Shown one piece after another: positions 1 to 26,525 of a DNA stretch of 26,525 nt. Within the stretch, counting starts at the first letter, position 1, and every line of letters begins with the position of its first letter. Source of the DNA: a virus; the IMG/VR virus record IMGVR_UViG_3300025115_000049, positions 1-26,525 of that record, one strand, 5' to 3'. Below the pieces are notes generated by a model. The model searched no databases. It had not been told where the DNA came from and saw only the letters and a program-made list of their open reading frames with translations. The position numbers were made by a program, and so were the translations under genes.

Positions 1-44
1 TAATAGGATAAAGGCTTATTTTAGATAAATTTACATAGGATTGA

Positions 45-248
45 TTAGGAAGTTTCATTAAATTCCAATCCAAATATGTCGTTTCCGCCTTCATGTTCTG
101 GTAAATCAAACCTATCAATAATTTCTAAGGCTATTTTTTTGAATTCATCAAAATTTTCAATATATCCAATAGGATATATAATACAACCACGTACTGCGCC
201 GCATGGTCCAAGTTTGGGATTCATAAATAATTCACGTACCATAATCAT
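45..248 (-). CDS. hypothetical protein, 67 aa
   Basis: Unrecognised small soluble protein with no signal peptide or membrane segment; the acidic C-terminal half contains a run ending in D-L-P-E-H-E-G-G-N-D. The start is well supported: a GGAGAG ribosome site lies six bases before the ATG, and that ATG shares four bases (ATGA) with the stop of the glycosyltransferase-like gene, which implies translational coupling. It is the last gene of the minus-strand operon inside the window. The 44 bases beyond it to the window edge hold no recognisable feature. Function unknown; existence likely from coupling and ribosome site. Confidence 0.7.
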   Translation of the reverse strand: MIMVRELFMNPKLGPCGAVRGCIIYPIGYIENFDEFKKIALEIIDRFDLPEHEGGNDIFGLEFNETS

Positions 249-946
249 CGGAATCTCTCCATATTCTTATTATTTGTCCAATCTTTTATGTGGTCTTGTC
301 TCCTATTGTCATTTTCATCCCAAACTTCACCAACAAAATGATACTTTTTGTCCAGTCTAACAGGAAATGGTAAACTTTCATCTCCATATTGACCAATACT
401 GTCATGCACCATTATGTCTTTTTGTTCTTTATGGTAGGCATATAGCCCACGTAGGAACAATTGGTCTTGACCATATGCATCTGTACCAGTGTTATTCTTG
501 AGCCAGGTACGTATGGTCATGTCCATGTTTATATTCTGGCCGGGGTGTATGCGTCGTAAACCCCACATACCGCCCGGAACAGCAATGGGGTTGTGTGCCG
601 GATGATCCCTACACACATGGAAACGTTTACCAGAGTACAGCCATTCATCCACGGCATATTTCTCCCTGAGACTAAGCCGGCTATCGGCGTCCCGTGAAAT
701 AAACACCTCATCTTCTACCAGGAATCGCCAGAACATGCCAGGAACTTCACTACCAGTCATGTCCACCGTCTTTACATAGCCAAATTGGTTATATAGCTCA
801 ATGTGTTCCTTGGGAACGCTGGAATCATGGTATATGTAAACCAGCCACCCATGGTATATGATGTCAGCCAGCTCAATGTTCCTAAGCATTCCTACTGTAT
901 ATTTTGGGTGGTCTCCATACACGGAGAAGGATATGACGTGCTTCAT
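245..946 (-). CDS. glycosyltransferase-like protein (GT-A type)
   Basis: A 233-residue protein resembling phage and capsule-type GT-A glycosyltransferases. It opens with a beta strand (KHVISFSVYG) followed by a region rich in Y-P/H-G-W-x-V-Y-I-Y-H-D, as in nucleotide-sugar-binding Rossmann halves. A D-A-D motif at about residues 86-88 (in FISRDADSR) fits the metal-binding DXD. The PGGMWGLRR stretch near residues 125-135 resembles an acceptor loop. No signal peptide or membrane segment, so cytoplasmic. It probably transfers a sugar to phage DNA, a virion protein or host surface glycan; substrate and donor cannot be read from sequence. The start overlaps the upstream stop by ATGA and has no strong ribosome site, so translation is probably coupled. 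Confidence 0.65.
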   Translation of the reverse strand: MKHVISFSVYGDHPKYTVGMLRNIELADIIYHGWLVYIYHDSSVPKEHIELYNQFGYVKTVDMTGSEVPGMFWRFLVEDEVFISRDADSRLSLREKYAVDEWLYSGKRFHVCRDHPAHNPIAVPGGMWGLRRIHPGQNINMDMTIRTWLKNNTGTDAYGQDQLFLRGLYAYHKEQKDIMVHDSIGQYGDESLPFPVRLDKKYHFVGEVWDENDNRRQDHIKDWTNNKNMERFR

Positions 947-1224
947 GGGCCGATGCTAACCTTTATGTCGTTCTTAGTGAAGTGGTCCAAGCTTTTGGTG
1001 TTCACTATGGCTAGGAAAGCTTCTATGAGGTTGTTCAAAAACTCATCCAGACTAACACTGTTATCCACAGCATTGAATTCCACTGTCTTACCGTTGCTTC
1101 CTGTCAGAGTGAGATTTTTTGGATAGATCATATTGCTGAGTGTTAGTATGGCGCCTGAGATGGGTATTGAGCTGGTGTCGAATATCGGCATATGTTTATT
1201 AGCCTTGATTATGTCCTCAAACAT
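943..1224 (-). CDS. hypothetical protein with MFEDII N-terminus
   Basis: A 93-residue unknown protein. The start at 1224 is preferred over an upstream in-frame codon because AAGGAG stands five bases before it and because the resulting MFEDII N-terminus matches the MFEDLI starts of two neighbouring genes. It overlaps the dCMP deaminase end by eight bases. The middle (NGKTVEFNAVDNSVSLDEFL) followed by an amphipathic helix recalls the C-terminal half of the 1681-1950 protein in layout (beta strand, acidic turn, helix), so the two may be remote paralogues; this is inference. No catalytic motif seen. Confidence 0.72.
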   Translation of the reverse strand: MFEDIIKANKHMPIFDTSSIPISGAILTLSNMIYPKNLTLTGSNGKTVEFNAVDNSVSLDEFLNNLIEAFLAIVNTKSLDHFTKNDIKVSIGP

Positions 1225-1684
1225 GGAAACTCCTTGTCTTACCACCTTTATACATCCAGAGCTTTACATCCGGTCTTTGTCTGAACAGCTCCATTGAGTC
1301 ATCATAACCAGAGTTCCGGAATATTATCTGGTGTATGCCGGCATTGAGTATTATCTTGGTGCACTGCCTACAGGGTAGGCCTTGTGTGTACATTGTGGAA
1401 CCGGCAACCGATACGCCAATGTAGGCCCCTTGTATGATGGCGTTCTGTTCTGCATGGACAGCATCACACAGGTCCAACCTCCCGCCGTGTGGTATGTTGG
1501 ATGTGATTCTCACGCAGGTCTCACTGGTGCAATGTTCCAGTCCATTTGGTAGTCCATTATAGCCGGTGGTCAGTATCCTGTGATCCTTGACCAATACAGC
1601 TCCAACCTGGCGCCGGAGGCAACTGGACCGCGTCGCCACATAGTCTGCCATACCCAGGAAATATTGGTCCCACGTTGGTTTCAC
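1217..1684 (-). CDS. cd: deoxycytidylate (dCMP) deaminase
   Basis: Zinc-dependent deaminase converting dCMP to dUMP, feeding thymidylate synthesis for phage DNA replication. The 155-residue length suits T4 Cd-type enzymes. The zinc and catalytic signature is present: H77-A-E79 (in VHAEQNAI) and P-C105-R-Q-C108. The N-terminal region has the expected S-x-C-x-R-R-Q-V-G-A-V substrate-binding stretch and the N-G-L-P loop. Soluble, cytoplasmic. It overlaps the upstream unknown gene by ATGA (1681-1684), so it is co-translated in the operon. A related cytidine deaminase is possible, but the insert around C-T-S-E-T-C before the catalytic His is typical of the dCMP family. Confidence 0.92.
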   Translation of the reverse strand: MKPTWDQYFLGMADYVATRSSCLRRQVGAVLVKDHRILTTGYNGLPNGLEHCTSETCVRITSNIPHGGRLDLCDAVHAEQNAIIQGAYIGVSVAGSTMYTQGLPCRQCTKIILNAGIHQIIFRNSGYDDSMELFRQRPDVKLWMYKGGKTRSFHV

Positions 1685-1950
1685 GTGATTACAATGTCCA
1701 CTGGGTGATGGCTGACTATGTAATCCACCTCGACGCAGTTCATCAGTATATCCCGTAATACAAGTTCCAAGGTTCTGATGGCACCTTCTCTATCATCGGC
1801 ATCACACTGGAATGTAATACCCCTAAAGACCACATCAATAACCTTGGAATTTGGGGTCCGGTGGCCATGGATAGTATGGGTTAGGTCACCATGATCCGGT
1901 TTAGGTGGAGCCACCGGGGTCGTGCTACCGCTAATTAGGTCCTCAAACAT
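1681..1950 (-). CDS. hypothetical protein with MFEDLI N-terminus
   Basis: An 89-residue unknown protein starting MFEDLISGST, followed by a proline-rich linker (PVAPPKPDHGD) and a small alpha/beta body (VIDVVFRGITFQCDADD, then a helix REGAIRTLELVLRDIL). AGGAGG is placed correctly for the ATG at 1950. Nine bases separate it from the upstream gene, and it overlaps dCMP deaminase by ATGA. The N-terminal six residues are shared with genes 943-1224 and 1960-2862, while the bodies differ. No function can be assigned. Confidence 0.75.
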   Translation of the reverse strand: MFEDLISGSTTPVAPPKPDHGDLTHTIHGHRTPNSKVIDVVFRGITFQCDADDREGAIRTLELVLRDILMNCVEVDYIVSHHPVDIVIT

Positions 1951-1959
1951 AATGTCCTC

Positions 1960-2862
1960 CTACTTTGTGTCCACATATCCCACGACCGCATGTGCTCCGC
2001 AGTTTATATCCGGAGATTCCTTATCCGAAAGGTGATCCGGTATACGGCCGATGAGTTGGTTTAGGAAATATTCGGCAGCTCTATCGGCAATGTTTTTGAT
2101 ACATGGTAAATTATGGTGCTTTGTGTACTCATCCTGAAAGGCCATAGAGATGTTATCCCGCCAAGGCCGGTAGTAGTCTGGATCGGACCTTAGAGCCGTA
2201 ATTAGAGCATCCACCGGGCTAACAGCCATAATGTGTATCGTTGCGCCTGTAATATAAAGCTTCTGTTCCGGGGATACTGTACCACACATGCTAGCAGATG
2301 CATTGAAACACAGTACGTCACGTATACCATCACTAAAGGACATGGATCCGTCGCCAATACCTACAGAACCTAAGTTATAGTTGTCTCCGGACACAGGTGG
2401 GTGTTGATTACCGAGCTTATTGGTATATTCCTTACGTATACCATCACTAAAGGACATGGATCCGTCGCCAATACCTACAGAACCTAAGTTATAGTTGTCT
2501 CCGGACACAGGTGGGTGTTGATTACCGAGCTTATTAGTATATTCCTTGATTTCATTGGCTATAGATTGCTGGGTGATTCTATCATTTGGTTCAAAGGTGT
2601 GTTTCTCAAGTATATCAACAATGGTTTCGTTAAGCCTATCTAAATTTGCCATCGGTTTCCAATCAGATAAAGTGAGTTCCGACCAAGCAAGGGGATCCTT
2701 GGACTTCACTGCGATCAATTCGGCCCGAACTTCCGCTTCCACCTTAGTCAAATCTTCTTCTACAGATTTTGTCCATGCGGCACAGTATACTGGATTTGTA
2801 TCCGAGTCTACATTCTCATTGAGTTTGACACCCACTTTACTTCCAATTAGATCCTCAAACAT
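1960..2862 (-). CDS. hypothetical protein with MFEDLI N-terminus and internal tandem duplication
   Basis: A 300-residue unknown protein. It starts MFEDLIGSKV behind a GGAGGTAG ribosome site, one base after the DUF488-like gene. Residues from about 25 to 105 look helical and acidic. The centre holds two copies of a 38-residue unit starting EYTNKLGNQH and containing NLGSVGIGDGSMSF. The C-terminal third (A-V-S-P-V-D-A-L-I-T-A-L, then a helical part ending N-Q-L-I-G-R-I-P-D-H-L) has no recognised motif. The duplication is exactly in frame and nearly identical at DNA level, so it is recent. Function unknown. It could be a virion or internal protein, since Leu-Asn-Glu at residues 14-16 resembles the head-protease site used elsewhere in this phage, but this is weak. 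Confidence 0.75.
   Translation of the reverse strand: MFEDLIGSKVGVKLNENVDSDTNPVYCAAWTKSVEEDLTKVEAEVRAELIAVKSKDPLAWSELTLSDWKPMANLDRLNETIVDILEKHTFEPNDRITQQSIANEIKEYTNKLGNQHPPVSGDNYNLGSVGIGDGSMSFSDGIRKEYTNKLGNQHPPVSGDNYNLGSVGIGDGSMSFSDGIRDVLCFNASASMCGTVSPEQKLYITGATIHIMAVSPVDALITALRSDPDYYRPWRDNISMAFQDEYTKHHNLPCIKNIADRAAEYFLNQLIGRIPDHLSDKESPDINCGAHAVVGYVDTK
2320..2547. repeat. in-frame 114-bp tandem duplication (2 copies)
   Basis: Copies 2320-2433 and 2434-2547 are identical except for one base (G at 2422, A at 2536), which is synonymous (Thr ACC/ACT) in the minus-strand gene. The period is 114 bases, or 38 codons, so the reading frame is preserved. Near-identity points to a recent duplication or active expansion and contraction; a collapsed or expanded assembly is possible. 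Confidence 0.97.
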
Positions 2863-2863
2863 A

Positions 2864-3202
2864 TTACACTACCTCCTCCACCATTATACCTGTGTGTTTC
2901 ATAAGCCAGTTGGCCACTATATGCCGGTGGCAGAATTTTTCTGGCTTCTCATAGCACAGCAGTATGGCATCATTGCCAAGCTCTTCCAATATATTTTGTG
3001 GCCTTAGAAACCATAACACACGCCGATGGTATATTTCATCATAGGCTTCTTCACCAATCTTACCTACCTTATACAGGTCTAATAAATGTTTTGGCGGTGC
3101 CAATGTTTTGTATTGTTTCCCTGTAAACCATTTAGGGGTATATAGGGCTATTGATACCGCGTTTACATTGTTACCGGATTTAGCAAAGTATGATGTTTCC
3201 AT
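2864..3202 (-). CDS. DUF488-like protein
   Basis: A 112-residue protein. Its C-terminal segment LLCYEKPEKFCHRHIVANWL (about 81-100) is the hallmark of the DUF488 family: a Cys in a strand, E-K, then C-H-R before a helix. The N-terminal part (TSYFAKS, then S-I-A-L-Y-T-P-K-W) also fits. The biochemical role of DUF488 proteins is not settled, so no reaction is assigned. It lies 13 bases after the PrkA-like gene and one base before the 300-residue unknown gene, so it is part of the same operon. No strong ribosome site precedes the ATG. Confidence 0.75.
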   Translation of the reverse strand: METSYFAKSGNNVNAVSIALYTPKWFTGKQYKTLAPPKHLLDLYKVGKIGEEAYDEIYHRRVLWFLRPQNILEELGNDAILLCYEKPEKFCHRHIVANWLMKHTGIMVEEVV

Positions 3203-3215
3203 TTTTGTATATGGA

Positions 3216-6200
3216 TCAATCAGTTTTCCTAAGCAATTCTCCGACGAAGCTTAGGAGCTGCTCTCCACACTGGTCACAGTAACCGTGTTCTGCCAGCTTG
3301 GCCAAGGCATCTGTCCTACGCTTCTTGCTTTTCTCATTGGCCACAGCCGTCTTATCTGCAATGGTCAATGAGACCACGTTCTTTAGGTCAGAAATGAGCT
3401 TCTTCTCAATGGCCTCCTTGAGCGGAGCATAATCATTGAATGTGAAGGGCCTACCTTGCTCCAGCAGGGTGCTCTTATACACGAAGATGTTGTTCCGGAA
3501 CTCTTTCCGTGAGTTTATAGGCACCCCAATGATCTCCTCAATAGACCTCATAAGTTTTTCATCAGGATCACTATATTCGCCAAGGATACTGTCCAACACC
3601 TTCTCATTCTTGCAAAACGCCTTGGCATTCATTACATAGTTCTCAAATAGAGACTGGGCCTGCTCCTCATAAGCGACCAGGAAGGCCATATTAACCTCCT
3701 TCTTGGCGATCTGCTTATACTCGTAGGCCACTGAATCCTTCTCACCCAGGAGCATGATTTCAATGTATTTCTTCTGCAATTCATCCGTGATGCCGATCTG
3801 ATGGCTAAAGTTTTCCCGTAGGCTCCGGATAATATCAATCGGGTTGACACACTTCTTGTCCTCTTTCATACCCAGAGCGACATTCAATGCATTGATGATG
3901 AACCTGGGTGAAATGCCGGTCATACCCTCTCCGGCGGCCCGGCCTTCCTGTCGCAGAGTCTTAACATCCAGCTCAGCCTTCCTCATTTCTTCCGTAACTT
4001 CACCGTTATAAATTCTCATTTTTTCCAACAGGGATGGAACCTTAGTGGAAGGTGTAAGCCTGGTAAGCACGGCAAACTGTGCCGCGATCCGTAATGTATG
4101 CGGAGCGATATGGATGCCTTTGAAATCGGACTCCCGGATCATCTTTTCATAAATCTTGATTTCATCATTTACCACCACATTCCAAGGCACCTGGATGGGG
4201 TACATCCGGTCATGCAGGGCCTCATTCTTTTTGTCAGCCTTGAAAGAGTCAAACTCATTGGAATTTGTGTGACTAAGTATCAGTTCATCCACATAGATAT
4301 GGGGAAAGCCCGGTGTCTTGATAACCTGCTCCTGTGCCACTGTAATGAATACATATAGAAGCTTGGTGTCACAGTTATGGTTTATAAAACCGTTACCACA
4401 GTAAGCATGACGGTCAGAGTTAATTACCAGGTCATAGACCCTTTCCTTTGGCAAAGATGTAATGGACTCAACGGTATCATAGAAATAGTCCAGGCTGTAT
4501 AGGTCCCACAGTTCCGTTACATCGGTAAAATTTTCCAGTGACCTTATGACATTTTCGGCAAGGTTATAGGACACATGCCCATTGGATATTGCGTTCCTGA
4601 AAGAGCCTTTATCAACATCACATAGGTTGTACTTGATAGTGAATCCGGACTTCACCGCTCTTCTATATGCCTCCTCCATGTTTCCGTACAAGGGGAACAC
4701 ATGTTTATAGGAACGTTCCTGGTATTGAATCTCATCACTGATTTTGTCCAACTTTGACTGTTTCACCCGGCATGTGAATCCAATGTGTTTCCGAAATAGT
4801 ACCACATCTGCCCCGGTGATATTCAAGTGATAGTAATACCTATCGTACTCCTTATTGTACACCTTTGATATTTTGCAGATAATTCCAAATTTTAGCAGCA
4901 TGAACTGTATTTGGTGTGTAAGTTCCTGTGACGCGGAGCAACATCCTACACGATCACATGTAACAGTACCATCACCTGTAAAATATGCGGACAGGAACGA
5001 TGCTACCACCTTCTTAGGAGACCGCAGTATAGACCATGGTATAACCTTCTCGCTCGCGTGATGGAAATCAAATCCAAGCCACATTATGATTTTTTTGAGA
5101 TGGGTGGATGTGAGATAGCTGTTAGTTTTATCACATGCATAACGTAACCCCATGTTCTCGGTAAGACGTTTTACATCATTTCTGATATCACGGTCCATGT
5201 TGGCAATGGAAAATCCATTACCATGGAAAGAGCCTTCGGAAATCAAGTAACCCATTAGTCTTCCCATATCCTCATCGACATATTTCGGAAGACGAACAAC
5301 ACGGGGCAACCTTACAGAGTCGCCCAATAATGACATAATATCCCTGTTGTATAATCGACCCACACTGCAACCAACGGCTTTGGCGACCTCTTTCATTGTC
5401 ATACCGCTTTTATAGAGCCGGACAGCTTCATCCATATCAACGTTTTTCCGGTAAACGTAGTCCTGATTATGGGAACGATGATTGGAACGTTGATAGTGTA
5501 ATAGTTTCTCCGGATATTCGACAAACGTTTCACTATCATAATTGTCGAGCCTTTGAATCGGTATAAAATCGTCCGATCTTATATCCTGTAAGGCAACCCA
5601 ATCGAGTTTTCCAAACCTAACAACCTGGATTCTATGATCTTTTGATCCTTTGAGTCTATAACCCTTACCGGTTACTAGCTCCATGATTTCTTTCTCACCT
5701 TGGTCTACGGTGGTGATAGATTCCACTGTATTCGATCCATCATATACCTTTGTGTTTCCGGTTATATCGGCTATACAGAAAACACCATTTTCTGTTACCA
5801 CCAATGTATCACCTGTAACACACTTTAAAAGCTCAATCGATTCCAATATACCACCGTTCCCTACCTCCAGCTCCCCATCAAACTGATAGGCCCGTGGGTC
5901 CGTTTCACCAAACCTGGAAATCTTGGCCAAGTTAACCCGGCCAATAAGTTCCGATACATCTTGACTTTTTGGGTCCGCTGGCTGAAAGGTTCCAATTCCC
6001 AACCGCTTCTGTTCACTGAACCGGACTTGCTCCACCGGTACATCTTCCCACCGGATATGGCCATCCATACCCTTATACTCATTCTCAACAGTAAAGAGGC
6101 ACTGTGGACAAAGGTGTCCCTCTATCTTTAGACCCAGCATCTCTTGCCACTTGGGCCGGTCTGCATTGGGTATAAGGTGCAGTGGTTCCTCATGCAACGG

Positions 6201-6632
6201 GCACCCCTTGATTACATACTTAGGGGTCTTATCTGCCTCCAGCCCTTTCTTGATAAGTGATGCCAGTGTTGACTTACCAGAGGATACTGGTCCCACAAGA
6301 ATAAGGATACGCTTGCCGGTCTCTGTCCGCCTGGCAGCTGCTTTCAGGAACCTCATGATGTCATGCACCGGTTCATAGGTACCATATATCCTATTGTCAA
6401 AAAACTTGTACCGAACAATGTCCTCATAGCCCAATGTCTTGCAGGTGTCAGGCAGGGCTTCGGTACCATAGGCCATAATCATGTTGTAAATGCGTTCAGG
6501 TGCTGTACAGGCTATACCAGGATTGTCTTTTACCAAACCAAGGTATTCGATCATGGTGCCTGTCCATAGTGTGTTGTCTACTGCCTTTCTCTGTTCCAGA
6601 ATGATTTGCTTGAAATCCAGGTTGTCGTTCAC
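3216..6632 (-). CDS. prkA: PrkA-type AAA+ serine protein kinase, interrupted by an intein
   Basis: The precursor has 1138 residues; removing the intein (271-753) leaves a 655-residue protein, the size of bacterial PrkA/YeaG (about 630-645). N-terminal PrkA AAA domain: Walker A GPVSSGKST at 114-122, the paired-Cys stretches G-C-P-L-H-E-E-P-L and H-L-C-P-Q-C, and GNGGILESIELLK (258-270), which leads into the intein. After the intein, IYVDELILSHTNSNEF and the helical C-terminal PrkA domain (R-S-L-R-E-N-F, then GYCDQCGEQLL near the end) follow. Bacterial PrkA is a cytoplasmic stress or starvation-linked kinase; its bacterial partners SpoVR and YeaH are not seen here. Ribosome site AAGGAG precedes the ATG. 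The role in a phage is unknown; host phosphorylation or an AAA+ remodelling function are guesses. Confidence 0.93.
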   Translation of the reverse strand: MNDNLDFKQIILEQRKAVDNTLWTGTMIEYLGLVKDNPGIACTAPERIYNMIMAYGTEALPDTCKTLGYEDIVRYKFFDNRIYGTYEPVHDIMRFLKAAARRTETGKRILILVGPVSSGKSTLASLIKKGLEADKTPKYVIKGCPLHEEPLHLIPNADRPKWQEMLGLKIEGHLCPQCLFTVENEYKGMDGHIRWEDVPVEQVRFSEQKRLGIGTFQPADPKSQDVSELIGRVNLAKISRFGETDPRAYQFDGELEVGNGGILESIELLKCVTGDTLVVTENGVFCIADITGNTKVYDGSNTVESITTVDQGEKEIMELVTGKGYRLKGSKDHRIQVVRFGKLDWVALQDIRSDDFIPIQRLDNYDSETFVEYPEKLLHYQRSNHRSHNQDYVYRKNVDMDEAVRLYKSGMTMKEVAKAVGCSVGRLYNRDIMSLLGDSVRLPRVVRLPKYVDEDMGRLMGYLISEGSFHGNGFSIANMDRDIRNDVKRLTENMGLRYACDKTNSYLTSTHLKKIIMWLGFDFHHASEKVIPWSILRSPKKVVASFLSAYFTGDGTVTCDRVGCCSASQELTHQIQFMLLKFGIICKISKVYNKEYDRYYYHLNITGADVVLFRKHIGFTCRVKQSKLDKISDEIQYQERSYKHVFPLYGNMEEAYRRAVKSGFTIKYNLCDVDKGSFRNAISNGHVSYNLAENVIRSLENFTDVTELWDLYSLDYFYDTVESITSLPKERVYDLVINSDRHAYCGNGFINHNCDTKLLYVFITVAQEQVIKTPGFPHIYVDELILSHTNSNEFDSFKADKKNEALHDRMYPIQVPWNVVVNDEIKIYEKMIRESDFKGIHIAPHTLRIAAQFAVLTRLTPSTKVPSLLEKMRIYNGEVTEEMRKAELDVKTLRQEGRAAGEGMTGISPRFIINALNVALGMKEDKKCVNPIDIIRSLRENFSHQIGITDELQKKYIEIMLLGEKDSVAYEYKQIAKKEVNMAFLVAYEEQAQSLFENYVMNAKAFCKNEKVLDSILGEYSDPDEKLMRSIEEIIGVPINSRKEFRNNIFVYKSTLLEQGRPFTFNDYAPLKEAIEKKLISDLKNVVSLTIADKTAVANEKSKKRRTDALAKLAEHGYCDQCGEQLLSFVGELLRKTD
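4374..5822 (-). other. intein in PrkA, LAGLIDADG homing type (483 aa)
   Basis: Precursor residues 271-753. The N-terminal splice block starts at Cys271 (CVTGDTLVV); block B is GSKDHRIQVV with its conserved D-H. The C-terminal block ends in INHN followed by Cys as the +1 extein residue, so the penultimate His and terminal Asn are intact. A helix-turn-helix-like segment (T-M-K-E-V-A-K-A-V-G-C-S) lies at intein residues 142-153. Two LAGLIDADG-type helices follow: LMGYLISEGSF (189-199) and VASFLSAYFTGDGTV (273-287), both with acidic residues. All elements look intact, so splicing and homing are probably functional. The joined extein reads ELLK-CDTKLLYVF, continuous with PrkA family sequence. Confidence 0.95.
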
Positions 6633-6662
6633 GTTGGTCTCCTTTTTAGTTTGTGTGCCATA

Positions 6663-7148
6663 TCATACATCAACAGCCTTAGGTTGTAAATCTATTTGCC
6701 TTGGTTCTTCGTCCTTCAGCATCCGGAGTATGGTTTCCCTGTCAGAAATAATTATGTTCCGGTCTCCTACTCCACCTGTCTTTTCAATGATACCAAGCTG
6801 TCTCTCCTTGAGCTGGAGTGCTTGGATTTTGAGTTTTAGGTTAGCAATTTCAAAGTGCTTATTATAGAGCTGGCTTGTGGAATCGTTGATCACCGCTAGT
6901 ATACCAGAGGCCACCTCCACCATCCTTGGTAGGAACTGCGGAGCATATTCCCCACTCGATATAACGCGCATAAGGTGGTCGAGTATGGCATTAGCTTTGG
7001 AAACTGTATCGGAGATTATTTTATCGGGTTCACTTATATCCGTTGGCTTGAGGGCCAGGTCGGCAGGTGGTACCTCAATGACCTCGGTGTCTATTACGGA
7101 GGCTTGCGGAATGTCGAACTCTTTTAGTAAATTATCCAAATCCAACAT
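6663..7148 (-). CDS. candidate terminase small subunit (gp16-like)
   Basis: A 161-residue protein, close to T4 gp16 (164 residues) in size and layout: a short N-terminal segment (MLDLDNLLKEFDIP), an acidic, proline-containing linker, a long central helical/coiled-coil region (about 45-120), then a C-terminal segment I-I-I-S-D-R-E-T-I-L-R-M-L. T4-type small terminases have this plan, but no diagnostic residue identifies the family, so this is inference from architecture and phage type. The large terminase is not in the window. AAGGA precedes the ATG at 7148, and 30 bases separate it from prkA; it heads the minus-strand operon. Alternatives: a scaffold or other coiled-coil virion protein. Confidence 0.5.
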   Translation of the reverse strand: MLDLDNLLKEFDIPQASVIDTEVIEVPPADLALKPTDISEPDKIISDTVSKANAILDHLMRVISSGEYAPQFLPRMVEVASGILAVINDSTSQLYNKHFEIANLKLKIQALQLKERQLGIIEKTGGVGDRNIIISDRETILRMLKDEEPRQIDLQPKAVDV

Positions 7149-7197
7149 GATATATCCTTACACAGCATTGATAACCTATTTAGTAGGTCCAACTGTC

Positions 7198-7205
7198 TAT
7201 AAATA
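7198..7205 (+). promoter_or_regulatory. T4-type late promoter box TATAAATA
   Basis: An exact TATAAATA on the plus strand, 27 bases before the ATG of the radical-SAM-like gene, in the intergenic gap between divergent genes. In T4 this octamer is the late promoter recognised by gp55-containing RNA polymerase. The position leaves room for a start point and the AGGAG ribosome site. No gp55 homologue lies in the window. Confidence 0.65.
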
Positions 7206-7232
7206 GGGTATCACACATATGAGGAGATGTAA

Positions 7233-7967
7233 ATGCGCCTACTTGAATACCTAAACAATGAGGATTACTGCCCGCTAATGGAAGCCGGGTCTATATCACC
7301 AAACATAAAAACCATCCGATCAGTTGACTTTACCACCAACTGTCCTAAAAGGAGAGAGGGGCGTAGTTGCGCTTATTGTTATGTGGAGGTTGCGAGGAAT
7401 ATGAACTTCAATGCCAAGAAGGTCATAGAGCACACCCCATATAAACATGAGTTACTTAGATATGATAAAGATAAGATCCGCCTCTTGAATGGTATGGGCG
7501 GCATCAGGCTGTTCTCTTTTGGTGATTATATGCCGGAGCACGATAAAGACATAAAAGCATTCCTAGATGATGCCCATAAGGTAGGCCTAAAGGTTAAAGT
7601 CATCACTAAGGTTCCTGAGTTTGTGGAAAAATATGCCAACCATCCGGCCATGAATGTAATCCATGTATCCGTGGATACCATCGGTGATGGTATGAACCAT
7701 GAGACCGCCAAGGCCCTCAAGAAGAAATATGGTAATGTGATGATCCGGACAGTTATCCTCAAACCGGAGGACCTAAAACATGAAATTATGCAGGACGTTG
7801 ATGTATACACGTTCAACCATGGCCGTGGTCTCAAGAAGTATGGGTTCAAAATGTATAGTAAGAAAGAGGTGGCACAGATGGCCAAAGAGATTCCTGGCAA
7901 GGTTTGCTGTGCCACTGGTAAATGTGTCTCGTGTGATATTAAATGTGGAGAAACTGGTAAACGCTAG
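7233..7967 (+). CDS. radical-SAM-like iron-sulfur protein
   Basis: A 244-residue protein with a Cys cluster C37-x8-C46-x2-C49 in DFTTNCPKRR...SCAYCYVE, resembling the FeS loop of radical SAM-fold proteins, although the first spacing is longer than the classic CX3CX2C. Alternating strands and helices consistent with a partial TIM barrel follow (R-L-F-S-F-G-D-Y, V-K-V-I-T-K-V-P, N-V-I-H-V-S-V-D, V-M-I-R-T-V-I-L). A second Cys group lies at the C-terminus (C225, C226, C231, C234, C238), possibly an auxiliary cluster. It resembles the phage proteins called gene product 88 and short radical-SAM-like phage proteins; the substrate is unknown. It is one of few plus-strand genes here, with its own late box and an AGGAG ribosome site. 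Confidence 0.75.
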   Translation: MRLLEYLNNEDYCPLMEAGSISPNIKTIRSVDFTTNCPKRREGRSCAYCYVEVARNMNFNAKKVIEHTPYKHELLRYDKDKIRLLNGMGGIRLFSFGDYMPEHDKDIKAFLDDAHKVGLKVKVITKVPEFVEKYANHPAMNVIHVSVDTIGDGMNHETAKALKKKYGNVMIRTVILKPEDLKHEIMQDVDVYTFNHGRGLKKYGFKMYSKKEVAQMAKEIPGKVCCATGKCVSCDIKCGETGKR

Positions 7968-8134
7968 CCCCTAAAGAACTTTAGGCCACAGGCCAGGCAA
8001 ACATACCAGGTGTTACCGGAACACGTCTCACCGTCCATTGTGAGATTATGTATTCCGTCCTCTGTGTTTGGACAGGGCGTATCACCTTTTATGCGTTCGG
8101 CTCGTCGCCAGTCTTTATATTCCACTATGTTCAT
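7964..8134 (-). CDS. small zinc-ribbon-like protein, 56 aa
   Basis: A short ORF on the minus strand that overlaps the plus-strand radical-SAM-like gene tail to tail by four bases. The product starts MNIVEYKDWRRAE and has four cysteines: C21 in D-T-P-C-P-N, C38 in E-T-C-S-G and the pair C46-x2-C49 in YVCLACGLKFF. The C-terminal C-x2-C-G-x-x-F-F is typical of zinc ribbons, and the D-G-x-H-N and N-T-W-Y-V-C stretches look protein-like rather than random. It has no clear ribosome site, which lowers confidence. Function unknown; nucleic-acid or protein binding is typical of such modules. Confidence 0.55.
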   Translation of the reverse strand: MNIVEYKDWRRAERIKGDTPCPNTEDGIHNLTMDGETCSGNTWYVCLACGLKFFRG

Positions 8135-8243
8135 AATGGTAATAGGTGGGTCCGGTTTGTGCCGAAAATACTTCGCGCTTTTCAGTCGGCCGCCTTTATT
8201 CCGGCTTTACGCCTCACGCTTACGCGCCCACCTTTCTCCAATC

Positions 8244-8474
8244 CTACTTCTTTACCGGCCCAATGGCCTTTTTGGGTTCCTCAGCCTTTTTGGTTGCCTT
8301 GGCCTTCTTTGCCTTCGCCTTGGCCTTTTTGACCACCTTCTTTTCCGCCTTGACTGGTTCGGCTTTGGTTACAACAGGAGCGGGGGTTACCGGAGCAACC
8401 GCTGGCTTATCGGCCGTGAAACCAACCGAGACAAACAAGAAGATCATTGCTACTAATACTACCAAACGCTTCAT
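8244..8474 (-). CDS. exported Lys/Ala-rich basic protein, 76 aa
   Basis: The product has a classical Sec-type signal peptide: MKR, a hydrophobic core LVVLVAMIFLFVSVGF, then T-A/D as a likely cleavage site at about residue 21. The rest is low-complexity: an Ala/Pro/Val segment (about 22-40), then a Lys/Ala tract (KKAKAKAKKAKATKK) resembling histone H1 or AlgP-type C-termini. Ribosome site GGAGG lies eight bases before the ATG. The mature part would be strongly basic and disordered, located in the periplasm or outside the cell, which is odd for a DNA-binding-like tail. It may bind lipopolysaccharide, peptidoglycan or extracellular DNA; that is a guess. No homologue recognised. Confidence 0.7.
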   Translation of the reverse strand: MKRLVVLVAMIFLFVSVGFTADKPAVAPVTPAPVVTKAEPVKAEKKVVKKAKAKAKKAKATKKAEEPKKAIGPVKK

Positions 8475-8503
8475 ACCTCATACCTCCATAAGATTTTTGG
8501 TCA

Positions 8504-9052
8504 TTATAGCATTGGGGTGGGGGATTGTAAACTTTGATCGAATAGGTAATACAGGGGTTCAGGTAGGACCATAGCGATAGGTTTCTTTGCCAACCATACC
8601 TTCAGTGATTCAATGATTTTAGCCTTAATCGGCTCATGATGGTTTAAGACTTCCGTAAATCGACCTATACCCAACCAACAGTAATTTGCTGGTAAGTATG
8701 ACTTTTTATCTATGAAGCCATGAGGAAATCGTTGTTGGTATTCGATGTCCACATCAAACCATAGTTTCAAAGTGATTGTGCTTGGTTGGATGAAGTATGG
8801 GATTCGTACCACCTTATATCCCATAGTCAGGTAACATGTATCCTTCAACCTATCACGAACGATTGTGTCACTATTATAGAAATGGCCGTAACCATCAAAC
8901 TCCACGATCATCTTCAAATCATCACACCTGTAATCGGGCCGGAGAGTTTTATGTAAGGAACCTGGTACTGGTTTATCTATCACCCATGATGAATCAGGAT
9001 AGATGAACCTAAGAAGATCGTGAAGGACGGGCTGGGTTAGGTATGCGGGCAT
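8504..9052 (-). CDS. Vsr/DUF559-like endonuclease-fold protein
   Basis: A 182-residue protein with a PD-(D/E)xK-like core: R-P-D40-Y-R, then I-V-E51-F-D53-G-Y-G-H, then R-D-R-L-K-D and M-G-Y-K-V-V-R-I-P-Y-F. This order (PD, strand, E-x-D-G-x-x-H, V-x-R-D, G-Y-x-V-x-R) is characteristic of the Vsr/DUF559 very-short-patch-repair-like nucleases. It is cytoplasmic; the likely role is DNA nicking or cleavage in host attack, repair or as a free homing-type nuclease. The start is placed at the ATG at 9052, which shares a base with the upstream TAA (TAATG coupling); a GTG twelve bases earlier is less likely. No strong ribosome site of its own. Confidence 0.68.
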   Translation of the reverse strand: MPAYLTQPVLHDLLRFIYPDSSWVIDKPVPGSLHKTLRPDYRCDDLKMIVEFDGYGHFYNSDTIVRDRLKDTCYLTMGYKVVRIPYFIQPSTITLKLWFDVDIEYQQRFPHGFIDKKSYLPANYCWLGIGRFTEVLNHHEPIKAKIIESLKVWLAKKPIAMVLPEPLYYLFDQSLQSPTPML

Positions 9053-9534
9053 TATAACACACACTTACATGTTGCTTCCAAGTGCCGAACGTGAATCCTA
9101 TCATCATAGTCAGACGATGATATAACACCAACGTCATCCGGATTCTCACCTTGCCAGAAAATTTGGCCATAGGCAAACCTTATTCCGCGGGGTACCAGTA
9201 TCTTGTCTCTTAGATATGATAGCCATTCAATGTATCCTTTGAATTTCTCACGGCCATCCCATTCGATGCCCTTACAATCCTCTGTAATACGCCACTTCAA
9301 CCATAAACTTGGTTGTGTAGATGGCGGTTCATTGTAATCGATGATATTTGGTTCTCTATTATCACCATGAAAACCTGTACCAGAAATGTAGAACTCTCCT
9401 TCGATACCATACTCAGGTCCAACATTACGTTTCATCCTTCGGGTGTTTTCGAGTCCATCAATGAGTTTTTTCGTTTCCGCGTCAATATGTTCCTTAAAAT
9501 TGAGTCTCCCGGTAAATTCCGTTGTGTATCCCAT
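9052..9534 (-). CDS. conserved hypothetical protein (MGYTTEF family)
   Basis: A 160-residue protein matching a widespread family of unknown function seen in phages and bacteria, recognised by its opening MGYTTEFTGRL, the T-R-R-M-K-R stretch, E-G-E-F-Y-I, D-Y-N-x-P-P-S-T-Q-P-S-L-W, E-W-D-G-x-E-K-F and G-Q-I-F-W-Q-G-E. It has no membrane segment and no known catalytic site. AAGGAG precedes the ATG, and a sigma70-like promoter lies at 9560-9588. It is followed immediately by the nuclease-like gene with stop/start coupling, so the two form a short operon distinct from the head genes. Confidence 0.8.
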   Translation of the reverse strand: MGYTTEFTGRLNFKEHIDAETKKLIDGLENTRRMKRNVGPEYGIEGEFYISGTGFHGDNREPNIIDYNEPPSTQPSLWLKWRITEDCKGIEWDGREKFKGYIEWLSYLRDKILVPRGIRFAYGQIFWQGENPDDVGVISSSDYDDRIHVRHLEATCKCVL

Positions 9535-9559
9535 GTCATAACTCCTTCACTTTTCTTAT

Positions 9560-9588
9560 AGTATAACATGAAGTGGATTGGATGTAAA
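9560..9588 (-). promoter_or_regulatory. sigma70-like promoter TTTACA-N17-TATACT
   Basis: On the minus strand, a -35 TTTACA (9588-9583) and a -10 TATACT (9565-9560) are separated by exactly 17 bases and lie 25 bases before the ATG of the MGYTTEF-family gene. Each hexamer differs from consensus at one position. The promoter sits just downstream of the capsid-gene terminator, which suggests the 9534-8504 gene pair is transcribed early by host polymerase, independently of the late head operon. Confidence 0.65.
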
Positions 9589-9596
9589 CCAAAAAG

Positions 9597-9630
9597 AAAC
9601 ACCCTGGTAAATTTCTTCACCAGGGTGTTT
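9597..9630. terminator. Rho-independent terminator after the major capsid gene
   Basis: A perfect 12-bp stem (9597-9608 pairing with 9619-9630, core CACCCTGGT/ACCAGGGTG) with a ten-base loop. On the minus strand the stem is followed by TTTCTTTTT, so it would stop transcription leaving the capsid gene, whose stop is 30 bases away. On the plus strand it is followed by TTTTAT-like sequence, so it may be bidirectional. Confidence 0.85.
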
Positions 9631-9660
9631 TATAAAACTCTTTTGGATTATACTACCAAC

Positions 9661-10896
9661 TTACGCCGGTAGGTTGACCACCGCCACACGTTGGTAGTAA
9701 TTGTTGCTGCCGAAGATCGAGCTATGGATTGCATATCGGCTAAGCAACCCAACGGTAGGCTGGAAGCTCTGCTCGAACACGGTCTTGCTGACCATCAGGC
9801 TTACATAAGGCAGGAAGATAATTCCTGCATCATATTCGCTAGGTCCCTTATACCCAACCGTTGCGTAGTCACTGGTGGCGAATGTATCCCGGTATACGGA
9901 GATACGGCCATCAAGGCTACCAACTTTGGATACACCGGAGACCAGTGAGTTTATCTCACCAGGAACCGGAGCAAGGATGAACGAGGAGAGGCTTTCCAGG
10001 GCTGCTACTGTCATTGGTGAGCAGATAACAAAGTTACCAGCGCCCCGACGGGTATTGATGGCGATAAGGTTGGCCTTACGCACGATCATACTGTATAGGG
10101 TCCGGAACTTTTCAACCTGCCACCGACCATCGGCCTGAGTGGAGCTTGCATAGTCCCAGGATGAAGAAACGGCCGCGCTGTTGACTGCATTGACGATTTC
10201 TCTGTCGATTTCGGCAGTGATTTCGTATGCCAGCATGTCCATCATTTCTTCTTCCAGGTCAAGCCCGTGCATGGCTTTCAGGTCCTGAGCAACTTCCAGA
10301 GACCAACGGCTACGTAACTTACGGGTCTTGGCTTCTACCTGCGCTTTTTCCACTGTCATGTTGACTTCTGCGATCTGTGCATACGTACCGATACCGAGAC
10401 CTTGTTCAAGGTGACCAGCGGAGGTCGTTGCATAGGATCCCAAAAGTTCACCAGCGGACGTCAGCCAACCAGCTGAAAGCGTAGAGTCACCAGAGTACCA
10501 TGGGTCAATGTTGTTATACCCAAGCTCATCGTTATACGTAGGCGTGGTTGAGCCATACGGAAGAGCCTGACGGGTATAGGTGTTACCCGACCGGAAACGG
10601 AGGGCGAATGCCAGACCAACGGGCCCTGTCATAGGCTGAACGCCAACGATCTCATGAGCTACCAACTCAGGGAAGGTTCTGCGTACCATTGGGATGGCGA
10701 TCTGGTGGAAATCACCAGAGGTTGCGTATGTATTGGGCGCATTACGACCAATTACGCTGTAGTTACCGGCTTCATTCAGGTAATTGAACTCATTCTCCAG
10801 CATGAGCGCGGTAGCCTTTTTGACCTTAGGATTCTTAATAGGGGCACCCTCATCGAGAATCTCGGTCCATTTGGTTACTAACTGTTTAAGGTCCAT
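9661..10896 (-). CDS. 23: major capsid protein precursor (gp23)
   Basis: A 411-residue T4-type major head protein. Recognisable family blocks are Q-I-A-I-P-M-V-R-R-T-F-P-E-L, A-H-E-I-V-G-V-Q-P-M-T-G-P-V-G-L and A-L-R-F-R-S-G around residues 64-106. The N-terminal propeptide contains FNYLNE followed by A-G-N-Y-S-V-I-G; cleavage after Glu42 would fit the (L/I)-X-E rule of the T4 gp21 protease and give a mature protein of about 369 residues. A second possible site is I-L-D-E at 13-16. AGGAGG precedes the ATG. It lies 16 bases after the scaffold gene, at the end of the late head operon, and ends before a strong terminator. Confidence 0.95.
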   Translation of the reverse strand: MDLKQLVTKWTEILDEGAPIKNPKVKKATALMLENEFNYLNEAGNYSVIGRNAPNTYATSGDFHQIAIPMVRRTFPELVAHEIVGVQPMTGPVGLAFALRFRSGNTYTRQALPYGSTTPTYNDELGYNNIDPWYSGDSTLSAGWLTSAGELLGSYATTSAGHLEQGLGIGTYAQIAEVNMTVEKAQVEAKTRKLRSRWSLEVAQDLKAMHGLDLEEEMMDMLAYEITAEIDREIVNAVNSAAVSSSWDYASSTQADGRWQVEKFRTLYSMIVRKANLIAINTRRGAGNFVICSPMTVAALESLSSFILAPVPGEINSLVSGVSKVGSLDGRISVYRDTFATSDYATVGYKGPSEYDAGIIFLPYVSLMVSKTVFEQSFQPTVGLLSRYAIHSSIFGSNNYYQRVAVVNLPA

Positions 10897-10912
10897 TATG
10901 TCCTATTCCTCC

Positions 10913-11797
10913 TTATATCTTGTTCTCTTTCAGAATTGTGATCCACCGTTGTTTGATCCGGTCAAACGGGTTTACTTCCTCGACTACTGGTTCCTTAGTC
11001 TCTGGATCTACCACCGCATTACCGGTTCCATTACCAGCTGGATCGATACTGGCAACTAAATCCTCCGCCTTGGCTCCGCATTCCGAGCACACATTGTCCT
11101 CGCCTTCTTTCACGGAGTAGGTTTTGCCGCAGGTCTTACAAGTGACTACATCAGACTTGGCTTCACCTGCTGGAATCTCAGGGGTTTCATCTTCCTTGAT
11201 GACATGGTCAACAACAAAGTCAAACTTCTTGTCAATCTCGGCCTTGCTTCTTAGGTCACCTAGCAGACCAACAACCTTGATCCTCTTGGCTTCGGAGAGA
11301 CCCTCACACTTCCTCTGAATATAAAGCTGTGATGCCATTTCTTTGGCGTCGCTTTCAAGCTCCATGTTCTTAGAGGTGAGTTCATTGGTCTGATCCTTCA
11401 GTTTGAGGATTTCATCCTTCGCTTCCTTCAACAGAGACTTCACATCATCCGAGAGAACTCCCTCATCAATGGCTAATCTCTTTTTGAAATCTTCGATCAG
11501 GTCATTGTACAGCTCACCCTTCTTGGCAAATTCCATAACTCTCTCAGGAATCTGAAGCTCCTCGTCGAGTACCGAGTCAACAAAATTTGAGAACTTGGAA
11601 GTGATGTCCTTCTTGTATTCATCAAATTTGGTCTCATACTCCTCAACAAGCCGCTCTTTTTCCTCAGACACTATGGAGTCCGCTCGTTCCCTGGCCTTCA
11701 CATCGATCAGCATTTCCAGTTTTTCAACCAGAAGTGTCTGCTGGGCCTCGTCCAGGGTGTTGATGCCCAAAATCTTTTTGATCTCTTCTATATTCAT
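10913..11797 (-). CDS. 22: prohead core scaffold protein (gp22) with zinc ribbon
   Basis: A highly charged, helical 294-residue protein located directly before gp23, as gp22 is in T4. Residues 1-200 are mostly coiled-coil-like (E/K-rich heptads), and several L-x-E triplets (T-L-D-E, V-L-D-E) could be gp21 cleavage sites, as expected for a scaffold degraded during maturation. Residues 218-242 carry a zinc ribbon, C-K-T-C...C-S-E-C (Cys 220, 223, 237, 240), which I do not know from T4 gp22. The C-terminus N-P-F-D-R-I-K-Q-R-W may bind capsid protein. The start is the ATG at 11797, six bases after AGGAGG; a TTG two codons earlier is less likely. Confidence 0.85.
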   Translation of the reverse strand: MNIEEIKKILGINTLDEAQQTLLVEKLEMLIDVKARERADSIVSEEKERLVEEYETKFDEYKKDITSKFSNFVDSVLDEELQIPERVMEFAKKGELYNDLIEDFKKRLAIDEGVLSDDVKSLLKEAKDEILKLKDQTNELTSKNMELESDAKEMASQLYIQRKCEGLSEAKRIKVVGLLGDLRSKAEIDKKFDFVVDHVIKEDETPEIPAGEAKSDVVTCKTCGKTYSVKEGEDNVCSECGAKAEDLVASIDPAGNGTGNAVVDPETKEPVVEEVNPFDRIKQRWITILKENKI

Positions 11798-11837
11798 GAG
11801 CAACCTCCTGTTGTATTTGGACTTATTTCTGACGTGT

Positions 11838-11868
11838 CCGTTAGCCGAAACGTAACGGGCTCTTTTTT
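11838..11868 (+). terminator. hairpin plus T-run, plus-strand terminator-like
   Basis: CCGTTA (11838-11843) pairs with TAACGG (11853-11858) over a nine-base loop, followed by GCTC and six T on the plus strand. No plus-strand gene ends nearby, so it may block antisense transcription or act as RNA structure in the leader of the minus-strand gp22 mRNA. The surrounding 11798-12043 gap contains this hairpin, the gp22 ribosome site and a late box, but no convincing gene. Confidence 0.4.
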
Positions 11869-11984
11869 ATCGGCTGCGCCCCAACCTTATAGAAAGTCAT
11901 TGCCTTATGATAATTGCAATCTTGGTTATCGATTGGTGGTTACCAATGGCATAGAAGGTGCACCTTTTATCGTTTCTACATTGT

Positions 11985-11992
11985 TATTTATA
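11985..11992 (-). promoter_or_regulatory. T4-type late promoter box TATAAATA before gp22-gp23
   Basis: An exact TATAAATA on the minus strand, in the 246-base gap upstream of gp22, so transcription would run into scaffold and capsid genes. It lies about 190 bases before the gp22 start, giving a long leader containing the hairpin at 11838-11858. A dedicated late promoter for the two most abundant head proteins is sensible. Confidence 0.7.
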
Positions 11993-12043
11993 CAGGTGCG
12001 TATGGAACAACTTGGAATGAAGTTTTAGCCTTATGGGGTAAGA

Positions 12044-12334
12044 CTAGGATTTGGCAAAAGCCTTCAGTGTGGCTCTGACATCCTTGGCGTCTGGGTGCCG
12101 CCATGATGACAGGTTATTCAAGATATACAGGCATTGCACGGCCAGCTCATGTCCGGTCATGCCTAAGGCTGCCTTGCAATAATTTACAGCATAATTGAGT
12201 GATGTGTTATATGATTTCCGGTCATCAAGTATCTTTTCTATGGCAAGCCGGACCTCATCCTCTGTGACTTTGGCCTCGGTGATTACGGCACCATGTTTTA
12301 CATCCATCATATAATCTTTATCATATAGGTCCAT
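12044..12334 (-). CDS. candidate internal head protein, leader type B (MDLYDKDY)
   Basis: A 96-residue protein inserted between gp21 and gp22. It begins MDLYDKDYMMDVKH, almost the same leader as gene 12574-12798 (MDLYQKDYIADVKH), after which the sequences diverge. The leader is followed by A-V-I-T-E/A-K, an (I/L)-X-E site of the type cut by T4 gp21, which would release the first 20 residues. The body is helical (E-D-E-V-R-L-A-I-E-K-I-L, then an Ala/Leu-rich pair of helices) with a basic C-terminus K-A-F-A-K-S. AAGGAG precedes the ATG. Proposed: a protein targeted into the prohead and processed there; body function unknown. Confidence 0.7.
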   Translation of the reverse strand: MDLYDKDYMMDVKHGAVITEAKVTEDEVRLAIEKILDDRKSYNTSLNYAVNYCKAALGMTGHELAVQCLYILNNLSSWRHPDAKDVRATLKAFAKS

Positions 12335-12360
12335 GTTATATCTCCTTATGTTGACCGGTT

Positions 12361-12549
12361 CTACTTTTTCTTTATAATGCGGAGCTTCTTTTCCTGTAGG
12401 TTGAAATCATATACACTGTCGTCTGGTGGTGGATACTCTTTGTTCATTTGGGTCATTATATCCTCAATGAGGTCCGCACTTATACTCATCTGCTTGATCA
12501 TTTTTAGGAACTTTTGGTCCTTCTTATATTGGTCAAGTAGACCGGTCAT
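12361..12549 (-). CDS. small basic-tailed protein, 62 aa
   Basis: A 62-residue unknown protein in the extra gene cluster between gp21 and gp22. It starts MTGLLDQYKKDQKF and is helical up to about residue 38, followed by a proline turn (E-Y-P-P-P-D-D) and a basic end (K-K-L-R-I-I-K-K-K). AGGAG is correctly placed before the ATG. It contains a potential L-I-E/D head-protease triplet near residue 28, but does not share leader A or B. Neighbours suggest a head-associated role; nothing more can be said. Confidence 0.62.
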   Translation of the reverse strand: MTGLLDQYKKDQKFLKMIKQMSISADLIEDIMTQMNKEYPPPDDSVYDFNLQEKKLRIIKKK

Positions 12550-12573
12550 GTGTGCTCCTGTTGAATCAAATTG

Positions 12574-12798
12574 TCATAGTTTACTAATCACCTTTTCAAA
12601 AGCTAATAGGTCCTTCTTGAGCCTCATATACAGGTCGTCAACATTCTTGAAAAGCTTATGACCAGGATCCATGTGGCACATGAAGTCAAACAGCTTTTCC
12701 AGGTAAGCGTATGTTTCACCGGACATCTGGTGGGGACTATTGCCTTCACTAACCTGGTGTTTGACATCCGCTATGTAGTCCTTTTGGTATAGGTCCAT
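12574..12798 (-). CDS. candidate internal head protein, leader B with body alpha
   Basis: A 74-residue protein. Residues 1-14, MDLYQKDYIADVKH, match the leader of gene 12044-12334. The C-terminal half (V-D-D-L-Y-M-R-L-K-K-D-L-L-A-F-E-K-V) clearly resembles the C-terminal half of gene 13052-13267 (V-D-R-L-Y-A-R-I-R-K-D-L-I-T-F-N-N-M), which carries a different leader. The protein therefore combines the leader of one paralogue with the body of another. A V-S-E triplet at 16-18 is a poorer match to the gp21 rule. Its ATG overlaps the upstream stop by one base (TAATG), implying coupled translation. Confidence 0.68.
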   Translation of the reverse strand: MDLYQKDYIADVKHQVSEGNSPHQMSGETYAYLEKLFDFMCHMDPGHKLFKNVDDLYMRLKKDLLAFEKVISKL

Positions 12799-13037
12799 TA
12801 TAAATAGTCACCCATATCAGCCTCAGCCCATCCTTTATCATATCCATCCCGGTAAGCGTTTTCCAATACATCATCCAGAGCAGCATTGAAATCTTTTGGC
12901 TTGGCTATCGAGGCTATAAGTTTTGCAACTGCCTTTTTTGTATGACCTGAATATTTCATACTAAGTGGAGAAGCTTTGGCCTCATTAAGGTACCTATCGA
13001 TTTTATTGGTTATTATATGTTCCTCTCCTCTACCCAT
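12798..13037 (-). CDS. candidate internal head protein, leader A with body beta; start codon uncertain
   Basis: From the ATG at 13037 the product has 79 residues and reads MGRGEEHIITNKIDRYLNE/A. The ITNKIDRYLNE leader is identical to that of gene 13052-13267, but the codon aligned with that gene's ATG is ATA (13016-13014) here. The good ribosome site (GAGGAGAGGAAC) sits before the ATA, not before the ATG at 13037. Either translation starts at a non-standard ATA, giving 72 residues, or at the weak upstream ATG. The body (K-A-V-A-K-L-I-A-S-I-A-K-P-K-D-F, then E-N-A-Y-R-D-G-Y-D-K-G-W-A-E) is unrelated to the sister protein. Y-L-N-E fits head-protease cleavage. Confidence 0.62.
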   Translation of the reverse strand: MGRGEEHIITNKIDRYLNEAKASPLSMKYSGHTKKAVAKLIASIAKPKDFNAALDDVLENAYRDGYDKGWAEADMGDYL

Positions 13038-13051
13038 GAATTAGATTGTAA

Positions 13052-13267
13052 TCACCATTCTTCTACCATATTGTTAAAAGTGATCAAATCTTTTCTGATT
13101 CTAGCATATAATCTATCCACTTCATTGAAATCTTTAGGATATTTGCTTGTGTGCTCCATAAAAATTTTCAATAATGCCAGTGTACGAGCCACATCTGTTG
13201 TTATTTCTTCTGGTGAAATTCTACTAGGGCCTTCATTCAGGTACCTATCAATCTTATTGGTTATCAT
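13052..13267 (-). CDS. candidate internal head protein, leader A with body alpha
   Basis: A 71-residue protein starting MITNKIDRYLNE/G. The start at 13267 is secure: GGGAGG stands correctly before it and the ATG overlaps the gp21 protease stop by ATGA, so the protein is translated coupled to the very protease expected to process it. The leader ends in Y-L-N-E, the same four residues as at the predicted maturation site of this phage's capsid protein. The body is helical (E-I-T-T-D-V-A-R-T-L-A-L-L-K) and shares its C-terminal half with gene 12574-12798. Proposed: packaged internal or core protein, by analogy with T4 internal proteins, whose ten-residue leaders are removed by gp21. Confidence 0.72.
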   Translation of the reverse strand: MITNKIDRYLNEGPSRISPEEITTDVARTLALLKIFMEHTSKYPKDFNEVDRLYARIRKDLITFNNMVEEW

Positions 13268-13872
13268 ATGTTCCTCCCTATGTTTTCCAGTACTTGCCAT
13301 ACATGCTTGTAATAGGCTGACTTTGCCTCTTTTAACCTAATCGCCGGATCAATTACCGGCTCTACAATTGGTACGTTAAACTCCGCGCCCTCGTATATTC
13401 CTTTCATCCATGAAGGAGGATTTGATGGCCCAAGTACCACATCCCAACACAGGAGGTTGAAGTCATCATTCACATAGCTATCGGTTTCATTGACTGTACC
13501 AAGTCCTCTGGACGATATACCAACCTTACCTTCCCTAATAAGTGTTTTGGTTATATTACCCATAGGTGTATCGAGAACTTTTGCCTTTCCGTGAACATCA
13601 TTATTAACCCAATTGAGGCTCTCAATGAGTATAGCGATTCTATCCGGATTGATTGTTGGTTTTTCCGGGTGACCAAGTTCCCCCCAAGCGCACTTGCCTT
13701 CTACGGCGGCCATATACTTGTTGATCTCACGGTCCAATATGGCCCGCTTATATCTCCGGCCGTTCTCATTCATTATATCGGCGGATGAAAATACACCCTC
13801 AATGAATACATTACCGGAGCCCTCCGGTTCGTGCCATTTGACATCGAACCTATCCTCAGTGATTAACTTCAT
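13264..13872 (-). CDS. 21: prohead maturation protease (gp21)
   Basis: A 202-residue serine protease of the T4 gp21/herpesvirus assemblin-like clan, slightly shorter than T4 gp21 (212). Diagnostic blocks: V-F-I-E-G-V-F-S-S-A-D-I (22-33), the catalytic His68 in G-E-L-G-H-P, and the catalytic Ser within I-S-S-R-G-L-G (119-125). It acts inside the prohead, cutting scaffold, capsid protein and packaged small proteins after (L/I)-X-E. Its own C-terminal R-L-K-E/A-K may be a self-cleavage site. GAGGAG precedes the ATG. It sits in the T4-like order after gp67 and gp68 and overlaps the next small gene by ATGA. Confidence 0.93.
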   Translation of the reverse strand: MKLITEDRFDVKWHEPEGSGNVFIEGVFSSADIMNENGRRYKRAILDREINKYMAAVEGKCAWGELGHPEKPTINPDRIAILIESLNWVNNDVHGKAKVLDTPMGNITKTLIREGKVGISSRGLGTVNETDSYVNDDFNLLCWDVVLGPSNPPSWMKGIYEGAEFNVPIVEPVIDPAIRLKEAKSAYYKHVWQVLENIGRNI

Positions 13873-13884
13873 GATTTACTCCTC

Positions 13885-14166
13885 TTACTCAGTTGGTACA
13901 GCTTCTACCGTCGATCCAAACCTGGTGGTGTAAGCATCTGCTACTACTCCCCATATGATCTTGGACTTCAATGGGAACTTGTTTGCCAACTTGCTTACCA
14001 GCTCAAAACAATCAGCATATTTCTTAGGCGTGGTGGCCTTATTGAACCTGTACTGAATCCTCTTGATTCCGGTTACCAGGCTGGAATATTCCGCCGGCTG
14101 GATTGTGGTATCATCTCCAGCTGCATCCATCTCGTTTAGGTAATTGTCGATCTTGTCTATAATCAT
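13885..14166 (-). CDS. 68: gp68-like prohead core protein, leader A
   Basis: A 93-residue protein in the place T4 gp68 occupies (between gp67 and gp21), though shorter than T4 gp68 (141). It begins MIIDKIDNYLNE/M, nearly the same leader as genes 13052-13267 and 12798-13037, ending in Y-L-N-E, a head-protease site. The body is basic and mainly helical (S-L-V-T-G-I-K-R-I-Q-Y-R-F-N-K, then F-E-L-V-S-K-L-A-N-K-F) and resembles neither sister. The gp68 name rests on synteny. GGAGG precedes the ATG, and five bases separate it from the gp67-like stop. Confidence 0.68.
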   Translation of the reverse strand: MIIDKIDNYLNEMDAAGDDTTIQPAEYSSLVTGIKRIQYRFNKATTPKKYADCFELVSKLANKFPLKSKIIWGVVADAYTTRFGSTVEAVPTE

Positions 14167-14171
14167 TTCCC

Positions 14172-14444
14172 TTATTTCCTCCTTAATGATCTCCGTGTTC
14201 TTTTTGGCGGTTCTGGCTCCGGATCAGGCTCTACTTCCGGATCAATGTCCTCCGGTTCGTTTACTTGTGGTGTAACACTGGTCACAGGCAGGTTCATTAC
14301 ATCACCTGTGAGTCCCAGCTTGGCCTTAACATACTCGTTCTTGGCTACCTTGATCTGGCCCGTAAGCTTATCCTTTGCATCCACAAAATTCTCGGCCTCG
14401 AAATCATCCAACGCTGATTTGATTACCTCTTGGTCCATCGGCAT
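14172..14444 (-). CDS. 67: gp67-like prohead core protein
   Basis: A 90-residue protein directly after the portal gene, as gp67 is in T4 (80 residues). The N-terminal half (V-I-K-S-A-L-D-D-F-E-A-E-N-F-V-D-A-K-D-K-L, then A-K-N-E-Y-V-K-A-K-L-G-L) resembles the helical part of T4-type gp67. The C-terminus is acidic and proline-rich (E-P-E-D-I-D-P-E-V-E-P-D-P-E-P-E) ending in a basic tail K-R-T-R-R-S-L-R-R-K. The ATG at 14444 is chosen because GGAGG stands eight bases before it; the upstream TTG in frame overlaps that ribosome site. Two late boxes precede the gene. Confidence 0.75.
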   Translation of the reverse strand: MPMDQEVIKSALDDFEAENFVDAKDKLTGQIKVAKNEYVKAKLGLTGDVMNLPVTSVTPQVNEPEDIDPEVEPDPEPEPPKRTRRSLRRK

Positions 14445-14463
14445 AACAGTTTCCTCCAAATTT

Positions 14464-14485
14464 TATTTATACAAACCTATTTATA
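14464..14485 (-). promoter_or_regulatory. paired T4-type late promoter boxes
   Basis: Two exact TATAAATA boxes on the minus strand (14464-14471 and 14478-14485), 14 bases apart, directly before the gp67-like gene; the second overlaps the portal stop codon. Two identical boxes in tandem are unlikely by chance and suggest strong late transcription of gp67, gp68, gp21 and the small internal-protein genes. Confidence 0.78.
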
Positions 14486-17324
14486 CAACCTCACTGGTTG
14501 GCTCTTCCTCAATAGGAGCCTCTTGTGGCTCCTGGGCTCCAGGTTGGCCTCCATTAAACATATTCATACCAGTAGCTTCCTCTGCCTGTGGAAAATATCT
14601 CTTATCCAACTCATGGCCTTTCTTATTGTCCTCAAAATCCTTCTCATCCCAGTTCAAATATTTCCTCATAAGGAACGATTTGGAAAACTCAGGGCTATCT
14701 TTCATGGCATTATAGTTAGCAAATTCCATCTCCATGAATGACTGTTCCATGGACTCGTGGTAATTAGATGGTGGATTCATTTCAATGGACATACTGTTAT
14801 AGTCCAGGTTATACTCTTTCTTTATTCCCCTGAACTCTAAATGGAGCAAGAACAACCTGAGAAACTCATCACAGAATATTCTCTGCTGGCGCTCCAGGAA
14901 CATAGCCCACTTGATCTCATCACGGGAGATTTGGTTGGCTTGGCCACCGAACATAACCTCTTCACCCTTCTCGGCGCCCTGTGTTACACGGGAAATGGGG
15001 TACTTGAGGGCCCGAAACAGCTTCCTGGCAAAATAGTATACATCATCCAGCTCAGTGAAGCCCTTCGCGTTACCCCCGATGGTCTCTATTGTGGATCCAC
15101 GACCATCGCTATTTTTTACAAACACACCACAGGCCAAGGCGAAATTATGGTTCTCACCAGGATCTTTGATGGTGAGACAGCCAACATCTGCCTTTTCGGC
15201 TAGGAACTCAACAGAAGCGACCTTGTGGTTTATTGTCACATTATGCTTGAACTCGGTGTAGGTGTTGAAGCCGAAGCCTAATTTGATGATCTTCAAAAGG
15301 TACTTGTTTCCTAACACATATTTATCATTTCCTCTTGCGCCGTTTAGTAGTTTCCAATGTTTTACAAAACCAGGATTTTTGTTTAAAGCGACACCCAGAC
15401 TTGACAAGTTAGGAGAGTTACCCCTTATATATTCCAAGACGAAGTAATGACAACACTTTTCATCAATTTTTATAGGAGGTCTACCGTCTCTTTTTAACAT
15501 AGCCTCTTGGAACACTTTCTGGTACTCAGGATCCTGATGTTTTTTCAACATTGTTGCGCTGGTGGCTTGTTTATGTTTTTGGTTTTTTGGCCTGGACACA
15601 AGCATGTGAAAGTGATCATATTGATCTATCCATCTTTGCCTCATTAGGTCACCTTGCTTCTTCCTATTTTCCGGATTGGCAAAATATTCCTTTTTGGACT
15701 TAGAGACCGCTTCTCTCTGGCGCTGTCTTACCTCAGGAACATTCAACGCTTTCAGAGGAGCTAAATGGGACTGGCGTTCCTTATTGGTGCTAACATGGTA
15801 CTGTATATGCTCATGTATAGGCATGGAAACCAGGTTATCAGGATTGTTATTGTGCCTGTTGAAGTCTTTATGGTGTATAACGTTCCCATGTTTTGCTTTA
15901 GGTCCAAAAACTCTATGTGCATACTTCCAACTTTCGTCTTCCAAATCAAAGAGCACAGTGTAATCATTGGAGTTTTTATTCATTTTCCTCTTGTCCAGGT
16001 AGAGGGGCATTACACTGTCGCCGGTTTTGAGGTTTTGTGCCTGGACCTCTGAGCCATCTCTCATAACAAATTTATGATCTGGGGTACAATCTACGGACTC
16101 GCCATTATCCAGTGTTACACGGACCATCGGGGAGTCTTTCCTGGTAATACCTGCCCACTCTATCTCACCATGACCAATTTTACCAGTTTTTTGGTCCACG
16201 GTGTAAACATAGTTGGTCTTACCGGACTCATATTCGGAGATGATCTCCGACAGTAATAGCTTCCGGCCGTCTACCAGTGTGACTCCAGTGCTAAGTTGAA
16301 AACACCCAACGGGGACATAAAAATTTTCTTGGAGGTTCATGATTTCCGGCTCTTGGCTCAAGGCGCCTGTAAGGGGGTTGAAGGTTTGCTTCTTGACAAA
16401 CTTCTGCTTGATCTTCTCCACGTACTTGATAGACTTATCACGGGGCATATTACCAGTATCAATCTTGAACACAAATCTTTCAGGGGACCTAACCAGCCTG
16501 TATATGACCACGGAGGTTTCCAGGAGCTTTAGCTGGTTATATGGTACCTTGGCCTTTTCCAGGTAACCCAGTATCTCATACCTTGTCTTACCATATATAC
16601 CATAGTTGATGAAGCCGACCTGTTCTGGATTGAATATAACCAGTGCATTTTTATTTGCCTGGATAAATTTTTCTGCCTCCATTCTATTCAGAGGACGTCG
16701 GATGCTAGGTGCCAGGTATTGATAGAAGGTAGTTATACGGCCGTTGATAGGATTCAACTCATAGTCCATGGTTTCCGATGGCAGGCGCTTTATGTTGATG
16801 ATGCCACTGGATAGCTTATTGGGGTTGATAATGCGTTCATAGTATAACCGGCCATCAATAAAATATGTCCGGACCATGTCCCATAGGTTATCATTTATAT
16901 CAATGCGCTCAAAGAATAAGGTTTCAAACTCTCTCAGGAGAACCTTGCGGATATTCTCATTGGACTTGAGTTTTTCATCTATAATGTTCAGGCTGATAAT
17001 GTTGAGGTTCTCATCCACCTTACAGGACTCATTGGTGGCATCTTCTATAACATCACCAATTTCTGGATATTCAGCCATGACCCTGTAATTATTGATCCTG
17101 GCCAACTCGGTTTCATATGCTCTATTGATGAAGGTGTTGAAGAAGGAGTTATAGCCCATGAGACCCTGATGTCCGGTCATCTGGAGTAAAGCAACATCCT
17201 CCACACCTTCACCGGACTGAAGCAGCCATTCTTTATCGGTTAGAGCATCGTCACCCCTTTTTTGGAACGCCTTAGTGGACTCATCTATCCTATTGGTTCC
17301 TACCAAGAAATCATACCATGCCAT
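14481..17324 (-). CDS. 20: portal protein (gp20) interrupted by an intein
   Basis: The 947-residue precursor contains a 398-residue intein; the spliced protein has 549 residues (T4 gp20: 524). T4-type portal signatures: F-F-N-T-F-I-N-R-A-Y-E-T-E-L-A-R and P-E-I-G-D-V-I-E-D-A-T-N-E (about 60-100), V-E-K-I-K-Q-K-F-V (302-310), and after the intein D-G-R-G-S-T-I-E-T-I-G-G-N, matching the T4 W-x-P-R-x-D-G-x-R-G-T-E-I-x-T-L-P-G-G block. It forms the dodecameric head vertex channel that nucleates the prohead and docks the terminase. The ATG at 17324 has AAGGA seven bases before it and lies five bases after the upstream stop; an earlier in-frame start would overlap that gene. The C-terminus is acidic. 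Confidence 0.94.
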   Translation of the reverse strand: MAWYDFLVGTNRIDESTKAFQKRGDDALTDKEWLLQSGEGVEDVALLQMTGHQGLMGYNSFFNTFINRAYETELARINNYRVMAEYPEIGDVIEDATNESCKVDENLNIISLNIIDEKLKSNENIRKVLLREFETLFFERIDINDNLWDMVRTYFIDGRLYYERIINPNKLSSGIINIKRLPSETMDYELNPINGRITTFYQYLAPSIRRPLNRMEAEKFIQANKNALVIFNPEQVGFINYGIYGKTRYEILGYLEKAKVPYNQLKLLETSVVIYRLVRSPERFVFKIDTGNMPRDKSIKYVEKIKQKFVKKQTFNPLTGALSQEPEIMNLQENFYVPVGCFQLSTGVTLVDGRKLLLSEIISEYESGKTNYVYTVDQKTGKIGHGEIEWAGITRKDSPMVRVTLDNGESVDCTPDHKFVMRDGSEVQAQNLKTGDSVMPLYLDKRKMNKNSNDYTVLFDLEDESWKYAHRVFGPKAKHGNVIHHKDFNRHNNNPDNLVSMPIHEHIQYHVSTNKERQSHLAPLKALNVPEVRQRQREAVSKSKKEYFANPENRKKQGDLMRQRWIDQYDHFHMLVSRPKNQKHKQATSATMLKKHQDPEYQKVFQEAMLKRDGRPPIKIDEKCCHYFVLEYIRGNSPNLSSLGVALNKNPGFVKHWKLLNGARGNDKYVLGNKYLLKIIKLGFGFNTYTEFKHNVTINHKVASVEFLAEKADVGCLTIKDPGENHNFALACGVFVKNSDGRGSTIETIGGNAKGFTELDDVYYFARKLFRALKYPISRVTQGAEKGEEVMFGGQANQISRDEIKWAMFLERQQRIFCDEFLRLFLLHLEFRGIKKEYNLDYNSMSIEMNPPSNYHESMEQSFMEMEFANYNAMKDSPEFSKSFLMRKYLNWDEKDFEDNKKGHELDKRYFPQAEEATGMNMFNGGQPGAQEPQEAPIEEEPTSEVV
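15111..16304 (-). other. intein in portal protein, HNH homing type (398 aa)
   Basis: Precursor residues 341-738. It starts at Cys341 (CFQLSTGVTLVDG), has block B V-D-C-T-P-D-H-K-F, and ends N-F-A-L-A-C-G-V-F-V-K-N followed by Ser as the +1 residue. The terminal Asn is present but the usual penultimate His is Lys. An HNH nuclease lies at intein residues 140-170 (G-N-V-I-H-H-K-D-F-N-R-H-N-N-N-P-D-N-L), followed by a Lys/Arg-rich DNA-binding stretch (about 190-280) with NUMOD-like pieces. The joined extein reads F-Y-V-P-V-G/S-D-G-R-G-S-T, continuous with the portal family. It is unrelated to the PrkA intein, so the two were gained independently. Confidence 0.94.
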
Positions 17325-17328
17325 ATTC

Positions 17329-17694
17329 TTATCCTTCCAGTTTTTTAACTTCCTCAGACTCACCGGTTATCTTGCGTCTGTGGATGATCTGCTCCCGCTT
17401 CCTCACAAAAGATTCAATGTCTATGTTGGCAGCGCGACCAAGTATTTCAGCTACCGCTTGAACCCACACATTTTCATTCCGCATTTCTTCCTGGACTGCT
17501 TGGACACCAACAAGCCGGTTATACAGCTCCTGGACCATGAGAAAGGTTCTTATTGGAGCACAATCGGCCACGAGTACCGGCTGGCCCGTATTCAACTCAG
17601 ATGGCTTCCACCAAGATTCAATGAAGTTGGGACATTTGCCATCCGTGAGTCCCCACCAATAACATTCACCCTTTTTACAAGTATTCTGAATCAC
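17329..17694 (-). CDS. hypothetical Cys/Trp-rich protein, GTG start
   Basis: A 121-residue unknown protein. The N-terminal third has C-K-K-G-E-C-Y-W-W-G, G-K-C-P-N and a further Cys in V-A-D-C-A-P (four cysteines in about 45 residues), which could bind a metal. The rest is helical (F-L-M-V-Q-E-L-Y-N-R-L-V, then V-Q-A-V-A-E-I-L-G-R) with a basic segment R-K-R-E-Q-I-I-H-R-R-K. The start is GTG, with GAGGTGA a few bases upstream. It ends four bases before the portal ATG, so it is co-transcribed with head genes. Function unknown. Confidence 0.7.
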   Translation of the reverse strand: MIQNTCKKGECYWWGLTDGKCPNFIESWWKPSELNTGQPVLVADCAPIRTFLMVQELYNRLVGVQAVQEEMRNENVWVQAVAEILGRAANIDIESFVRKREQIIHRRKITGESEEVKKLEG

Positions 17695-17721
17695 ACGTCA
17701 CCTCACAAGTTATGGTCTGGC

Positions 17722-18405
17722 TTATTGCCAGCCTGCGTTCACGTCATAAGCATCACACGCGGCCGAGTTGGCCAGGTTGATGATTTCATTCTCCTTGGCC
17801 CAGCATTTATTGTATATTCCCTGGATGTAACTCGTTACATATAGACCCATATTGATTGCCTCAGCACCAGTTAGGTTATGTACCACGTTTTCCGTGTCCC
17901 GAAACACCAATCCAGTCTGGGACTGAGATACCATAAGGGCCAGGCCGGCAGTGGCAATGGCTGATATGTTCCTGAAATCGGTGGCATCACGGGTTTGGAT
18001 TGTGCCGGCTAAGCCATCTGGAAAGAGGAAAGGAACACCGAGAGCAATGATTTCATCACGCTTCAATTTGACTCGCTTAGCAAGGTCCTCTTTATACTCC
18101 GCCAGGTCTGACACATATCTACCCAACTCACTGGACCAGACAGGGAAGGGGATACCTTCCTTGGCAACTCTGTCGGCCTCCTCAGCTGCCGCATCGGCTA
18201 GGTATAAGTCTGAGTAGGACTTGAAGTGGTCATTGTAGTAGGTAGTGTCGATTGTTCTGTTGTTACTGTTTACATATTCAACATGGCCTGTACCGGCGGC
18301 CGTGTCAAACTGAACCACTCTGGCATCTATGTCTGATAGATCATAGCTCCTAAATGTTCCATCGATACCGATTGTGTTATCAGGCACAACTATTGTAATT
18401 TTCAT
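17722..18405 (-). CDS. DUF4376-like tail-associated protein
   Basis: A 227-residue protein. The N-terminal part (I-D-G-T-F-R-S-Y-D-L, then G-H-V-E-Y-V-N) resembles the opening domain of many phage proteins that sit next to tail-fibre genes. The C-terminal half (A-K-R-V-K-L-K-R-D-E-I-I-A-L-G-V-P-F, I-Q-T-R-D-A-T-D-F-R-N-I) has the DUF4376 pattern, in which a K-R-D-x-x-I helix precedes a short strand pair. Such proteins are usually annotated as tail-fibre assembly or minor tail proteins; the direct role is not established. AAGGAG precedes the ATG. It is ten bases after the His-rich fibre gene, consistent with a fibre/assembly-factor pair. Confidence 0.68.
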   Translation of the reverse strand: MKITIVVPDNTIGIDGTFRSYDLSDIDARVVQFDTAAGTGHVEYVNSNNRTIDTTYYNDHFKSYSDLYLADAAAEEADRVAKEGIPFPVWSSELGRYVSDLAEYKEDLAKRVKLKRDEIIALGVPFLFPDGLAGTIQTRDATDFRNISAIATAGLALMVSQSQTGLVFRDTENVVHNLTGAEAINMGLYVTSYIQGIYNKCWAKENEIINLANSAACDAYDVNAGWQ

Positions 18406-18415
18406 ATTTCTCTCC

Positions 18416-19774
18416 TTAGTTCTTTGTGGCTATGATGCCAAGTGATGTGTATGGTCTATATGTGGCCGCCGTGTTGGAAGCACTTGTCGCTCCTGTACCG
18501 TCAGCTCCGGTTGCGCCGGTACCTGCTGCTCCAGTTTCTCCTGTACCAGCGGCTCCGGTGTCCTGTGTACCATCGGCGGAGGTATAGAAGGTGATGGCCG
18601 CGGTACTTGTAGAACCGTTACCACCGGCACCTGTTACACCCGTACCAGCAAGGCCGGATTCGGTGGTATATGAAGCGGCTCCTGTGTCTCCATGAGTATG
18701 GGAACCACCACCTCCTGTGAGAGGGTTATCATAATAAGGATCGTTACCGGCCGGTGGTACCCATGGACTACCTGGGGTATAGGCGGCACCATCACCCTCG
18801 AATATAACAGCGCCCGATCCTACATGGTCGGCCTGCCTTCCAGCATAAATACGCATATGCGCGTGAGCCGGCATCTCAGCCGTGGTTAGTGTATGTGCTG
18901 AGGTGGTATGTGTATGGGCGGCACCAGTATGACTATGGCTTGGTCCGGTATGCGTGTGGCTCAGAATACCATGCTCATGCGCTGTCATAATATGGGTATG
19001 ACTTGGGCCAGAGTGAACATGGCTTGGTCCGGTATGTGTATGGCTTGGGCCAGTATGAGTGTGGCTTGGACCAGTATGGGTGTGACCAGGCTGTGTCCAG
19101 GTACCTACTACCTGACCACCTGTGGTATTATAGGCCTGTGTTCCACCTTTCACACCGATGAGACTATCGGCGGCGGACGCATCTATGGTCCAGCCAGTTG
19201 GTGCTGCGTTTTGGTAAAACCATAGCTTGGTACCAGGTGCAAAGTAGTTGTTGGTGATGGTTGTATGAACAGAATCAACATAGGTCTTGGTTGCCTTCTG
19301 GGTTGCTATCCTGGTGTCAAGGTTACCGGCCAACGTGCCATCTGTATCAAGCTTGGAGGTTAGTGTGGCCGGTGTAATGGTTTTCAGTGTTTCCACACCA
19401 GCAATAACCTCAGCCGATGTAGCCAGGGTTGACGCACCCTTCGCGGCGGAGGTGGCCACATTGACCAAGGTTGTCAGTTCGGTGGTAGATAACGCCTTGA
19501 TCACACCACCTGTAAGCCTTCCAACAACTGTTTGTTCGGTGATTGCCATGGCTGATGGCGCATTGTCTGTGTCTGCCTTGAGTATGGTATTGGCATCATA
19601 CAGCTCAGGTGCTATACCAGACTTACGCCAGGCAGCACCAGTGGCTACATACAGCGATTCATCGGCTTCAATATATACAACACGGCCCTCATCGGTTGCA
19701 GCACCGGCAGCAGCTATATTTGCATATGACTGTACCTGGAGCTTACCGAACATCCTTACGCCATAAAATTTCAT
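18416..19774 (-). CDS. tail fibre/collar protein with His-x-His repeats
   Basis: A 452-residue virion protein. The N-terminal region (about 1-60) contains a G-R-V-V-Y-I-E-A-D-E-S-L-Y-V-A-T-G-A-A-W strand unit typical of fibre attachment domains. Residues 110-175 form a T-K-T-Y-V-D-S repeat-rich shaft. Residues 180-215 (G-T-K-L-W-F-Y-Q-N-A-A-P-T-G-W) are a phage tail-collar motif. Residues 231-301 are dense in H-x-H units (G-P-S-H-T-H-T, period seven); in T4 gp37 a needle tip uses H-x-H pairs to bind iron. The C-terminus is Gly/Ala/Thr repeat followed by Y-R-P-Y-T-S-L-G-I-I-A-T-K-N, a usual collar ending. It acts on the tail, probably in receptor contact. GGAGA precedes the ATG. Confidence 0.88.
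   Translation of the reverse strand: MKFYGVRMFGKLQVQSYANIAAAGAATDEGRVVYIEADESLYVATGAAWRKSGIAPELYDANTILKADTDNAPSAMAITEQTVVGRLTGGVIKALSTTELTTLVNVATSAAKGASTLATSAEVIAGVETLKTITPATLTSKLDTDGTLAGNLDTRIATQKATKTYVDSVHTTITNNYFAPGTKLWFYQNAAPTGWTIDASAADSLIGVKGGTQAYNTTGGQVVGTWTQPGHTHTGPSHTHTGPSHTHTGPSHVHSGPSHTHIMTAHEHGILSHTHTGPSHSHTGAAHTHTTSAHTLTTAEMPAHAHMRIYAGRQADHVGSGAVIFEGDGAAYTPGSPWVPPAGNDPYYDNPLTGGGGSHTHGDTGAASYTTESGLAGTGVTGAGGNGSTSTAAITFYTSADGTQDTGAAGTGETGAAGTGATGADGTGATSASNTAATYRPYTSLGIIATKN
18872..19084 (-). repeat. imperfect 21-bp repeats encoding G-P-S-H-T-H-T
   Basis: Degenerate tandem units of 21 bases within the fibre gene, each coding for a seven-residue G-P-S/T/A-H-x-H-x unit (about ten H-x-H pairs in residues 231-301). 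Units drift at synonymous sites and at some codons (G-P-S-H-V-H-S, M-T-A-H-E-H-G). Repeat number is likely to vary between relatives. Confidence 0.85.
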
Positions 19775-19800
19775 AGTTTGATCTCCATACTACGTTCCTG

Positions 19801-20130
19801 TTATTCTTCCTTAGCCTTCTGGGCTTTTCGGCGCTTGGCTTTGGATCTTGGGTAGTTCTGATTGGCCTCTACGTCCTGTTCGGCTTCCTTCTCAGTTTTA
19901 CCCTTGCCCCGCCAGTATGTACTCGATTTCCAGGTATCTATGGCCCTGGCGCAATATCTCTTGGCACCATCATCACCCAGCTCATCATCCATAGAGGCCA
20001 CACATTTGTCAAAGAAGCCCTTTTCATCTGGCATGATTCCATGGTTTTTACCCCAGGTCTTAACCCACCGAATCATGCGTTCCGTCTCTTCCTCATTGAT
20101 CATCCGTCTGATCTTTTCAACAGTGTTCAT
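19801..20130 (-). CDS. small protein with head-protease-like leader and basic tail
   Basis: A 109-residue protein. The N-terminus MNTVEKIRRMINE/E resembles leader A of the head cluster (K-I-x-R-x-(L/I)-N-E) and ends in an (I/L)-X-E triplet. The body is helical with Trp/Arg features (M-I-R-W-V-K-T-W-G-K-N-H-G-I, D-D-G-A-K-R-Y-C-A-R-A-I). The C-terminal 20 residues are strongly basic (R-S-K-A-K-R-R-K-A-Q-K-A-K), which would suit binding packaged DNA. Its ATG overlaps the upstream stop by ATGA. It might be a further internal or virion protein; the leader match is shorter than in the head cluster, so this is tentative. Confidence 0.68.
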   Translation of the reverse strand: MNTVEKIRRMINEEETERMIRWVKTWGKNHGIMPDEKGFFDKCVASMDDELGDDGAKRYCARAIDTWKSSTYWRGKGKTEKEAEQDVEANQNYPRSKAKRRKAQKAKEE

Positions 20131-20537
20131 AGACGCACCTCAAGTCTATTTATTAGATGGGCTAACTGCTTGTAAACGTCAACAGGTAGCTCTATCCGGA
20201 GGTCATTGTAGTGAATATGCATAATGCCACCAAAAGGTTCACCCTGGATTTCCACATTTACTCGTCCCGGCCAGCTCTCCGACTGTGCCGGAATAACAAT
20301 ACCCACCTGGCCGAAATAGTTTGGGTCCTTCATATCATAGTCAGCATGATTCTCCTGGATGTATTTATTGGCGTATGTAATGAAGTCCACAAAAGCTTTC
20401 CATTCAGTGATGCTAAATTCCAACCTTAGGTCCCTGTAGTGTAGGTGAATGTTTTCACACAAGTCCACCGCTAACCTGGTACCCATAAGCCTCGGTGTAT
20501 CAATGATGGCCTGTACCTTGGCTATTGTGTTACCCAT
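20127..20537 (-). CDS. hypothetical protein with duplicated H-Y-x-D-L-R-(I/L)-E motif
   Basis: A 136-residue protein. It holds two copies of one motif: N-I-H-L-H-Y-R-D-L-R-L-E-F-S (about 29-42) and M-H-I-H-Y-N-D-L-R-I-E-L-P (about 105-117), each followed by a helix. I recall similar I-H-x-H-Y-x-x-L-R-x-E segments in proteins near polysaccharide and phage genes but know no function. The start is the ATG at 20537 with AAGGAA seven bases upstream; a TTG six bases earlier is too close to that site. It overlaps the upstream gene by eight bases and the downstream gene by ATGA. Confidence 0.7.
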   Translation of the reverse strand: MGNTIAKVQAIIDTPRLMGTRLAVDLCENIHLHYRDLRLEFSITEWKAFVDFITYANKYIQENHADYDMKDPNYFGQVGIVIPAQSESWPGRVNVEIQGEPFGGIMHIHYNDLRIELPVDVYKQLAHLINRLEVRL

Positions 20538-20970
20538 AAACAATTTCCTTTAGTATATGGTTTTTATCAATTGTCAGCGCAGCCTCCCTGTATAAGTACA
20601 GAAGGCATGACAGTCTATGTTGACCATCTTTTACTACCCAGAGCCAATTCATCTGTCTTGGTACTCCACATATGTCATACATACATAGATACTCAATAAC
20701 ATCTTTGAAGGATATAGGTACCCTTGCATCAAATTTGAATCCATTGGTTCTTATATTTTTATATAAATGTTTATATTGCTCTGTGGTCGTAATACCAGGA
20801 TGATTATTATACCTTTTTAACCAGCCAACATAGTCCTCATGTAAGCTCCAATCCATATTATCCAGTGTTTTATAGACTAGGCATTCTTTTAGAGGTGTTG
20901 GTTGCCAGGTACCGTCCATTTTAAGTGTGGTAACATACACGTCGGTCAATTTAATTACATTAGTTGACAT
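20530..20970 (-). CDS. ParB/sulfiredoxin-like fold protein (D-G-Q-H-R motif)
   Basis: A 146-residue protein. The key feature is V-V-K-D-G-Q-H-R-L-S-C-L-L-Y-L near residues 112-126, which matches the (D/N)-G-x-H-R signature of the ParB/Srx nucleotide-binding fold, followed by the expected helix. The front part (W-S-L-H-E-D-Y-V-G-W-L-K-R-Y-N-N-H) is unfamiliar. The family includes DNA-binding partition proteins, nucleases and sulfiredoxins, so the activity cannot be specified. The ATG at 20970 is preferred because longer versions run into the divergent plus-strand gene; the ribosome site is weak. Confidence 0.6.
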   Translation of the reverse strand: MSTNVIKLTDVYVTTLKMDGTWQPTPLKECLVYKTLDNMDWSLHEDYVGWLKRYNNHPGITTTEQYKHLYKNIRTNGFKFDARVPISFKDVIEYLCMYDICGVPRQMNWLWVVKDGQHRLSCLLYLYREAALTIDKNHILKEIVYG

Positions 20971-20992
20971 ATCTCTATTTAGAGTCATAAAT
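20964..20992 (+). promoter_or_regulatory. sigma70-like promoter with inverted repeat in spacer
   Basis: TTGACA (20964-20969, perfect -35) and ATAAAT (20987-20992, weak -10) are separated by 17 bases, upstream of the three plus-strand membrane-protein genes. The spacer contains the inverted repeat CTCTA-TT-TAGAG (20973-20984), which could be an operator. The -35 overlaps the start codon of the divergent minus-strand gene. Confidence 0.45.
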
Positions 20993-21020
20993 ATAAGTAA
21001 TATAGAATTGGAGGTGTCAA

Positions 21021-21134
21021 ATGTCATTTATTGCATTTTTGATTGGCGTGGGAATTGGCTTTCTGTTCGGTGGCCTATTACCCGATCAGGCCAAATTAGT
21101 GGTTGAGATGATAAAAAAACTACTCAAGAGGTGA
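21021..21134 (+). CDS. very small membrane protein, 37 aa
   Basis: A short ORF behind a good ribosome site (GGAGG, 21010-21014). The product begins MSFIAFLIGVGIGFLFGG, a single transmembrane segment rich in Gly, followed by L-L-P-D-Q-A-K and a short amphipathic basic tail (M-I-K-K-L-L-K-R). Size and topology resemble pinholin or accessory lysis peptides, but no sequence family is recognised. It ends four bases before the next plus-strand gene, and the three genes form one operon. Confidence 0.65.
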   Translation: MSFIAFLIGVGIGFLFGGLLPDQAKLVVEMIKKLLKR

Positions 21135-21138
21135 GGTC

Positions 21139-21492
21139 ATGGAGTGGCTAAAAACCGTATGGAAGGGTACCGTTATGTTGTGGGTAGTTATAGGCATCTT
21201 GGCCTTGAGTACCGGCGGCCTGGCATTACATTGGTACCTCAAACCAGATGTTAATAAGGTACTCAAAGAGGCTAAGGAATGGAAAGAGGCCTATGAGCAG
21301 GTGGTGACTGATTATGAATTGTCAAAAAAGCGATATAGGTCAAGCCTGGCTTCAATCCAAAAGAGATATAATGCAGCCAAGGCCGAACTGGCCAGGCTGA
21401 CCAAGGAGAGTGAGAATGTTCAAAAACCTAAGACCAGTGAAGAACGCGTTCGGCGTCTACGGGCTCTTGGCTATCCTCCTCTTAACCAGTAA
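21139..21492 (+). CDS. membrane-anchored coiled-coil protein, Rz/i-spanin-like
   Basis: A 117-residue protein with one N-terminal transmembrane segment (about residues 12-33, M-L-W-V-V-I-G-I-L-A-L), then a long charged helix/coiled coil (V-L-K-E-A-K-E-W-K-E-A-Y, then R-Y-N-A-A-K-A-E-L-A-R-L). This is the layout of Rz-type inner-membrane spanins, which bridge to an outer-membrane partner to disrupt the outer membrane at lysis. The next gene starts inside its 3' end in another frame, as Rz1 genes often do. GAGGT precedes the ATG. No endolysin lies in the window, so the lysis assignment is inference. Confidence 0.6.
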   Translation: MEWLKTVWKGTVMLWVVIGILALSTGGLALHWYLKPDVNKVLKEAKEWKEAYEQVVTDYELSKKRYRSSLASIQKRYNAAKAELARLTKESENVQKPKTSEERVRRLRALGYPPLNQ

Positions 21493-21844
21493 TGGTTGGA
21501 GCGCCCAAGAAACCTATACCTTCGATGCACCTGTGGTTGATAAGATTATTGTTGAGGCAGAGCGATGTAAAAGTATTCAGGCTAGCCTGGTCCAGTGTAT
21601 TGACATGGAAGGATTGTGCCGGGAGGAAGCTCGGCTAAACACCGAACAGCTCAATAAGTGTGAGTCTTCCAATGATGAGTTGGAAGCCATCATCAAAAAA
21701 CAACAGAGCACCTTGGAAGATGTGCATCGGCTTATAGAGGATGAACGTGATAAAGCCTGGTGGGGTAAGCTTTGGGTTGGTATACAGTCTGGTATTGGTG
21801 GTGTGATACTGGGTATTTTGATAAAAGCATTGATCCTACTTTAA
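21416..21844 (+). CDS. signal-peptide and C-terminal membrane-anchor coiled-coil protein, overlapping the previous gene
   Basis: A 142-residue protein starting MFKNLRPVKN, in a different frame from the preceding gene and overlapping it by 77 bases. It has an N-terminal signal or anchor (Y-G-L-L-A-I-L-L-L-T-S-N-G-W-S-A, possible cut before Q-E-T), a periplasmic helical region with four cysteines (R-C, Q-C, L-C, K-C), and a C-terminal transmembrane helix (G-G-V-I-L-G-I-L-I-K-A-L-I-L-L). There is no lipobox Cys, so it is neither a standard Rz1 nor a u-spanin. The pairing with a membrane coiled-coil protein suggests a lysis or envelope role. GAGAGTGAG before the ATG is a modest ribosome site. Confidence 0.6.
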   Translation: MFKNLRPVKNAFGVYGLLAILLLTSNGWSAQETYTFDAPVVDKIIVEAERCKSIQASLVQCIDMEGLCREEARLNTEQLNKCESSNDELEAIIKKQQSTLEDVHRLIEDERDKAWWGKLWVGIQSGIGGVILGILIKALILL

Positions 21845-21874
21845 GGGGTCTATATCCGTAAGGACATAGACCCC
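21845..21874. terminator. bidirectional terminator hairpin between convergent genes
   Basis: GGGGTCTATATCC (21845-21857) pairs with GGACATAGACCCC (21862-21874) around a GTAA loop (GNRA type), with one A-C mismatch in 13 pairs. It lies between the plus-strand membrane genes (end 21844) and the minus-strand gp32 gene (end 21884). No long T-run follows on either strand, but position and stem strength suit termination or 3'-end protection for both transcripts. Confidence 0.65.
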
Positions 21875-21883
21875 TACGTAGGC

Positions 21884-22819
21884 TTAGTATTTCAAGCTGT
21901 CCAGTTCCTTCAGTAAGTCCGTTTCTGACTCACCTGATTCACTTGGAGTGAAGTCTGGAACATCTTCTTCCTTCGGCTTGGTTGCCGTGGTAGACTTGGT
22001 TGATGGCTCCTCCTGAACACCATGATGCTTCTCCCACTCTCGCTGGATCAACTGGAAAAGCCCTTCGGATACCAAGGTATCCTTGATCCACTTATCATCT
22101 TTTTTCATGGAATTGATGTGGTCATCGATGGAATGGGTGCTATCCATGATGGCCTTGATTTCCTTGTCAGACCCCAAGGCGGTTGCCTTACGGCTAAACG
22201 CTGAAGATGCATAGTCTGGAAAGGTTCTCTTGTCTGCGTCGGGTTTGGTGGTTTTGACCTTGATGATGAAATTATGGCCATTTTCTGTCGGATCCCATGC
22301 AGCCTCCCTCAAGCCTTCCTTCTCATCTTCCTCAGCCACCAGCTTTTCATTGATCTTACCAGGCAGCTCATAGATTTTAACCTTGCCGGCAGACTTGGAA
22401 TTATCATCATTGGCGTTTTTGTCCCGTGGGTCCTCGGTGATGTAGAAATTGGCTGCGAAGCGTTCCTTGCGTCGTAGCTCCCGCGCCGTTTTCTTATCCT
22501 CAGGCGTGCCGTTATAAAGCATACTCACGGTATTGCAGACTGGACACCAGTTGCCGAACTCATGCGTCTTGGGGCACAGCATATTGTACCATTTGTCGCC
22601 CGATCTCCACATGTGGTAAAAGAACTTCTTGGATAGGGTCCCGTTCTTGTCCGGCAAGAACCGGCCCTCATATACGATTGGTTCATCCTGCGTGCCGGCT
22701 TGAAGTGCTGTCCAAACCTTATCTGACCGATTCATTCTTGGCGTCTGCTGTACCTTCTCTTTTTCCCTGTTTTCCAAATGTTTTGCAAACATTTCCTTCG
22801 TGATCCATCGACTTGACAT
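21884..22819 (-). CDS. 32: single-stranded DNA-binding protein (gp32)
   Basis: A 311-residue protein (T4 gp32: 301). It coats single-stranded DNA in replication, recombination and repair. The zinc site is visible: H69 in F-Y-H-M-W, then L-C82-P-K-T-H86 and W-C92-P-V-C95. The N-terminal basic helix (about 1-30) would be the cooperativity domain. The OB-fold core includes R-F-A-A-N-F-Y-I-T-E-D-P and G-K-V-K-I-Y-E-L-P-G-K-I. A Ser/Thr/Pro linker leads to an acidic tail ending D-L-L-K-E-L-D-S-L-K-Y, as in T4, where the tail binds replication partners. AAAGGAGA precedes the ATG. Confidence 0.93.
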   Translation of the reverse strand: MSSRWITKEMFAKHLENREKEKVQQTPRMNRSDKVWTALQAGTQDEPIVYEGRFLPDKNGTLSKKFFYHMWRSGDKWYNMLCPKTHEFGNWCPVCNTVSMLYNGTPEDKKTARELRRKERFAANFYITEDPRDKNANDDNSKSAGKVKIYELPGKINEKLVAEEDEKEGLREAAWDPTENGHNFIIKVKTTKPDADKRTFPDYASSAFSRKATALGSDKEIKAIMDSTHSIDDHINSMKKDDKWIKDTLVSEGLFQLIQREWEKHHGVQEEPSTKSTTATKPKEEDVPDFTPSESGESETDLLKELDSLKY

Positions 22820-22847
22820 TCCATTCTCCTTTGTCTTTTTTGTTATA

Positions 22848-23591
22848 TCATACCATGTTACCGTTTGGTTGTAAACGTTGTTTTGATTTTATGTTACTCC
22901 GTCTACTTTCATGACTGAGTTCTACGGCCTTTCGCATATGTTTCTTACCCTCTGGTGTATTGGCGCGCCTTTTAGCGGATATACTCATTTTTCTACGTGT
23001 CTCATCACTTTTGGGTTTCCTCATTTTCTGTCTTGTCTCCATTGAGCGTTTTGAGCCATAATTTGGTGAAAGCTCACCTCTCAACCCATACATAGGATGT
23101 TTCTCGCCGCGTTTCGCTAGGCTAAGTTTTTGACGTTCTTCTTCAGACCTAACACGGTTCCTGGCCGTATCGGCTCTATCCTTCTTGAATTGTTCGGTAT
23201 GGTGATGACCATAAAATGGGTTGTTAGCTCCCATTCTTTGTTCACTTAGACGTTTTTTCAGTTCTTCGGAATACACCCTTTCATGTCCACCATAATTCAT
23301 ATTATAGCCTTTACCATGATCTATAATGGTGTCATATACAAGTATATAGTGTTTTTCCATTTCATTCAGTTCATCTCTTGAGTTACATATATGAATTTGC
23401 TCAATGATGAAATTTTCAATACCGTATTTTCTGATTGATTTGTATAATGGATAGGGCTTACCGCGCCTTGCACACTTTTTATGATCCGTCCATCGATACT
23501 TCATTTTGTTGGTTGTTTGTCCCACATACTTTTTCAAATTGACCAGGCATGTGATGAGGTAAATAATTCCATACGGTTTGGTTGATTCCAT
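22848..23591 (-). CDS. GIY-YIG homing endonuclease with NUMOD3 repeats
   Basis: A 247-residue free-standing nuclease. The GIY-YIG catalytic domain lies at about 1-95: G-I-I-Y-L-I-T...K-Y-V-G-Q-T, then Y-R-W-T-D-H-K and E-K-H-Y-I. After Y-N-M-N-Y-G-G come several NUMOD3-type DNA-binding modules (G-A-N-N-P-F-Y-G, G-E-K-H-P-M-Y-G, L-S-P-N-Y-G-S) and a basic helical tail (S-D-E-T-R-R-K-M-S). The start at 23591 has GGAGG nine bases upstream. It lies next to gene 32, as T4 segG (also GIY-YIG) does. An exact late box stands about 90 bases upstream. Some 28 codons upstream of the ATG stay open in frame and look protein-like, but lack a start with a ribosome site. Confidence 0.92.
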   Translation of the reverse strand: MESTKPYGIIYLITCLVNLKKYVGQTTNKMKYRWTDHKKCARRGKPYPLYKSIRKYGIENFIIEQIHICNSRDELNEMEKHYILVYDTIIDHGKGYNMNYGGHERVYSEELKKRLSEQRMGANNPFYGHHHTEQFKKDRADTARNRVRSEEERQKLSLAKRGEKHPMYGLRGELSPNYGSKRSMETRQKMRKPKSDETRRKMSISAKRRANTPEGKKHMRKAVELSHESRRSNIKSKQRLQPNGNMV

Positions 23592-23682
23592 GTGACTTTG
23601 CCTCCATAAATAGGTTGGAGAGGACAGCAGCATTGCCTCAGCTGTTTCCGGTGTGACCCAATCACCCGGATTACTCTCATTC

Positions 23683-23823
23683 CTATTTATATGAGACTAG
23701 CATCTCATTCAAATTCTTTGTGGCATAGTCTTTTTTCACTGATTCCTTGATGTCTTTGTCCAATAGGACACTTCCGGATACTGGCACCCCGCTCAGATAT
23801 TCCAGATTTTTGAGTTTCTTCAT
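23683..23823 (-). CDS. small hypothetical protein, 46 aa
   Basis: A short ORF with a very strong ribosome site (AAAGGAGG, six bases before the ATG at 23823). The product starts MKKLKNLEYLSGVPVSG and is mostly charged and helical (L-D-K-D-I-K-E-S-V-K-K-D-Y), ending N-L-N-E-M-L-V-S-Y-K. No membrane segment, no recognised family. It may be a complete small protein, or the 5' part of a gene broken when the homing endonuclease arrived: the next ~28 codons continue in another frame into the endonuclease gene. The L-N-E near its C-terminus resembles the head-protease site, but its position is wrong for a leader. Confidence 0.6.
   Translation of the reverse strand: MKKLKNLEYLSGVPVSGSVLLDKDIKESVKKDYATKNLNEMLVSYK
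23684..23691 (-). promoter_or_regulatory. T4-type late promoter box TATAAATA before the homing endonuclease
   Basis: An exact TATAAATA on the minus strand about 93 bases before the GIY-YIG ATG, overlapping the last codons and stop of the 46-residue ORF. T4 homing endonuclease genes often carry their own late promoters, so this placement is meaningful. Confidence 0.65.
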
Positions 23824-23880
23824 GTGCGCCTCCTTTCTTACACTCATATGTAGCACAGTTGGTCTGACTTGTACACATCT

Positions 23881-23888
23881 TATAAATA
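23881..23888 (+). promoter_or_regulatory. T4-type late promoter box TATAAATA before plus-strand virion genes
   Basis: An exact TATAAATA (followed by CGG) on the plus strand, 28 bases before the ATG at 23917, with AGGAGG (23904-23909) between. It lies in the divergent gap between the 46-residue ORF and the plus-strand pair ending in the Gly-Ser fibre, so it is probably the late promoter for the fibre operon. Confidence 0.75.
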
Positions 23889-23916
23889 CGGATATCGATC
23901 TACAGGAGGATTCAAA

Positions 23917-24288
23917 ATGATCACCTTACATAACGGTAGTGTAGTAACATCGGCATCATCTGCGGCCATAGTGGAATATGATGTCCAAATGTACCCGGGT
24001 ATCCAGGTTTTCTTCAATTACACAAAGGGGACAGAAACCAATGTTGTGTTTGAGTGTCTGGTCCTAGAGTCTAATCACCCAGTCACCGGCTCATATTTTA
24101 ACACACAGACCAGTTCAGCCACCCCGGCCAAACAGACCTGGACATATTCGGCTAGTATGAATGGTGTGTTTTTGGCTACAGTACCCCAGTGTACCAATAA
24201 GGCTAGAATTGGTGCTACATTCACCTCTCCGGGTTCAGCATCAGGAGACCTTGATATTTACTGTGTTCCAGATGACAAATACCTATAA
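23917..24288 (+). CDS. small beta-rich hypothetical virion protein
   Basis: A 123-residue protein. The start MITLHNGSVV at 23917 follows AGGAGG by seven bases; an earlier TTG in frame would overlap the late promoter. The sequence is beta-strand-like throughout (V-E-Y-D-V-Q-M-Y-P-G-I-Q-V-F-F-N-Y, V-V-F-E-C-L-V-L-E, T-W-T-Y-S-A-S-M-N-G-V-F-L-A-T, D-L-D-I-Y-C-V-P-D), rich in Ser/Thr/Asn, with three Cys and no signal peptide. It resembles small phage decoration or fibre-associated proteins in composition only. It is 16 bases before the Gly-Ser fibre gene and shares its promoter, so a tail or surface role is likely. Confidence 0.75.
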   Translation: MITLHNGSVVTSASSAAIVEYDVQMYPGIQVFFNYTKGTETNVVFECLVLESNHPVTGSYFNTQTSSATPAKQTWTYSASMNGVFLATVPQCTNKARIGATFTSPGSASGDLDIYCVPDDKYL

Positions 24289-24304
24289 TATGGCGGTTTA
24301 GCGA

Positions 24305-26525
24305 ATGAACGATCTCGGCTATGTCAATAGGCAACCTATATATTATGTAGTCAAGGACCGTAATCCAGGCCCAACCGACTCAGCCTATACTCCACCTATG
24401 CTCTGGTGGAATAAAACGAGTAACCGTGCATACATCATGGTAGGTAAGGTTGGCGATGTTGCCACATGGTCTCAATACATTGGTTCGTCTATCAACCTGA
24501 TATCCCAATCCACCGTACTGTCTATAACCAATTGTACCAATCCTCCTCCTACCGAGGTTATGGGTGACAGGTACATCCTTGACACTACGGCAGGCACGGT
24601 TCATGCTAACTGGGACGGTGCTTCCAAGGAATCCATAGTTGAGTTCAATGGAGCTGTATGGGTAGAGACCGTGGCCTCAGAGGGTATAGTGGTCGAGGTC
24701 ATAGATGAGGACACTCTTTACTGGTATATCACCTCTTGGCAAAAAATCACCAACCAGGATATATCCACAAGTAGCTCACCATCGTTTGTTGGCCTAACCA
24801 CCTCAACCATTTCCACTGGTAGTATCTCTGCATCAAGTGTTATGGTGGTGCCGGTTCTATCGGCCGGTGAATCTGGTGCAACACGTGGTCAAATATATCT
24901 TGACAGTGATGATAATAACATATACAGGTATACAGGTAGTGAGTGGTTAGCAGCTGCCGGTTCATCCGGCAGTAGCGGCAGCTCTGGTTCGGCAGGTAGT
25001 GCTGGTTCCAGTGGGTCGAGTGGTTCAGTTGGCTCGTCCGGCAGCTCCGGTAGTGCTGGTTCAAGCGGTAGTGCTGGTTCCAGTGGGTCTTCCGGTAGTG
25101 CGGGCTCCAGCGGGCAGGCTGGATCCTCCGGCAGTGCGGGTTCCAGTGGGTCATCCGGCGGCTCCGGCTCGTCCGGGTCAGCAGGCTCCAGTGGGTCATC
25201 CGGTTCAACCGGCTCGAGTGGTATCGATGGTTCTTCTGGCACATCAGGCTCAGCTGGATCTTCTGGGTCCAGTGGGTCGGCAGGGTCCTCCGGTAGTGCG
25301 GGTTCCAGTGGGTCATCCGGCACAGATGGTTCCAGTGGGTCAGCCGGCAGCAGTGGTTCAGCAGGCTCCTCCGGTAGTGCTGGATCATCAGGATCCTCGG
25401 GTCCGGCCGGATCATCCGGTACAGACGGTTCCAGCGGGTCGGCAGGCTCCTCCGGTAGTGCTGGATCATCAGGATCCTCGGGTCCGGCCGGATCATCCGG
25501 TACAGACGGTTCCAGCGGGTCGGCAGGCTCCTCGGGTAGTGCTGGCTCCAGTGGTACGGATGGCTCAAGTGGTTCCTCCGGTAGCTCAGGGTCCTCCGGT
25601 AGTGCGGGTTCCAGTGGTTACTCTGGCTCCTCTGGATCTTCAGGTAGTGCAGGGTCCAGCGGGTCGGCTGGATCATCCGGTACAGATGGTTCCAGTGGGT
25701 CCGCCGGTAGTTCCGGCTCGGCTGGTAGTAGTGGATCAAGCGGGGGCACAGGCTCCTCAGGTGAAACGGGCTCATCCGGATCAAGCGGTAGTTCAGGATC
25801 CTCTGGTAGCGCCGGGTCATCCGGTAGTGCGGGTTCCAGTGGGACAGATGGCTCATCTGGCTCTAGTGGATCTAGTGGATCCTCAGGTTCATCCGGTTTA
25901 CCAGGTGCCGCATATACATTGGCCTTTACCAATGCTAACCTGAGTGCCGGTGTGCTAACGGTAACACATAACCTGAACAACCAATATAATGTGGTTAGTG
26001 TGTATGACAACAATAACCTGGAAATTGTACCAGATAATATTACAGCAACAAGTAGTACAGTGGTAACAATAGACCTGAGCACATTTGGTACTATAGTTGG
26101 TACCTGGAATGTGGTGGTTAATTATAGTGCCTCCTCGTCCGGCAGTAGTGGGTCTAGCGGGTCTAGTGGATCGTCCGGCTCCAGCGGTAGCAGCGGTTCC
26201 TCCGGCACTGACGGCTCATCCGGCACAGATGGCTCAAGTGGCTCATCCGGTACCTCTGGCTCTAGTGGAGCCACCGGTGCCGCCGGTACCTCTGGCTCAA
26301 GTGGCTCTTCCGGTACCTCTGGCTCAGCTGGCTCTTCCGGTACCTCTGGCTCTAGTGGGTCTAGTGGTTCCTCTGGGTCCTCCGGCACTGACGGCTCAGT
26401 CGAGCTGGCCACCTCCGCGGAATCCGTGACCGGGACCAGCGCGACACTTGCCGATACGCCGGCCGGCGGCCAGGCAAAAGCCGAGGACGAACGGATCCGG
26501 CAATGCGAAAACTTCAGCGAGACCA
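24305..26525 (+). CDS. giant Gly-Ser-rich collagen-like tail fibre/adhesin (3' end outside window)
   Basis: The frame is open from the ATG at 24305 to the window end (740 complete codons), so the gene is partial. The N-terminal domain (about 1-218) has fibre-type units: Y-V-V-K-D-R-N-P-G, G-D-R-Y-I-L-D...H-A-N-W-D-G-A-S-K-E, V-E-F-N-G-A-V-W (DUF2793-like) and L-S-A-G-E-S-G-A-T-R-G-Q-I-Y-L-D-S-D. Residues 219-533 are almost pure G-X-Y triplets with X/Y mostly Ser (G-S-S, G-S-A, occasional G-T-D and G-P-A). A beta domain of about 75 residues follows (L-S-A-G-V-L-T-V-T-H-N-L-N-N...W-N-V-V-V-N-Y), then a second G-X-Y tract to about 26398. Probably a trimeric fibre shaft. Weak ribosome site GGCGG. 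Long ORFs on other frames here are repeat shadows. Confidence 0.88.
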   Translation, partial: MNDLGYVNRQPIYYVVKDRNPGPTDSAYTPPMLWWNKTSNRAYIMVGKVGDVATWSQYIGSSINLISQSTVLSITNCTNPPPTEVMGDRYILDTTAGTVHANWDGASKESIVEFNGAVWVETVASEGIVVEVIDEDTLYWYITSWQKITNQDISTSSSPSFVGLTTSTISTGSISASSVMVVPVLSAGESGATRGQIYLDSDDNNIYRYTGSEWLAAAGSSGSSGSSGSAGSAGSSGSSGSVGSSGSSGSAGSSGSAGSSGSSGSAGSSGQAGSSGSAGSSGSSGGSGSSGSAGSSGSSGSTGSSGIDGSSGTSGSAGSSGSSGSAGSSGSAGSSGSSGTDGSSGSAGSSGSAGSSGSAGSSGSSGPAGSSGTDGSSGSAGSSGSAGSSGSSGPAGSSGTDGSSGSAGSSGSAGSSGTDGSSGSSGSSGSSGSAGSSGYSGSSGSSGSAGSSGSAGSSGTDGSSGSAGSSGSAGSSGSSGGTGSSGETGSSGSSGSSGSSGSAGSSGSAGSSGTDGSSGSSGSSGSSGSSGLPGAAYTLAFTNANLSAGVLTVTHNLNNQYNVVSVYDNNNLEIVPDNITATSSTVVTIDLSTFGTIVGTWNVVVNYSASSSGSSGSSGSSGSSGSSGSSGSSGTDGSSGTDGSSGSSGTSGSSGATGAAGTSGSSGSSGTSGSAGSSGTSGSSGSSGSSGSSGTDGSVELATSAESVTGTSATLADTPAGGQAKAEDERIRQCENFSET
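25361..25522 (+). repeat. exact 81-bp tandem repeat in the Gly-Ser fibre gene
   Basis: 25361-25441 and 25442-25522 are identical over 81 bases (27 codons, nine G-X-Y triplets) and in frame. A partial third unit follows from 25523. Within a longer region of degenerate Gly-Ser codons this identical pair marks a recent unequal exchange. Confidence 0.93.
26399..26525. other. compositional break at the window end
   Basis: From about 26399 the fibre reading frame continues, but the base and codon use changes abruptly: GCG, CCG, GAG, CTG, GCC and CGG codons replace the GGT/TCC/AGT/GCT/ACA style of the phage. The product changes from Gly-Ser triplets to V-E-L-A-T-S-A-E-S-V-T-G-T, a common fibre motif, then a charged stretch. 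Either a horizontally acquired fibre tip or a chimeric assembly join inside the low-complexity tract. Confidence 0.6.

Follow-up and report, generated by a model that had tools for sequence, protein, structure and literature searches.

Head gene cassette and its small proteins

The head gene cassette of a T4-like virus contains several small genes whose products begin alike and then diverge, which raises the question of what a common N-terminus does on otherwise dissimilar proteins. Comparison with related viruses suggested that these N-termini are very probably capsid-targeting leaders such as T4 internal proteins have, carried by internal proteins and trimmed by the gp21 protease. The cassette lies on the minus strand of the window (the whole stretch of DNA analyzed, a 26.5 kb virus record of 26,525 nucleotides) in the order gp20 portal with intein, o95, A93, gp21, B71, C, D74, E62, F96, gp22, and gp23, and one further candidate (X109) lies outside it:

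19801-20130, minus strand: X109, probably one more leader protein, encoded away from the cassette, MNTVEKIRRMINE (20092-20130) with the cut before E (match in G001)
14481-17363, minus strand: gp20 portal protein with intein (Pfam Portal_T4, 4.3e-84; Intein_splicing, 5.5e-14)
14464-14471 and 14478-14485, minus strand: late-promoter sequences of the T4 type (TATAAATA, two copies), preceding the block of leader genes (script)
14172-14459, minus strand: o95, conserved small protein without leader at the T4 gp67 position
13885-14166, minus strand: A93, leader MIIDKIDNYLNE (14131-14166), predicted cut after E12 with M as the next residue; its gene lies where T4 has gp68, between gp20 and gp21
13264-13872, minus strand: gp21 prohead protease (Pfam Peptidase_S77, 3.4e-32; PHROG head maturation protease, 6.5e-53)
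13052-13267, minus strand: B71, leader MITNKIDRYLNE (13232-13267), predicted cut between E12 and G; ribosome-binding site GGGAGGAACAT
12798-13037, minus strand: C, leader (MGRGEEH)IITNKIDRYLNE (12981-13037), predicted cut between E and A
12574-12798, minus strand: D74, second leader type MDLYQKDYIADVKHQVSE (12745-12798), possible cut between VSE and G
12361-12549, minus strand: E62, small ORF with two internal L/I-x-E and no recognizable leader, left out of the leader family
12044-12334, minus strand: F96, second leader type MDLYDKDYMMDVKHGAVITE (12275-12334), predicted cut between ITE and A (tblastn matches, alignments to leaderless relatives)
11985-11992, minus strand: further T4-type late-promoter sequence, upstream of gp22 (script)
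10913-11794, minus strand: gp22 scaffold with C-terminal zinc-ribbon-like insert (Pfam T4_CASP, 5.2e-10)
9661-10896, minus strand: gp23 major capsid protein (tblastn to T4-like capsid proteins)

The nearest capsid proteins of isolated T4-like phages were only ~36% identical to the gp23 of the window (tblastn), and IMG/VR held 58 related loci, the top one at 80%. The only cellular-genome match of the capsid protein was a 9.8 kb contig (L159) assigned to the MAG of a Thermoplasmata archaeon, which may be a virus placed in the wrong bin. The zinc-ribbon-like segment of gp22 (CxxC...CxxC, CKTCGKTYSVKEGEDNVCSECG) lies near its C-terminus. Elsewhere in the window, a probable large terminase split by an intein-like insert was recognized by eye (3216-6632, minus strand), as well as a long collagen-like GSSG/GSAG repeat protein that is probably a tail fiber (24305-26525, plus strand).

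A sequence-only reading of this DNA had described the YLNE-leader genes as a family forming a block of five between gp21 and gp22, where T4 has none. Five ORFs do occupy this interval, which is empty in T4, but A93 lies outside it, between gp20 and gp21; within the interval, B71 and C carry the YLNE leader, whereas D74 and F96 carry another leader not listed before and E62 has none recognizable. The gp20-gp22 interval of related loci was often full of small, diverse ORFs with the same style of opening, such as ~8 in L071 and ~10 in L090. In L060, a 432-residue protein (3817-5115) encoded between gp20 and the gene at the gp67 position had by eye the look of a papain-type cysteine protease (PTTFSLAQFCPTVRDQGNVGSCTGFG). 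No convincing known domain was found in PHROGs or Pfam for the small proteins of the window, including any family match for A93, and neither A93 nor B71 had a tblastn match among 50,697 phage records.

Two leader types on unrelated bodies

A93, B71, and C had a common 12-residue N-terminus (IxxKIDxYLNE) followed by divergent sequence, as had been noticed from the sequence, and a motif learnt with the window held out scored them at 17.4, 16.5, and 16.5 bits, respectively. Between their bodies, no relation was detectable for A93 and B71 (z=0.1) or A93 and C (z=-0.3), and that of B71 and C was weak (z=2.6). The start of C is uncertain, since an ATA codon (13016) is aligned with the ATG of B71 and the sole upstream ATG (13037) lengthens the leader to 19 residues (MGRGEEHIITNKIDRYLNE).

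Such common N-termini might be a mere trace of recent gene duplication or a translation-start RNA element, and B71 and C also have a ribosome-binding-site region in common (GAGGAACAT). However, the leader codons of B71 and C differed by four synonymous and no nonsynonymous changes (six and three, respectively, for A93 and B71), and the peptide motif recurred in 25 phages. The synonymous-only changes between B71 and C point to conservation of, and selection on, the peptide; synonymous leader changes ruled out an RNA or start-site element and the unrelated bodies a simple gene duplication, leaving this explanation hardly credible.

An AF2 model of A93 comprised a helix at residues 2-13, a stretch with pLDDT<50 at residues 12-17 (over the predicted cut), and then a helical domain; Foldseek returned no match to the model below E=1. 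Homologues of A93 were found in nine related loci, in which the helix was retained and the cut site shifted downstream.

D74 and F96 had a second common leader (MDLYxKDYxxDVKH), and neither these two proteins nor E62 matched the held-out KID motif. The D74 leader ends in VSE, which is off-consensus compared to L/I-x-E. Another common start, MFED(L/I)I, without L/I-x-E, was seen in three proteins of the window encoded on the minus strand at 943-1227 (MFEDIIKANKH), 1681-1950 (MFEDLISGSTT), and 1960-2862 (MFEDLIGSKVG), the last of which contains an exact internal direct repeat of ~37 residues (EYTNKLGNQHPPVSGDNYNLGSVGIGDGSMSFSDGIR).

Recurrence of the leader in related viruses

The profile search of the leader proposed in the sequence-only reading recovered it at the N-termini of proteins from related genomes. 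A motif learnt by EM from relatives only (I-x-[ED]-K-I-[DEN]-x-Y-L) marked 23/659 protein N-termini compared to 12/3054 internal windows in eight long contigs with the training sequences excluded (~9-fold, p=4e-10). Glutamate, the residue behind which T4 gp21 cleaves, was enriched at +2 beyond the motif, a position outside the motif itself, both in proteins outside the training set (12/23, p=5e-8) and overall (28/68, p=1e-13), and other offsets were without comparable excess. The consensus of 89 proteins was MxxxxKIxxYLxE, with nothing conserved beyond.

Under the T4 rule, fixed beforehand as L/I-x-E within residues 4-20, 44 of the 68 distinct cassette proteins qualified compared to 16.5 +/- 3.2 for shuffled N-termini. 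The remaining ORFs in these loci also exceeded their shuffles, but by less (z 3.5 and 2.4), partly because further leader genes are among them. A shorter leader class with the layout of T4 leaders, M-x(2-5)-[YFW][LIVM]xE, was present at 26/673 starts compared to 6/2520 internal methionines, an enrichment that is descriptive as the class was defined after examples had been seen. In the more distant T4-like gp21 loci that served as a negative control (L002-L055), either leader class was found in 0/34 nearby ORFs.

Exchange of leaders between proteins

Leaders within one phage were more alike than those of different phages (5.29 vs 3.71 of 11 identities; 0/2000 permutations), and the bodies within one phage were unrelated, one pair excepted. 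B71 and D74 had homologous bodies (z=13.5) with unrelated leaders (z=-0.2), D74 and F96 had a common leader on unrelated bodies (z=0.4), and in G001, independently, another two homologous bodies carried leaders that differ. Judged by these alignments, leaders and bodies shuffle, with tags exchanged between unrelated bodies.

The body of F96 was homologous to leaderless proteins of ~78 residues from Rhizobium and Sinorhizobium phages (tblastn, alignments) and to two leaderless IMG/VR proteins (L153 and L154). Several of these leaderless homologues start at, or a few residues from, the predicted F96 cut (ITE followed by AKV), with that of phiM9 starting MKV, and the leader of F96 is thus read as an add-on. 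X109 was 43% identical over 83 residues to a G001 protein starting MRLEQYIKE, followed by A; this was its one relative, and none was found in viral contigs (pattern search) or phages.

Sites for the gp21 protease: cargo or core

The leaders of A93, B71, and C end in LNE and that of F96 in ITE, both of the gp21 type L/I-x-E. Behind the leader, such sites were depleted in the bodies (33 vs 46.5 expected, z=-2.3), with none in those of A93, B71, C, D74, F96, and X109, compared to 407 observed vs 200 expected in the gp22 family (z=17), the scaffold being shredded in T4. Bodies poor in gp21 sites next to a scaffold rich in them favor T4-style internal proteins trimmed a single time; by its sequence, the body would not be shredded by gp21, as is the case for the internal proteins of T4.

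Alternatively, the small proteins could have a structural role in the core of the prohead, as T4 gp67 and gp68 do; they would dock there by the leader, serve head shape, and be chopped up and expelled instead of delivered. T4 core proteins are likewise gp21 substrates (PMC9026906), and A93, which takes the place of gp68, is conserved across nine related loci. However, T4 gp67 and gp68 contain 3.5-3.8 L/I-x-E per 100 residues (3.5-5.9 across gp67, gp68, and gp22) compared to bodies below chance here; B71, C, D74, and E62 had no homologue in relatives, unlike core parts; and the cargo of relatives includes enzymes. A core role for these proteins as a group is unlikely on this evidence. A93 itself, found in nine loci while B71, C, D74, and E62 had no homologues in relatives, may be a lineage-specific conserved core component rather than injected cargo.

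Only o95 and A93 lie between gp20 and gp21, as do T4 gp67 and gp68, and several internal gp21 sites were present in neither A93 (none in its body, compared to five in gp68) nor the o95 family. In the latter (o95 of the window and its orthologues), L/I-x-E was strongly avoided, with 8 sites where 36 were expected (z=-5.3); in contrast to T4 gp67, these proteins look as though they were kept whole despite the gp21 protease. Comparison of o95 with gp67 gave no profile match (hhalign probability 0.13%, from shallow alignments).

Capsid protein and proposed docking of the leader

Two stretches at the N-terminus of the capsid protein bear on how leader proteins might enter the head:

10771-10896, minus strand: gp23 propeptide, predicted cut between NYLNE42 and A
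10849-10881, minus strand: gp23 leader-like N-terminal stretch LVTKWTEILDE followed by G, residues 6-16 (leader-motif match of capsid N-termini)

The NYLNEA at residues 38-43 of the capsid protein, to which attention had been drawn earlier, was found as described, and the site was conserved, 31 of 32 distinct relatives having [YFWSMI][LIMF]xE where the cut is predicted. In addition, the capsid N-terminus of relatives (L[VI]xKWxx[IV]LxE followed by G) matched the cargo motif, with 52% reaching 7 bits vs 3% of shuffles; the capsid protein of the window itself scored only 4.4 bits. The cargo motif was absent above background at gp22 N- and C-termini and gp21 N-termini, and gp20 was also without it. 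This resemblance suggests that cargo and shell may dock at one shared site of the core, a suggestion rather than proof since it rests on one homologous family.

Leader genes of relatives also occur between tail genes, as might be expected if the leader docked proteins to some other late structure (tail, baseplate, or membrane) and its L/I-x-E end were incidental. Such an incidental end is at odds with the glutamate enriched at +2 of the leader helix, with the A93 orthologues, which retain an x-E end (L/I-x-E in most) despite altered spacing, and with the aromatic-L-x-E found likewise at the capsid cut, and docking elsewhere is quite improbable. Capsid-targeting leaders with gp21-type trimming, as originally proposed, were supported as the best explanation by the +2 glutamate, the leader exchange, the site-poor bodies, and the conserved capsid site.

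According to this explanation, a short amphipathic N-terminal helix (IxxKIDxYL or MDLYxKDYxxDV) would dock a late-made protein on the prohead core, probably at the site of the capsid propeptide, whose start (LVxKWxxILxE followed by G) is similar. Once assembly is complete, gp21 would cut behind the leader-final L/I-x-E, and the body, left intact, would remain alongside the DNA within the head and probably be delivered to the host from there. Recombination would exchange leaders between genes, such that a protein gaining a leader would become cargo. We infer the docking partner as well as cleavage, packaging, and injection. Sorting of proteins into the T4-type scaffold core has been described as mysterious (PMC9958956), and a motif that is recognizable on unrelated proteins and resembles the capsid N-terminus makes the docking question testable.

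Cargo in relatives and its possible delivery

Leader-type tags were found in relatives on dozens of different proteins, enzymes included. These comprised a SAM lyase (PF23780, 8e-12) with the leader VNVEDKIDKILVE followed by A and a GTG start with ribosome-binding site; a nitrilase-like carbon-nitrogen hydrolase (7.6e-19); and a HAD-type phosphatase (8e-5, under the curated cut-off). The SAM lyase family protein at L118 17245-17823, on a related 127 kb contig, has a leader of the KID type that ends in LVE before an A. A recurrent leader family was phrog_11975, with the leader M[RK][LF]xx[YF][ILV]xE and its glutamate invariant in nine sequences:

L147, 656-1372, 1372-2043, and 2783-3517: phrog_11975 members
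L119, 4963-5931: phrog_11975 member
L133, 3938-4549: phrog_11975 member
L144, 2405-2980: further phrog_11975 member
L091, 15787-16410: further phrog_11975 member

Distant relatives of phrog_11975 occur in the jumbo phages Atu_ph07 and SCTP-2. The LYRG motif of this family had suggested something like an ADP-ribosyltransferase, a reading that was given up (AF2 pLDDT 34, no PDB sequence match).

Phage T3 has SAM-degrading enzymes that act against restriction (PMC7877911), and T4 injects IPI*, which inhibits restriction (PMC3012670), precedents that make delivery of leader proteins with the DNA plausible. From T4 and the enzymatic cargo in relatives, we infer injection into the host, and the tagged proteins suggest that this lineage may routinely load its particles with proteins that are to enter the bacterium. 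We further propose, tentatively and as something short of probable, that the leader mimics the start of the capsid propeptide at the same core docking site, that the tag is moved freely by recombination, and that the head serves as a general delivery vehicle, including for SAM lyase; if so, the SAM lyase could put SAM-dependent restriction out of action just upon entry. The motif also offers a search key for candidate injected proteins, potentially anti-defense factors, in phages without a cultured host.

Comparison with known systems

Capsid-targeting sequences are carried by T4 IPI, IPII, IPIII, and Alt (Mullaney and Black, 1996; reviewed in PMC9026906, PMC3012670); the kind of leader is already known, and its sequence, scale, and modularity here are new. 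As for T4 internal proteins, a short common N-terminal propeptide (about 9-20 residues) ending in L/I-x-E occurs on otherwise unrelated proteins, the genes are encoded with a gp21 protease (S77), gp22 scaffold (T4_CASP), and late promoters (TATAAATA), a single cut is predicted to spare the body, and turnover between relatives is fast. In contrast, the KID-class leader is unlike MKTYQEFIAE, the T4 IPIII leader, which scored -13 bits with the KID motif, and hence T4-like function is claimed for the leaders and not common descent; the shorter leader class of relatives is T4-like in architecture only. Further differences are that the genes form clusters between gp20, gp21, and gp22 but are also found elsewhere, that some relatives of the window phage have more leader genes per contig, and that natural leader swapping and add-on leaders are documented here.

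The trimming of head proteins predicted here also has a parallel in giant phages such as SPN3US and phiKZ, in which a gp21-like protease removes propeptides from ejected head proteins and, in SPN3US, gp53 and gp54 have an identical N-terminus and are diverged elsewhere (PMC5694885, PMC9026906). The giant-phage propeptides are mostly >100 residues with the phiKZ cut at S/A-x-E, compared to leaders of about 9-20 residues ending in L/I-x-E here.

Follow-up and report, generated by a model that had tools for sequence, protein, structure and literature searches.

Small genes between the prohead protease and scaffold genes of an uncultured T4-like virus very probably encode internal head proteins with shuffled cargo behind capsid-targeting leaders

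Why do neighbouring small genes in a viral head operon share the beginnings of their products in front of mostly unrelated remainders, and what might these beginnings do? We addressed this question in a 26.5-kb window, by which we mean the whole stretch of DNA analysed, from an IMG/VR virus record, with a head cluster of T4 type encoded on its minus strand (Table 1). The phage encodes both a gp21-family protease and a gp22-type scaffold, and five small genes (12044-13267) occupy the interval between them; all open reading frames (ORFs) that a sequence-only reading had described were found, on the minus strand and with the same coordinates. Gene starts in the head operon overlap or abut the preceding stops, the start of o72 overlapping the gp21 stop (ATGA), and the window contains seven predicted late-type promoter boxes compared with 1.36 expected. 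The T4 genome has only ~30 nt between genes 21 and 22, and its ip genes are located outside the 20-24 head cluster.

Table 1. Features of the head cluster and of the small-gene interval, in window coordinates.
Feature	Position	Strand	Remarks
Portal gp20	14481-17363	-	head cluster; interrupted by an intein
Two T4-type late promoter boxes	14464-14485	-	TATAAATA; upstream of head operon
gp67-like core protein gene	14172-14459	-	head cluster
g68, gene in gp68 position, 93 aa	13885-14166	-	leader A variant MIIDKIDNYLNE and body
Prohead protease gp21 (Peptidase_S77)	13264-13872	-	PF03420, E = 3.4e-32; presumed processing enzyme
44-nt direct repeat, copy 2	13233-13276	-	ribosome site and leader A of o72; 91% identical to copy 1
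Leader A of o72	13232-13267	-	31/36 nt the same as the o79 copy
o72, 71 aa	13052-13267	-	leader A (MITNKIDRYLNE) with predicted cleavage after E12; helical body in common with o74
44-nt direct repeat, copy 1	12982-13025	-	ribosome site and leader A of o79; 91% identical to copy 2
o79, 79 aa	12798-13037	-	leader A at 12981-13016, first codon ATA; unrelated body
48-nt direct repeat, copy 2	12758-12805	-	leader B of o74; 73% identical to copy 1
o74, 74 aa	12574-12798	-	leader B (MDLYQKDYIADVKH); body homologous to o72
o62, 62 aa	12361-12549	-	possible degenerate leader B (LLDQYKKDQKFLK), weak; unrelated body
48-nt direct repeat, copy 1	12294-12341	-	leader B of o96; 73% identical to copy 2
o96, 96 aa	12044-12334	-	leader B (MDLYDKDYMMDVKH), then ITE↓A at residues 18-20; unrelated body
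Scaffold gp22 (T4_CASP)	10913-11803	-	T4_CASP, E = 5.6e-10; presumed leader-binding core
Major capsid protein gp23	9661-10896	-	inferred maturation site FNYLNE↓AGNYS

Several other features of the window were recorded. The intein of the gp20 gene has an HNH-like domain, and gp20 of one relative (L002) also has intein/endonuclease-like ORFs; a PrkA-type serine kinase gene (3216-6632, minus strand) is split by an intein with a LAGLIDADG domain, and a GIY-YIG/NUMOD3 homing endonuclease gene (22848-23633, minus strand) adjoins a gp32-like gene (21884-22819). A 300-aa ORF (1960-2862, minus strand) contains a near-exact in-frame tandem duplication of ~38 residues (EYTNKLGNQHPPVSGDNYNLGSVGIGDGSMSFSDGIR), and long low-complexity repeats that are open on both strands (24840-26412; P/E/D-rich on the minus strand, V/P-rich on the plus strand) probably represent one repetitive structural protein.

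The sequence-only reading had proposed a modular system in which at least two leaders, A and B, are combined with different bodies, and this was largely borne out by the significance of the body homology and by recurrent leaders with different cargo in relatives. BLASTP aligned the bodies of o72 and o74 with 35.8 bits, and with the leaders removed their similarity remained significant (Smith-Waterman score of 79 versus 21.6 ± 4.6 for shuffles, reached by 0/2000; Gumbel p = 5.9e-8). The remaining body pairs were near background in the leader-less comparison, with the marginal exception of o96 and the gp67-like gene at 14172 (uncorrected p = 0.0012). The scores of the leader A pair (o72/o79) and of the leader B pair (o74/o96) were reached by only 0-2 of 2085 unrelated N-termini, and leaders A and B compared with each other were at background, their score being reached by 934 of the 2085. 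The claim that o79 joins leader A to an unrelated body thus held, with the leader above controls and the body at background; the corresponding claim for leader B on o96 was upheld for the leader, and for the body apart from the marginal gp67-like pair. The carriers listed in that reading, A on o72 and o79 and B on o74 and o96, were correct, but g68 was missed, in which leader A recurs as MIIDKIDNYLNE ahead of a body that is conserved among the closest relatives. Leader B (MDLYxKDYxxDVKH) is present also in the closest relative, L056, and in both classes an N-terminal tag of ~10-20 residues is common to unrelated bodies.

Because o72 shares its tag with o79 and its body with o74, which in turn shares its tag with o96, duplication and divergence alone are insufficient to account for the arrangement, o72/o74 being the one clean case in the window of the same body behind different leaders. 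The 44-nt and 48-nt pairs are the clear leader repeats of the locus. In the leader A copies of o72 and o79, every codon difference beyond the start is a synonymous third-position change, and the 44-nt repeat ends at the predicted cleavage site. The proposal of recombination at near-identical 5′ ends is supported at leader A (44 nt, 91%), where tags and bodies would have recombined within one genome, a presumed event rather than one that was seen. Because the ATG that starts leader A is replaced by ATA in o79 (13016-13014), the true start of this gene is uncertain. The ATG of the o79 ORF at 13037 has no ribosome site, and the leader has either a seven-residue N-terminal extension or a non-standard start codon.

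In T4, gp21 cuts after L/I-x-E and the internal proteins carry a capsid-targeting sequence (CTS) of 10-19 residues that ends in such a site (PMC9026906). With cuts placed by the published motif, the T4 sequences read MKTYQEFIAE↓A in IPIII, MAKINELLRE↓S in gp24 and ...STITE↓A in IPI. A position profile of the leader, [KR]-[IY]-[DE]-[KE]-Y-L-x-E, which was trained on relatives only and cross-validated, ranked 29 of the 60 leaders held out of training beyond the 99th percentile of a control set of 2040 N-termini; on this relatives-only profile the leaders of o72 and o79 exceeded all 2040 controls and that of g68 was in the top 0.6%. The profile also picked the N-termini of several gp23 proteins. 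A 109-aa protein encoded elsewhere in the window (19801-20130, minus strand), with the N-terminus MNTVEKIRRMINEEE and a basic C-terminus, might be another tagged head protein but scored poorly on the profile.

Among 53 interval genes of relatives that were unselected by motif, L/I-x-E was present within residues 5-30 in 44, compared with 12 for residues 35-60 and 18.9 ± 3.3 for shuffles; L/I-x-D and two wrong-spacing controls gave no excess in the same genes, and few further L/I-x-E sites were located inside the bodies. Leader A ends in YLNE in o72, o79 and g68. In the gp23 proteins of the clade, Y-[LIF]-x-E, in which 12 relatives all keep Y39 and E42, marks the expected maturation site, and the inferred site of the window gp23, FNYLNE↓A, has the same ending as leader A. 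Because of the N-terminal excess of L/I-x-E and this shared ending, leader A is with high probability a capsid-targeting propeptide. The "targeting tags" of the sequence-only reading can thus be specified, from the profile and the motif excess, as likely T4-type capsid-targeting propeptides with a prohead-protease site.

Relatives were collected by gp23 scans (58, then further loci) and by one addition from genome contigs, yielding, after removal of redundancy, 60 loci in which the gp21-gp22 interval could be identified. This interval holds between zero and eight small genes, the eight small ORFs being those of L071; small ORFs were present in 32 of the 60 loci and at least one profile-positive leader in 27. 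A short interval without a small gene, which counts against our preferred reading, was found in 27 of 60. The interval bodies belong to many unrelated families, and near-identical leaders precede unrelated bodies inside single contigs (L071, L096, L090 and L061). Relatives therefore show what had been suggested as a check: at one locus, conserved leaders are followed by differing cargo. Two candidate leader swaps, the tandem paralogues of L097 and the body group of L086/L134 versus L096/L107, were rejected as such, since leader decay or divergence fits them too.

A recurrent cargo family with a body of ~42 residues and the motifs W..W and EFP.GS was found behind varied tags at ten loci (L094, L116, L097, L086, L134, L093, L085, L074, L080 and L082), and in L085 a whole extra segment is inserted between tag and body. 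The structural model of one of the relatives' families consists of a disordered linker followed by a compact strand-strand-helix-strand body. Elsewhere in these loci, gp21 of L062 and L063 (3975-5645) is split by an insert of ~1.1 kb, perhaps a mobile intron or intein, and upstream of its main gp23, L101 has a second, diverged gp23-like match (39%; 735-1763) that could be a gp24-type paralogue. The contig that carries the head cluster of L116, in which one gene is tagged, was assigned to the MAG of a Thermoplasmata archaeon, which is probably due to binning.

The five small genes had no Pfam or PHROGs match at a meaningful score, and the relatives' cargo had next to nothing in either collection; one candidate, L088:2011-2547, looked like a 2H-phosphoesterase, which the family search did not support. 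Neither o72 nor o74 had relatives in viral contigs by direct search, nor did the o74 protein match any of 50,697 annotated phage records, and these bodies are therefore orphans. AlphaFold2 modelled o74 as a two-helix body (pLDDT of about 80) with a low-confidence leader; Foldseek returned no significant match for this model among viral proteins or for the relatives' "WW" body model in the PDB. The bodies also lack matches to the T4 internal proteins at a meaningful score, although homology to IPI, IPII or IPIII bodies is not a defining property, as T-even internal proteins differ among themselves.

Our preferred explanation, which we hold to be very probable, is that the products of the small genes are internal head proteins of T4 type, with capsid-targeting propeptides and shuffled cargo. 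The modularity, its significance and recurrence, the motif enrichment, the match to the gp23 site and the location within a set of head genes that has late promoter boxes are all observed; for packaging, cleavage, ejection and body functions, we infer the following course. By analogy with T4, the leader would bind the gp22 scaffold core and thereby bring the protein into the growing prohead; gp21 would then cut after the Glu of L/I-x-E (RYLNE↓ in leader A), the leader peptide would be lost, and the mature body would stay in the head with the DNA and probably be ejected into the host. Different bodies would have different jobs, in counter-defence or takeover by analogy with IPI and Alt of T4, and some might serve the core instead. 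T4 IPI is a precedent for counter-defence. Since the ribosome site and the 12-16 codons of the tag form a self-contained 5′ unit, recombination between tags would have joined new bodies to existing tags and moved existing bodies to different tags. The bodies in the window are not obviously basic, unlike those of the T4 internal proteins, which counts against this explanation, as do their lack of family matches, the missing L/I-x-E at the end of leader B and the uncertain start of o79.

The small genes stand in tandem and their leader differences are mostly synonymous, a pattern that whole-gene tandem duplication could also produce if the bodies diverged fast and the leader stayed under purifying selection, without any shuffling; relatives with diverged leaders, such as the L086/L134 versus L096/L107 bodies, fit this as well. 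We consider such a history quite improbable, given that the homologous bodies of o72 and o74 follow unrelated leaders, each shared with another gene, and that the o72/o79 repeat, including the ribosome site and synonymous positions, is 91% identical over 44 nt ahead of unrelated bodies. The conserved 5′ ends might instead be translational or regulatory RNA elements (ribosome sites, coupling or a repressor site) with no peptide signal, and the repeat does take in the ribosome site, while starts overlap preceding stops. However, the differences inside the leader are synonymous, so that the peptide is what is kept; its pattern persists in relatives with different codons, L/I-x-E is position-specific and requires the right spacing, and gp23 N-termini match the same profile, which together make this reading highly improbable.

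More weight goes to the idea that the small genes are extra scaffold or core components (gp67/gp68-like) that are degraded in the prohead rather than injected, which we consider unlikely although it keeps a real chance. The genes sit between core genes, g68 bears leader A in the gp68 position, o96 is weakly similar to gp67 (uncorrected p = 0.0012), and some relatives have acidic bodies; however, the bodies turn over among relatives whereas gp67 and gp22 are conserved, many relatives have no such gene at all, and further L/I-x-E sites are scarce in the bodies.

Within the preferred reading of tagged internal head proteins, leader B requires separate treatment. It has Asp at the predicted cut position (YIAD or YMMD) and no L/I-x-E at the tag end, and it performed poorly on the leader profile (o74, 20% of controls; o96, 4% of controls); downstream of it, ITE is present in o96 and only VSE in o74. 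Because leader B occurs in the same operon, precedes a body of the same family as that of a leader-A gene and generally resembles the T4 IPIII tag, it may also be a targeting tag, which we propose less firmly than for leader A. An Asp at position 10 of the CTS leaves T4 IPIII targeted but unprocessed (PMC9026906), and therefore the bodies behind leader B may stay uncut at that point; o96 may be cut later, by analogy with IPI, at ITE↓A (residue 20). It is rather unlikely that the two tags differ in such a way that A is cut and its cargo injected while B targets without processing and its body is retained in the head or core. If true, one body family swapped between A and B would amount to a switch between an injected and a retained form.

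Like IPI, IPII and IPIII of T4, the products described here are small proteins with a short N-terminal tag, which in the leader A genes ends in L/I-x-E as the 10-19-residue T4 tags do, in a phage with gp21, gp22 and gp23, and they combine a conserved tag with diverse bodies (PMC9026906, PMC3012670); o96 shares ITE↓A with IPI. Unlike the T4 ip genes, which lie outside the head cluster, up to eight genes are inserted between 21 and 22, and the tags (KIDRYLNE and MDLYxKDYxxD) and bodies differ from those of the T4 proteins. Short N-terminal propeptides cut by gp21 are also present in T4 gp68, gp24 and gp22, and MAKINELLRE↓S of gp24 resembles KIDRYLNE, but these are core or shell proteins and not exchangeable small cargo. 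In phiKZ and SPN3US (gp53/gp54), paralogous head proteins have identical N-terminal propeptides and diverged mature parts and are cut C-terminal to Glu (PMC5694885); the giant phages differ in their S/A-x-E or A-x-E motif, propeptides mostly of ~100 residues and large ejection proteins, whereas the leaders here have 12-20 aa and L/I-x-E.

As far as the citing account conveys it, T-even internal proteins are diverse and share only the CTS (Repoila et al. 1994, as cited in PMC3012670), so the combination of conserved tag and diverse cargo was already known, and the exchange of cargo behind a tag appears to parallel this polymorphism (PMC3012670). The T-even case concerns close relatives in Enterobacteriaceae, whereas ours involves an uncultured distant clade, two tag classes and putative exchange within one genome. 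New are the location of the array within the head operon, the clade, the apparent within-genome swapping and tag B with Asp at the cut position; in the incomplete literature searched, we found neither an array between genes 21 and 22 nor its spread through an uncultured clade, and no pair of tag classes or within-genome recombination of tag and body. Because the cargo array is easy to locate, occupying a fixed site between the genes for protease and scaffold, and is marked by the leader, candidates for phage proteins that are packaged in the virion and probably injected, counter-defence factors among them, can be harvested from metagenomes without homology. The principle, known from a few E. 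coli T-even phages, is thus extended to a wide uncultured T4-like clade, in which leader B provides a natural setting for testing the Asp substitution that, in T4, separates targeting from cleavage.
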